From assembly GCA_017441265.1 (NCBI GenBank), contig JAFRYE010000052.1, positions 1 to 47,472 of the forward strand: a DNA stretch of 47,472 nt, given 5' to 3'. The notes below the pieces were generated by a model. The model did not search any database. It saw only the letters and a list, made by a program, of their open reading frames with translations, and was not told where the DNA came from. The position numbers and the translations under genes were made by a program. Shown one piece after another: positions 1 through 47,472 of the stretch; within the stretch, counting starts at the first letter, position 1; each line of letters opens with the position of its first letter. The stretch comes from Lachnospiraceae bacterium (GTDB taxonomy: Bacteria; Bacillota; Clostridia; Lachnospirales; Lachnospiraceae).

Positions 1-1
1 G

Positions 2-1375
2 GAGGCCGTGGCCATCCTTCAGGGACTCCGTCCGCGATATGAGAAATTTCACGGTGTGCGATATACCGACGACGCCGTTCGCGCGTGCGTCACGCTGTCG
101 GATCGGTACCTGAACGACCGGCGACTGCCCGACAAGGCCATCGACCTGATGGATGAGAGCGGAAGCGATGCCGGCATCGGCGGGCGCAGAAGACCCGCCG
201 CGGCAGGGAAGACCCGCGAGAAGATGGAAGAGGCTGTGCTGCGGGGAGATTTCGCGGCGGCAGCGGAGTACCGCCGTCAGATGTCGGACGAGGAGGCCGG
301 GTTGGCAATCCTTCGTTCACGTTCGGCAGCGGAGGCGAAGGAGCCGGTGACGGTCACTGCGGACGATGTCGCGAGGATCGTCGCGCGCATGACGGGAATC
401 CCGGTGACGCGCCTGTCGACCTCGGAGAGCGAGCGTCTGCTGCATCTGGAGGAAGAACTGCACCGCTCCGTGATCGGGCAGAACGAGACGATCGCTGCGC
501 TTTCCAAGACCATTCGAAGGGGACGTGTCGGACTTCGCGATCCGAGGCGCCCCATCGGTTCCTTCCTGTTTTTGGGACCGACCGGCGTCGGAAAGACGGA
601 GCTTTGCAAGGCTTTGGCGCAGGCTCTCTTCGGCGATCCCGAAGCGATGATCCGCATCGACATGTCGGAGTACATGGAGCAGAGCAGCGTTTCGAAGATG
701 ATCGGCAGCCCTCCCGGGTATGTCGGCTTTGAGGACGGCGGTCAGCTGTGCGAGAAAGTGCGCCGCAAACCCTACTCGGTGATCCTCTTTGACGAGGTGG
801 AGAAGGCGCACCCGGATGTATACAACATTTTCCTGCAGATCCTTGACGAAGGCCGGATCACGGATTCAAAGGGACGCACCGTGAACATGAAGAACACGGT
901 CATCATCATGACTTCGAATGCCGGTGCTGACCGGATCATGAATCCGAAGCTGCTTGGATTTGCGTCCGAGGCGGACGCCGCTTCGGATTATCTGCACATG
1001 AAAGAAGGCGTGATGGAGGAAGTCCGCCGCGTGTTCAAACCGGAGTTCTTGAACCGCATCGACGACATCTGCGTGTTCCGCTCGCTGACGCGGGAGGAGA
1101 TCCGTGCCATCGCCGTGCTTCTGCTGTCACGGTTTGCCGACCGGTGCAGGGAGATTTCGCGGATGGAAGTTGCATTTTCCGACGCGTTGATCGACAATAT
1201 CGCAGCGAAGGGATTCGACCCGAAGTTCGGGGCGCGCCCGGTGAAACGAGCCATTGCGGAGACCGTGGAGGACGCAGTGGCGGAGAGCTTGTTGAAAGGT
1301 GAGATCGCAGAGGGGGATACCGTGCTCTTGGATTACGCCGACGGCCGGGTGACGGTCCGGAAGCAGATCGCATAG
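2..1375 (+). CDS. clpC: ATP-dependent Clp protease ATPase ClpC, C-terminal part
   Basis: This is a Hsp100 unfoldase that feeds substrates to the ClpP protease in the cytoplasm. The 5' end lies outside the window; the reading frame is open from base 2, so about 457 residues are seen and the apparent GTG at 8 is internal. The visible order is the end of the first AAA+ module, a UVR-type linker helix (about 212-280) that marks ClpC rather than ClpB, and a complete second AAA+ module with Walker A GPTGVGKT (575-598), Walker B VILFDEVEK (779-805) and a sensor-2 GARPVKR motif near the end. It is followed after 16 bases by radA, the usual Bacillota order (ctsR-mcsA-mcsB-clpC-radA), so the CtsR/McsAB genes probably lie just upstream. 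Identification is firm; the fragment shows no disruption. Confidence 0.95.
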   Translation, partial: EAVAILQGLRPRYEKFHGVRYTDDAVRACVTLSDRYLNDRRLPDKAIDLMDESGSDAGIGGRRRPAAAGKTREKMEEAVLRGDFAAAAEYRRQMSDEEAGLAILRSRSAAEAKEPVTVTADDVARIVARMTGIPVTRLSTSESERLLHLEEELHRSVIGQNETIAALSKTIRRGRVGLRDPRRPIGSFLFLGPTGVGKTELCKALAQALFGDPEAMIRIDMSEYMEQSSVSKMIGSPPGYVGFEDGGQLCEKVRRKPYSVILFDEVEKAHPDVYNIFLQILDEGRITDSKGRTVNMKNTVIIMTSNAGADRIMNPKLLGFASEADAASDYLHMKEGVMEEVRRVFKPEFLNRIDDICVFRSLTREEIRAIAVLLLSRFADRCREISRMEVAFSDALIDNIAAKGFDPKFGARPVKRAIAETVEDAVAESLLKGEIAEGDTVLLDYADGRVTVRKQIA

Positions 1376-1391
1376 GGTGCGGAGAGAAGGT

Positions 1392-2780
1392 ATGGCGAAA
1401 GAGAAGACTTTATTTTTCTGTACCGAGTGCGGTACGGAGACGCCGAAATGGGCCGGGCGATGCGCGGCATGCGGCGCATGGAATACGATCGTCGAAGCAC
1501 CTGCGGAACGCAGGGGAAAAGGTTCGGCGGCGCGCAGGACGACGGACGGAGCGAGCGGCAAACCTCTTGCGCTAAAAGAGATTGACGCGAAGCAGGAAGA
1601 GCGGACCGGGACGGATATCGGAGAGCTTGACAGAGTGCTCGGCGGCGGCATCGTCGACGGGTCTTTGGTGCTGGCCTCCGGCGACCCCGGCATCGGCAAA
1701 TCCACCCTGCTTCTTCAGATGTGCCGAAACCTCGCAAACCGCGGGGAGAAGGTTCTGTATGTGTCCGGGGAGGAATCTCTGGCGCAGATCAAGCTGCGGG
1801 CGCTCCGCATCGGAGACTGCGCCGACAGCCTGCTGTTTCTGGCAGAGACTGATATGGGAGCGATCCGGGAGCACATCCTGGCGTACCGTCCGAAGGTCGC
1901 GATCATCGATTCGGTGCAGACGATGATGCTGCCCGAGGTTGAGAGCGCACCGGGAAGCGTTTCGCAGATTCGTGAAAATACGGCATTTTTGATGCGGCTG
2001 GCGAAGACGGAGAACATCGCGATCTTCCTTGTCGGCCATGTGACGAAGGACGGCTCGGTGGCCGGTCCGAAGATGTTGGAGCACATGGTGGACACGGTGC
2101 TGTATTTTGAGGGCGACTCAACGACGTCGTACCGTATCCTGCGAGCAGTGAAGAACCGCTTCGGTTCCACGAACGAGATCGGCGTGTTCGAGATGGGCTC
2201 CGACGGCCTTTCCGAAGTGCGCAACCCCTCGGAGCACATGCTTCGCGGTATGCCGGAAAATGAACCCGGCTCCGTCGTCGCAGTGACCCTTGAGGGCACC
2301 CGCCCGATCTTGGTGGAGGTGCAGGCGCTGATCTGCAAGACGACATTTAACCTTCCGCGCCGGACGGCGGCGGGGACGGACTTTAACCGAATGAACCTGC
2401 TGATGGCGGTGATGGAGAAACGCCTCGGCATTTCCCTCTCCGGGTGCGACGCGTATCTGAACGTCGCCGGAGGACTGCGTGTGACCGAGCCGGCTCTCGA
2501 TCTGCCGGTGGTCCTGGCGATCCTTTCCGGGTATCGCAACATGCCGCTTCCGGAGCAGACGACGGCCTTCGGGGAGATCGGTCTGACGGGAGAGCTTCGT
2601 GCGGTTTCGCAGGCGCTTGCGCGCGTGCGGGAGGCGGCGAAACTCGGCTATCGGCTGTGTATTCTGGCACAGTCGGATTTTGAGAAAGTGCGCGGCGACG
2701 CGCCGAAGGAGATTCGGTTGATCGGACTGCGCAACATCCGCGAGTTACCGAAGGATTTGCGGTTTGACGGGGAACGGTAA
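1392..2780 (+). CDS. radA: DNA repair protein RadA/Sms
   Basis: RadA is a RecA-like, DnaB-like ATPase that drives branch migration during homologous recombination and repair. The protein has 462 residues. It starts with a four-cysteine zinc finger (C10, C13, C24, C27), then a RecA-like core with Walker A GDPGIGKS (about 97-104), the family-specific KNRFG motif (254-258), and a Lon-protease-like C-terminal domain. An in-frame GTG at 1377 lies upstream, but ATG 1392 puts the zinc finger at its normal distance from the N-terminus and follows a GGAG ribosome binding site at 1381, so it is preferred. It sits directly behind clpC and is likely cotranscribed with it. All motifs look intact. Confidence 0.96.
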   Translation: MAKEKTLFFCTECGTETPKWAGRCAACGAWNTIVEAPAERRGKGSAARRTTDGASGKPLALKEIDAKQEERTGTDIGELDRVLGGGIVDGSLVLASGDPGIGKSTLLLQMCRNLANRGEKVLYVSGEESLAQIKLRALRIGDCADSLLFLAETDMGAIREHILAYRPKVAIIDSVQTMMLPEVESAPGSVSQIRENTAFLMRLAKTENIAIFLVGHVTKDGSVAGPKMLEHMVDTVLYFEGDSTTSYRILRAVKNRFGSTNEIGVFEMGSDGLSEVRNPSEHMLRGMPENEPGSVVAVTLEGTRPILVEVQALICKTTFNLPRRTAAGTDFNRMNLLMAVMEKRLGISLSGCDAYLNVAGGLRVTEPALDLPVVLAILSGYRNMPLPEQTTAFGEIGLTGELRAVSQALARVREAAKLGYRLCILAQSDFEKVRGDAPKEIRLIGLRNIRELPKDLRFDGER

Positions 2781-2832
2781 ACTCCGTGACAGATATTTGA
2801 CAGAGACAAAACGGTCTCGGATCGGGGGACAT

Positions 2833-4233
2833 ATGAAGAGAAAAGCGGTTGCCCTGCTGTGTGCAGCGCTTATGGTGGGAACATGCTTTTTGACGGCCTG
2901 CGGAAAAAAGAATGAGCCGGAGTCGAACGTGACGCTGCGGGAGATGACGAAATATGAGCATAAGGTGTATGATACGCCGGAGAGGGGCAACGGGCCGACG
3001 CTGGCGCCGGTGAAGGATGTGGACGGCTTTTATCCTTCCACGGATACGGTCTATGTGACCAGCAACACGCTGAACATCCGAAAGGAGCCGTCGGACACGT
3101 CGGAGGTCGTCGCGACCGTCGCGTACGGAACTTCACTGGAGCGCACGGGAACCGGTGAGGACGGATGGGACCGGGTCAGTTATGAGAATATGCCCGGCTA
3201 CGTCAATCACTCCTATGTCACGACGCTGACGATCCAGGAGAGCCGCAGTTTTCAGTATTCGATTGCGATGCTCTCCATCGTAGACACGACACGCCAGATT
3301 TACAGTTACGATTCCATGTGCGAAGACCTTGCGGAGATGCGGGAGCGGTTCGGCGATTACATGAAACTGAACTGCATCGGATCCACGAAGGACAAGCGCA
3401 ACATTTTCGAGATCGTGATCGGCGATGAGAAGAAGGCGAAAAGGCACATTTTCCTCTGCGCCGGGATCTGCGGAGCGGAGTACATGAGCACGCTGGTGTG
3501 CATGAAAGAGGCGGAGTACTATCTCTGCTACTATGAGACCGGCAATTACAACGGCTTCGCCTACCGGGAACTGAGCAATAATGTGGCGTTGCACATCATC
3601 CCGATGCTCAATCCCGACGGCGTGACGATCAGCCAGGAGTACCTTTCCTGCGTTCGCAGCGAGAGCATTCAGGCGGATCTTCGCAAATGGTTCGACCGCG
3701 ACCGCAGCCAGGGCGGAACGAACCTGACCCTCGATAACTATCTGATGTTCTATTACGCCAATGCGGCAGGTGTCGACCTTCGGAGAAACTTCGACTTCCG
3801 GTGGGACCAGATCAACGGAGCGGCGGAACCGGGGTCCACGGACTTCCGCGGAAGCGCGCCCGGCTCGGAGGCCGAGACGAAGGCTTTGCTGACGCAGCTG
3901 ACCGGCTACACGCCGGATCTGGTGGTGACGTACCACACGACCGGCGCTACGGTGCGGTACCGATTCGGACAATCCGAGCCGGAGCTCTCGAAGACCGGAT
4001 CCTACGCAAAGAAACTGGCGGAGATCATGAATTACGGCGTGTCCGAGGAAAATGTCGGAGTTGCCGATTACGGTTCCTACGAAGGGTATTGCAACACCGA
4101 AATCGGAGTACCGGCGCTGAGCGTAAGCCTCGGAAGCGGAAAGACGCCGCTGTCGCTCAATGAATTCAATGCCATCTGGAATGCCGTTCGCGAGTCCTGG
4201 GCGGTGCTTCAGCTGGCTGTGGTTGACTATTGA
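2833..4233 (+). CDS. SH3-domain lipoprotein with degenerate M14 carboxypeptidase domain
   Basis: A 466-residue predicted lipoprotein: a short basic start, hydrophobic stretch and LTAC lipobox with the lipidated cysteine at residue 23. Next comes a bacterial SH3 domain (about 75-135, with the NTLNIRKEPS signature), which often binds cell wall, and then a domain that follows the zinc carboxypeptidase M14 pattern (NPDG, LRRNF, a conserved His at 368). Two catalytic positions are changed. The HxxE zinc motif is C213-G-A-E216, and the position of the catalytic Glu (usually TIEVG or similar) reads SVSLG with Ser432. It may be a non-catalytic peptidoglycan-binding protein or use an altered site. The start at ATG 2833 follows GGGGG at 2824; an upstream in-frame start at 2764 would bury the signal peptide. 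DUF58 follows 37 bases later. Confidence 0.8.
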   Translation: MKRKAVALLCAALMVGTCFLTACGKKNEPESNVTLREMTKYEHKVYDTPERGNGPTLAPVKDVDGFYPSTDTVYVTSNTLNIRKEPSDTSEVVATVAYGTSLERTGTGEDGWDRVSYENMPGYVNHSYVTTLTIQESRSFQYSIAMLSIVDTTRQIYSYDSMCEDLAEMRERFGDYMKLNCIGSTKDKRNIFEIVIGDEKKAKRHIFLCAGICGAEYMSTLVCMKEAEYYLCYYETGNYNGFAYRELSNNVALHIIPMLNPDGVTISQEYLSCVRSESIQADLRKWFDRDRSQGGTNLTLDNYLMFYYANAAGVDLRRNFDFRWDQINGAAEPGSTDFRGSAPGSEAETKALLTQLTGYTPDLVVTYHTTGATVRYRFGQSEPELSKTGSYAKKLAEIMNYGVSEENVGVADYGSYEGYCNTEIGVPALSVSLGSGKTPLSLNEFNAIWNAVRESWAVLQLAVVDY

Positions 4234-4270
4234 ACTTCCTTACACGCAGACCGTTCGAAGGAGATTTCAC

Positions 4271-5431
4271 ATGAAGGTATTTCTCTTGGTTTTAGTTGTG
4301 TTCCTTTCCTACATGTTTATGCGGGCATACTATCGCCGGCATTGGCAGGACAAGCTGCAGTTTTCCCTGCAGTTCAGTCAGGAGACGTCCCGCGAAGGTG
4401 AGTGGGTGTCTCTGGAGGAAGTTATCACGAACAACAAAGCCATGCCTCTGCCGGCGCTCAAGGTGAAATTTCAGCTGTCCAAATACATGCAACTGGAAGA
4501 CCACGACGCGAAGAAGCATGTCACGGACCATTATTACCGCAACGACTTATTTTCCATCGGAGGATACAAGAAGGTTATCCGCCGGATCCCGGTGATGGCG
4601 ATCAAGCGCGGGCCGTACCGCGTCGAAGGTATCCAGGTTGTCGGAAGCGACATCTTCTTCTCAAAGCAGTATGCGTACGTGACCGACACCATGCATACGG
4701 AGCTTTTGGTGACGCCGACCAATTACACCATCGGAACCGGCGATCTGCCGTTCCGCACCATGTGGGGCGACGTTGTCTCCAAGTTGAAACTGTACGAGGA
4801 TTTCTCGGCATTTGCGGGGCTTCGCGATTACCAGCCTGGAGATCCGATCCAGAGGATCAACTGGAAGGCTTCGGCCCGGTCAGGCGACTGGCAGGTTAAC
4901 TACTACGATACGACCATGGACAAGCGACTGCATATCGTGCTTCACGCCGAACGCGGACCGATGTCTCACGAGGAAGATCTCCGGGAGGAGCTGCTCCGCC
5001 TGGGAGCCAGTTTTTCGGCATCGGCGCTCGGGATCGGACAGAGCGTTTCCATTGAATGCAACGTGTCCGGAGCGGACGGCGGAACGCCGTTGATCATCCC
5101 CGAGGGAAGTTCTATGGGACATCTCACGACCATCGAGATCGGACTCGCCAAGATCGACTTTGAGACGATCTTCGACGCCAAGAAGATGCAGCAGGCGATG
5201 CGCACGATGGCGGAACACGGTGACGAACGCGGCTTCTCGGCCGAGGAGGAGAGAAATAGCACCAGCGTTTTGTATATCACGTATTCGCTCCGCAAGGAGT
5301 TCGAGCAGCGTATCTGTTCCCGTATCCGAACGGGGGCTCCGTGCTGCCTGATCATCATCGGAGAGAAACTGCCGGAGCTTCCGGCCGAACTGATCGGCTG
5401 TACGGCATTGTGGAAACCCAAGAATTTTTAA
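4271..5431 (+). CDS. DUF58 domain protein
   Basis: A 386-residue protein with one N-terminal membrane segment (about 2-20) and a cytoplasmic or surface DUF58 domain. The family signature, a DYxPGD motif followed by INW and SAR, is at residues 186-202 and is complete. DUF58 proteins usually work with a MoxR-type AAA+ ATPase and a transglutaminase-like membrane protein; their biochemical role is not settled. Here the MoxR gene is absent from both sides, and the only partner is the DUF4129-like membrane protein 12 bases downstream. The start is ATG 4271 with AAGGAG at 4258-4263; the frame stays open upstream to 4160, inside the preceding gene. Family assignment is firm, function unknown. Confidence 0.85.
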   Translation: MKVFLLVLVVFLSYMFMRAYYRRHWQDKLQFSLQFSQETSREGEWVSLEEVITNNKAMPLPALKVKFQLSKYMQLEDHDAKKHVTDHYYRNDLFSIGGYKKVIRRIPVMAIKRGPYRVEGIQVVGSDIFFSKQYAYVTDTMHTELLVTPTNYTIGTGDLPFRTMWGDVVSKLKLYEDFSAFAGLRDYQPGDPIQRINWKASARSGDWQVNYYDTTMDKRLHIVLHAERGPMSHEEDLREELLRLGASFSASALGIGQSVSIECNVSGADGGTPLIIPEGSSMGHLTTIEIGLAKIDFETIFDAKKMQQAMRTMAEHGDERGFSAEEERNSTSVLYITYSLRKEFEQRICSRIRTGAPCCLIIIGEKLPELPAELIGCTALWKPKNF

Positions 5432-5443
5432 AAGGAGGAGCGT

Positions 5444-6556
5444 ATGCGAGATCAATTCCGTATCGAACGGTACGAAGCGAAAATGTACAATATTCGTTAT
5501 CTGTCCGTCGGCATCATTTTGTATTCCGTCGCGCTGATCGCCTATGTTCATACGCTTCTTAAGGACAATGTGTGGCTGATGCTTTTGGGGCTCGGCGCGA
5601 CATTGCTTGTCTTTCGGATGCTCGCCGGTTTTTTCGGCGGGATCTTCTCAAAGAAATCAAAGCGCGGAAGAGAAGTGATCTTCCTGCCGCTGGCGGTCAT
5701 CATTTTCGCATGCTACGCGATTGCGGGGGCGCGAAACTATACGGAGACGTCCTGGGTTGAGATGATAGCTCTCGTTCTCTTCCTCGGCATGGGCGTTTAC
5801 GCGCTGTATCTGGCGCATTACGTGCGTTTTGTTAACAGTAACAAGGATGCGGATTACATGGCGATCTACCACGTGACGCTCGGCAATTTCCGCGCGTATC
5901 GCCTGTGGTATCTCGTAACGATCCTGGTTGTGGTTGCTATTGCCGTTATGCCGTTCTGGAACGGCATCAACTCGTTGTGGAAGGGAATCCTTGCGGGATT
6001 TTCCAAGCGATGGTCCCAGGGAGGCTCGTCCGCGCCGCAGGATAGTAATCCCACCGGAGAGACGGCCGAGCTGACGCCGGCACCTGACGAGGGTGGAGCG
6101 GTGTTTGACAACATCTTCGGAGACGCGTTGTCTGAGACCGCGCAGAAGGTCATTCTGGTCCTGATCGCTCTGTTTGTGCTGTTCTGTGCATTTCAGGCGT
6201 TCCGGATCCTGCTCGTCAAGATTACCGATGCAAAGACCAGTATGGCGACCGACCACATCATCGATCTGAAGAAGACGGCAGTGATACCGCCGGTATCGGA
6301 CGAGGTGATTCGGCTGCGTAACGATGACGTCTTCGATGAGAACTCTTATGCCCGCCGGATCCGCCGGACGTTCAAACGCGCGGTATTTGACCGGTACGGC
6401 AACGATGATGTGCCGGAGAAGACGCCGCAGGAACTCCTCGGAAGAAAATCCGACGACAACGAGATCCTGCTCGAAAAATACGAAAAGGCGCGCTATTCCA
6501 ACATTCCGTGCACGGCGGAGGATGTGAAGGCGGTGAAAGCACCGAAGCAGTCGTGA
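5444..6556 (+). CDS. Multi-pass membrane protein with DUF4129-like C-terminus
   Basis: A 370-residue protein with about six hydrophobic segments: four in the first 125 residues, one near 160-180 and one near 227-250. A loop rich in Pro, Thr, Glu and Gly lies before the last segment and is probably outside the cell. The cytoplasmic tail of about 115 residues contains the TPQEL and YEKARYS motifs typical of DUF4129 proteins that accompany DUF58. No transglutaminase core is visible, so this is a reduced version of the usual partner. A strong AAAGGAGG site (5431-5438) overlaps the stop of the DUF58 gene, which implies one operon. The function is not known. Confidence 0.7.
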   Translation: MRDQFRIERYEAKMYNIRYLSVGIILYSVALIAYVHTLLKDNVWLMLLGLGATLLVFRMLAGFFGGIFSKKSKRGREVIFLPLAVIIFACYAIAGARNYTETSWVEMIALVLFLGMGVYALYLAHYVRFVNSNKDADYMAIYHVTLGNFRAYRLWYLVTILVVVAIAVMPFWNGINSLWKGILAGFSKRWSQGGSSAPQDSNPTGETAELTPAPDEGGAVFDNIFGDALSETAQKVILVLIALFVLFCAFQAFRILLVKITDAKTSMATDHIIDLKKTAVIPPVSDEVIRLRNDDVFDENSYARRIRRTFKRAVFDRYGNDDVPEKTPQELLGRKSDDNEILLEKYEKARYSNIPCTAEDVKAVKAPKQS

Positions 6557-6601
6557 TACGATCGAAAAGTAAAAATAATTTACTATTCGACTGTAAATCG
6601 C

Positions 6602-6630
6602 TTGACTTTTTATTCGCATTCATGTACAAT
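6602..6630 (+). promoter_or_regulatory. Sigma-A promoter of the InlB-repeat protein gene
   Basis: TTGACT (6602-6607) and TACAAT (6625-6630) are separated by exactly 17 bases. It is the only strong promoter between the DUF4129-like gene and the large secreted protein, so that gene is probably its own transcription unit. Confidence 0.8.
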
Positions 6631-6640
6631 AAAATTTAAG

Positions 6641-6677
6641 AAATTTCGGCATCGCGGATTTCACGGTGCCGAATTTT
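6641..6677 (+). other. Stem-loop in the 5' untranslated region
   Basis: Nearly perfect inverted repeat: AAATTTCGGCA (6641-6651) and TGCCGAATTTT (6667-6677) around a 15-base loop. It begins just after the expected transcription start and ends 25 bases before the start codon. It may stabilise the mRNA or be an operator. There is no run of T directly after it that would make it a convincing terminator. Confidence 0.5.
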
Positions 6678-6702
6678 AATAAAAACACAAAGGGGTTTTA
6701 CA

Positions 6703-9700
6703 ATGAACGGTAGGTTGAAACGAAGCTTTCCGTTGTTGGTAGCCGCTCTGGCCATGACACTTTTGCTGTCACTGGGAATGGCTTTTGCGAGCGAAACCGT
6801 GATATTGGAAGGGGATAACGGCTATATCACGGAAGCTATTGAGAATGCTCCGGCAGGAGCAAAGTTGTCGGTAGAAGTGGAATATGCCGATGATTCTTTG
6901 AATTGCTATGCAGGATGGGGCATCGGCGGCATCTGTACCGACGGATCATGGATGCCGTCTATCTGTGCAACCTTGGCTGAGGATCCGACCCTCGGAGATC
7001 GACTGACATTTCTCTTTGATGTCGATGAGATCATAGCGGACGGCGATGGCGATTATCAGGTGAACATTTACAACGGATTTCAGGTTGTTAAGGTTACACT
7101 GATTACCGGTGCTAAGGATTATACGATCTCATATGTGATGAACGGCGGTACGAACAATCCGTTCAATCCGACAAAGTATAACAAGTACAGTGATGCCATT
7201 TATCTGAAGAATCCTTCGAAGGAAGGCTGTATCTTCAGCGGCTGGTATACGGATGCCGCCCTGACAAAGCGCTCGAGCGGTATCGCGAGCGGATCCACCG
7301 GAAACCGCACATTCTATGCGAAGTTTACGGACGGAACCGGCACAACGAGAAAACTTACCTTTGATGCAGACGGTGGAACCGGCACGGTTCCTTCCGCGAT
7401 CACGGCAGCCGGTGGTGCTTCCGTGACGATCCCTTCGGCTTCTTTGAAGAAGGAAGGTTATTATTTCATGGGCTGGTCTCTGGCTCGGGGTCAGAGTACC
7501 GCGCAGTACAAGAGCAAGAGTACGATCGTATTGAGTACCAATACCACATTGTATGCGGTATGGAAGCAGATTGTATATCACCAGTTGAGTTTTGAAATGA
7601 ACGGCGGTGACGGTGAGTTTACGTATTTCTTTGAGCCGAAAGGCACGAATGTAACGATCCCGAAGATCACGGTTACCAAAAGCGGATACTATTTCTTGGG
7701 CTGGGGCGAAGATCCGGAAGGACCGGCTCTTTACAAGACGGGTGATGTTATTCGCCTGAATAGCGACACTACACTTTACGCTATATGGAAATGCAAGACG
7801 ACGGAGTATCGTCTGGTATACGATTCCAACGGCGGATACGGTGTCCTTAACAGTGATTCCCCGATTTGTTGTCCGAAGGGTACGGAGATCACAATCCCGA
7901 GAGCGAATCTTTACCGGGATGATTACTATTTCCTCGGCTGGGCAACGTCCGCGACGGCAACGGCTGCCGAATACAAGTCCGGCAACAAGATCGTCATGAA
8001 CAAGAATCTGACGCTGTATGCCGTATGGAAGTATGCGCTTCCGATGCCGAAACTTGTTTTCAACGTAAACGGCGGAACCGGCACGGCTCCGAAATCATTG
8101 TCTGCTGTTCCCGGAAATTCGGTTGTTGTTCCGAAGGCGTCCCTCAGCCGCGAGAATTACTATTTCCTCGGTTGGTCGACCTCCGCTACGGCGCAGACCG
8201 CGATGTACAAGAGCGGAGACGAAGTGGTTCTCTATGAAGATGGCACTCTGTATGCGGTATGGAAATGCAAATACAAAGAGTGCACGGTAGTATTTGATGC
8301 CAACGGCGGTTCCGGCAAAGTTCCCGCCGATCTGAAGCTGTTCGGCGGCATTGCCGGTACGATCCCGAAGGCGTCTATCACCCGCACCGGATTCTATTTC
8401 TTGGGGTGGTCGACGGATAAGGCCGCTACGGCTGCACAGTATACGTCCGGCAAGTCGATCACGGTTACTTCCAACAGAGTTTTGTACGCAGTATGGAAGG
8501 CTTCGGGCCCGATTCTTTCGTTCGATCTGAACGAAGGCGTCGGAACGGTACCGGCTTCCATGAGCGGAAAGAGCGGCACGGCTCTCACGATCCCGAAGGC
8601 ATCCGTAAGCCGCAAGGGTTTCTACTTCCTCGGCTGGTCCACGGACAAGAATGCTACGTCGGCTCAGTATACGAGCAATAAGACTATCACGATCACGAAA
8701 AATACGACCCTGTATGCGGTTTGGAAGAAAAAACCGGCGAAGACCTGGAATCTCGGTGGACAGACGATCACGATCGGTGACTGGTGGTCCGGAGAGGGAT
8801 TCGATTACTGGGATACTTACTTCAGTTCTTCGGATGAGCAGGAAGAGTATAAGCAGTATCAGCTTTCCATGATGGAAGAGCATAACTATACGCTGACTCG
8901 TAAGTCGGTATACGGATGGGGAGATGAGGCGGAAGTCGCAATGCTCTCGATCGTAGCAAACGAGCCTGTAGCCGATATCATGCTTTTCGATTATCGCTTT
9001 ATCGCGGAATTCTTTGCACAGGAAGAACCGTTGTTCTGTGATGTATCCCAGTGTGAAGCTTTCGACTTCAGCGATGAAAAGTGGAACAAGGCTGTCATCG
9101 ATATGATGACGGTCAACGGAAAGATTTACGGCTTTGCGACGGGATGTGAGCCCCGTACCGGCGTTTTCTTCAACAAGGATCTGTATGCGCAGTTCCGCGG
9201 TGCCGATAAGGTGGATGAGCTGTATGATCTGCAGGCATCCGGCAACTGGACCTGGGCGAAGTTTGAAGAGATCGCACAGAGCCTTACCAGAGATACCGAC
9301 AACGACGGTGAGATCGATGTGTACGGATTTGCGACGCAGCAGAGCGCATTGTTCGAGATGGCTGTTATCAGCAACGGTCATGATTTTGTCACGAAGGACA
9401 GTCTCGGACGTCTGGTAAGTCAGGTTACGTCGCAGGATGTCATTGACGATTGCAACTGGGCATATTCGCTCTACACGAACAATTACACCCGCAGATCCAC
9501 CGAAGGCGAGGAATGGGATTATTTCAACGGAATGTTCGTTTCCGGCGAAGCGGCCATGATTGTTTACGATGAGTACAAAGCAGCCGATTTCATGGATATG
9601 TGTGATTTCGATTATGGCTTCGTTTGCTTCCCTCGGGGACCGAAGGCGACCAAGTATTATTCGATCGTTCGGGAGAATGTATATGTGATCCCGAATTGTC

Positions 9701-10047
9701 CGGCTACGAAAGATCGTGTCGAGGAGATTGCATACGCCTTTAACGTATATACCGACATGGCTCCGAATGCATCGACTGATGCGGATGCTTGGAAGGCAGA
9801 TTATGAGTATTGCTTCTCCGATACCCGTGCTGTCAATGAGACGATCGATCTCATGATCCACGGAAGTACTCAGGTGATGCCGGCTGCATGTCTTGTGCCC
9901 GGTCTGATGGACAACACCAATGGTTTGCTTCAGTGCGGTATCCTGTATTCGCTTGACGATCCGGACAGAACGCCTGCGGAAGTGCTTTCTTCTCAGGCAG
10001 ATGGAATCGCCGAATGCATCGCGGATTTCAATGCGAAGATGAAGTAA
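6703..10047 (+). CDS. Secreted InlB-repeat protein with C-terminal ABC solute-binding domain
   Basis: An 1114-residue protein with a signal peptide (cleavage expected near AFA-S, about residue 29), a 110-residue unassigned N-terminal region, seven Listeria-Bacteroides (Flg_new/InlB_B-type) repeats at about 141-209, 216-288, 292-363, 369-443, 449-521, 527-599 and 603-675, and a family-1-like extracellular solute-binding domain at about 687-1114. The repeats share an NGG turn, a Y/F-F-LGW core and end in LYAVWK. The binding domain carries a calcium-loop-like DTDNDGEID segment seen in many sugar-binding proteins. There is no lipobox and no LPxTG signal, so how it stays on the cell is unclear. 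No permease or ATPase gene for sugar uptake is adjacent. Start ATG 6703 follows AAGGGG at 6690-6695. Confidence 0.85.
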   Translation: MNGRLKRSFPLLVAALAMTLLLSLGMAFASETVILEGDNGYITEAIENAPAGAKLSVEVEYADDSLNCYAGWGIGGICTDGSWMPSICATLAEDPTLGDRLTFLFDVDEIIADGDGDYQVNIYNGFQVVKVTLITGAKDYTISYVMNGGTNNPFNPTKYNKYSDAIYLKNPSKEGCIFSGWYTDAALTKRSSGIASGSTGNRTFYAKFTDGTGTTRKLTFDADGGTGTVPSAITAAGGASVTIPSASLKKEGYYFMGWSLARGQSTAQYKSKSTIVLSTNTTLYAVWKQIVYHQLSFEMNGGDGEFTYFFEPKGTNVTIPKITVTKSGYYFLGWGEDPEGPALYKTGDVIRLNSDTTLYAIWKCKTTEYRLVYDSNGGYGVLNSDSPICCPKGTEITIPRANLYRDDYYFLGWATSATATAAEYKSGNKIVMNKNLTLYAVWKYALPMPKLVFNVNGGTGTAPKSLSAVPGNSVVVPKASLSRENYYFLGWSTSATAQTAMYKSGDEVVLYEDGTLYAVWKCKYKECTVVFDANGGSGKVPADLKLFGGIAGTIPKASITRTGFYFLGWSTDKAATAAQYTSGKSITVTSNRVLYAVWKASGPILSFDLNEGVGTVPASMSGKSGTALTIPKASVSRKGFYFLGWSTDKNATSAQYTSNKTITITKNTTLYAVWKKKPAKTWNLGGQTITIGDWWSGEGFDYWDTYFSSSDEQEEYKQYQLSMMEEHNYTLTRKSVYGWGDEAEVAMLSIVANEPVADIMLFDYRFIAEFFAQEEPLFCDVSQCEAFDFSDEKWNKAVIDMMTVNGKIYGFATGCEPRTGVFFNKDLYAQFRGADKVDELYDLQASGNWTWAKFEEIAQSLTRDTDNDGEIDVYGFATQQSALFEMAVISNGHDFVTKDSLGRLVSQVTSQDVIDDCNWAYSLYTNNYTRRSTEGEEWDYFNGMFVSGEAAMIVYDEYKAADFMDMCDFDYGFVCFPRGPKATKYYSIVRENVYVIPNCPATKDRVEEIAYAFNVYTDMAPNASTDADAWKADYEYCFSDTRAVNETIDLMIHGSTQVMPAACLVPGLMDNTNGLLQCGILYSLDDPDRTPAEVLSSQADGIAECIADFNAKMK
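7123..8727 (+). repeat. Seven tandem InlB-type repeats (protein-coding)
   Basis: Coding repeat region of the secreted protein, seven units of about 70-75 codons each with short linkers. Units 2 to 7 are clearly alike (NGG near the start, FLGW in the middle, LYAVWK or LYAIWK at the end). Unit 1 is the most diverged, reading FSGWY and FYAKFT. The units differ enough at DNA level that they are not a recent amplification. Confidence 0.85.
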
Positions 10048-10056
10048 AAAATTCGC

Positions 10057-10085
10057 TTGACAATCAAAAAAACTTGTTGTAGTAT
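10057..10085 (+). promoter_or_regulatory. Sigma-A promoter of the T-box leader
   Basis: TTGACA (10057-10062) and TAGTAT (10080-10085) with a 17-base spacer. The -35 box lies only nine bases after the stop of the preceding gene, and transcription is expected to start near 10092. Confidence 0.85.
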
Positions 10086-10091
10086 TACTGC

Positions 10092-10380
10092 CATCGGGGT
10101 TTTGCCTCGACGGAAAATGCTTAGAACAGGAATAGTACGTGTGAATCCGGTTTCAGAAAACTGTCGGTGGATGCGAGACAGTCGACGATGCACAGGGAAC
10201 TCGCCTGGGAGCTGCAGATTGAAGGCTTTGCTGTGTAGATCGTGCCGGAATCCCACCGTTACCACGGGGAAGAACATCGACGCAAGTCCGTGTTCGCTGA
10301 GAGCATGAGCAATCATGAAATAGAGTGGTACCACGCATATTTTGCGCCTCTATCGCACACCTGCGATAGAGGCGTTTTTT
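10092..10380 (+). promoter_or_regulatory. T-box leader, specifier read as CUC (leucine)
   Basis: A T-box riboswitch measures the charging of a cognate tRNA and lets transcription continue when that tRNA is uncharged. The canonical T-box TGGTACCACG is at 10326-10335 inside AGAGTGGTACCACG. Stem I carries the AGTA of the specifier loop (about 10134) opposite GAA-CTC-G (10197-10203), with CAGG and CCTG closing the lower stem. CUC at 10200-10202 would be a leucine codon. The base after TGG is T, which pairs with a discriminator A; tRNA-Leu has A73, whereas tRNA-Ser normally has G73, so the one-base-shifted reading UCG is less likely. ATAGAG (10320-10325) can pair with CTCTAT (10348-10353) to form the antiterminator. 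The regulated gene begins at 10468. Confidence 0.9.
10345..10380 (+). terminator. Intrinsic terminator of the T-box leader
   Basis: A perfect 13-base-pair hairpin (10345-10357 with 10362-10374, loop CACC) followed by TTTTTT. Its 5' arm overlaps the antiterminator arm, the mutually exclusive fold expected for a T-box. Confidence 0.95.
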
Positions 10381-10467
10381 GTTTGCCGGGACAGTGGAAA
10401 CGTTGACGGAAACGCCAGCTCAAGCCGGAATGCGATGAATCAGTAATCACACGAAAGGAAACAACAC

Positions 10468-12993
10468 ATGAAGATCAGTTTTTCAACTCTGGGATGTCCG
10501 GATTACTCCTGGACCGATATCTACACGATGGCGAAGGATTTGGGTTACCACGGCATTGAGATCCGCGGCCTCGGACACGATATACTGGCGACAAGAGCGA
10601 AGCCATTTTCCGAGGAACAGCTTCCGAAGACCGTTGAGAAGCTGCGTGAGATCGGGATCGAGGTGTCCTGCCTGTCTTCGGGCATCGCGCTCAAGTATCA
10701 GGCGAAACTGCCGAAGATCATCGAGGAACTGACGGCGTACGCAAAACTTGCCAATGCGCTCGGAACCGCGTATATCCGTGTGTTGGCAGACGAACATCCC
10801 GCGCCGGAGGGCGAGGTGGACGACGAGGCGATCATCGCAACGCTTCGCAAACTGGCACCGATCGCGGAAGAGTACAATGTAACGATGCTGGTGGAGACCA
10901 ACGGTGTGTATTCCGATACGGCACGTCTTAAAAAGATCCTGGACGAAGTCGGAAGCCGGAAAATAGCCGCTCTCTGGGACATCCATCACCCGTACCGCAA
11001 CTTCGGGGAGACGCCCGACCAGACGGTTGCGAATCTCGGGGAGTACATCAAGTATGTTCATGTGAAGGATTCGGTTTGCCGTGACGGTAAGATCTCGTAC
11101 CGTATGATGGGAGACGGCGACATGCCGCTCAAGGAGGCATTTGCCGCATTGCAGAGCATGCATTACACCGGCTATGTTTCGCTCGAGTGGGTGAAACGCT
11201 GGTCTGCGGAGCTTGCGGACGCATGGGTTGTATTCCCGCAGTTCGCAAACTATATGCGCCCTTACAAGACGAAGCATAAGCACGCGCTGCAGACCGACAA
11301 CCGCGGAACGGGCAATTACATCTGGCCGAAGGAGCGCCTGATCGACTACACGTTCCCGGATATCCTGGATCGCATCTGCGAGGCGTTCCCGACGCAGTAC
11401 GCGTTCCGCTACACGGAACTTGACTACACGAGAACGTATCCCGAGTTCCGCGACGATGTGGACAATTTTGCCAGAGCATTGATCGCCATGGATGTCAAGA
11501 AGGGCGACCATGTTGCGATCTGGGCGACCAATGTGCCCGCGTGGTACATTACGTTCTGGGCGACGACGAAGATCGGCGCCGTGCTTGTGACGGTCAATAC
11601 CGCCTACAAGATCCATGAGATCGAGTATCTGCTGCGCCAGTCCGATACGCACACGCTCGTTATGATCGACGGCTTCAAGGACTGCGATTACGTCGGTACG
11701 ATCAAAGAACTCTGTCCGGAGCTTGCAACCTGTGAGCCGGGCAAACTCGAGAGCGAGAGACTGCCGTATCTGAAAAATATCATTACCGTTGACAGCCGTC
11801 AGCCGGGTTGCTTTACCTGGGAAGATGCCGTCAAACTCGGAGAGACCGTGCCGCTTACGGAAGTGGAAAAGCGCCGCGCGGCCGTTGACAAGAACGATGT
11901 TTGCAACATGCAGTACACCTCGGGAACCACTGGCTTCCCGAAGGGTGTTATGCTCACGCATTACAATGTTGTCAACAACGGTAAAGCGATCGGCGACTGC
12001 ATGGATCTCTCTACCGCAGACCGCATGATGATCCAGGTTCCGATGTTCCATTGCTTCGGCATGGTGCTGGCCATGACGGCGTCCGTGACCCACGGCGTGA
12101 CCATGTCCCCGATTTCGGCCTTCTCTCCGAGAAAGAGTCTGGACTGCATCAACCGCGAAAAGATCACGTGTTTCCACGGCGTTCCGACGATGTTTATCGC
12201 GATGCTGGGACATGAGAACTTCCCGAAGACGGATTTTTCGCATATGAGAACCGGTATCATGGCAGGTTCGCCTTGCCCGATCAAGACGATGGAGGAAGTC
12301 ATCGAGAAGATGCACATGCCCGAGATCGTTATCACCTACGGCCAGACCGAAGCGTCTCCGGCTACGACGATGAGCAAGACCACCGACACCATCGAACAGC
12401 GTGTCAATACCGTAGGACCTTCGATCTTCGGCGTAGAGACCAAAATCGTGGATCCCGAGACCGGCGAGGAGCTTCCGGACGGCGTTCCGGGCGAGTTCTG
12501 TGCCCGCGGTTACAACATCATGAAGGGCTACTACAAGATGCCTGAGGCAACTGCCGCAGCCATTGATGAGGACGGATGGCTCCACTCCGGAGACCTTGCG
12601 CTCCGCCGCCCCGAAGACCACTATTACAAGATCACAGGCCGTATCAAGGATATGATCATCCGCGGCGGTGAGAATATCTATCCGAAGGAGATCGAGGACT
12701 TCATCTACACGTACGATAAGGTGAAGGATGTTCAGGTCATCGGCGTTCCGGATGCGGATTACGGTGAGGAGATCATGGCCTGCATTATTCTGCAGGACGG
12801 CGTGGAGTGCACCGAGGACGAGATCAAGGATTACGTTCGCACGCACATGGCAAAGCACAAAGTGCCGCGCTACGTGGATTTCGTTGCGGAGTTCCCGATG
12901 AATGCGGCCGGCAAGATCCTCAAGTACAAGATGCGCGAGGAAGCCGTTGAGCGCCACGGGCTTCACAAGGCAAATAAGATCGAGACGGCGTGA
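10468..12993 (+). CDS. Fusion of xylose-isomerase-like TIM barrel and acyl-CoA synthetase
   Basis: An 841-residue protein with two complete enzyme-like domains. Residues 1 to about 270 resemble the sugar phosphate isomerase/epimerase (AP endonuclease 2, IolE-like) TIM barrel, with candidate metal ligands in VETNG, WDIHHP, VHVKD and SLEW. Residues from about 295 to 835 form an AMP-dependent fatty-acid-type CoA ligase with YTSGTTGFPKG (from 483), YGQTE (624), HSGD, RGGENIYP (732-739) and a catalytic-type lysine in AAGKILK (816). The ligase half should activate a carboxylic acid through an acyl-AMP. The substrate and the role of the barrel are unknown. It is the only gene behind the T-box leader; AAAGGAA at 10454 precedes the start. 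The frame runs unbroken through the junction, so this is one protein, not two neighbouring genes. Confidence 0.9.
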   Translation: MKISFSTLGCPDYSWTDIYTMAKDLGYHGIEIRGLGHDILATRAKPFSEEQLPKTVEKLREIGIEVSCLSSGIALKYQAKLPKIIEELTAYAKLANALGTAYIRVLADEHPAPEGEVDDEAIIATLRKLAPIAEEYNVTMLVETNGVYSDTARLKKILDEVGSRKIAALWDIHHPYRNFGETPDQTVANLGEYIKYVHVKDSVCRDGKISYRMMGDGDMPLKEAFAALQSMHYTGYVSLEWVKRWSAELADAWVVFPQFANYMRPYKTKHKHALQTDNRGTGNYIWPKERLIDYTFPDILDRICEAFPTQYAFRYTELDYTRTYPEFRDDVDNFARALIAMDVKKGDHVAIWATNVPAWYITFWATTKIGAVLVTVNTAYKIHEIEYLLRQSDTHTLVMIDGFKDCDYVGTIKELCPELATCEPGKLESERLPYLKNIITVDSRQPGCFTWEDAVKLGETVPLTEVEKRRAAVDKNDVCNMQYTSGTTGFPKGVMLTHYNVVNNGKAIGDCMDLSTADRMMIQVPMFHCFGMVLAMTASVTHGVTMSPISAFSPRKSLDCINREKITCFHGVPTMFIAMLGHENFPKTDFSHMRTGIMAGSPCPIKTMEEVIEKMHMPEIVITYGQTEASPATTMSKTTDTIEQRVNTVGPSIFGVETKIVDPETGEELPDGVPGEFCARGYNIMKGYYKMPEATAAAIDEDGWLHSGDLALRRPEDHYYKITGRIKDMIIRGGENIYPKEIEDFIYTYDKVKDVQVIGVPDADYGEEIMACIILQDGVECTEDEIKDYVRTHMAKHKVPRYVDFVAEFPMNAAGKILKYKMREEAVERHGLHKANKIETA

Positions 12994-13043
12994 TCGGAAC
13001 TCATTTTCCGAAGCGGAAAGAGGTTTTCGCGAAAGAAAAGTTG

Positions 13044-13072
13044 TTGACAATTGTTCATTCGTGTAGTAAGAT
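13044..13072 (+). promoter_or_regulatory. Promoter of tRNA-Trp
   Basis: TTGACA (13044-13049) and TAAGAT (13067-13072) with a 17-base spacer, about 30 bases before the mature tRNA. Confidence 0.85.
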
Positions 13073-13103
13073 GTGTATCGGTTCGCGAGAGCCATACACA
13101 AAT

Positions 13104-13176
13104 AGGGGTATAGTTCAGCTGGTAGAATAACGGTCTCCAAAACCGCAGGTCGTGGGTTCGAATCCTACTGCCCCTG
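13104..13176 (+). tRNA. tRNA-Trp (anticodon CCA)
   Basis: A 73-base cloverleaf. The acceptor arm AGGGGTA pairs with TGCCCCT and the discriminator is G, as expected for tRNA-Trp. The anticodon loop CTCCAAA places CCA at 13137-13139 and the T arm contains GGTTCGAATCC. The 3' CCA is not encoded. The outermost anticodon-stem pair is an A-C mismatch. Confidence 0.95.
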
Positions 13177-13180
13177 ACAG

Positions 13181-13208
13181 GGCCAATGCGCATGCATTGG
13201 CCTTTCTT
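13181..13208 (+). terminator. Terminator of tRNA-Trp
   Basis: GGCCAATGC (13181-13189) pairs with GCATTGGCC (13194-13202) and is followed by TTTCTT. The stem starts four bases after the tRNA. Confidence 0.85.
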
Positions 13209-13253
13209 GTATCATTTTTCACTTGAAGGGGCAACAGGGAAAGGAGAAGACAT

Positions 13254-13865
13254 ATGGGGTATGCAGACGAATTCATCATTGTGAAGCAGTTTGATCGGCT
13301 TTACGAGGAGTGCATGGAAGCCGGTGCCGCTTACGAAGCGTACGAATATGTGAAAGGATACGATCACGTATGCAAAGCATTCGGGGAGATGCTTCTTGCA
13401 ATTTCGGATCACATCGGAAAAAGCGTGACGCAGCTGTTTGAAGACAACCTGTTCACGCCGTTGAGCGCGCGCAACTACCAGATGTATGCCGTGCTCGAGC
13501 CCGGGATAACGGATATTGTTCTGGCTCCCGAGGAGTACGACACAAGTTTCCGTGACGGCCCGTACATCGCCCTGCAGGAGGAAATCCGCAAATTCGCGAT
13601 GTACTATGTTCACGGGGCGACTCCGTCCAGTATCTCCGAGATCAACAGCGGCCTCTACGGCTCGAGGACGATGTCGAAGTCGAACCGCGTCGTTTCGGAT
13701 TTTGTGTTCATGATGGTACTTACGCTCGGTGCCTTCGTTGCCGGCGCCGTGTTGTTGATCATATCGGCCCTCAGCGAAGAGAAATCCAACCTCTTTGTCA
13801 GCGGAATGCTGGCGATCGCGTTCGGAGTCCTGCTGCTGGTCGTAAACGCGAAATTCAGAAAGTAG
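13254..13865 (+). CDS. Small membrane protein of unknown function
   Basis: A 203-residue protein I do not recognise. About 150 residues of soluble, mostly charged sequence come first and contain no motif I can name. Two hydrophobic segments follow (about 152-175 and 182-200), so the soluble part is probably anchored to the membrane by its C-terminus. The start is supported by AAAGGAG at 13240-13246. It lies between the tRNA-Trp terminator and tgt, 36 bases before tgt, so it may be the first gene of the tgt-yajC transcript. Base composition is like that of its neighbours. Confidence 0.7.
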   Translation: MGYADEFIIVKQFDRLYEECMEAGAAYEAYEYVKGYDHVCKAFGEMLLAISDHIGKSVTQLFEDNLFTPLSARNYQMYAVLEPGITDIVLAPEEYDTSFRDGPYIALQEEIRKFAMYYVHGATPSSISEINSGLYGSRTMSKSNRVVSDFVFMMVLTLGAFVAGAVLLIISALSEEKSNLFVSGMLAIAFGVLLLVVNAKFRK

Positions 13866-13901
13866 TCATTTTTCGGAAAATGCCGATCGAACGGAGGTTT
13901 C

Positions 13902-15038
13902 ATGTATCGAATCATACACACGGACGGCCGTGCCAAGCGGGGCGAGCTGGTGACCGTGCACGGGACAATTCAAACGCCGGTATTCATGAACGTCGGAACC
14001 GTGGCCGCGATCAAAGGAGCGGTGTCTTCCGTTGATCTGGCCGGGATCGGAACGCAGGTGGAGCTGTGCAACACGTACCATCTTCATGTGCGTCCGGGCG
14101 ATGAGATCGTTCACGAGATGGGCGGCCTTTCGAAGTTCATGCACTGGGACCGGCCGATCCTTACGGACTCCGGCGGTTTTCAGGTGTTTTCCCTTGCGAA
14201 GCTTCGGAAAATAAAGGAAGAGGGCGTGTCGTTTCAATCGCATGTCGACGGACGGCACATTTTCATGGGACCCGAGGAGAGCATGCGGATCCAGTCCAAC
14301 CTTGCCTCGACGATCGCCATGGCCTTTGACGAATGCCCGCCCAGCACCGCGGAAAAGGAGTACATCCGTAAGTCGGTGGAGCGGACGACCCGATGGCTTG
14401 TGCGCTGCAAGGCGGAGATGGAACGGCTGAATTCCCTGCCGGAAACCATCAACAAAGAGCAGATGCTCTTCGGGATCAACCAGGGCGGGATCTATGAGGA
14501 CATCCGGATCGAGCACGCGAAGCAGATCGCGGAGCTGGATCTGCCGGGCTATGCGGTCGGCGGACTTGCGGTCGGCGAAAGCCACGAGGAGATGTATCGG
14601 ATCCTCGATGCGGTGGTGCCGTATCTGCCGAAGGCAAATCCCGTGTATCTGATGGGCGTCGGAACGCCGGCGAACATTCTCGAGGCGGTGTCGCGGGGCG
14701 TGGATTTCTTCGACTGCGTCTATCCCACGCGAAACGGACGCCACGGCCATGCGTACACGAAGTCCGGCCGTCTGAATCTGAAAAATGAGCGCTACAAGAC
14801 GGACGACCGTCCGATCGAGGAGGGCTGTGACTGTCCGGCTTGCCGCAACCATTCCCGCGCATACATCCGTCATCTGCTCGTCGCGGGGGAAATGCTCGGG
14901 CTTCGACTTATGGTCTTGCATAATTTGCGTTTTTATAATAGAATGATGGAAGAGATACGAGAGGCGATCGAGCAGGATCGCTTTGAGGAATATAAGAAGG
15001 AGACGCTTGAGGGCTTTGCACGGGGGCAGGACGCATAA
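13902..15038 (+). CDS. tgt: tRNA-guanine transglycosylase
   Basis: This enzyme exchanges guanine 34 for the queuosine precursor in tRNAs with GUN anticodons. The protein has 378 residues. D89 in TDSGGFQVFS and D271 in FDCVYPTRNGR are the two catalytic aspartates. The structural zinc site is complete: C309, C311, C314 and H340. ATG 13902 follows a GGAGG site. The next gene, yajC, is 48 bases downstream; tgt-yajC is a widespread order in bacteria. Precursor (preQ1) biosynthesis genes are not in the window. Confidence 0.97.
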   Translation: MYRIIHTDGRAKRGELVTVHGTIQTPVFMNVGTVAAIKGAVSSVDLAGIGTQVELCNTYHLHVRPGDEIVHEMGGLSKFMHWDRPILTDSGGFQVFSLAKLRKIKEEGVSFQSHVDGRHIFMGPEESMRIQSNLASTIAMAFDECPPSTAEKEYIRKSVERTTRWLVRCKAEMERLNSLPETINKEQMLFGINQGGIYEDIRIEHAKQIAELDLPGYAVGGLAVGESHEEMYRILDAVVPYLPKANPVYLMGVGTPANILEAVSRGVDFFDCVYPTRNGRHGHAYTKSGRLNLKNERYKTDDRPIEEGCDCPACRNHSRAYIRHLLVAGEMLGLRLMVLHNLRFYNRMMEEIREAIEQDRFEEYKKETLEGFARGQDA

Positions 15039-15086
15039 GCCGCAGGCAATCCGAAATTCAGAAGAAAGAATAAGAGGTAACAAGAG

Positions 15087-15410
15087 ATGAATTTGTCCCA
15101 AATTGTTTTCCTGACTGCGGATACTTCGGGTTCGTGGATCACATTTTTGATCATGGTTGCGGTTATGTTCGCAGTCATGTATTTCCTCATGATCCGTCCT
15201 TCGCAGAAGCAGGAAAAGAAGCAGAGAGCGTTGCTGGATGCTTTGGAGATCGGAGACAGCGTTGTGACGACCGCCGGTTTCTACGGAGTTGTCATCGACA
15301 TCATTGACGAGAACATCATCATCGTTGAGTTCGGCAGCAACAAGAACTGCCGTATCCCGATGCGCAAGACGTCCGTGATCGAGGTTGAGAAGGCTGCGTC
15401 CAATCAGTAA
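15087..15410 (+). CDS. yajC: Preprotein translocase subunit YajC
   Basis: A 107-residue accessory protein of the Sec translocase. One membrane segment (about 12-33) is followed by the family motif MIRPSQKQEKK and a small cytoplasmic domain with the GDSVVTTAGFYGVV pattern. It is in the expected place behind tgt. Normally secD and secF follow, but here a structured RNA and then addB come next. The last codons overlap the promoter of that RNA. Confidence 0.95.
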   Translation: MNLSQIVFLTADTSGSWITFLIMVAVMFAVMYFLMIRPSQKQEKKQRALLDALEIGDSVVTTAGFYGVVIDIIDENIIIVEFGSNKNCRIPMRKTSVIEVEKAASNQ

Positions 15411-15413
15411 TAC
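15385..15413 (+). promoter_or_regulatory. Promoter of the 6S-like RNA, inside the yajC 3' end
   Basis: TTGAGA (15385-15390) and TAATAC (15408-15413) with a 17-base spacer. The -10 box includes the yajC stop codon. The expected start is near 15420, the point where the RNA fold begins. Confidence 0.7.
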
Positions 15414-15419
15414 CGTTTG

Positions 15420-15630
15420 ATCTTCCTGGGGTGTGCGATACTTCCGTCATTTTTGAACCTACAAAACTTAAAAAGGGATTCCAATATTTGTATGCGGATG
15501 TCAGGCCTCCTTAGTCAGTGGAAGGCAGAAGTATACGTGAGGTCACCCACCTGGCTTTCGGCTGGGAGTCAAAAAGCGGAAACCGGCATCCCGGGAGTAT
15601 TAACAAGGAGCGCTGTCAACGGCGCTTTTT
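15420..15630 (+). ncRNA. ssrS: 6S-like RNA
   Basis: A roughly 210-base gene-free transcript with its own promoter and terminator that folds as one long interrupted hairpin. ATACTTCC (about 15450-15457) pairs with GGGAGTAT (about 15593-15600), TTTTTGA pairs with TCAAAAA, and TTCCT near the 5' end pairs with AGGAG near the 3' end. A large central open region separates the arms. That shape imitates an open promoter and is the hallmark of 6S RNA, which binds the sigma-A RNA polymerase holoenzyme. The segment around TTTTGAACCTACA also resembles clostridial 6S sequences as I remember them. I could not run a covariance model, so another structured RNA class remains possible. Confidence 0.62.
15609..15630 (+). 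terminator. Terminator of the 6S-like RNA
   Basis: AGCGCTG (15609-15615) pairs with CGGCGCT (15620-15626), one G-U pair, loop TCAA, followed by a T-rich run. Confidence 0.85.
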
Positions 15631-15689
15631 CTTTTGCTTTTTTCGCAAAATGAGAGGCATCGATTCGGAAAAATGCACAATTTTTCAGG

Positions 15690-15715
15690 CAAACATTTGT
15701 TCGAACAGATGTTTG
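15690..15715 (+). promoter_or_regulatory. Two overlapping LexA (SOS) boxes in front of addBA
   Basis: CAAACATTTGTTCG (15690-15703, read on the - strand as CGAACAAATGTTTG) and CGAACAGATGTTTG (15702-15715) both match the Gram-positive LexA/DinR pattern CGAAC-N4-GTTYG and share the two bases CG. Together they form a 26-base palindrome. Its right end overlaps the -35 box of the addBA promoter, a position suited to repression. The same palindrome is followed by TTTTTT and could also act as a terminator; the two readings do not exclude each other. Confidence 0.72.
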
Positions 15716-15741
15716 CTTTTTTGCTTTTTCTGTGCTATACT
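15713..15741 (+). promoter_or_regulatory. Sigma-A promoter of addBA
   Basis: TTGCTT (15713-15718) and TATACT (15736-15741) with 17 bases between. The -35 box overlaps the right LexA box. The start codon of addB is 35 bases after the -10 box. Confidence 0.7.
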
Positions 15742-15775
15742 GGTGGCAATCGGAGAACGGATCGGAGGTTGAGCG

Positions 15776-18700
15776 ATGGCACTGCAGTTTATCATTGGAA
15801 GTTCTGCCCGTCAGAATCGGGAATTGTTGATTTCCCGGATGATGGAGAGAAGTGAGAACGAGGACGGAGAGATGTTTTTCTTTGTTCCGGAACAGGCCAA
15901 CCTGGAGGCCGAGCGGTCGCTGACCGAACGGCGCAGGGGCGGGTGTGTGATGCGCATTGACATCGTCAGTTTCCGTCGCCTTTTGCATCGTCTGACGGAC
16001 GAACTGGGCAACCGTGTGCCGCCAATCCTCGACGATACGGGGAAGAGTCTGCTGCTCCGCCGCGTTTTGTCGGAGCACGCGAAGGAGCTGCCGCGCTTCG
16101 GCGGAAAAGCGAACAAACAGGGTTTTCTTGCGGAACTGAAATCCCTGCTGTCGGAGTTCGTGCGCTATGAAGTGACATCGGAGGCTTTGTCGGAAGTCTC
16201 GAAGAAGACAGAGGATACATTATTTTCCGACAAACTATCGGAATTGTCGGAAATCTATCAATGGTTCCGTGAGAAGTGCGGGGAGACGCATATCACGGAG
16301 GACGATATATACAATGCCATGTGCCCGCTTGTGAGGGAATCAAAGCGCCTGAAGGGCAGTGTCTTATACTTTGACGGGTATACCGGTTTTACTCCCACAC
16401 AGTACAATCTGATCGGGGAGTTGATCCGCATGTGCAAAGATATTGTGATCACGGTTACGATCGATCCGCAGGAATGCGATCCGGGACACCGGGCGGCGGA
16501 CTGCTTCCGCATGAGTCGGGAGACGACCGGCACGATGCGTAAGCTCGCCGAGGCGAGCGGAGTGCAGGTCTTGCCGGACATTGTTGCGCCCGGTGACGGC
16601 GACAACCGTGCCGCGGCTCTCACATATATCTCGGAGGCCTTGTTCCGGCGGGGATTCGGAGCATTTTCCGATGAGGCGCCGGACTCTGTCCGGCTGGTTT
16701 CGGCTGCCGACAGATCGTCGGAAGTCCGTGCGTTGACACGGGAGATCATGCGCCTTGTCCGCAAGGAGGGCGTTTCTTACCGTGAGATCGCGGTTGTGTG
16801 CGGGGATGCCGCGGGGTATGAGGAAAACCTCAACAGAGAGTTCGGCATTTCCGGAATACCGTTCTTTTTGGACCGCACGAGCGAGGTCTCGGACAACTGC
16901 CTCATCGACTATATCCGGTCGTTGCTGGAGATGCTTTATACCGATATGCGGACGGACGTGGTCATGCGTTGGCTGAAGAATCCGATCAACGGTTTCAATA
17001 CGGACGATCTGAACTATTTGGAGAATTATCTGCTTGCGCGCGGGATCCGCGGACTTTCGATGTGGACCCGTGGGTTTGCCGGCAACTATTACTGCAAGCG
17101 CGTCACGAAACACGACCGGTGTATCGCGCTTGCGTCGGAGATCACTTCGATGCTCCTTCCGCTTGCGGAGGTCATGAACGATCCGCAGACGGGAGTTGCG
17201 GCGAAGACAGAGGCTTTGTATGCCTTTTTGACTGCACGAAAGACGTATCAATGCATGCTCTCGATGTCCGAGAGCGTCGCTAAGGAGAATGTCCCGTGGA
17301 GGCTTCGCCGCAGTGCGGAGTACCACGCGATCTACAAAGCGGTTATTGAACTGCTCTCCCGCGTTCACACGCTGCTGCCGGAACCGGCGATCTCGCTTCG
17401 GGATTACATGGGAATCCTGGAGGCGGGCTTTGCGGAGATGCAGCTCGGCGTGATCCCGCCGGAGCGTGACTGTGTGATGATCGGCGACTGCAAGAGATCG
17501 CGGTTCGCCAGTATCCGGTATATGTTTTTTCTGGGTGTCAATGAGGGGAAAGTGCCGGGTTCCGGACACGGAAGCGAATTGTTGAACTGCCGGGAGAGAG
17601 AACTTCTTAAGAATGATTATCGGATTGCTCTGGCGGACACGGAGAAGGAGGCGATCGACAGCGAGGAATTCAACATCCTCCTTGTACTGCAGAAGCCGAC
17701 GGAGAGACTGATCGTCTCCTGGGCCTGCACCGACGATGAAGGAAAGGCGGTGGAGAAGTCGTATGTCGTTCGCAGGATTCAGCGGTTGTTCCCGAAATTG
17801 ACGGTGACGGATGCCGAAGCCGGAAAGGCAACCTTCTTCGACCGGATCGCGGCGGACGGCGGGATCGGAGAACTGTTGAAAGAATACACGGCCGCTGCTC
17901 ACGGAACATCGAAAGATGCGACGCAGAGAGCCGCACTGGGAACTCTGTATGACTGGTATGTGAAAGACGGAGAGGGACGCGGACTTCACGTTACCGAAAC
18001 ACAGCTTAAAGACGCGGAACGTGGCTTGTTCCGCCAGCAGGAACTGTCTTCGGAGATTGCTCAGGAGCTGTTCCCGAGAGATCGGGAGTTTTCCGTGACG
18101 AGACTGGAGGAGTTCGCCGCCTGCCCGTTCCGGCATTTTGCGAAATACGGACTTACGGCGGAAGAGAGGGAGACGTATGCTCCGACACAGTTGGAGAGCG
18201 GTTCCGCGTTTCATGCGATCCTGGAGTACGCCGGCGCGAAGATTGCCGAGCAGGGTGCGCCTCCGGATGAGGAGACATTGCTAACCTTACTGCGGGAAGG
18301 GGCGAAGTCTGTCGAGGAGAATCCGGACTTCGAATGCTTTTTTGCGAACTACCGTAGCAGACATCTCTATCGCTCGATCGTCCGGAATCTGGAATTTACG
18401 GCACCGTATATGGCGAAGCAGCTGCAGGACGGGAACTATGAGCTGTTACACACGGAGGAGAAGTTCTCGGAGAACTTCGGGGAGTTCCGGTTCGGCGGCA
18501 AGATTGACCGTGTCGACATTTGCCGTGACGGAGACCGGAGCCTGATCAAGATCGTCGATTACAAGACGTCCGGCAAGGAATTCAAGACAGCCTTGATCGA
18601 TGCCGGAATCGATATTCAGCTACCGTTGTATCTTCGCGTCGAAGAAAAACGGCTGCGCGCCGAGGGCGTTGAAGCCATACCTGCGGCTGCCCTGTATCTG

Positions 18701-19165
18701 CCGCTCTCGATGTCTCCGGTGGACGGTCTTCCGGACAATGAGAAATCCGTGAAGAAGGTCGACAGCGCAATGACTCCCGAGGGTATTGTTCTGGTGGAGA
18801 AACCTACGCGCGACGATCGGTATCTGCAGATGCTGGACAGCGGTTTTGCGCAGACGGAAGGAGCCTATGATTCCAAGGTTATCCCCGTGGGCTTTTCGGC
18901 CAACGGCAATATTAAGGGCAGCTCTTTCTGCACCGAGGAGGAGATGAAGGATCTGCTTGACCGCGTGGAGAAACTTGCAATCGCGGAGGCCGAGCGCATC
19001 GTGGGAGGTGAAATCTCCATTGCGCCGTATCGCTACGGTAACGGGGTCAGCGCCAAAACCGCATGCACCTACTGCCCGTATCGGGGATTGTGCCGCGCGG
19101 AGAAGAGCGCAGCGGTACCGTATCGTGTGATCACATCAACTGCGAAGGAGGAGACGGAAGAATGA
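15776..19165 (+). CDS. addB: Helicase-exonuclease subunit AddB
   Basis: AddB is the second nuclease and Chi-recognising subunit of the AddAB double-strand-break resection complex. The protein has 1129 residues, the usual size. The C-terminal RecB-like nuclease is intact (GKIDRVD and IVDYKTS near residues 905-930), and the four iron-sulfur cysteines are present at C783, C1097, C1100 and C1106. The N-terminal nucleotide-binding loop is unusual: where many AddB proteins have a G-x4-GKS/T Walker A, this one reads GSSARQNRE with no lysine-serine/threonine pair. A GGAGG site (15763-15767) supports the start. The stop overlaps the addA start (ATGA), so the two are translationally coupled. Two LexA boxes upstream point to SOS control. 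Confidence 0.95.
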   Translation: MALQFIIGSSARQNRELLISRMMERSENEDGEMFFFVPEQANLEAERSLTERRRGGCVMRIDIVSFRRLLHRLTDELGNRVPPILDDTGKSLLLRRVLSEHAKELPRFGGKANKQGFLAELKSLLSEFVRYEVTSEALSEVSKKTEDTLFSDKLSELSEIYQWFREKCGETHITEDDIYNAMCPLVRESKRLKGSVLYFDGYTGFTPTQYNLIGELIRMCKDIVITVTIDPQECDPGHRAADCFRMSRETTGTMRKLAEASGVQVLPDIVAPGDGDNRAAALTYISEALFRRGFGAFSDEAPDSVRLVSAADRSSEVRALTREIMRLVRKEGVSYREIAVVCGDAAGYEENLNREFGISGIPFFLDRTSEVSDNCLIDYIRSLLEMLYTDMRTDVVMRWLKNPINGFNTDDLNYLENYLLARGIRGLSMWTRGFAGNYYCKRVTKHDRCIALASEITSMLLPLAEVMNDPQTGVAAKTEALYAFLTARKTYQCMLSMSESVAKENVPWRLRRSAEYHAIYKAVIELLSRVHTLLPEPAISLRDYMGILEAGFAEMQLGVIPPERDCVMIGDCKRSRFASIRYMFFLGVNEGKVPGSGHGSELLNCRERELLKNDYRIALADTEKEAIDSEEFNILLVLQKPTERLIVSWACTDDEGKAVEKSYVVRRIQRLFPKLTVTDAEAGKATFFDRIAADGGIGELLKEYTAAAHGTSKDATQRAALGTLYDWYVKDGEGRGLHVTETQLKDAERGLFRQQELSSEIAQELFPRDREFSVTRLEEFAACPFRHFAKYGLTAEERETYAPTQLESGSAFHAILEYAGAKIAEQGAPPDEETLLTLLREGAKSVEENPDFECFFANYRSRHLYRSIVRNLEFTAPYMAKQLQDGNYELLHTEEKFSENFGEFRFGGKIDRVDICRDGDRSLIKIVDYKTSGKEFKTALIDAGIDIQLPLYLRVEEKRLRAEGVEAIPAAALYLPLSMSPVDGLPDNEKSVKKVDSAMTPEGIVLVEKPTRDDRYLQMLDSGFAQTEGAYDSKVIPVGFSANGNIKGSSFCTEEEMKDLLDRVEKLAIAEAERIVGGEISIAPYRYGNGVSAKTACTYCPYRGLCRAEKSAAVPYRVITSTAKEETEE

Positions 19166-22100
19166 ATCCTACACCGGAACAACAATCCGTGATCGATGCT
19201 CCCATTGGCAATCTTTTGGTTTCCGCCGCCGCCGGATCGGGAAAGACTTCGGTACTGGTTCGCAGGATCATGGAGATGATCACCCGCGAGACCGATCCCG
19301 TGGAGATCGATGAGATCCTGATCGTGACATTTACGCGCAACGCGGCTGCCGAGATGAGAAACCGCATCGAGGTGGCGATCGAGAAGAAACTGGAGGAGAA
19401 TCCCGATGATGTGAGGCTGCAGCGGCAGTCCCGCAATATTCATTTTGCAAAGATTTCCACGATCGACAGTTTTTGCCAATATGTGGTTCGCAGGTTCTTT
19501 CACTATATCGACATCGATCCCGGGTTCCGTCTGCTGGATCAAAGCGAGTCGGAACTCATGAGGGAGAGAGTGCTCGACGATGTGCTGGAGAAAGCGTATG
19601 CCGCTGAGACGCCGGAATTTTCCGAATTGGCGGAGATGTACGGCGGCAAACTCGGCGACAACGGCCTGCGGGAGATCATTACCAAGATTATTTCCGCCTG
19701 CGAGAGCAGCCCGTTTCCGGCGGAATGGCTTGACCTTAACTGCCGGCGTTTTTCGGATGCGAAGAATACGGCGGAGAATCCTTACACGGAGGAGATCTTT
19801 AAGGATTGCCGCAACCGACTGATCGATGCCCGTGAGGCGGCGGAAGCGCTGTATTCCATCCTCGGTGAGCCCGGGATGCCGGCATGCTATGTAGATGCGG
19901 TCAATTCCGATCTGGATATCCTTCAGCAGCTGTGCTCGGCTTCCGACATCGGGGAGTTGACGGCGTTGACTTCGGTGAAGATCGCATGGAAACGCGCCGT
20001 GCCGAAGAAGGGTGAGAAGGAAGCGACCGACGAGGGCAAGAAGGCTTTGTGCGAAAAGATCCGCGACTCCTACAAAAAGACTGTAAACGAGGATGTCGCG
20101 GCCAGAATCCGCAATTGTTCGGCGGATCTGTATGAGAAGCAGGAGCAATGCGAGACTTCACTGACGTGTCTGTGCGATCTGGCGAAGCGGTTTATCGAAC
20201 TGTTGGAGAAACAGCAGCGGGACAAGAATGCATATGATTTTTCGACGATCGCGCACATGGCTCTCCGTATCCTTCTTGGGGAGGATCACAAGCCGACGGA
20301 AGCTGCGAAACAGCTCAGCGGAGAATTCCGTGAGATCATGATCGATGAATACCAGGATTCCAATCAGCTGCAGGAATGCATCCTCGGGGCGGTAACATCG
20401 AACAATTCCGCGGGCGTTCCCAACCTGTTCATGGTGGGGGATGTCAAGCAGAGTATATACAAATTCCGACAGGCCAAGCCGGAGCTGTTCCTGGACAAAT
20501 GCGACCGCTTTGTCGAGGATCCTTCCGTCGGAACACGGATTGACCTTCAGAGGAACTTCAGAAGCCGCAGAGAGGTCGTAGAAGCCGTCAATGAGGTGTT
20601 CGAGAGGTTGATGACCCGCGGCGTCGGCGGCGTCGAATATGACGACCGTGCGGCCTTACAATACGGCGGCGTCTATGATGACCGTGGGGGAAACCCGGAC
20701 GATTATCGCAGTGAGCTTCTGCTGACAAATTATGAGAATAACACGGTCGCCGATGAGGCGGATCTGATCCTTGCGCGCATCCGTGAGTTGACGGATCAGC
20801 AGACCGGATTGCAGATCTGCGATGCGAACGGAGAACTTCGCACGGCGGAACTTCGCGATATCGTGATCCTCACGCGGAGCAAATCCGAATTGGTTCAGAC
20901 GCTGCAGCGCCGTATGCAGGAGGCATCAATTCCGTATTATGCCGCTTCCACGGACGGTTATTTCGATTCCGCGGAAGTCTCTGCCGTAGTTTCGATGCTC
21001 CGTGTGCTTGACAATCCGTTTCAGGAGATTCCGTTGGCGGAAGTGCTCATGTCGCCTGCGGTCGGATTTACCGTCGATGACATGGCTTTGCTGGCAATCC
21101 GCGGACGGAAGAGCAGCGAGTCGAGGCGGTCGGAGTATACCCAGACCGTCATCCGCAAGCTCTGCATGGAGGAAACGACGGAGGAACGGTTCCGGGCGTT
21201 GCGGAAGAAGTGTGAGCAGTGGCTTACTCTGTATGATGATCTGAAACGGCACGCCGTTTTTGTCAATACTTCGGAGATCATCGAGGAGTTTTTGAACAGG
21301 ACCGGCTTCTTCGAGTACTGCTGTGCGCTTCCCGATGCGGAAGTGCGGAGAAAAAACCTGCGCATGCTTGTACTGAAAGCGGAGAAGTTCCGGGAAAGCT
21401 TTACCGGCAACATCTGCGACTTTGTCGAGTATATCGATAACACGAAGAAGTATAATGCCGCGATCGTCGACAATATCGGCGGCGGATCACCGAATGCCGT
21501 ATGCATGATGACGATTCACGGCAGCAAGGGCATGGAATTCCCAATCGTCTTTCTTGCGGATATTTCCAAGGACTTCAATATGAAGGACCTCGACGGGAAT
21601 TTCCTTATCCATGACGAGCTCGGATTCGGTCCTACCGTGGTGTTTCCGAAAGAGAAGATGAAGTTTTCAACGCCTGCCCGCGAAGCTGTGAAATCGCGGA
21701 TCCACCGCGATCTCGTCGGGGAGGAGATGCGGCTTTTATACGTTGCATTGACACGGGCGAAGGAGAAACTGATCGTCACCGGAAGACTGGATTCCGAGTC
21801 GGTGATCGGGATGTTGGGAAAAGCATTCCGTGTCTGCCGCCGTGTCTGCTATGCGGATTTCATGAACGCAAGGACGGGATTCGGGCCGCTTCTTACGGAG
21901 GCGATCGCATGCCGATGCTCTTCGGAGCAGATGCAGGAACTCTGCAGGGAGGCAGTGCAATATCCGGACGATTTCCGCATGGAGATCGGCGCATGGTCGT
22001 TGCGTATTCTCAAGTCGTCGGGCAATGCGGAATCCGGCAAAGAGGATGCATCGGTCGGAACCGTAGCTGCAAACTGCGGCTTGGGAGTTGATATTTCTAA

Positions 22101-22926
22101 GGGCTACGCCGGAGTCAGGGAGGAGGAACTGCGCAGGGAATATGTGAGGGAACTGCAGGAGTACCGTGATTTCCGTTATCAATCCGAGGGCGATGATGTT
22201 CCCGTGAAAGTCGCCGTGTCCGACCTCAAGAAACAGGCATATCTGGAGAAAGAGGCCGAGGAGGAGCTGCGGGATCGTGCGGACGGCGTGGTTCGAGTGA
22301 ACGCCGGTCGACATCTGGAAGCGCCGAGAGAATCGGAACCGATGCCGTCTTTTGCCGATGTTACGGCGGAGAAGGATTCCGCGACTGCAGGAACCGAGTT
22401 CGGAACGATCTGTCATCGCGTCATGCAGCTGTATGATCTCGGACAGCCGGCAACGGAGGAGGCGTTCTGTGCTGAAATTGCTGCCATGTGTGCAAGAAAA
22501 CAGCTTTCGGAGGACGAGGCTGCCCGCATACGACCGGAGATGTTTTTGCATTTCTTCCGAAGCGAGCTCGGGGAGCGGATGCGTCAGGCGTATCGGAGCG
22601 GCAGACTTGAGCGGGAGAGAGCATTTATCCTCAGCAGACCTGCCGATGAACTGGGTCTTGGGTTCGATTCGAAATCCCCGGTGTTGATTCAGGGCGTGAT
22701 CGATGCTTTCTTTGAGGAGGATGACGGGTGCGTTGTCGTGGACTATAAGACGGATGCGCTTCGCGGCGAAGGAGCGGAGAAGGAGTTCCTTCGCAGATAT
22801 GAGCGGCAGTTGGAATTGTACGCCAATGCCGTAGAGCGCGGAACGGGACGGCACGTCAAAGAGAGCATAATTTATTCGTTTTCACTTAACAAATCAATCG
22901 TTATCGGGTATAATGAAAAACGCTAG
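19162..22926 (+). CDS. addA: Helicase-nuclease subunit AddA
   Basis: AddA is the motor of the AddAB complex: a UvrD-type 3'-5' helicase with a RecB-type nuclease domain. The protein has 1254 residues. Walker A is AAAGSGKT (22-29), helicase motif II is in IDEYQDSNQLQ, the motif with GDVKQSIYKFRQA follows, and the C-terminal nuclease has VVDYKTD and a downstream QLELYA. ATG 19162 overlaps the addB stop and is preceded by AAGGAGGAG. The frame is also open upstream within addB, but the internal start keeps the helicase motif I at the normal position. No defects are visible. Confidence 0.96.
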   Translation: MNPTPEQQSVIDAPIGNLLVSAAAGSGKTSVLVRRIMEMITRETDPVEIDEILIVTFTRNAAAEMRNRIEVAIEKKLEENPDDVRLQRQSRNIHFAKISTIDSFCQYVVRRFFHYIDIDPGFRLLDQSESELMRERVLDDVLEKAYAAETPEFSELAEMYGGKLGDNGLREIITKIISACESSPFPAEWLDLNCRRFSDAKNTAENPYTEEIFKDCRNRLIDAREAAEALYSILGEPGMPACYVDAVNSDLDILQQLCSASDIGELTALTSVKIAWKRAVPKKGEKEATDEGKKALCEKIRDSYKKTVNEDVAARIRNCSADLYEKQEQCETSLTCLCDLAKRFIELLEKQQRDKNAYDFSTIAHMALRILLGEDHKPTEAAKQLSGEFREIMIDEYQDSNQLQECILGAVTSNNSAGVPNLFMVGDVKQSIYKFRQAKPELFLDKCDRFVEDPSVGTRIDLQRNFRSRREVVEAVNEVFERLMTRGVGGVEYDDRAALQYGGVYDDRGGNPDDYRSELLLTNYENNTVADEADLILARIRELTDQQTGLQICDANGELRTAELRDIVILTRSKSELVQTLQRRMQEASIPYYAASTDGYFDSAEVSAVVSMLRVLDNPFQEIPLAEVLMSPAVGFTVDDMALLAIRGRKSSESRRSEYTQTVIRKLCMEETTEERFRALRKKCEQWLTLYDDLKRHAVFVNTSEIIEEFLNRTGFFEYCCALPDAEVRRKNLRMLVLKAEKFRESFTGNICDFVEYIDNTKKYNAAIVDNIGGGSPNAVCMMTIHGSKGMEFPIVFLADISKDFNMKDLDGNFLIHDELGFGPTVVFPKEKMKFSTPAREAVKSRIHRDLVGEEMRLLYVALTRAKEKLIVTGRLDSESVIGMLGKAFRVCRRVCYADFMNARTGFGPLLTEAIACRCSSEQMQELCREAVQYPDDFRMEIGAWSLRILKSSGNAESGKEDASVGTVAANCGLGVDISKGYAGVREEELRREYVRELQEYRDFRYQSEGDDVPVKVAVSDLKKQAYLEKEAEEELRDRADGVVRVNAGRHLEAPRESEPMPSFADVTAEKDSATAGTEFGTICHRVMQLYDLGQPATEEAFCAEIAAMCARKQLSEDEAARIRPEMFLHFFRSELGERMRQAYRSGRLERERAFILSRPADELGLGFDSKSPVLIQGVIDAFFEEDDGCVVVDYKTDALRGEGAEKEFLRRYERQLELYANAVERGTGRHVKESIIYSFSLNKSIVIGYNEKR
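22886..22914 (+). promoter_or_regulatory. Promoter inside the addA 3' end, for the lipid kinase gene
   Basis: TTAACA (22886-22891) and a consensus TATAAT (22909-22914) with 17 bases between, ending 12 bases before the addA stop. It would let the next gene be expressed when addBA is repressed. Confidence 0.7.
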
Positions 22927-22960
22927 TTCGCTGAAATTACAGGAAGTTTAAGAGGTTTGT

Positions 22961-23890
22961 ATGCGCGATAAAATACTTTTTACGTATAATCCGAACGCCG
23001 GAACGAAGAAGCTTGTGCCGAAACTGAACGACGTTATCTATGAATTGATCGATGAGAACAGTGATCTGGTTCTGTCACCGACGCGGAAGCGCAACGATGC
23101 GAAGGAAGCCGTGAAGGCGTATCTAAACGAGGGTGCCTGTGTTAAAGTCGTGTGTTCCGGCGGAGACGGGACATTGCATGAAGTTGTCGAAGGGATGATG
23201 GAGTGTGACGCCGACAAGCGCGTTCCCATCGTTTATCTGCCGGCCGGAAGTACGAATGATTTCGGATATTCCATGTGCATCCCGAAGGATGTCGTTGAGG
23301 CGGCGAAATTGTCCAAGAACGGCATGAAGTATCCGTGCGACATCGGTTGCTTTAACGGCAAATACGTCGTTTATACGGCGGCGTTCGGCTTGTTTTCCGA
23401 TGTTTCCTATGCGACATCGCAGTCGTTGAAGAACATCTTCGGGCATGCGGCCTATGTCATGAACGGTGCCGTCGCTTTGACGAACGTCGAGTCGGTAGCG
23501 GCGACGATCACGTTGCCGGACGAGACGATCGAAGGAACGTTTATCATGGGGATGGTGGTCAGTGCGTCGTCCATCGGCGGTTTCCGGGGAATTACCGGAC
23601 CCGATGTCCGCCTTAACGACGGCAAATTCGAACTGTTCCTGATCCGGGAGCCGAGTCCGTTGCAGGTAGCCGGGTTGCTGAACGATATCCGGAAGGGCAA
23701 CTTCGATAATCCGCTCATTGTTTTCCGGCATATCACGGAAGCGGAATTCGATTTTGAGGATGAAGTTCCGTGGACCATCGACGGAGAGTACGGCGGATCC
23801 GGTCTGCAGGCGCACATTTCGGTCAAAAAACATGCCGTTACGTTCATGGCACCGCGCGATCTGATGGGACTGTTGTCCGTTCATGAATGA
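22961..23890 (+). CDS. Diacylglycerol kinase family lipid kinase
   Basis: A 309-residue member of the DagK/YegS/BmrU family of ATP-dependent lipid kinases, which return diacylglycerol or related lipids to phospholipid synthesis at the membrane. The N-terminal domain shows NPNAG and the nucleotide-binding SGGDGTLHEVVEG motif, followed by LPAGSTNDF; the C-terminal domain has a typical beta-rich pattern with DGE near the end. It has no membrane segment. It is probably read from the promoter in the addA tail and is followed by a 166-base gap with a promoter for the next gene. The exact lipid substrate cannot be told from sequence. Confidence 0.88.
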   Translation: MRDKILFTYNPNAGTKKLVPKLNDVIYELIDENSDLVLSPTRKRNDAKEAVKAYLNEGACVKVVCSGGDGTLHEVVEGMMECDADKRVPIVYLPAGSTNDFGYSMCIPKDVVEAAKLSKNGMKYPCDIGCFNGKYVVYTAAFGLFSDVSYATSQSLKNIFGHAAYVMNGAVALTNVESVAATITLPDETIEGTFIMGMVVSASSIGGFRGITGPDVRLNDGKFELFLIREPSPLQVAGLLNDIRKGNFDNPLIVFRHITEAEFDFEDEVPWTIDGEYGGSGLQAHISVKKHAVTFMAPRDLMGLLSVHE

Positions 23891-23957
23891 CGCTCAGAAA
23901 CCGCAGGGAACAACCTTTTGCTTTGGCTCCGAAGCGGGGGAAAGTAGGGCGAAAGTC

Positions 23958-23986
23958 TTGACAGAATCCCTTGAATTGGGTAATAT
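23958..23986 (+). promoter_or_regulatory. Promoter of the xylulokinase gene
   Basis: TTGACA (23958-23963) and TAATAT (23981-23986) with a 17-base spacer, a near-consensus sigma-A promoter. Confidence 0.85.
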
Positions 23987-24006
23987 AAATTGCAGTGGTT
24001 TTTTGC

Positions 24007-24030
24007 TGATACACCACGGTTTTGATACAC
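24007..24030 (+). promoter_or_regulatory. Possible operator: direct repeat TGATACAC
   Basis: TGATACAC occurs at 24007-24014 and 24023-24030, 16 bases apart and just downstream of the transcription start. GTGG at 23995 and CCAC at 24014 can also pair around the first copy. This could be a repressor site for the sugar kinase gene. No regulator gene is next to it. Confidence 0.4.
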
Positions 24031-24056
24031 TATTGTGAACACGGAGGGAATGTCTT

Positions 24057-25538
24057 ATGTATTATATCGGGGTTGATTTGGGAACCTCTTCCGTCAAACT
24101 GGTTTTGATGGATAGCGAGGGTGTGATTCGGAATATCGTTTCGAAGGAATACCCGCTGTATTTTCCGAAGACCGGATGGTCGGAGCAGAAACCGGAGGAC
24201 TGGTGGACGCAGATGAAAGCCGGCGTCAAGGAATTGATTGCCCCGGTGGATGCTTCTCAGGTTGCCGGAATCAGTTTCGGCGGACAGATGCACGGACTTG
24301 TTATCCTGGATGAGAACGATGCGGTTCTTCGTCCCGCGATCCTGTGGAATGACGGTCGTACCCAGGAAGAGTGCGATTACCTCAATAATGTGATCGGACG
24401 CGAGAAGATCAGTGCCTACACGGCGAATATGGCTTTGACGGGCTTTACCGCACCGAAGCTTCTCTGGGTGAAGAAGAATGAGCCGGAGATCTTTGCGAAG
24501 ATCTGCAAGATCATGCTTCCCAAGGATTATCTTGCGTATCTGTTGTCCGGTGTTCATTGCACGGACGTATCGGATGCTTCCGGTATGCTGTTGTTTGATG
24601 TGAAGAACAAATGCTGGTCCAAGGAGATGATCGACATTGTCGGCATCAAGGAAAGCCAGCTTGCCAAGATTTTCGAGAGCTATGAGGTCGTCGGAACGAT
24701 CCTTCCGAAAGTTGCCGAGGAACTCGGACTTCCGAAGACCGTCAAGATCATCGCCGGTGCGGGTGACAATGCCGCAGGAGCCGTAGGAACGGGTACCCTG
24801 CAGCACGGTATGTGCTCGGTATCGCTGGGAACTTCGGGAACGGTGTTCATCGCAACGGATGAGTTCGCTGTGGATGATGCGAATGCGATGCATTCTTTCG
24901 CTCATGCGAACGGCAAATATCATTTCCTCGGCTGCATGCTTTCGGCTGCATCCTCCAACAAGTGGTGGATGGACGATATCATCGGTACGAAGGATTACGC
25001 CGCAGAGCAGAAGAACATCACGGAGATCGGAACGAACAATGTGTTCTATCTTCCTTACCTGATGGGCGAGCGTACTCCGCACAACGATCCGAATGCGAGA
25101 GGTTGTTTCATCGGTATGTCGATGAATACCAAGAGAGAGGATATGACTCTCGCGGTTATGGAAGGTGTAACGTACGCGCTTCGCGATGCACTTGAGATCG
25201 CTCGTTCCTTCGGTGTGAAGATCGAGCGTATCCGTGCGATCGGCGGCGGTGCCAAGAGCCCGTTGTGGTGCAAGGTTCTCGCCAATATCATGAATGTTAA
25301 GGTTGACAAGATCAACTGTGAGGAAGGTCCGGGATACGGCGCTGCGATCCTTGCGGCAGTCGGTTGCGGCGAGTATGCTTCTGTTGAGGAAGCTGCAGCG
25401 AAACTGATCCGTGTTGTGGATACGGTTGAGCAGGATCCCGCCATCGTTGCGGAGTATGAGAAGCGCTATCAGATTTTCCGCACGCTGTATCCTGCACTCA
25501 AGCCGGTGTTTGCGGAAATCGCAGAGGCGAATCGATAG
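24057..25538 (+). CDS. xylB: Xylulokinase
   Basis: A 493-residue FGGY-family kinase that phosphorylates D-xylulose for the pentose phosphate pathway. The N-terminal ATPase motif IGVDLGTSSVK, the substrate-binding SFGGQMHGL and ILWNDGRT segments, and the catalytic aspartate D237 in GAGDNAAGAVG are present. These features fit xylulokinase better than other FGGY kinases. The gene has its own near-consensus promoter and stands alone: xylose isomerase, transporter and XylR genes are not adjacent. An imperfect hairpin follows. Confidence 0.9.
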   Translation: MYYIGVDLGTSSVKLVLMDSEGVIRNIVSKEYPLYFPKTGWSEQKPEDWWTQMKAGVKELIAPVDASQVAGISFGGQMHGLVILDENDAVLRPAILWNDGRTQEECDYLNNVIGREKISAYTANMALTGFTAPKLLWVKKNEPEIFAKICKIMLPKDYLAYLLSGVHCTDVSDASGMLLFDVKNKCWSKEMIDIVGIKESQLAKIFESYEVVGTILPKVAEELGLPKTVKIIAGAGDNAAGAVGTGTLQHGMCSVSLGTSGTVFIATDEFAVDDANAMHSFAHANGKYHFLGCMLSAASSNKWWMDDIIGTKDYAAEQKNITEIGTNNVFYLPYLMGERTPHNDPNARGCFIGMSMNTKREDMTLAVMEGVTYALRDALEIARSFGVKIERIRAIGGGAKSPLWCKVLANIMNVKVDKINCEEGPGYGAAILAAVGCGEYASVEEAAAKLIRVVDTVEQDPAIVAEYEKRYQIFRTLYPALKPVFAEIAEANR

Positions 25539-25579
25539 AAATCGTACGGGACCGTTTGGGTTCCGGGTGGATTTGGTAC

Positions 25580-25614
25580 AAGGAGTTGTCCTCCGGTTTC
25601 GGGGGGCAACTCTT
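25580..25614 (+). terminator. Hairpin behind xylB, probable terminator
   Basis: A 15-base-pair stem with one bulged G and a GTTT loop (arms 25580-25595 and 25600-25614). It has no proper T run, only TTATGCACGTTTT, so termination strength is uncertain. Confidence 0.5.
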
Positions 25615-25661
25615 ATGCACGTTTTACGGCACCGATTTTCAACGAGCGAAAGGGACACGGA

Positions 25662-26531
25662 ATGGAGATTTACAATGCATTTGCGCGGCTGTATGACCGA
25701 TGCATGGACAATGTTCCGTACGACGATTGGATGGTGTTCCTCGAGGAAACTTTTCGTAAGTTCGGTGTTCCCAGGGACGGGATTGTCGTGGAACTCGGTT
25801 GCGGAACCGGTGAAATCAGCGGTCGCCTGCGGGAGCGGGGATACGATATCATCGGAGTCGACGCGTCCGAGGAGATGCTTTCGGTGGCCATGGAGAAGGA
25901 ATACGATTGGCTTGACCGGGAACTGGAGCGTGCGGGGTTCGGCAGTGACAATGCGCCGGAGAACAGCGAGGCCGAGGACGAGTTGGTGGGCAGGCTTTCG
26001 GAGCGTATGGTGACGTATCTGCAGCAGGATCTGAGGAATCTGGATCTGTACGGAACCGCAGCCGCGATGGTCAGTGTATGCGACACGCTCAACTATATTA
26101 CGGACACTTGCGAGTTGACGGAGATCTTCCGAAGAGTGAACCGGTTTCTGGACAGGGACGGACTCTTTGTGTTTGACTTAAAGACCGAGACCTATTTCCG
26201 CGATGTGCTCGGCGACAACGTACGCGCGGAAGATTACGGGGACGCGGTGATGCTGTGGGACAATCGATATGATTCTTCCGCAAAAATCAATGAATATCGC
26301 GTATCTGTGTTTGAGGAAAATGAGGACGGGCTCTACAGCCGAAGCGACGAAGTCCATGTGCAGAGGGCATTTTCCGAGGAGGAGATCAGGGAGTGCCTCG
26401 ATCGCGCGGGACTTGCACTGGTGGGCATGTACGACGGATATTCCGACCGGCCTGCCGATGCAAAGACGGAACGGCTGGTTGTCATAGCGAGAGAGCAATT
26501 TCAGAACGATAAGTATTACGGAGAAAGTTAG
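25662..26531 (+). CDS. Class I SAM-dependent methyltransferase
   Basis: A 289-residue methyltransferase. The SAM-binding motif I VVELGCGTG is at 42-50, the acidic end of strand 2 is GVDASEEM, and the motif IV region reads AAMVSVCDTLNYI. The YDxxMxxxPYxxW N-terminal pattern is typical of a family of uncharacterised Bacillota methyltransferases. An insertion of about 35 acidic residues follows motif II. The substrate cannot be inferred. Hsp33 begins six bases after the stop, so the two are cotranscribed. Confidence 0.85.
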   Translation: MEIYNAFARLYDRCMDNVPYDDWMVFLEETFRKFGVPRDGIVVELGCGTGEISGRLRERGYDIIGVDASEEMLSVAMEKEYDWLDRELERAGFGSDNAPENSEAEDELVGRLSERMVTYLQQDLRNLDLYGTAAAMVSVCDTLNYITDTCELTEIFRRVNRFLDRDGLFVFDLKTETYFRDVLGDNVRAEDYGDAVMLWDNRYDSSAKINEYRVSVFEENEDGLYSRSDEVHVQRAFSEEEIRECLDRAGLALVGMYDGYSDRPADAKTERLVVIAREQFQNDKYYGES

Positions 26532-26537
26532 ACGAAC

Positions 26538-27434
26538 ATGACGGATTCGGTATCGACAAAGGATTATATCGTACGCGCGAGTGCTGCGGATGAATTCATT
26601 CGCGCATTTGCCATCACTTCGAAAAATCTGTGCGAAACGGCACGGGTAGCTCACGGCCTTTCGCCGGTAGCCACGGCGGCGCTCGGGCGGTTGTTGTCCG
26701 CGTCGGCGATGATGGGCGTGATGATGAAAGGCGACCGCGATCTGATGACAGTACGCATCGATGCAAACGGGCCGATCGAAGGACTCCTGGTGACGGCGGA
26801 TTCGCACGGCCACGTGAAAGGCTATGTCGGAAATCCGTATGTGGAGGTTCCGGACCGCGCGGACGGGCATTTGAACGTCGGCGGTGCGGTGGGCATCGGC
26901 GTTTTGAGCGTTATGAAGGATTTGGGGCTCAAGGAGCCTTACGTCGGGGATATCGAACTGCAGACAGGAGAGATCGCAGAGGATCTCACATATTATTTTG
27001 CGGCGTCGGAGCAGACTCCGTCGAGTGTCGGCCTCGGTGTCTTGGTGGATCGGGATCGTTCTGTGCTGCAGGCCGGCGGCTTTATCGTACAGCTGATGCC
27101 CGACGTGCCGGACGACGTGATCGCCACGCTGGAGCAGAACCTTCGCGGACTGCGGTCGGTGACGGAGATGCTGTCGGACGGCTGTACGCCGGAAGATATG
27201 TTGCGCATTGTTCTTAAAGGGCTTTCACCGGAGATGCTTGATACGACGGAAGCTTCGTTCAGCTGCAATTGCTCCAAGGAGCGGTATACAAGAGGATTGA
27301 TCAGTATCGGACGCGAGGAACTCGGCAAATTGCTTGAGAAAGACGAGGAGATTGAGGTGCGTTGCCGGTTCTGCAACAAGGATTATCATTTTTCGCCGGA
27401 TGAGATCCGGGAGATGATGGAATACGCAAAATAG
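26538..27434 (+). CDS. hslO: Redox-regulated chaperone Hsp33
   Basis: Hsp33 is a cytoplasmic holdase switched on by oxidation, with release of a zinc ion. The protein has 298 residues. The redox switch is complete: C243-x-C245 in SCNCS and C276-x2-C279 in RCRFC bind zinc in the reduced form. The N-terminal domain shows the usual GPIEGLLV and GNP motifs. The start is ATG 26538, six bases after the methyltransferase stop. Confidence 0.97.
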   Translation: MTDSVSTKDYIVRASAADEFIRAFAITSKNLCETARVAHGLSPVATAALGRLLSASAMMGVMMKGDRDLMTVRIDANGPIEGLLVTADSHGHVKGYVGNPYVEVPDRADGHLNVGGAVGIGVLSVMKDLGLKEPYVGDIELQTGEIAEDLTYYFAASEQTPSSVGLGVLVDRDRSVLQAGGFIVQLMPDVPDDVIATLEQNLRGLRSVTEMLSDGCTPEDMLRIVLKGLSPEMLDTTEASFSCNCSKERYTRGLISIGREELGKLLEKDEEIEVRCRFCNKDYHFSPDEIREMMEYAK

Positions 27435-27477
27435 CCTTGCCGCATTCGCAGCGGAAAGGCATGGAATCGAGGTGCAT

Positions 27478-28878
27478 ATGGCAAACAGGAAAGAAACCAA
27501 AAAGACAACGGCCAAGCAGGATGCGTGGTTGAAGTACGACGACAAGGGTCGCGCGAAGATCGAGGCGTTCTGCAAGGGCTACAAGGAATTCATTTCCGAC
27601 AATAAGACCGAGCGTGAGTGCGCGGCGGCGTTGATCGCCAAGGCGGAGAAGAAGGGGTTCCGCGATCTGATGAAATGCGAGAGCCTCAAGGCCGGCGACC
27701 GCGTTTACTACTCGATGATGGGTAAGGCGGTAGCTTTGTTCGTGATCGGTACGAAGCCGATTTCCGAGGGTATGAACATTCTCGGAGCGCATATCGATTC
27801 ACCGCGTTTGGACGTAAAGCAGAATCCGCTGTATGAGGACAACGGAATCGCGCTTTTGGATACCCATTATTACGGCGGCGTCAAGAAGTATCAATGGGTG
27901 ACGCTTCCCATGGCGATCCACGGTGTGTTCGTCAAGAAGGACGGGACGAAGGTGCCGGTGGCGATCGGGGAAAAGGATGACGATCCGGTATTCGGGATCA
28001 GCGATCTTTTGATCCATCTTTCGACGGATCAGCTCGGAAAGAAGGGCGCGACGGTCATCGAGGGAGAGGATCTCGATGTCACATTTGCCTCGCGGCCGCT
28101 TAACAAAGAGGGTAAGGACGCCGTTAAGGAGATGGCTTTGTCGGTGCTTAAGGAGAAGTACGGTGTCGAGGCGGACGACTTCTGTTCGGCGGAACTCGAG
28201 ATCGTTCCGGCCGGCAAAGCGAGAGATTTCGGCATTGATCGCAGCATGATCATGGGCTACGGCCAGGACGACCGTTCCTGCGCATATCCTTCGGCAGAGG
28301 CGATCTTCTCGGTGAAGAAGAGCGCACGTACGCTTGCATGCCTCCTGGTCGACAAGGAGGAGATCGGAAGCGTCGGTGCGACCGGTATGCATTCCCGCTT
28401 CTTCGAGAACTGCATTGCGGAGATTGCCGATCGGCTGGGTCAATACAGTGAGCTTGCGGTGCGAAGAGCGCTTCAGAATTCCTACATGCTCTCGTCCGAT
28501 GTGAGCGCCGCGTATGATCCGCTGTACGGGTCGGCGTTTGAGAAGAAGAACGCGGCATTTTTCGGAAAAGGGCTCGTGTTCAACAAATACACGGGATCCC
28601 GCGGTAAATCAGGCTCGAACGACGCCAGCCCCGAGTACATGGCGATGCTTCGCCGGATCCTCGACGGCGCGAACGTAACGTATCAGACCGCCGAACTCGG
28701 CAAGGTGGATCAGGGCGGCGGCGGTACCATTGCGTACATCATGGGCAACTACGGAATGAATGTCATCGACAGCGGTGTTGCCGTGATGAGCATGCATGCA
28801 CCGTGGGAGATCACGAGCAAGGTGGACATTTACGAGTCATATCTCGGGTATGTCGCTTTCCTCGAAGGAATTCAGTAA
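27478..28878 (+). CDS. M18 family aminopeptidase
   Basis: A 466-residue zinc metallo-aminopeptidase of family M18 (aspartyl aminopeptidase type), which removes N-terminal residues from peptides in the cytoplasm. The expected ligand and catalytic segments are visible: GAHIDSPRLD, YGQDDRSCAYP, DKEEIGSVGATG and the C-terminal MHAPWEI. A GTG lies six bases upstream in frame, but ATG 27478 has the better spacing to GAGG (27469-27472). The N-terminal basic run (RKETKKTTAK) is a family-typical extension. It follows hslO by 43 bases and precedes dut by 18, so it belongs to one run of genes. Confidence 0.93.
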   Translation: MANRKETKKTTAKQDAWLKYDDKGRAKIEAFCKGYKEFISDNKTERECAAALIAKAEKKGFRDLMKCESLKAGDRVYYSMMGKAVALFVIGTKPISEGMNILGAHIDSPRLDVKQNPLYEDNGIALLDTHYYGGVKKYQWVTLPMAIHGVFVKKDGTKVPVAIGEKDDDPVFGISDLLIHLSTDQLGKKGATVIEGEDLDVTFASRPLNKEGKDAVKEMALSVLKEKYGVEADDFCSAELEIVPAGKARDFGIDRSMIMGYGQDDRSCAYPSAEAIFSVKKSARTLACLLVDKEEIGSVGATGMHSRFFENCIAEIADRLGQYSELAVRRALQNSYMLSSDVSAAYDPLYGSAFEKKNAAFFGKGLVFNKYTGSRGKSGSNDASPEYMAMLRRILDGANVTYQTAELGKVDQGGGGTIAYIMGNYGMNVIDSGVAVMSMHAPWEITSKVDIYESYLGYVAFLEGIQ

Positions 28879-28896
28879 TGACGGAAAAGAGGCTGT

Positions 28897-29331
28897 ATGG
28901 TTGAGTTAAAGATACGCTACATCAGCAAGGAGATTGAAAAATTGCGCTATATCGACGGCATTTCCGATTGGATCGATCTGCGAAGCGCCGAGGATGTCAC
29001 ACTGAAGGCCGGGGAGTCGAAATTGATCCGGTTAGGCATCGCGGTGGAACTGCCGGTAGGCTATGAGGCGCACATCGTACCGCGGAGTTCCACATTCCGC
29101 AACTTCGGGATCATCCAGACGAACCATATGGGCGTTGTGGATCACAGCTATTGCGGCGACGAGGACGAGTGGAAAATGCCTGTGCTGGCAGTGCGCGATA
29201 CGGAAATCCATGTCAATGACCGGATCTGCCAGTTCCGTATCATGGAAAATCAACCGAAACTCACCTTTACGGAGGTGGAGCACTTAAGAGAGACATCGCG
29301 CGGCGGCTTCGGCACGACGGGCGTTCAATAA
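28897..29331 (+). CDS. dut: dUTP diphosphatase
   Basis: A trimeric-type dUTPase that hydrolyses dUTP to dUMP, keeping uracil out of DNA and supplying dTMP synthesis. The protein has 144 residues. The five family motifs are recognisable: IDLRSAEDV, PRSST, VVDHSYCGDEDEW, RICQFRIM and SRGGFGTTG. Motif III carries a slightly longer acidic loop (GDEDEW) than usual. It is within the M18-CobW gene run, 23 bases before the CobW gene. Confidence 0.93.
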   Translation: MVELKIRYISKEIEKLRYIDGISDWIDLRSAEDVTLKAGESKLIRLGIAVELPVGYEAHIVPRSSTFRNFGIIQTNHMGVVDHSYCGDEDEWKMPVLAVRDTEIHVNDRICQFRIMENQPKLTFTEVEHLRETSRGGFGTTGVQ

Positions 29332-29354
29332 TTCAAAAGAAACGGAGTAGAAAC

Positions 29355-30569
29355 ATGATTCAGGTAACAGTATTTTCCGGCTTCCTCGGAGCCGGTAAGA
29401 CAACACTTATCAAGAAACTTCTCGCGGACGGTTACAAGGGCGAGAAGGTCGTTTTGATCGAAAATGAGTTCGGTGAGATCGGTATCGACGGCGGTTTCCT
29501 CAAGGATGCCGGAATTGAGATCACGGAGATGAACTCGGGTTGCATCTGCTGCTCGCTCGTCGGTGATTTCGGCAAGGCGCTTGTGCAGGTGAAGGAGCAG
29601 TTCCATCCCGACCGCATCCTGATCGAGCCCTCCGGCGTCGGCAAGCTTTCCGACGTTGTAAGGGCGATCGAGAAGATTGAAGATCCGGACATGGTTGTGA
29701 CCGGCCTCGTGACGGTGGTAGACGCCGCAAAATGCCGCATCTACATGAAAAACTTCGGCGAGTTCTTTAACAACCAGGTCGAGTGTGCGCACACGATCCT
29801 TTTGAGCCGCTCGCAGTTCGTCTCGGAAGATAAGCTGCAGGCTTGCGTTGCGCTTCTGCGGGAGAAGAATCCGGATGCGACCATTGTTACGACTCCTTGG
29901 GATTCGTTGACGGGAGGACAGATCCTCGCAGCGATGGAGACGAAGGTTGACCTCGCAAAGCAGCTTCTTGAGGAAGAGGAAGTCTGCCCGGTGTGCGGAC
30001 ATCACCATCACGACGATGACGACGATGACGATGACGATGAGAGCGAGTGCTGTCACCATCATCACGATGATGACGACGACAACGAAGACGAGCACGAGCA
30101 TCACCATCACCACCATCACGATGACGAAGACGAGCACGAGCATCACCATCACCATCATCACGATGACGATGATGACGATGATGACGAGCATGAGCATCAC
30201 CATCATCACCACCATGAGGACGGCGAGTGTGACGATCCGGAGTGCGAATGCCATCATCACGATCATGACGGACACCATCATCATCACCATGCCGACGAGG
30301 TTTTCACGAGCTTCGGCCGCGAGACGGTCAAAAAGTACGAGGAGGATACGCTTCGAGACATTCTGGAGAAGTTGGCCAATTCGGAAGAGTACGGCGTGAT
30401 CCTGCGCGCGAAGGGAATGCTTCCCGACGCGGAAGGTCAGTGGCATTATTTCGATCTGACGCCCGGTGAGTATGAGATCCGTGACGGACAGCCGGACATC
30501 ATCGGCAGGATCTGCGTGATCGGCAGCAAGATGAACGAGGACGCCATCCGCGAATTGTTCGAACTTTGA
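29355..30569 (+). CDS. CobW-family GTPase metallochaperone with His/Asp-rich tract
   Basis: A 404-residue G3E GTPase of the CobW/YciC/ZNG1 group, which delivers metal ions, often zinc, to client proteins. The P-loop GFLGAGKTT is at 9-17, and the metal-binding CxCC motif is C63-I-C65-C66. A CPVCG segment (211-215) leads into residues 216-312, of which by my count 42 are His and 45 Asp or Glu, plus five Cys. A CobW C-terminal domain follows (314-404). Many CobW proteins have a His-rich loop, but this one is exceptionally long. It may store or buffer metal. The next gene encodes a second CobW-like GTPase, and zinc proteins (M18 peptidase, Hsp33) lie upstream. No Zur box was recognised. Confidence 0.92.
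   Translation: MIQVTVFSGFLGAGKTTLIKKLLADGYKGEKVVLIENEFGEIGIDGGFLKDAGIEITEMNSGCICCSLVGDFGKALVQVKEQFHPDRILIEPSGVGKLSDVVRAIEKIEDPDMVVTGLVTVVDAAKCRIYMKNFGEFFNNQVECAHTILLSRSQFVSEDKLQACVALLREKNPDATIVTTPWDSLTGGQILAAMETKVDLAKQLLEEEEVCPVCGHHHHDDDDDDDDDESECCHHHHDDDDDNEDEHEHHHHHHHDDEDEHEHHHHHHHDDDDDDDDEHEHHHHHHHEDGECDDPECECHHHDHDGHHHHHHADEVFTSFGRETVKKYEEDTLRDILEKLANSEEYGVILRAKGMLPDAEGQWHYFDLTPGEYEIRDGQPDIIGRICVIGSKMNEDAIRELFEL
30084..30167 (+). repeat. 42-base tandem repeat in the His-rich tract
   Basis: Two adjacent 42-base units (30084-30125 and 30126-30167) differ at only a couple of third-codon positions; a shorter third copy follows near 30185-30217. Each unit encodes EDEHE, seven His and DD. It shows that the tract grew by tandem duplication and may vary in length between strains. 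Confidence 0.8.
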
Positions 30570-30596
30570 TTTTGATTTCTGGAAAGGACATGAACT

Positions 30597-31547
30597 ATGG
30601 AAAAGCCGGTATTTGTCATCAATGGCTTTTTGGACAGCGGGAAGACGTCATTTATCCGCGATACATTGAATGATCCGCAGTTCCTGGCTTCCGGGAAGGT
30701 CCTTGTGATCCTCTGCGAGGAGGGCGAGGAGGAACTGGATGAGGTAGCGCTCTTAAAGAAGGGCGTCAGCATCATTACCGTGGAAGACCAAGATCAGCTG
30801 ACAACCGAGTTCATGAAGGGACTCGAGGATTTCTACAAGCCGAACATGATCATGATCGAGTGGAACGGCGTGTGGAAGCTGGTGGATCTGCTGGATACGG
30901 ATATGCCGCAGAACTGGGTGCTCTCACAGATCATAACGCTGCTGGACTCGACGACATTTCCCATGTATATCAACAATATGCGGGCGATGATCCTTGACGA
31001 GGTACGTTACTCCGACGTCGTGATCGTCAACCGTTGTGACGATGCGACGGATCGATCGGCGATCCGCAGAAACATCAAGGCGGTCAACCGCAAGGCGATG
31101 ATCTCCTATGAGCGCGCAGACGGCAAGGACGCCGGTGAGTTCGAGGAAGACCTGCCGTACGATATGACACAGAAGCATTTGGAGATTTCCGACGCCGATT
31201 ACGGTATCTGGCATATGGACGCCGCGGAGCATCCGGAGGCCTATGACGGAAAATCCATTCATTTTCTTTCGATGCTCTATGTCTCGCCGCGTCTGCCGAA
31301 GGGCTACATTGTGCCCGGTCGAATGGTTATGACGTGCTGCGCTGAGGATACGCAGTTCAACGGTTTCCTTGCGAAGTTGCCGGCGGCTGTGGATCCGGAT
31401 TCGCTGCGGAGCCGCATGTGGTTTGAGATCACTGCGGATATTCGTGTGCAGAATATGCGGGAGTACAAGGGCAAGGGAGTGGTGTTGCACATCACGAGCA
31501 TGGTTCCGGCGAAGGAGCCTGCCGACCCGTTGATTTATTTCTCCTGA
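30597..31547 (+). CDS. Second CobW-like GTPase without CxCC motif
   Basis: A 316-residue protein with a CobW-type P-loop GFLDSGKTS (10-18) and a VNRCDD segment where G3E GTPases have NKxD. The CxCC metal motif of CobW is absent. The C-terminal part instead contains a VMTCCAED segment (C247-C248) resembling the cysteine motif of DUF1980/YcgQ proteins, which are linked to zinc in Bacillus; that resemblance is from memory and was not tested. It follows the His-rich CobW gene by 27 bases, so the two likely work together. Whether it binds metal is unknown. Confidence 0.8.
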   Translation: MEKPVFVINGFLDSGKTSFIRDTLNDPQFLASGKVLVILCEEGEEELDEVALLKKGVSIITVEDQDQLTTEFMKGLEDFYKPNMIMIEWNGVWKLVDLLDTDMPQNWVLSQIITLLDSTTFPMYINNMRAMILDEVRYSDVVIVNRCDDATDRSAIRRNIKAVNRKAMISYERADGKDAGEFEEDLPYDMTQKHLEISDADYGIWHMDAAEHPEAYDGKSIHFLSMLYVSPRLPKGYIVPGRMVMTCCAEDTQFNGFLAKLPAAVDPDSLRSRMWFEITADIRVQNMREYKGKGVVLHITSMVPAKEPADPLIYFS

Positions 31548-31566
31548 CGGACAGAAAGGAATCGGA

Positions 31567-32661
31567 ATGGGGCTTGATCTGACTAATGTGAAAATACTCG
31601 GACGAACCTCCGAGGAAGCACCGGACACGCTGTTCTGGACGGGAAGTCGCTTTGAGATGAACGTGAAGGCATCCTATCTCACGGTCACTGTCGAGGCGGC
31701 CTACGGCATGCAGGAACAGTGGATTGCCGTGCTCGTCAACAAGGTACAGTTGTGCCGGATGCCGCTTCATCGCGGGGAGAACGAGATCATCATTTTCCGA
31801 AACCGCAATGCCGAAGAGGTGAAAAATGTCCGCATCGTCAAGGAAGTGCAGCCCATGGGCGGCGACGGTGCGAACTATATCCGACTGACCGGGATCGAGA
31901 CGGACGGGGAGCTGGTGCCGGTGGAGGAACCGGCGATGCGGATCCAGTTTGTGGGAGATTCCATCACGTCCGGCGAGGGCGCCGTTGGTGCCCGTTCGGA
32001 AAATGACTGGGTCGCCCAGCTGTTTTCCGCGGTTGACAACTATGCATACATGACGGCGGAAGCGCTCTCGGCCGATTATCAGGTCGTTTCCCAGAGTGGC
32101 TGGGGCGTATACTGCGGCTACAACAACGATATCCATATGAATGTGCCGAGGCTTTATGATAGCGTCTGCTCGCTTGTCACCGAGGACGGAAAGAGTGTCA
32201 GGGGATCACTCGAGAAATATGATCACAGCCGGTTTGTGCCGGATGTGGCGGTGATCAACCTTGCGACAAACGATTCCGGTGCATGTTCGGCGGAAGCGTA
32301 CACGGACCCTGAGACGGGAAAGACGTACCGTATGGTGAGGGGCGAAGACGGGCGACTTGACGCAGAGAGCGCGAAGCATTTTTCGGATGCGGTTGTCGCA
32401 TTTTTGAAGAAACTGCGCGCGGCGCACCCGGAGGCTTATTTGCTGTGGGTCTACGGGATGCTCGGCGTGGATATGGAGAATCCTGTTTTAGAGGCGATTA
32501 CGGCATATCGGGAGGCGACCGGAGATGAGAGGACCGGGTATTGCCGCCTGCCTGATACGACACCGGATGCATTTGGCGCGAGATGCCATCCGGGGCACCG
32601 CTCACATGAGCGTGCGGCCGAGACGATTGCAGCGAAGATCAGAGAGCTGACGATCGGATGA
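31567..32661 (+). CDS. SGNH hydrolase, CE2-like esterase
   Basis: A 364-residue protein with an N-terminal beta-sandwich (about 1-120) and an SGNH esterase domain, the layout of carbohydrate esterase family 2 (acetyl-xylan and acetyl-glucomannan deacetylases). The nucleophile is S132 in GDSIT, the oxyanion Asn is in NLATND, and the C-terminal His is in CHPGH (H341 or H344). There is no signal peptide, so it probably acts inside the cell on imported acetylated oligosaccharides or another ester. It follows the second CobW-like gene by 19 bases. Why it is next to metal chaperones is unclear. Confidence 0.85.
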   Translation: MGLDLTNVKILGRTSEEAPDTLFWTGSRFEMNVKASYLTVTVEAAYGMQEQWIAVLVNKVQLCRMPLHRGENEIIIFRNRNAEEVKNVRIVKEVQPMGGDGANYIRLTGIETDGELVPVEEPAMRIQFVGDSITSGEGAVGARSENDWVAQLFSAVDNYAYMTAEALSADYQVVSQSGWGVYCGYNNDIHMNVPRLYDSVCSLVTEDGKSVRGSLEKYDHSRFVPDVAVINLATNDSGACSAEAYTDPETGKTYRMVRGEDGRLDAESAKHFSDAVVAFLKKLRAAHPEAYLLWVYGMLGVDMENPVLEAITAYREATGDERTGYCRLPDTTPDAFGARCHPGHRSHERAAETIAAKIRELTIG

Positions 32662-32734
32662 TGAAGAAACTGTCGGATGAGCAGAGCATCCGGCGTTTTG
32701 AGAAGGTTAATAACAAGTTTGGGGGACAAATCAC

Positions 32735-35053
32735 ATGAGCATGCTTCGTCTGGTAGACATAGGCAAAATCTATGTCTCGGAGAACAACGTCTCGGTCGGA
32801 ATTCGCGGTGTGAATCTATCGTTTGACCGGGGGGAATTTGTCGCGATCACCGGTGCGTCGGGATCGGGCAAATCCACGCTTCTTAACGTCTTGAGCGGCA
32901 TGGACACCTACGAGGAGGGTGAACTCTTCATCGAGGAGCAGCCCACGTCGCACTATGTACAGTCGGATTGGGAAGAATACCGGCAGAAGTACATATCATT
33001 CATTTTCCAGGAATACAACATTCTCGAGAGCTTCACGGTCTTGCAGAACGTGGAGCTGGCATTGATGTTCATCAAAGACCCGAAACAACGCCGAGAGCGT
33101 GCTCTTGAACTGATCGAGCGGGTCGGTCTGACGAAATACAAAAAGCAGAAGGGAAGCCATCTCTCCGGCGGTCAGAAGCAGCGTACCGTCATTGCGCGTG
33201 CGCTCGCTAAGGACAGTCCGATCATCCTGGCGGATGAGCCGACCGGAAATCTCGATTCGGAGACGTCTGCGGAGATTATCAAGCTTCTGCGCGAAGTGTC
33301 CGTCGGCAAATTACTGATCATGGTCACTCACAATTTCGATCAGGTGGCCGATGTTGCGACAAGACACGTCCGCATTTACGACGGCTCTGTGGAGTCTGAC
33401 CGCATGATCGCCGAGACTTCGAAAATTGAAACTCCGGACGCTGAGAACCAGGAGACCGAGGAGACCGCAGCACAGCCGGACAAGACATCGGAAAAAGCCT
33501 TCGTAGGTGACGGTTTCCGCCTCGGCCGCGCACTGTTCTGTTCCAAGCCGAAACTGAGTCTGTTTCTGACGATCGTACTCACGCTCGGAACGATCGGAAT
33601 CTTCTTCATGACCGGCGTGTGCGGCGAATTCATGCATTTGTTTGACAAGAAATATGTATTCCGACCGATGGACGGGCGTGTGATCATCACGTACCGGGAA
33701 GGGACGTCATTTTCCGACGAACAATTGAAACAGATCGCGGAGAAGTATGGTGCGAATGACTATCTGCGGTACGATTTTCTTCTGGATGCGAATCAGGGAT
33801 ACGCTGAGAGGCTTGAGGAATTCACACGAGATTTCGGTGAGTATTTTTCTGACAATTTTTATGCCGGAGCGTATGCCTACAGTTTCGGCGATGACTACGG
33901 TGAGCCGGATTACGGTCGATATCCGCAGACAGACAGGGAAGTGCTGTTGAGACTCCCGCTGTATTACAAAGAATTCAGTGGTTTCACTGAGGAAAAAGTT
34001 GCGAGTGGAAAAGCATATATTCCGTTCGGAAGCGAGGGGGTCGGAACAAGTTTCGTTCCGTTTACCGTATGCGGTGTGTCATATACGGTCGACAATACAC
34101 AGTATCCGGTCGCAGTATTCTCAAGAGAAGGATTTGACCTGGCGACCTCACTCAAACTGTATACGCCGGGGCTGACGTTTGACAGCTGCCGTGTGGACGG
34201 AGAAATGCCGATGAAACTGAATGATGCTTTCTGGTCGGTTCGAATCAATTCGAATCTTGATCCGAACAGTGTCTTTTGTTCCGGCACGACGCTTCGAAAA
34301 GCTGTGGAAGCAGGAAGTAAGTGCGAGGTTTCGGTTCGGGTGATTTTCTATTTCGGTAACGAGCAGAATTCCCGGACGTTCGAGATCGGTCATGAATTTT
34401 CGGATAAGGATATCACCGATTGGGAGACGTCATCCGAAGACGATGAGGAAAGCCGGGTTTATCTGGAGATCGGCGTCGGAGTGGCCGCGCAGCTGTTCCG
34501 CGAGTGCATGGAGAGCAACACGTATTCCCAGGCAAGTCTGTTCTTCGCGGATGATGATGCCGCACGGAAGGCTGTGGACGCATTGAAGGCGGACGGCGTC
34601 CCGGCACTTATGTCCGATGTGACGCAGCTTCAGGATTCACAGACGGCGATCGAACTGTTGTTTGATTATTTTCCGTATGCGATCCTGTGGGCCATTTCGG
34701 TCATTTTCCTGCTGTTCTTCGTGCGGCTTTGCACATCCAGATCGATGGAGGCTTTCCGCGACGAGGCGGCAATCCTTCGTTCGATGGGAATCCCGGTACG
34801 GATTGTCAAAACCGGAATTTATGTGCGCATGTTCATGGCACTGTTGATCCCGTTTATCCTGTTGCCGGTGATCGCGTGGGCAGTGTATCATCAGCCGTCG
34901 CTGAACGGCGTGCTCCGATACTTACATGCGCCTGAATATGCATTTTTGTGCATTGCCATGATCTTCGTCACCTGGCGCGTAACGAGCCGTAAAATACGGA
35001 ATATGTTCGGGGAGAGTGTCAAGAAATCGTTGCGGGGAGGTGAAAGAGCATGA
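32735..35053 (+). CDS. ABC transporter ATPase-permease fusion, pair 1 subunit A
   Basis: A 772-residue MacB-like protein. The N-terminal ATPase is complete: Walker A ASGSGKST (41-48), signature LSGGQ (143-147), Walker B ILADEPTG (164-171) and H-loop VTHNFD. A linker leads to a first membrane helix (about 276-295), an extracytoplasmic domain of about 350 residues, and three more helices (about 646-667, 696-720, 735-750). This is the type VII ABC topology used for lipoprotein or peptide export and for resistance to cell-wall-active peptides, but the substrate is unknown. The stop overlaps the start of the next gene (ATGA), so a heterodimer with subunit B is likely. No two-component system is nearby. 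Confidence 0.9.
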   Translation: MSMLRLVDIGKIYVSENNVSVGIRGVNLSFDRGEFVAITGASGSGKSTLLNVLSGMDTYEEGELFIEEQPTSHYVQSDWEEYRQKYISFIFQEYNILESFTVLQNVELALMFIKDPKQRRERALELIERVGLTKYKKQKGSHLSGGQKQRTVIARALAKDSPIILADEPTGNLDSETSAEIIKLLREVSVGKLLIMVTHNFDQVADVATRHVRIYDGSVESDRMIAETSKIETPDAENQETEETAAQPDKTSEKAFVGDGFRLGRALFCSKPKLSLFLTIVLTLGTIGIFFMTGVCGEFMHLFDKKYVFRPMDGRVIITYREGTSFSDEQLKQIAEKYGANDYLRYDFLLDANQGYAERLEEFTRDFGEYFSDNFYAGAYAYSFGDDYGEPDYGRYPQTDREVLLRLPLYYKEFSGFTEEKVASGKAYIPFGSEGVGTSFVPFTVCGVSYTVDNTQYPVAVFSREGFDLATSLKLYTPGLTFDSCRVDGEMPMKLNDAFWSVRINSNLDPNSVFCSGTTLRKAVEAGSKCEVSVRVIFYFGNEQNSRTFEIGHEFSDKDITDWETSSEDDEESRVYLEIGVGVAAQLFRECMESNTYSQASLFFADDDAARKAVDALKADGVPALMSDVTQLQDSQTAIELLFDYFPYAILWAISVIFLLFFVRLCTSRSMEAFRDEAAILRSMGIPVRIVKTGIYVRMFMALLIPFILLPVIAWAVYHQPSLNGVLRYLHAPEYAFLCIAMIFVTWRVTSRKIRNMFGESVKKSLRGGERA

Positions 35054-37758
35054 TCCGACTCAGCAAATTAAACAAATATTATAACCGCGGCAAGGAGACC
35101 GAGATCCACGTCCTGGACGACATCTCGCTGGAACTTCCTGAACGCGGAATGTGCGCGGTATTCGGACAGAGCGGCTGCGGCAAGACGACGCTTCTGAACG
35201 TGATCGGCGGCCTGGACACCGTCTCCTCGGGAGAGGTCGCATTTGACGACGGTGTGCTTGGGCAAAATGACATTGAGCTTCGAAACCGCGATATCGGATT
35301 TATTTTCCAGAATTATAACCTGAGCAAGAACGAGACCGTCTTTGAAAATGTGGCGGCGGCGCTGCGCCTATGCGGCCTGACGGACGAGAACGAGATCCGC
35401 ACCCGCGTGATTGCGGCGCTTGTGAACGTCGGCATGGAAAAGTACGAAAAGCGGCTTCCGGACACGCTCTCAGGCGGGCAGCAGCAGCGCGTGGCAATCG
35501 CACGCGCGATCGTTAAGAATCCGAAGGTGATCCTCGCGGATGAGCCGACCGGAAACCTCGACGAGACGAACACGATCCTGATCATGGACATCCTTCGGAA
35601 AATGTCCGAAGAGTGCCTCGTCATCCTCGTCACGCACGAGGCTCAGCTCGTCGATCTGTACTGCACGACGGTCATTGAACTGAAGGACGGCAGGATTGTC
35701 AATATCCGGGAAAATGAGACCGCGAACGGCTCGATGACAGCAAGCTCGAGAGACATTTTCCTCGGAGATCTTCCGAGCGAAGTCGGGGAGAGCGCCGGGA
35801 CGGTAGTTCGGTTCTACGGCGAGCCGACGGAGGAGCCGTTGACGCTTACGGTTGTGCATCATAACGGACATGTGTATCTGCGCGTCGACAGCAGCAAGGT
35901 TGAAATCCTGGACAGCACCAGTGAGGTTAAGCTGCGCGAGGGCAAATTCAAGGCTTCCGAGGAGGCAAAACGACGCGAAGAAGCCATCGATATGAAGAAC
36001 CTTCCGAGAATCACGGAGGGCGTATGCGGCAAACTGTTCAACTTAAAGAACAGCATTCGGAACAGCTACACGGAAAACATCATGGAAACCAACGGCAAGA
36101 AGCGCCGCTGGGCATTGATCATCTGCCTGTTTTTGTTCGGGGCTGCTGCGGTGTTTGTCACGGCATTTTTCGGAAAAGGATTCTCCGCGATCAAACAGGC
36201 GAAAGATTCCTACAACGATCGGATCTTTTATGTGTATGCCAAGGACGAGACGATCGGCGAGCGCCTGAGGAAAGCGGCCGAAGATCCGGCGTCCGGGTTC
36301 ACATGGTTTGACTGGGAAGGCGTTTACAACCGGCCGGACGATAATGAGTTGTATTTTCATTTTGCATCGCTGATGACAGCGGGACAGTTCGGAATGAATG
36401 AGTATGCGAGCATGTACATGGACATGAATTCGTTCGGCATGTCCGTCAATGCGGCGGAGTTTCCGCTGAGCAAGCTCGGGAAGGCGACCGTTGTGTGCGG
36501 GACGGATACGCTTGGAAGCGACAGTGAGATTTTGATCACATCCCGTACGGCGGATATTCTGCTTGATAATTCACCGTTTCCGTTTGTTACGACGTATGAG
36601 GATCTGCTCCTTCTCGGCGGAACGATCAACGGGACAGAGGTGAGAATCGTCGGTATCGTGGACTCCGATGAGCTGGCGTACTATATCCGCGATATGCTGT
36701 ACATGCGCAGTCTTGCGTCTTCATATATCGTGGTTGACGACGGGACGTTCGGTCTGTCGCGCGGGGAATGCGCCTATGTGCGTACGGCCTTCCGCGGCAA
36801 TGAAGAATACGGCTTTGAGACGGTTACGGTGGGTGATAAGCTCAATTACCGCGGACTGGATCTTTCGGTTACGAAGTATTACAATCTTTCGGACTATGTC
36901 GAGAAATCCGACCTGTATTCGGAAGAGCAGATTGAGGCAATGCTTCAGGAACGAAGCAAAACCGAGTGGGAACTGGCGGTGCATTGTCCGTATGTGTCGG
37001 ATATTCGCACGTCCGAATTGTGGAACGGAGAATACCGGGTTCGCTGGAAGACATCGAGATTCTTTGTGATCCATCCGGATGATTTTGCGCAGACGGCAAC
37101 GATGTTTGCTGCTTCCAGCAAACGGTTTGAGAGCGCCGACAGGGATGTCGCAGCCGAAGAGATGAGTATCCCGTATCAGGGCTTGACTCATATAAGACCG
37201 TTCTACCGGATTTACTCGGATGATGTAGATAAAACGGAAGAATATATAAAGAGCAACTTTGCGGATGTTTCCATCGCCGGTTCGGACAATGACTCGGGAC
37301 TCAGTCCGATCTACACACCGGACGACCGTTATGAAATGTACTTCAAACCGCTTCGCAAAAATGCGATGGAAAAACTGACATATCTCGCGGTTGTTCTGTT
37401 ACTGTTCTGCGTTTGTATGTTCTTCATCATGAAATCTTCGGTGATGAATCGGATGCGCGAGATCGGAATTTACCGGGCGATCGGCGTCTCGAAGAAAAAT
37501 GTGTTGTTCCGCTTTGCGGTAGAGGCGGCTGTCGTGATGTCGCTGAGTGCTCTGATCGGGTATCTCGGTGCAAGCGTGATCATGGGCCGTCTGTACAGCC
37601 AGAGCAGCAGCGCGAATGCAGTCGTGTATTATCCTTTGTGGCTTGCACTCGCATTGTTAGCGGTATTGTACGGAGTAGGAATCCTGTGCGGAATCTTGCC
37701 GGTAGCGAAGCTGCTGCGCAAGACGCCGAGTGAAATTCTGGCGAAGTATGATATATAA
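35050..37758 (+). CDS. ABC transporter ATPase-permease fusion, pair 1 subunit B
   Basis: A 902-residue partner of the preceding protein, with the same layout. Its ATPase has Walker A QSGCGKTT (40-47), LSGGQQQR and [12 protein letters not shown]. Between the ATPase and the first membrane helix (about 356-375) lies a region of about 130 residues that subunit A lacks. A large extracytoplasmic domain follows, then three C-terminal helices. The segment [11 protein letters not shown] between helices is typical of FtsX-like permeases. It starts on the last bases of subunit A. All ATPase motifs look functional. Confidence 0.9.
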
Positions 37759-37800
37759 ATTGCTGGACCGTTGCAAAAAAACTAAAGGGGGAGGAAATCT

Positions 37801-40041
37801 ATGTCATTTCTTCAATTGAGCAACATCGGCAAAATCTACGTTTCGGAGGGGAATGTCGCTGTCGGTATCCGCGGTGTCAATCTTAACTTCGAACTCGGAG
37901 AGTTTGTTGCGATCACCGGTGCTTCCGGCTCCGGTAAATCAACGCTTCTCAACGTCCTGAGCGGTATGGATACGTACGAGGAGGGCGAACTCTACATAGA
38001 GGGACAGCCTACATCGCACTATCTGCAGCCGGACTGGGAGGAGTATCGAGCGAAGTACATTTCGTTCATTTTCCAGGACTACAACATCATCGACAGTTTT
38101 ACGGTGTTGCAGAATGTCGAGCTTGCCTTGATGACGATCTCCGATCCGTTGGAGCGGAGAAGGCGTGCTATCGAGTTGATCGACCGGGTCGGTCTGTCAA
38201 GTCACATGAAACACAAGGGAAGCCAGCTCTCGGGCGGACAGAAGCAGCGTACCGTTATCGCGCGTGCGCTTGCCAAGGACAGTCCGATCATTCTGGCCGA
38301 CGAGCCGACCGGTAACCTGGATTCGGAGACGTCGAAAGAGATCATCAAGTTGTTGCGCGAGGTTTCGAAAGAGAAACTTCTGATCATGGTTACGCACAAC
38401 TTTGATCAGGTGGCGGATGTCGCGACGCGACATATCCGTGTCTTTGACGGTGCGGTGGAATCCGATCAGACGATTTCCGCCACGGAGTATTATTCCCCGG
38501 AAGGCATCTATCAGGAACCGGAAAAGAAGATTTCTGTTCTTTCCAACGGTCTGCTGCTCGGGCGCTCCATCTTTTTCTCAAAGCCGAAGCTCAGCAGTTT
38601 TCTGTGTCTGTTGCTGTTGATCGGTTCCGTGGGAATCTTTTTTGCGACGGGTATCTTCGGTCAGTTCCGAATCCTGTTTCAGCCGAATTATATGTTCAAT
38701 TATCAGGAAGGCAGGTTGATCCTGATCCACTCGGACGGAACACCTCTGTCTTCCGATGAACTTGAGAAGATAGTCAATACTTATGACGGCGCAGAGAGGT
38801 ATCTGCGTTGTGATAAGATGATTGACAAGAAGTCCAGTTTCAGCGTATACGTCGACACCGAGCACGATTTCCAATACTATTGTGATATCTCAAAGGATAT
38901 CGGAACTCCGGATGAGGGAAGCTATCCGAAGACCGAGAAAGAGGTCTTTTTGCATCTGCCGATTTACGCGAAAGGACATTTTTTCGTCGGAGCCTCATTC
39001 AATATCTCCGACGTCTATTATATAATCAGCGGCATTAAGTACTATCTTGATAACACGAAGTATGCGACGGCATACCTGACGAATGACGGATTAAACCGTG
39101 TGAACGTTTCGTCGTTTAGAAAGACGGAGATGAGCGTCCGTGAGATTGTGCTCGGAAATCAGGCTGTTTCGAGCAATCTGTTAGGTAATATCAATGTTCG
39201 ACTTGATGACACGGTTCCCGACGGCAAACTGTGTATTTCCGGAAATACCGAGTATATAGAGAAGGTAAAAAATTCCGGTAACTTTTCAGTGACCATCGGA
39301 CTCAAGGACAACGCCCGTGAGGATGACTACGATGATTTCTTTTATCGCGCCGAATTTGTAGAAGTCTTCGCGGACGAAAAGATCGTTGCGCAGGTAGTAT
39401 TTCCCAAGGACGCGATCGTATTTCGGCTGAACGATAGTATTGAGTATACCAATATTTACGTGAATCCGAGTATTCAGTTACAGCTTCAGACGATGGCAAT
39501 CGATGAAAGCTACAAGCAGGCCAGCGTCTACTTCTCAAGCAACCGCAAAGCCCGGAATGCGGCGGAAGAGCTGAATAAGAACGGCTACTTGGCCGTTTTG
39601 TCCGACACGACGGTTGCGTTGGGAATTACCGAGATTATCGTAATGCTCTTAACCGGCGGATGGATGATCTTTATGTGGTTCATGGCAGTCGTATTTCTGG
39701 CATTTTTCGTACGGTTGTGCTCCAATCGAAGTGTTACCGCTTTTCGTGAGGATATCGCAATCCTCAGGTCGATGGGAATTCCGGTCAAGGTGGTTCGCCT
39801 CGGCATCTATATCCGTATGTTTCTTGCACTGGTTCCGTCTCTGATCATCGTTCCGATCCTGGCGGCAATTCTGTATCGCCTTCCCAGGTGGAATGCTATG
39901 CTTGTTTATCTGAAACCGTGGCAGTACGTCGCGTTGTTCCTTGCTATGATCTATCTCGTATACCGCGTGACGAGAAGACAGATCAAGGATCTGTTCGGAA
40001 CAAGCGTAAAGAAATCGTTACAGGGGGGAAATAAAGAATGA
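37801..40041 (+). CDS. ABC transporter ATPase-permease fusion, pair 2 subunit A
   Basis: A 746-residue paralogue of the pair 1 A subunit. The ATPase domains are very similar throughout (same IGKIYVSE start, Walker [30 protein letters not shown]), as are the last three helices. The extracytoplasmic domains are much more diverged. A strong AAAGGGGGAGG site precedes the start, and the 42-base gap behind pair 1 holds no terminator or promoter I can see, so all four genes may be one transcript. The stop overlaps the next gene (ATGA). Confidence 0.9.
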   Translation: MSFLQLSNIGKIYVSEGNVAVGIRGVNLNFELGEFVAITGASGSGKSTLLNVLSGMDTYEEGELYIEGQPTSHYLQPDWEEYRAKYISFIFQDYNIIDSFTVLQNVELALMTISDPLERRRRAIELIDRVGLSSHMKHKGSQLSGGQKQRTVIARALAKDSPIILADEPTGNLDSETSKEIIKLLREVSKEKLLIMVTHNFDQVADVATRHIRVFDGAVESDQTISATEYYSPEGIYQEPEKKISVLSNGLLLGRSIFFSKPKLSSFLCLLLLIGSVGIFFATGIFGQFRILFQPNYMFNYQEGRLILIHSDGTPLSSDELEKIVNTYDGAERYLRCDKMIDKKSSFSVYVDTEHDFQYYCDISKDIGTPDEGSYPKTEKEVFLHLPIYAKGHFFVGASFNISDVYYIISGIKYYLDNTKYATAYLTNDGLNRVNVSSFRKTEMSVREIVLGNQAVSSNLLGNINVRLDDTVPDGKLCISGNTEYIEKVKNSGNFSVTIGLKDNAREDDYDDFFYRAEFVEVFADEKIVAQVVFPKDAIVFRLNDSIEYTNIYVNPSIQLQLQTMAIDESYKQASVYFSSNRKARNAAEELNKNGYLAVLSDTTVALGITEIIVMLLTGGWMIFMWFMAVVFLAFFVRLCSNRSVTAFREDIAILRSMGIPVKVVRLGIYIRMFLALVPSLIIVPILAAILYRLPRWNAMLVYLKPWQYVALFLAMIYLVYRVTRRQIKDLFGTSVKKSLQGGNKE

Positions 40042-42698
40042 TACGGTTAAATCAGGTTCATAAGTTTTTTAATCGCGGAAAGCAAAATGAAATACATGTC
40101 ATTGACGATATCACGCTCAACCTGCCGGATCACGGTATCTGCGCGATCTTCGGACCCTCCGGCTGCGGTAAAACGACCCTTTTGAATGTCATCGGCGGTC
40201 TGGACAAGTATGCAAGCGGCGAAGTGTTGTATGACGAACAGAATCTGGCGATGAATACGGACGAACTCCGCAACCGGTATACCGGTTTCATTTTCCAGAA
40301 TTACAACCTGAACAAGGAAGAGACGGTGTTCGATAATGTCGCGGATGCGCTTCGGCTGTGCGGCATGAAGGATGAAGAGCAGATCCGTTCCCGCGTTCTG
40401 GCGGCGCTTCGCAACGTCGGAATGGATAAGTATATCAAGCGTACGCCCGACACGCTCTCCGGAGGTCAGCAGCAGAGAGTTGCGATCGCCCGGGCAATCG
40501 TTAAGAATCCCAGAGTTATCCTTGCGGACGAGCCGACCGGTAACCTTGACGAGGGCAATACGATCCTTGTCATGGACATCCTGAAAGAGCTCTCCAGGGA
40601 GCATTTGATCCTTTTGGTAACGCATGAGGAAAACCTTGTCGATTTTTATTGCGACACGGTGATCGAGCTCAGGGACGGCTGTGTTGTCGGAATTCGTTCG
40701 AACGACCAGACAAACGGATATGTGGCGAGAGACAAGAATACCATTTACCTCGGGGAAATGGAAAAGAAGGAAGTTTCCGACGGTAATGTGGATGTCGCGT
40801 ATTACGGAGATGCGCCGGCAAAGCCGGTTTCACTGACGGTGATCAACCAAAACGGAAGATTGTTTGTCCGGATCAATACGCCCGGCGTTTCGGTGGTCGA
40901 TGAGTACAGCGAGACCCGCATTGCGGAAGGCGTTTTCACGGAAAATGCCCGTGCGGAAGAGAAGGCGGCTACCATCGATATGAGCGAATTGCCTCCGTTC
41001 GAGGGATCCGAGTACGGTAAACTTTTCACTTTCAAATCGTCAGTGAAGAGCGGTTATCTCATCAACTACAAATCGATCATGTCCAAAAAGGGCAAGAAGC
41101 GTCTGCGCAACCTGCTGTTTTTGTTTGCAATGGTGATCGTATTTGCGACCGCCGCGTTCGGAACGGGGTTGCGATCCGTCTTTGAGATTAAGGAGCAGTA
41201 CAATAACAATGTTTGTTATGTAACGGCCAACAGTAAGAATATCGCTGCGGAGATGCGTGCAGCTATGGCAGATCCGGCGAGCGGGATCGACGGGATCCGT
41301 ATCGTACAACAAGATCTGTACAGAATGTTCAGTGATCCCGAGTATCCGTTGAAGGCCAACGGATTCGAGTCTTATTCGCCCTCTAACGGCGTTGCCGCGA
41401 TGCTTGACGGAAGCAACGGTTCTGCTACATTGCACGGAACGATGTTCGGTCAATCCGTTTTGAAGGATCCGAAAGTTGTTGCAGGTTCTCTGGACAGCCC
41501 CTTCGGTGACAAGAGTCTTATTATCACGACCGCGGTTGCCGACAAGATCCTCGAGGAAAAGAAGTACGAGTATCTGACCACCTATGACAATCTGATCGGC
41601 ATGTACGGAAGCTTTGATTCACGCAGATTTGACTTCCGGGTCGGTGCAGTCATTGAATCCGACGAAACCGCAGTGTATTATTCCGATCTGGTGCTGGCTG
41701 TTATGGACCTTGACCGATGCGGGAATATTCTTCCCGACTCGGAAAACCGTTTCGCTCTCGGCGAGCGGGAGTGCGTCTGCTTCTACGCGGAGCACTTTAA
41801 GGATGAAATCAACTACACAGAGGGCGATGTCATCAAGATCAACGGGGAAGAGTTCACGATCAAGAAGATCATCATGCTTCATGCGGATGTGCTTTCTTCC
41901 GGGATTACCGAGGAGGAGATGGCGGTCGAGAATTATCTATCGACGTTGTGCGGCTTCAACGGAAACAGGCTTGAGTATGTCGTGATGAATGAGCAGACGT
42001 TGCTTGATGTCTCCAAGTACTACGGAACCACAATGGATAAGCAGAACGCCGAGGGTGATTACTCGTTTAGTTTCCTGAATAGCAGGTGGGAAGCGAATGA
42101 ACGGCAACTGTTTTATATGATCCATTCCAAGGATATTGAGAAGACTTCGGAGTATCTGAAGACGCATTTCGGAAGTATCACGCTCAGAGACTTCGGCGAC
42201 TTTTCCGGCGGTATCGAATTCGGTGAGAAACAGCCAATCAATAAGGCTGTATACACGCCCGATGATCTGTATGATTACTATTTCGGCAGAGCGAGCAAGA
42301 GTATCTTCCGGCCGTTGATCTTCGAAGGTGTGATTCTGGCAATCATGTGCGTCTGCATGTACTTCATCATGAAGTCGACGATCATGAACCGGATCCGCGA
42401 GATCGGCATTTATAGGGCGATCGGTGTGACAAAGAAAAATGTCATTTTCCGATTCGCGGTAGAAGCCGGCGTGATGGTGACGTTCAGCGTTTATCTCGGA
42501 TTCCTCTTTGCGAGCGGCGTTGTCTGGTATATGCTTCACAAGTCCAGCCTGATTAAAGAATTATTCTTCTATCCGATCTGGTTGGCGTTGATCATTCTGG
42601 TGTTCCTCTACGCCGCGACGATCATCTGCGGTATCATACCGGTGCTTGGGCTTACCCGCAAGACTCCGAGTGAAATCCTGGCGAAGTACGACATATAA
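40038..42698 (+). CDS. ABC transporter ATPase-permease fusion, pair 2 subunit B
   Basis: An 886-residue paralogue of the pair 1 B subunit with Walker [30 protein letters not shown], the same insertion between ATPase and first helix, a large extracytoplasmic domain, and a matching end ([11 protein letters not shown] is shared by both B subunits). It is translationally coupled to subunit A. It is the last gene before a bidirectional terminator. The substrate is unknown. Confidence 0.9.
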   Translation: MIRLNQVHKFFNRGKQNEIHVIDDITLNLPDHGICAIFGPSGCGKTTLLNVIGGLDKYASGEVLYDEQNLAMNTDELRNRYTGFIFQNYNLNKEETVFDNVADALRLCGMKDEEQIRSRVLAALRNVGMDKYIKRTPDTLSGGQQQRVAIARAIVKNPRVILADEPTGNLDEGNTILVMDILKELSREHLILLVTHEENLVDFYCDTVIELRDGCVVGIRSNDQTNGYVARDKNTIYLGEMEKKEVSDGNVDVAYYGDAPAKPVSLTVINQNGRLFVRINTPGVSVVDEYSETRIAEGVFTENARAEEKAATIDMSELPPFEGSEYGKLFTFKSSVKSGYLINYKSIMSKKGKKRLRNLLFLFAMVIVFATAAFGTGLRSVFEIKEQYNNNVCYVTANSKNIAAEMRAAMADPASGIDGIRIVQQDLYRMFSDPEYPLKANGFESYSPSNGVAAMLDGSNGSATLHGTMFGQSVLKDPKVVAGSLDSPFGDKSLIITTAVADKILEEKKYEYLTTYDNLIGMYGSFDSRRFDFRVGAVIESDETAVYYSDLVLAVMDLDRCGNILPDSENRFALGERECVCFYAEHFKDEINYTEGDVIKINGEEFTIKKIIMLHADVLSSGITEEEMAVENYLSTLCGFNGNRLEYVVMNEQTLLDVSKYYGTTMDKQNAEGDYSFSFLNSRWEANERQLFYMIHSKDIEKTSEYLKTHFGSITLRDFGDFSGGIEFGEKQPINKAVYTPDDLYDYYFGRASKSIFRPLIFEGVILAIMCVCMYFIMKSTIMNRIREIGIYRAIGVTKKNVIFRFAVEAGVMVTFSVYLGFLFASGVVWYMLHKSSLIKELFFYPIWLALIILVFLYAATIICGIIPVLGLTRKTPSEILAKYDI

Positions 42699-42712
42699 TC
42701 TCAGAACAAAAA

Positions 42713-42750
42713 AATGCCGGCTGCTCCGTTTCGGAGACAGCCGGCGTTTT
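42713..42750. terminator. Bidirectional terminator between convergent operons
   Basis: GCCGGCTG (42716-42723) and CAGCCGGC (42738-42745), with CTCCG and CGGAG continuing the stem across one unpaired base around a TTT loop. A run of A lies on the left (T run for the - strand) and GTTTT on the right. It can end both the ABC operon and the aconitase-icd operon. Confidence 0.9.
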
Positions 42751-42765
42751 GCATCTTCGATGAAA

Positions 42766-43980
42766 TCAGGCGAGCTTTGCGGCAAGGCGCTCGCGGATCG
42801 CCGCGATGAAATCGGCGGAGTTGACGGCGCGGGAAGTGTAGCCTTCGCTGACGAGACCTGCGAGGTCTTTCGTCATAATGCCGTCGTTCAGAGTCTGCAA
42901 AACCGCAGCTTCCAGACAGTCGGCATAGCGGATCAGATCGGCAAGACCGTCTTTCTCGCCGCGCTTGCGGAATGCACCGGACCAGGCGAAGATGGTTGCC
43001 ACGGGGTTCGTGGAGGTCTCCTCACCCTTGAGGTAGCGGTAGTAGTGGCGGGTTACGGTGCCGTGAGCGGCCTCGTACTCGTAGTTTCCGTCGGGGCTTA
43101 CCAGAACGCTGGTCATCATTGCCAGCGAGCCGAATGCGGTGCTGACCATATCACTCATGACGTCGCCGTCGTAGTTCTTGCAGGCCCAGATGAAACCGCC
43201 CTCGGAGCGGATGACGCGGGCTACGGCATCGTCGATCAGAGTGTAGAAGTAGGTGATGCCTGCAGCCTGGAATTTCTCCTTGTACTCGGCATCGTAGATC
43301 TCCTGGAAAATGTCCTTAAAGCGGTGATCATACTTCTTGCTGATGGTGTCCTTCGAGGAGAACCAAAGATCCTGCTTGACCGAGAGTGCGTACTCAAAGC
43401 AGCTTCTGGCAAACGACTCAATGGAAGTGTCCTTGTTGTACATGCCCTGCAATACGCCGGGGCATTCGAAATCATAGATTGTCTCTCGCATTGTCGTGCC
43501 GTCTTCACCGGTGAATACGAGCTCTGCTTTGCCCTTGCCGGGGATGCGGAATTCGGTGTTCTTATAAACGTCGCCGTAGGCGTGACGGGCGATGGTGATC
43601 GGTTTCTTCCAGGTGCGCACGTTGGGCTTGATCGAGTCGATCATGATCGGCGCGCGGAAGACTGTTCCGTCGAGGATGGCGCGGATTGTGCCGTTCGGGC
43701 TCTTCCACATCTGGGAGAGGTTGTATTCGGTGACGCGGGCAGCGTTCGGCGTGATCGTCGCGCATTTTACGGCGACGCCGTACTTCTTGGCTGCGTAGCT
43801 CGCGTCAAGCGTGATCTGATCTTTCGTCTCTTCGCGCTTCGGAAGTCCGAGATCGTAGTACTCGGTCTTGAGGTCGACGAAGGGAAGGATCAACTCGTCT
43901 TTGATCATTTTCCAAAGGATTCGGGTCATTTCGTCGCCGTCCATCTCGACGAGCGGCGTGGTCATGGCAATCTTGTTCAT
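42766..43980 (-). CDS. icd: NADP-dependent isocitrate dehydrogenase
   Basis: Converts isocitrate to 2-oxoglutarate with reduction of NADP, the step that supplies glutamate synthesis. At 404 residues with the start VEMDGDEMTRI and segments such as SPNGTIRAILDG, NYDGDVMSD and AAHGTVTRH, it belongs to the homodimeric, eukaryote-like class rather than the E. coli-type class. GGAGG lies just upstream of the start on the - strand. It is the second gene of an operon, 21 bases behind the aconitase gene. Motifs are complete. Confidence 0.95.
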   Translation of the reverse strand: MNKIAMTTPLVEMDGDEMTRILWKMIKDELILPFVDLKTEYYDLGLPKREETKDQITLDASYAAKKYGVAVKCATITPNAARVTEYNLSQMWKSPNGTIRAILDGTVFRAPIMIDSIKPNVRTWKKPITIARHAYGDVYKNTEFRIPGKGKAELVFTGEDGTTMRETIYDFECPGVLQGMYNKDTSIESFARSCFEYALSVKQDLWFSSKDTISKKYDHRFKDIFQEIYDAEYKEKFQAAGITYFYTLIDDAVARVIRSEGGFIWACKNYDGDVMSDMVSTAFGSLAMMTSVLVSPDGNYEYEAAHGTVTRHYYRYLKGEETSTNPVATIFAWSGAFRKRGEKDGLADLIRYADCLEAAVLQTLNDGIMTKDLAGLVSEGYTSRAVNSADFIAAIRERLAAKLA

Positions 43981-44001
43981 GAGAACCTCCTTAATCGGCT
44001 G

Positions 44002-46260
44002 TCAGGCCTTTTTGTTCTGCTCTGCATAGTAGTTGATCAGGCATCCGTCAAGGATGATCGTCTTTTCCTCGTCGGTGAGACCGCGGATGATCAGCGTCAG
44101 ATCGGTGACGGAGCCGTCCTTGGCAACGGCTTTCGCAGCAAATTCCTCGTCGCCGCGGGCAATCTTGGCGCGCACGTCGGGAACGAAGATGTAATCGCCG
44201 TCCTCATACGGGAACTCGGCACCGTCGGGAAGCGTGAAGGGAAGGATGCCCCAGTTGATACAGTTGCTGCGGTAGCGCTTGGTCGCGTATTCATAGCAGA
44301 TGTTTGCATAGCCGCCGAGCACTTTCTGGCAGGAAGCTGCCTGCTCGCGGGCGGAACCGTCACCCGGACGGTTTGCGAATACACAGGAACCGTACTGCGT
44401 AGTCTTCAAAAGCGATGCTGCGTCGCCGAAGTTCGAGAGAACGGACACAAGCTCGGCAGGAGACTCGCCGTCGCGGCGCGCAAGGTCGAGAGCATGGATC
44501 TCTTTGCTGCGGCCGACATATTCCGGAACGCGGCGGGAGAGAGCAAAATCGGAAAGTCTCAGAGGGTTGCTTCGATACGAACTGGTCTCGCCTGAAGGGA
44601 TCAACTCGTCGGTCGTGGTCACCGGATCGCGGATGACAGCGGCAAGCTTAAGAAGAATATTGTCCGTGAGTGCTTCCATCTTCGGCCAGTCGGTGATGTT
44701 CGGTCCGAGGATGAGCTCCGCATTCGGGTCGGCTTTGCCGAAACCGTAGTAGATGCGATTGCGGTAAACCGTCTTGTCAAAATGATACTCGTGAGCGGGC
44801 ACATCGTACTCAATGTCGGTGGCTGCCGTGATCACGCCGCCGTTGGCTGCCGTAGCGGCAATGCTTCTCGCATCCATCAATGCTACGCCGCAGAGCTGAC
44901 CTTCCGCGGGCTTGCTGCCTTCGCGGTTCGGGAAGTTGCGGGTCGTGTGGCGGATCGAGAGACCGTCGTTGGCCGGAACGTCACCGGCACCGAAGCAGGG
45001 ACCGCAGAAGGACGGCTTGATGATCGCACCGGCCTTGAGGAGCGATGCGATTGCACCGATCTTCGTGAGTTCCAGACTTACCGGAACGCTGGTGGGATAC
45101 ACATTGAGCGAAAAATAACCGTTGCCGCAGTTCTTTTGGTCGAGAATTGCCGCAGCCTCGTCGATATTGTCGAACAGACCGCCGGAGCAGCCGGCGATGA
45201 CGCCCTGGTCGGCGTAAACCTTGCCGTCCTTGACTTTGCTGCGAAGATCATAGTGATGACCTTTGAACTTCGCCGCGGCCTCGGCCTCAACGTTTGCGAG
45301 GATCTCGTCGGCGTTGGCGACGAACTCGTGGATCGTGTAGGCGTTGGACGGATGGAACGGAAGAGCGATCATCGACTCTGCCTTGTCAAGATCGATGGTG
45401 ATGAAGCGATCGTAATATGCGCCGTCTCCCGGAACCAGACGCTTGTAGCATTCCGGACGCTCATGCGCAACATAGTGACCCTTCGTGATCTCGTCGGTCT
45501 CCCAGATCGAGGAGAGACAGGTGGTCTCGGTGGTCATGACGTCGATACCGTTGCGGAAATCGATCGGAAGATTGGCAAGACCGGGCCCCGTGAATTCCAG
45601 AACGCGGTTCTTAACGAAACCGTCGGCAAATGTGGCGCGCACGAGATCGAGAGCAATGTCGTGGGGGCCGATACCGCGCTTCGGCTTGCCGGTCACATAG
45701 ACAAGGACAACCTCGGGCATGTTGAGGTCCCAGGTGTTATTAAGAAGCTGTTTTACAAGTTCGGGACCGCCCTCGCCGACGCCCATGGTGCCGAGAGCAC
45801 CGTAGCGGGTGTGGGAATCGGAACCGAGGATCATGTTTCCGCAGGCGGACAGTTCCTCACGGGCATAGGAGTGAATGACGCTCTGGTTAGCCGGAACATA
45901 GATGCCTCCGAAGCGCTTTGCCGCGGAGAGACCGAATACATGGTCGTCTTCATTGATCGTGCCGCCGACGGCGCAGAGGCTGTTGTGGCAGTTGGTCATG
46001 GCATAAGGAAGCGGGAACTCGGTGAGCCCGCTGGCACGCGCCGTCTGGATGATGCCGACGTATGTGATGTCATGGGACACCATGGCGTCAAATTTTATCT
46101 TAAGCTTGGAGTCATCGCCCGAAGTGTTGTGGGAAGACAGGATCACGTAGGCGATGGTGCGGCGGCGTGCCTCATCCGGGGAAAGACTTCCCGTTGCGGA
46201 CGGGATGCCTCCGTTGAGATAGACCCCGCCCTCGTGCAGGGTTATGCAGGTGTTGCTCAT
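44002..46260 (-). CDS. Aconitate hydratase family protein
   Basis: A 752-residue hydratase of the aconitase superfamily, which uses a 4Fe-4S cluster to turn citrate into isocitrate. Cluster-type cysteines are visible in AGCSGG and in SFCGPCFGAGD, and GSDSHTRYGALG matches the substrate-binding region. The C-terminal swivel domain contains YRSNCINWG. The order aconitase-icd supports a role in making 2-oxoglutarate; citrate synthase is not in the window. I prefer ATG 46260, with AAAGGAGAG just upstream, over a longer reading from 46302 that would run over this site. It could be a hydratase of slightly different specificity, but the partner gene argues for aconitase. Confidence 0.9.
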   Translation of the reverse strand: MSNTCITLHEGGVYLNGGIPSATGSLSPDEARRRTIAYVILSSHNTSGDDSKLKIKFDAMVSHDITYVGIIQTARASGLTEFPLPYAMTNCHNSLCAVGGTINEDDHVFGLSAAKRFGGIYVPANQSVIHSYAREELSACGNMILGSDSHTRYGALGTMGVGEGGPELVKQLLNNTWDLNMPEVVLVYVTGKPKRGIGPHDIALDLVRATFADGFVKNRVLEFTGPGLANLPIDFRNGIDVMTTETTCLSSIWETDEITKGHYVAHERPECYKRLVPGDGAYYDRFITIDLDKAESMIALPFHPSNAYTIHEFVANADEILANVEAEAAAKFKGHHYDLRSKVKDGKVYADQGVIAGCSGGLFDNIDEAAAILDQKNCGNGYFSLNVYPTSVPVSLELTKIGAIASLLKAGAIIKPSFCGPCFGAGDVPANDGLSIRHTTRNFPNREGSKPAEGQLCGVALMDARSIAATAANGGVITAATDIEYDVPAHEYHFDKTVYRNRIYYGFGKADPNAELILGPNITDWPKMEALTDNILLKLAAVIRDPVTTTDELIPSGETSSYRSNPLRLSDFALSRRVPEYVGRSKEIHALDLARRDGESPAELVSVLSNFGDAASLLKTTQYGSCVFANRPGDGSAREQAASCQKVLGGYANICYEYATKRYRSNCINWGILPFTLPDGAEFPYEDGDYIFVPDVRAKIARGDEEFAAKAVAKDGSVTDLTLIIRGLTDEEKTIILDGCLINYYAEQNKKA

Positions 46261-46313
46261 AGAAACTCTCCTTTGAACATATTCGTAAAATGCAATGTGC
46301 ACATACGGAATTA

Positions 46314-46342
46314 ATTGTAATAAATCCCCCGTTTCATGTCAA
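46314..46342 (-). promoter_or_regulatory. Promoter of the aconitase-icd operon
   Basis: Read on the - strand, TTGACA (46342-46337) and TACAAT (46319-46314) are 17 bases apart. The start codon is about 54 bases beyond the -10 box. Confidence 0.85.
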
Positions 46343-46409
46343 CCGTTTTTCGTTGCACGCGCCGTCTGAATTTTCGGGACGGATATACGCTAATTTCATG
46401 TATTTTTGC

Positions 46410-46438
46410 TTGCTTTTTGCGCTGCTTCGGGATAAAAT
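46410..46438 (+). promoter_or_regulatory. Promoter of the rightmost membrane protein gene
   Basis: TTGCTT (46410-46415) and TAAAAT (46433-46438) with a 17-base spacer. It is divergent from the aconitase promoter, with about 67 bases between the two -35 boxes. Confidence 0.7.
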
Positions 46439-46496
46439 AAACATATATGTGAGCCGATCGACCTGACGATAAACAGGACGGCAGAGGAGAGTGACT

Positions 46497-47342
46497 ATGA
46501 GCGTTAGAGTAGTAATGGGGAATTGCGTAATGCCGAAGGAGCTTTTCTTCGGTACCATGTGGGAACACGAGCCCTGCATCATCGGTGAGGACACACTGGA
46601 GTTGTTCGTGAGCCCGCTTGCCCAGAAACGGAATGCGGTTCAGATTCACATGGCGGCTATGTGGAACAACGAGGTATTGTCTTTCGGTGATCTGAATCGT
46701 GAGATGAAGCCGGACAATGTGAAATTGTATCTTGAGTCTCTTTCGAACCGCCTCCGCTCGATCGTTGAGAAATATTTTCTCTGGGGCGACGACGATGAGC
46801 ACATCATGTATGTCTCCTTCGGAAGCCTTACGGAGAAAGCGGAGGATGCGAGTCCTCTCGATACCAATATGCGCTTCGTGCTCATGGTGAAGAACATCCT
46901 CGGTATTCAGGACGCCGCGGAACTGGAGATGATCCACAAGAGCCTGAAGGGTGAGTTCTGCAACTGGCTGGAGGAAGTCATCAGCGACGTTCACAAGAAG
47001 CCGACGGCCGAAGAGCTGAAGAAGGACGCGAGCGTTCTTCTGGATGTGTCTCTTCTGAAGCATGAGAACGAGGACCTCGGACTGGAGAGCACCTTTGCGA
47101 TCTTTTCACTGGTGTTTGCCCTGCTGGGAATCCTGATGAGCGACTGGTTCTTTTTCCAGGTGATCGCGATCATCATGGGAGCATATGTCGCGTTCCGATC
47201 GTATCAAAAACAAAAATGGGTTTGTATGGCGATGGGACTGGTTGCCTGTGTCGTGGGCATGGTATTTGCCGGCATCGCATACGCTTCGCTTCGGGAGGCA
47301 ATGAAGGACGCCAAACTGCCGGGAGTGAACGCCGATAAGTAA
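46497..47342 (+). CDS. Membrane-anchored protein of unknown function
   Basis: A 281-residue protein I do not recognise. About 195 soluble residues come first, partly helical and charged (KKPTAEELKKD), with no catalytic motif I can name. Two or three hydrophobic segments follow (about 200-240 and 243-262), and a short tail. The layout suggests a cytoplasmic domain attached to the membrane by its C-terminal half. It has its own promoter and a terminator directly after it. ATG 46497 with GAGGAGAG upstream is preferred over an in-frame GTG at 46491. Confidence 0.75.
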   Translation: MSVRVVMGNCVMPKELFFGTMWEHEPCIIGEDTLELFVSPLAQKRNAVQIHMAAMWNNEVLSFGDLNREMKPDNVKLYLESLSNRLRSIVEKYFLWGDDDEHIMYVSFGSLTEKAEDASPLDTNMRFVLMVKNILGIQDAAELEMIHKSLKGEFCNWLEEVISDVHKKPTAEELKKDASVLLDVSLLKHENEDLGLESTFAIFSLVFALLGILMSDWFFFQVIAIIMGAYVAFRSYQKQKWVCMAMGLVACVVGMVFAGIAYASLREAMKDAKLPGVNADK

Positions 47343-47351
47343 GAGTGTTGT

Positions 47352-47380
47352 GGCTGCATGGTTCTCATGCAGCCATTTTC
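47352..47380 (+). terminator. Terminator behind the rightmost gene
   Basis: GGCTGCATG (47352-47360) pairs perfectly with CATGCAGCC (47366-47374), loop GTTCT, followed by ATTTTC. The T run is cut short by the likely group II intron that begins here. Confidence 0.85.
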
Positions 47381-47381
47381 A

Positions 47382-47472
47382 GTTTGCGCGCCATGGGCGC
47401 GCTCTAACGGGCGAAAGTCCCGAGTACGCGTAGGCAACGACGAAGTACATAGCTGAACAGCAAGGGTGTCCA
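47382..47472 (+). mobile_element. 5' end of a group II intron, cut by the window edge
   Basis: The sequence from GTTTGCGCGCC onward has features of the start of bacterial group II introns: a GCGCGCC-ATG-GGCGCGC stem, then CGGGCGAAAGTCCCG, then GTAGGCAACGACGAAG and CAAGGGTGTCC. It starts two bases after a terminator stem and its short T run, the target used by group IIC introns. The intron-encoded reverse transcriptase would lie to the right, outside the window. The exact first base is uncertain. Confidence 0.75.

Follow-up and report, generated by a model that had tools for sequence, protein, structure and literature searches.

A leucine T-box leader precedes a TIM-barrel/acyl-CoA ligase fusion gene proposed to feed isovalerate into leucine synthesis

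Among the growth factors of rumen ruminococci are branched-chain volatile fatty acids, whose carboxylation to amino acids has been known physiology since the 1960s. Allison and co-workers are said to have described, between 1962 and 1966, a carboxylation pathway that carries isovalerate to leucine in rumen bacteria, likewise as physiology. Incorporation of isovalerate into leucine is on record for ruminococci (Allison, 1962; PMC7356843), and those portions of the open literature on this pathway that our search reached name no gene for isovalerate activation or for its control. AMP-forming ligases for branched short acids include Macs of Methanosarcina acetivorans (3ETC), which is reported to prefer 2-methylbutyrate (PMC10455477), and MbcS of Staphylococcus aureus, which is poor on isovalerate. 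Anaerobes also carry PaaK-IorAB clusters, in which a CoA ligase stands beside a 2-oxoacid:ferredoxin oxidoreductase. Among regulatory RNAs, CUC has been named as the leucine triplet of a T-box (title of Marta, 1996, cited in PMC2494555).

The locus described here lies in a Lachnospiraceae contig of 47,472 nucleotides, all of which was analysed and is called the window; the host bacterium is related to rumen species. Its leader shares with the known leucine T-box the RNA class, the CUC triplet and, as proposed, the control of leucine supply. It differs in that the leader precedes not the isopropylmalate pathway but a lone acyl-CoA ligase fusion, and LeuB, LeuC, LeuD and IlvC go undetected in the genome. 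The likeness to the rumen pathway lies in the proposed role, from free isovalerate to leucine, and in the occurrence of the fusion in records titled Ruminococcus flavefaciens; R. flavefaciens 007c, for example, has an ortholog (L077). We consider it probable that the gene encodes a leucine-starvation-induced isovaleryl-CoA synthetase that feeds reductive carboxylation to leucine. The features of the locus, all on the forward strand, are as follows.

10057-10062 and 10080-10085 (+): promoter-like pair TTGACA / TAGTAT, sigma-70-type, 17-nt spacer (a consensus match only)
10113-10354 (+): T-box leader (RF00230), stem I through antiterminator (cmscan, 107.4 bits)
10127-10137 (+): 5′ strand of the lower stem I helix, CAGG (10127-10130), and specifier-loop AGTA (script positions)
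10200-10202 (+): specifier triplet CUC (leucine), in the context GAA-CTC-G-CCTG
10322-10335 (+): T-box sequence AGAGTGGTACCACG (covariance model and script positions)
10344-10380 (+): intrinsic terminator hairpin (10344-10375) and T-tract (energy fold)
10468-12993 (+): TIM-barrel/acyl-CoA ligase fusion, 841 aa, proposed isovaleryl-CoA synthetase
10531-11202 (+): xylose-isomerase-like TIM barrel, AP_endonuc_2, residues 22-245 (PF01261, 1.8e-30)
11371-12534 (+): AMP-binding (adenylation) domain, residues 302-689 (PF00501, 1.1e-93)
12688-12915 (+): AMP-binding_C domain, residues 741-816 (PF13193, 4e-17)

A first-pass annotation of the window had placed a complete T-box leader before the fusion gene, and this is borne out by an Rfam cmscan match that covers the whole RF00230 model (1-219 of 219) at 107.4 bits (gathering score 93; E 6.8e-23). 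The position at which that annotation began the element, 10092, is close to the expected transcription start; with the promoter included, the element starts at 10057 instead. The terminator hairpin has a predicted energy of -25.5 kcal/mol (z -7.95) that is equalled by 0 of 200 shuffled sequences. The 5′ arm of this hairpin shares nucleotides with the 3′ arm of the antiterminator, which is the last helix of the covariance-model match, and by this overlap the two structures are mutually exclusive. When stem I and the antiterminator are folded in isolation by minimum energy, the canonical T-box shapes do not emerge; support for the leader structure comes from the covariance model and from comparison among leaders.

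The register of the specifier was calibrated by eye on the valS, proS, metS and trp T-box leaders of the host genome, in which a single nucleotide separates the specifier from the helix. In the window leader, a single nucleotide likewise stands between CTC and CCTG, the 3′ strand of lower stem I, which pairs with the CAGG strand. Therefore, the specifier is CUC, as had been read from the sequence at the outset, and structural alignment returned no other triplet. The same structural register gives CUC in each of the 33 distinct orthologous leaders examined (19 from the same genus and 14 from outside it). A script located the 5′ helix partner in 28 of these leaders, which among them use 11 different helix sequence combinations, and found no partner automatically in the other five. 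The variable T-box position, 10329, is T (U in the RNA), and U occupies this discriminator-contact position in all orthologous leaders whose sequences were compared. The 3′ ends of the host tRNA genes read A73 for tRNA-Leu and G73 for tRNA-Ser. Judging from these sequences, the U at 10329 is expected to face A73 of tRNA-Leu, in agreement with the earlier assignment of this base.

One base on from CUC, the triplet is UCG, and a leader read in this way would respond to serine and would place the gene in serine or sugar-acid metabolism. Orthologs do differ at the base after CUC (A, G or C), much as they could at a third codon position. Such a reading nevertheless requires a switch among UCC, UCA and UCG behind an invariant C, and it sets the T-box U against G73 of tRNA-Ser, with which it forms no standard Watson-Crick pair. 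The serine register is rejected as extremely improbable on this discriminator base, on the CUC register held by all 33 leaders and on its agreement with the host calibrator leaders.

The protein was first described as the product of a single gene in which a sugar-isomerase-like barrel is fused to an acyl-CoA synthetase, and the Pfam matches (AP_endonuc_2, AMP-binding and AMP-binding_C) agree, the barrel scoring 106.9 bits against a cut-off of 31.1. The ligase half belongs to the ANL superfamily, as evident by both AMP-binding domains and by what we take to be the adenylation motifs and the C-terminal lysine, read in an alignment. Its best NCBIfam model, a generic fatty acid CoA ligase family, scores 697.5 bits, below the cut-off of 832, and no close characterised relative was found among the NCBIfam models, which counts against the assignment to isovalerate. 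As a putative AMP-forming ligase for a branched short acid it resembles Macs and MbcS, and it differs from them in bearing a TIM barrel and in having another enzyme (8weu) as its best solved relative.

The barrel is fused to the ligase in all of the best 80 named loci, a set biased towards full-length matches. Its AlphaFold2 model (pLDDT 89.5) draws Foldseek matches to AsbF (second), UlaE and allulose epimerases, and the solved sequence nearest to it is AsbF, a probable dehydratase. Residues E143, D171 and E240, presumably of the metal site, are invariant in 28 sequences, and at least three loci (L055, L076 and L100) have Gln in place of the HVKDS histidine. The barrel falls below the curated cut-off of every named sugar epimerase or isomerase model. 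The best of these, fructoselysine 3-epimerase, gives 41.6 bits against 305, and a known sugar epimerase is rejected on this score. A fold shared with ketose epimerases and dehydratases might suggest that the barrel provides the main activity, on a sugar-like substrate, and that the ligase takes its product, with leucine only indirectly involved; one genome (G053) keeps the barrel beside the ligase although the two are split. Against this, a ligase homolog in another genome (G044) has no adjacent barrel in the ORF list, and the missing leucine genes and barrel-free sister ligases described below point to a shared activation of acids. We regard the barrel-centred explanation as highly improbable.

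None of LeuB, LeuC, LeuD and IlvC was found in the host genome, which is 97.4% complete. Because no LeuB, LeuC or LeuD follows LeuA there, and IlvC is also missing, the isovalerate route would be the host's own leucine supply; it is from this gene content that we infer a role for the fusion gene in serving leucine. Among 22 genomes of the same genus, LeuB, LeuC and LeuD each occur in four and IlvC in five. The fusion is absent from three genomes, all LeuBCD-positive, and LeuBCD is missing from 18 of the 19 genomes that carry the fusion, the remaining one having both. The corresponding table (both, 1; fusion only, 18; LeuBCD only, 3; neither, 0) gives a Fisher p of 0.0026, which is overstated, given the relatedness of the genomes and the incompleteness of several (79-86%). 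The fusion and its leader suggest how most members of the genus can manage without ilv-leu genes. Two genomes from other families (G040 and G044) keep LeuB, LeuC, LeuD and IlvC alongside the fusion or its unfused ligase, and the fusion in G040 is without a T-box.

The host also retains an intact paralog of 2-isopropylmalate synthase (LeuA), which the isovalerate route does not need and which counts against it. The persistence of such a synthase where LeuB, LeuC and LeuD are gone would suit a fusion that replaces isopropylmalate isomerase non-homologously, its barrel dehydrating or isomerising 2-isopropylmalate before CoA-ester processing in a new leucine route, and the invariant putative metal-site residues and the proximity to AsbF fit such chemistry. 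The usual enzymes would then be unavailable both for the last step, with no LeuB, and for the precursor 2-oxoisovalerate, with no IlvC; because these two are missing as well, the fusion is rejected as a simple LeuCD substitute. Moreover, the unfused ligase and barrel of G053 lie beside IorAB and PaaK genes with no LeuA in the ORF list of that contig, the isoleucine and phenylalanine parallels need no isomerase, and the HVKDS histidine is replaced in the loci named above. An isomerase role thus seems very unlikely.

Acyl-CoA ligases lie downstream of three of the 11 T-boxes in the host genome, namely the leucine fusion, an isoleucine ligase and a phenylalanine ligase. The isoleucine leader (AUC) precedes a ligase related to the 2-methylbutyrate-CoA ligases, with VorB-type genes nearby. 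The best solved relative of this ligase, and a close one, is 3ETC (624.5 bits). Among NCBIfam models, MbcS scores highest (437.6 bits, below the cut-off of 850), and the window ligase is 26% identical to the isoleucine ligase. A VorB subunit follows about 2.6 kb after it (532.6, over the cut-off of 399) and is itself followed by a beta subunit; among the rows listed, this ligase and a KOR-alpha match lie no more than 3 kb apart in 13 of 22 same-genus genomes. The phenylalanine leader (UUC) precedes a gene like PaaK, the phenylacetate-CoA ligase (TIGR02155, 549.6, below the cut-off of 646.3). Replacement of prephenate dehydratase by this ligase is rejected, since 19 of 22 same-genus genomes retain that enzyme. 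The 2-oxoacid:ferredoxin oxidoreductases of the host, VorB-type on contig C72 and IorA on contig C44, do not adjoin the fusion gene, and no oxidoreductase gene adjoins it in the window.

Related neighbourhoods recur elsewhere. In locus L102 the fusion and an MbcS-like ligase are divergent, with a CUC and an AUC T-box, and an MbcS-like ligase adjoins the fusion in six of the best 80 named loci; PaaK adjoins it in locus L080. In G053, the ligase and barrel are unfused and lie together with IorAB and two PaaK genes, an arrangement of the PaaK-IorAB type, whereas the window gene is alone behind its T-box and fused to the barrel. Salvage enzymes would be placed behind amino-acid-specific tRNA sensors, and a T-box specifier could serve as a route to gene finding, by naming the amino acid served by an acyl-CoA ligase that is otherwise unassignable. 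The first-pass annotation knew of no T-box regulon member of this kind; none on acyl-CoA ligases, AMP-dependent synthetase and phenylacetate-CoA ligase included, turned up in the open-licence literature searched, and by text search the terms acyl-CoA, AMP-binding, ferredoxin and phenylacetate do not occur in one comparative T-box paper (PMC2494555).

Given the breadth of the ligase family, a branched-chain acyl-CoA might be made for another use such as the priming of branched-chain fatty acids, with the T-box sensing a shortage of leucine as the normal precursor of isovaleryl-CoA. This leaves unexplained why LeuB, LeuC, LeuD and IlvC are missing where the genus keeps the fusion, why a phenylalanine T-box stands before a phenylacetate-type ligase, and why VorB-type genes lie near the isoleucine ligase, and we hold it to be distinctly unlikely. 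The suggestion made at the outset, of leucine being rebuilt from a branched-chain acid, finds strong support in the missing genes and in the parallel isoleucine and phenylalanine T-boxes on acyl-CoA ligases, the substrate itself being predicted. The leucine T-box, the gene content and the sister ligases together make isovalerate the most likely candidate.

The proposed induction follows the standard T-box mechanism, which we extend to the fusion leader from its sequence. As charged tRNA-Leu falls, uncharged tRNA-Leu would bind the nascent leader through the CUC specifier, with U facing A73, so that the antiterminator prevails over the terminator and the fusion gene is transcribed. Acting on free isovalerate (3-methylbutyrate), the product would form isovaleryl-CoA. 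Reverse operation of a 2-oxoacid oxidoreductase linked to ferredoxin would then add a carboxyl group to give 2-oxoisocaproate, from which leucine would be made by a transaminase. The same logic would apply to isoleucine, with the 2-methylbutyrate ligase and VOR, and to phenylalanine, with the phenylacetate ligase. The locus would then offer a candidate gene, with its control, for the long-known isovalerate-activating reaction of the rumen. The TIM barrel has no job in this pathway, which counts against it. Conceivably, riboswitches that sense tRNA-Leu, tRNA-Ile and tRNA-Phe form a regulon for the salvage of volatile and aromatic acids into amino acids, and the leucine enzyme is bifunctional, with a barrel that produces or releases the substrate of the ligase, for example from the 2-isopropylmalate of the LeuA paralog, in an undescribed leucine route; this extension we consider unlikely.

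Within the genus, a T-box stands directly before the fusion gene in 19 of 19 loci, and the loss of a leucine gene from between leader and fusion is rejected on that ground. The 14 distinct leaders outside the genus also precede the fusion (by about 450 nt in L087 and L094) and have the CUC specifier as well; seven of them reach the Rfam gathering score, and the other seven rest on motif and helix register. The association of T-box and fusion is not universal, because the T-box core is absent from 58 of the 76 named loci that have at least 400 nt upstream. An Rfam search at gathering level found no T-box in 23 loci without the core. Four of the 58 have a leucine-codon attenuator-like leader instead; a search for leucine-rich leader frames across 59 T-box-free loci yielded a convincing shared frame in four only. 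In a quickly built tree of 79 fusion proteins, from which a script filter had removed L094 and L099 (of the 80 named loci), at least 10 changes are needed for the 72 rows scored as T-box or none, with three rows without a state and four attenuator rows left out of that count. Five loci titled Ruminococcus flavefaciens, among the loci listed, carry the fusion.

The fusion gene is the first gene directly 3′ of a T-box leader, and this leader is complete, as the first-pass annotation had claimed: its full-model match to RF00230 lies above the gathering score and is accompanied by a promoter-like pair and a terminator.

10057-10085 (+): promoter-like pair, by sequence positions
10113-10354 (+): T-box leader, RF00230 (full model, 107.4 bits against a gathering score of 93, E 6.8e-23)
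10322-10335 (+): T-box sequence
10344-10375 (+): terminator, with T-tract to 10380 (-25.5 kcal/mol, z -7.95, 0 of 200 shuffles)
10468-12993 (+): fusion gene, 841 aa, with AP_endonuc_2, AMP-binding and AMP-binding_C domains
at 13104: tRNA-Trp gene, 3′ of the fusion gene

Immediately 5′ of the promoter is a gene for a 1114-aa protein with Listeria-Bacteroides repeats (6703-10047, +). A 6S RNA (RF00013, 76.4 bits) is located at 15420-15601 (+), and an addB-type gene begins soon after, at 15776.

The specifier register was set by T-boxes of the same genome whose gene names the amino acid, in which a single nucleotide lies between the triplet and the 3′ strand of the lower stem I helix. This genome has 11 T-boxes (for one of them, at a contig end, the gene lies out of view), and the calibrators, whose gene names and helix strands were assigned by eye, carry GUA (valS), CCC (proS), AUG (metS) and UGG (trpE and a trpB-like gene). 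The thrS (ACC) and ileS (AUC) triplets occupy positions consistent with the rule; a 5′ helix strand was looked for by eye in these two leaders and not found. Because of this register, the specifier in the window is read as CUC, and the same CTC-N-helix arrangement is present in 33 of 33 distinct leaders of fusion orthologs. For 28 of the 33, the pairing 5′ strand was located by script, with 11 different helix combinations (CAGG/CCTG, GAGG/CCTC, AGGG/CCCT and GAAG/CTTC among them); the register-setting helix thus covaries. Every ortholog leader whose T-box sequence was read has U as its T-box base, and the tRNA-Leu genes of this genome carry A73 and its tRNA-Ser genes G73 (3′ ends read by eye from 35 tRNA matches). 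Both the CUC specifier and the fit of the T-box base to tRNA-Leu, initially read from the sequence alone, are thereby upheld. The B. subtilis ilv-leu operon likewise has CUC as its leucine triplet, according to a title cited in PMC2494555. No tRNA-Leu(GAG) was seen among the tRNAs inspected in this genome; because ARAGORN assigns tRNA-Leu(AAG) and tRNA-Pro(AGG) among tRNA loci L206-L243, the tRNAs that pair with CUC and CCC here may be ones with A34 (inosine).

A protein search for the fusion covered 61 genomes. It is encoded in this genome and in 18 of 21 same-genus relatives (five copies are cut by contig ends), and homologous fusions bear out the leucine-type assignment, as evident by a T-box with CTC ahead of all 19 same-genus genes. 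A 20th locus checked along with these 19, from another family (G040), has no T-box. The best 80 loci of a named-genome scan, by title, come mostly from rumen or gut Clostridia (e.g. Ruminococcus, Oscillospiraceae), and also from Candidatus Formimonas and Anaerobacterium. Among these 80, a T-box core precedes the fusion in 18 (14 outside the genus, 7 of the 14 confirmed at Rfam gathering level) and is absent in 58, and 4 have less than 400 nt of upstream sequence. In a quick tree covering 79 fusion proteins, the 72 rows scored as T-box or none require at least 10 changes. One fusion gene that groups with the bacterial ones is on a contig titled Methanobrevibacter sp. MAG79 (L097), probably through a binning error, possibly through transfer.

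Four T-box-free orthologs (L091, L096, L106 and L110) carry, in the 260 nt ahead of the fusion, a short open frame that contains LRLTVL and has its leucine codons in a cluster, followed by a strong terminator directly 5′ of the fusion. This arrangement is probably a leucine peptide attenuator in place of the T-box, and such a leader would again tie the fusion to leucine.

LeuB, LeuC and LeuD are each found in four of the 22 same-genus genomes (G004, G006, G012 and G018), and IlvC in these four (as fragments in G012) plus G016. A search of the genome of the window (97.4% complete) for all four enzymes found none, and completeness is 95% or more in 10 of the 18 genomes without LeuBCD. The fusion is absent only from G006, G012 and G018 among the 22, which gives a fusion versus LeuBCD table of 1/18/3/0 (Fisher p 0.0026, ignoring kinship of the genomes). 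With gene names taken from ORF starts and family matches, G006 carries leuA-ilvBNCD-leuCDB as one run, G004 has both leucine genes and fusion, and G016 retains leuA-ilvBN, ilvD and IlvC and also has the fusion, with leuCDB not seen in a genome 80% complete. The exclusion is observed only within this genus, because outside it G040 keeps LeuB, LeuC, LeuD and IlvC as well as the fusion. The genome of the window also retains 2-isopropylmalate synthase without any known next enzyme, LeuB, LeuC and LeuD being undetected.

G000:C2:71676-73229 (-): intact paralog of 2-isopropylmalate synthase, sharing 47-48% identity with the operon LeuA of four relatives
window 42844-46302 (-): aconitase gene and adjoining weak LeuB-model match, probably isocitrate dehydrogenase; the only aconitase-family and LeuB-model matches of this genome

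Acyl-CoA ligases also stand behind two further T-boxes of this genome.

G000:C72:11836-19267 (+): AUC (Ile-type) T-box, HTH-cupin/ligase fusion and downstream genes (L006/L135)
G000:C38:1834-2077 (-): UUC (Phe-type) T-box (L001), before a PaaK-like phenylacetate-CoA ligase gene at 252-1574 (-)

Among the orthologs of the L006 ligase that were compared, the AUC leader is common to 18 of 18 close ones (73-100% identity) and absent from all 10 distant ones (at most 50% identity). The best solved relative of this ligase is 3ETC (624.5 bits), a Methanosarcina enzyme whose preferred substrate is described as 2-methylbutyrate (PMC10455477), and among NCBIfam models the ligase scores highest against MbcS, below cut-off. 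Genes for an RHS-repeat protein, a ParA-like ATPase and a 2-oxoacid oxidoreductase follow; the oxidoreductase alpha subunit scores above the VorB cut-off, and ligase and oxidoreductase are at most 3 kb apart in at least 13 of the 22 same-genus genomes. The UUC leader precedes 15 of 19 L001 ligase orthologs of 74-100% identity. Its helix is one pair longer, such that a plain distance count would read UCC, and we favour UUC on account of its T-box base, U, and of the helix rule. Prephenate dehydratase is nevertheless retained in 19 of the 22 genomes.

In 6 of the best 80 named loci, the fusion has an MbcS-like ligase as its neighbour: before the fusion in L047, L079, L083 and L086, after it in L118, and divergently in L102, where one intergenic region (4266-4903) holds two divergent T-boxes, CUC toward the fusion and AUC toward the MbcS-like ligase. 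In L080, the fusion is followed by PaaK together with an ACT protein and a sodium-solute symporter; in G053, ligase and barrel are both unfused and lie beside IorA, IorB, two PaaK genes, ACT and symporter.

The best explanation for the observed leader anatomy, specifier, conservation and gene content is that the fusion is a leucine-starvation-induced isovaleryl-CoA synthetase feeding leucine synthesis. Leucine starvation would induce the fusion via the T-box, its ligase would act as an isovaleryl-CoA synthetase, and an oxidoreductase running in the carboxylating direction would convert isovaleryl-CoA reductively to 2-oxoisocaproate and thus to leucine. Rumen physiology as described in PMC7356843 includes isovalerate to leucine, 2-methylbutyrate to isoleucine and phenylacetate to phenylalanine, and PMC10658910 describes the same kind of physiology in methanogens for isoleucine and leucine. 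MbcS of S. aureus is reported to be poor on isovalerate (PMC10026030), consistent with the leucine branch having a ligase of its own.

The isovaleryl-CoA synthetase reading leaves the TIM barrel unaccounted for. Because the barrel lacks an explanation and 2-isopropylmalate synthase is retained without a known next enzyme, there is room for another chemistry. A named-model search of the barrel gave no score near cut-off. Residues E31, E143, D171, H173, H174, K200, D201 and E240 are invariant in 28 sequences, and the HVKDS histidine, which we take to be a metal-site position expected from the barrel's family, is replaced by Gln in at least L055, L076 and L100. The barrel is modelled with a confident fold (pLDDT 89.5) and resembles AsbF, UlaE and allulose epimerases.
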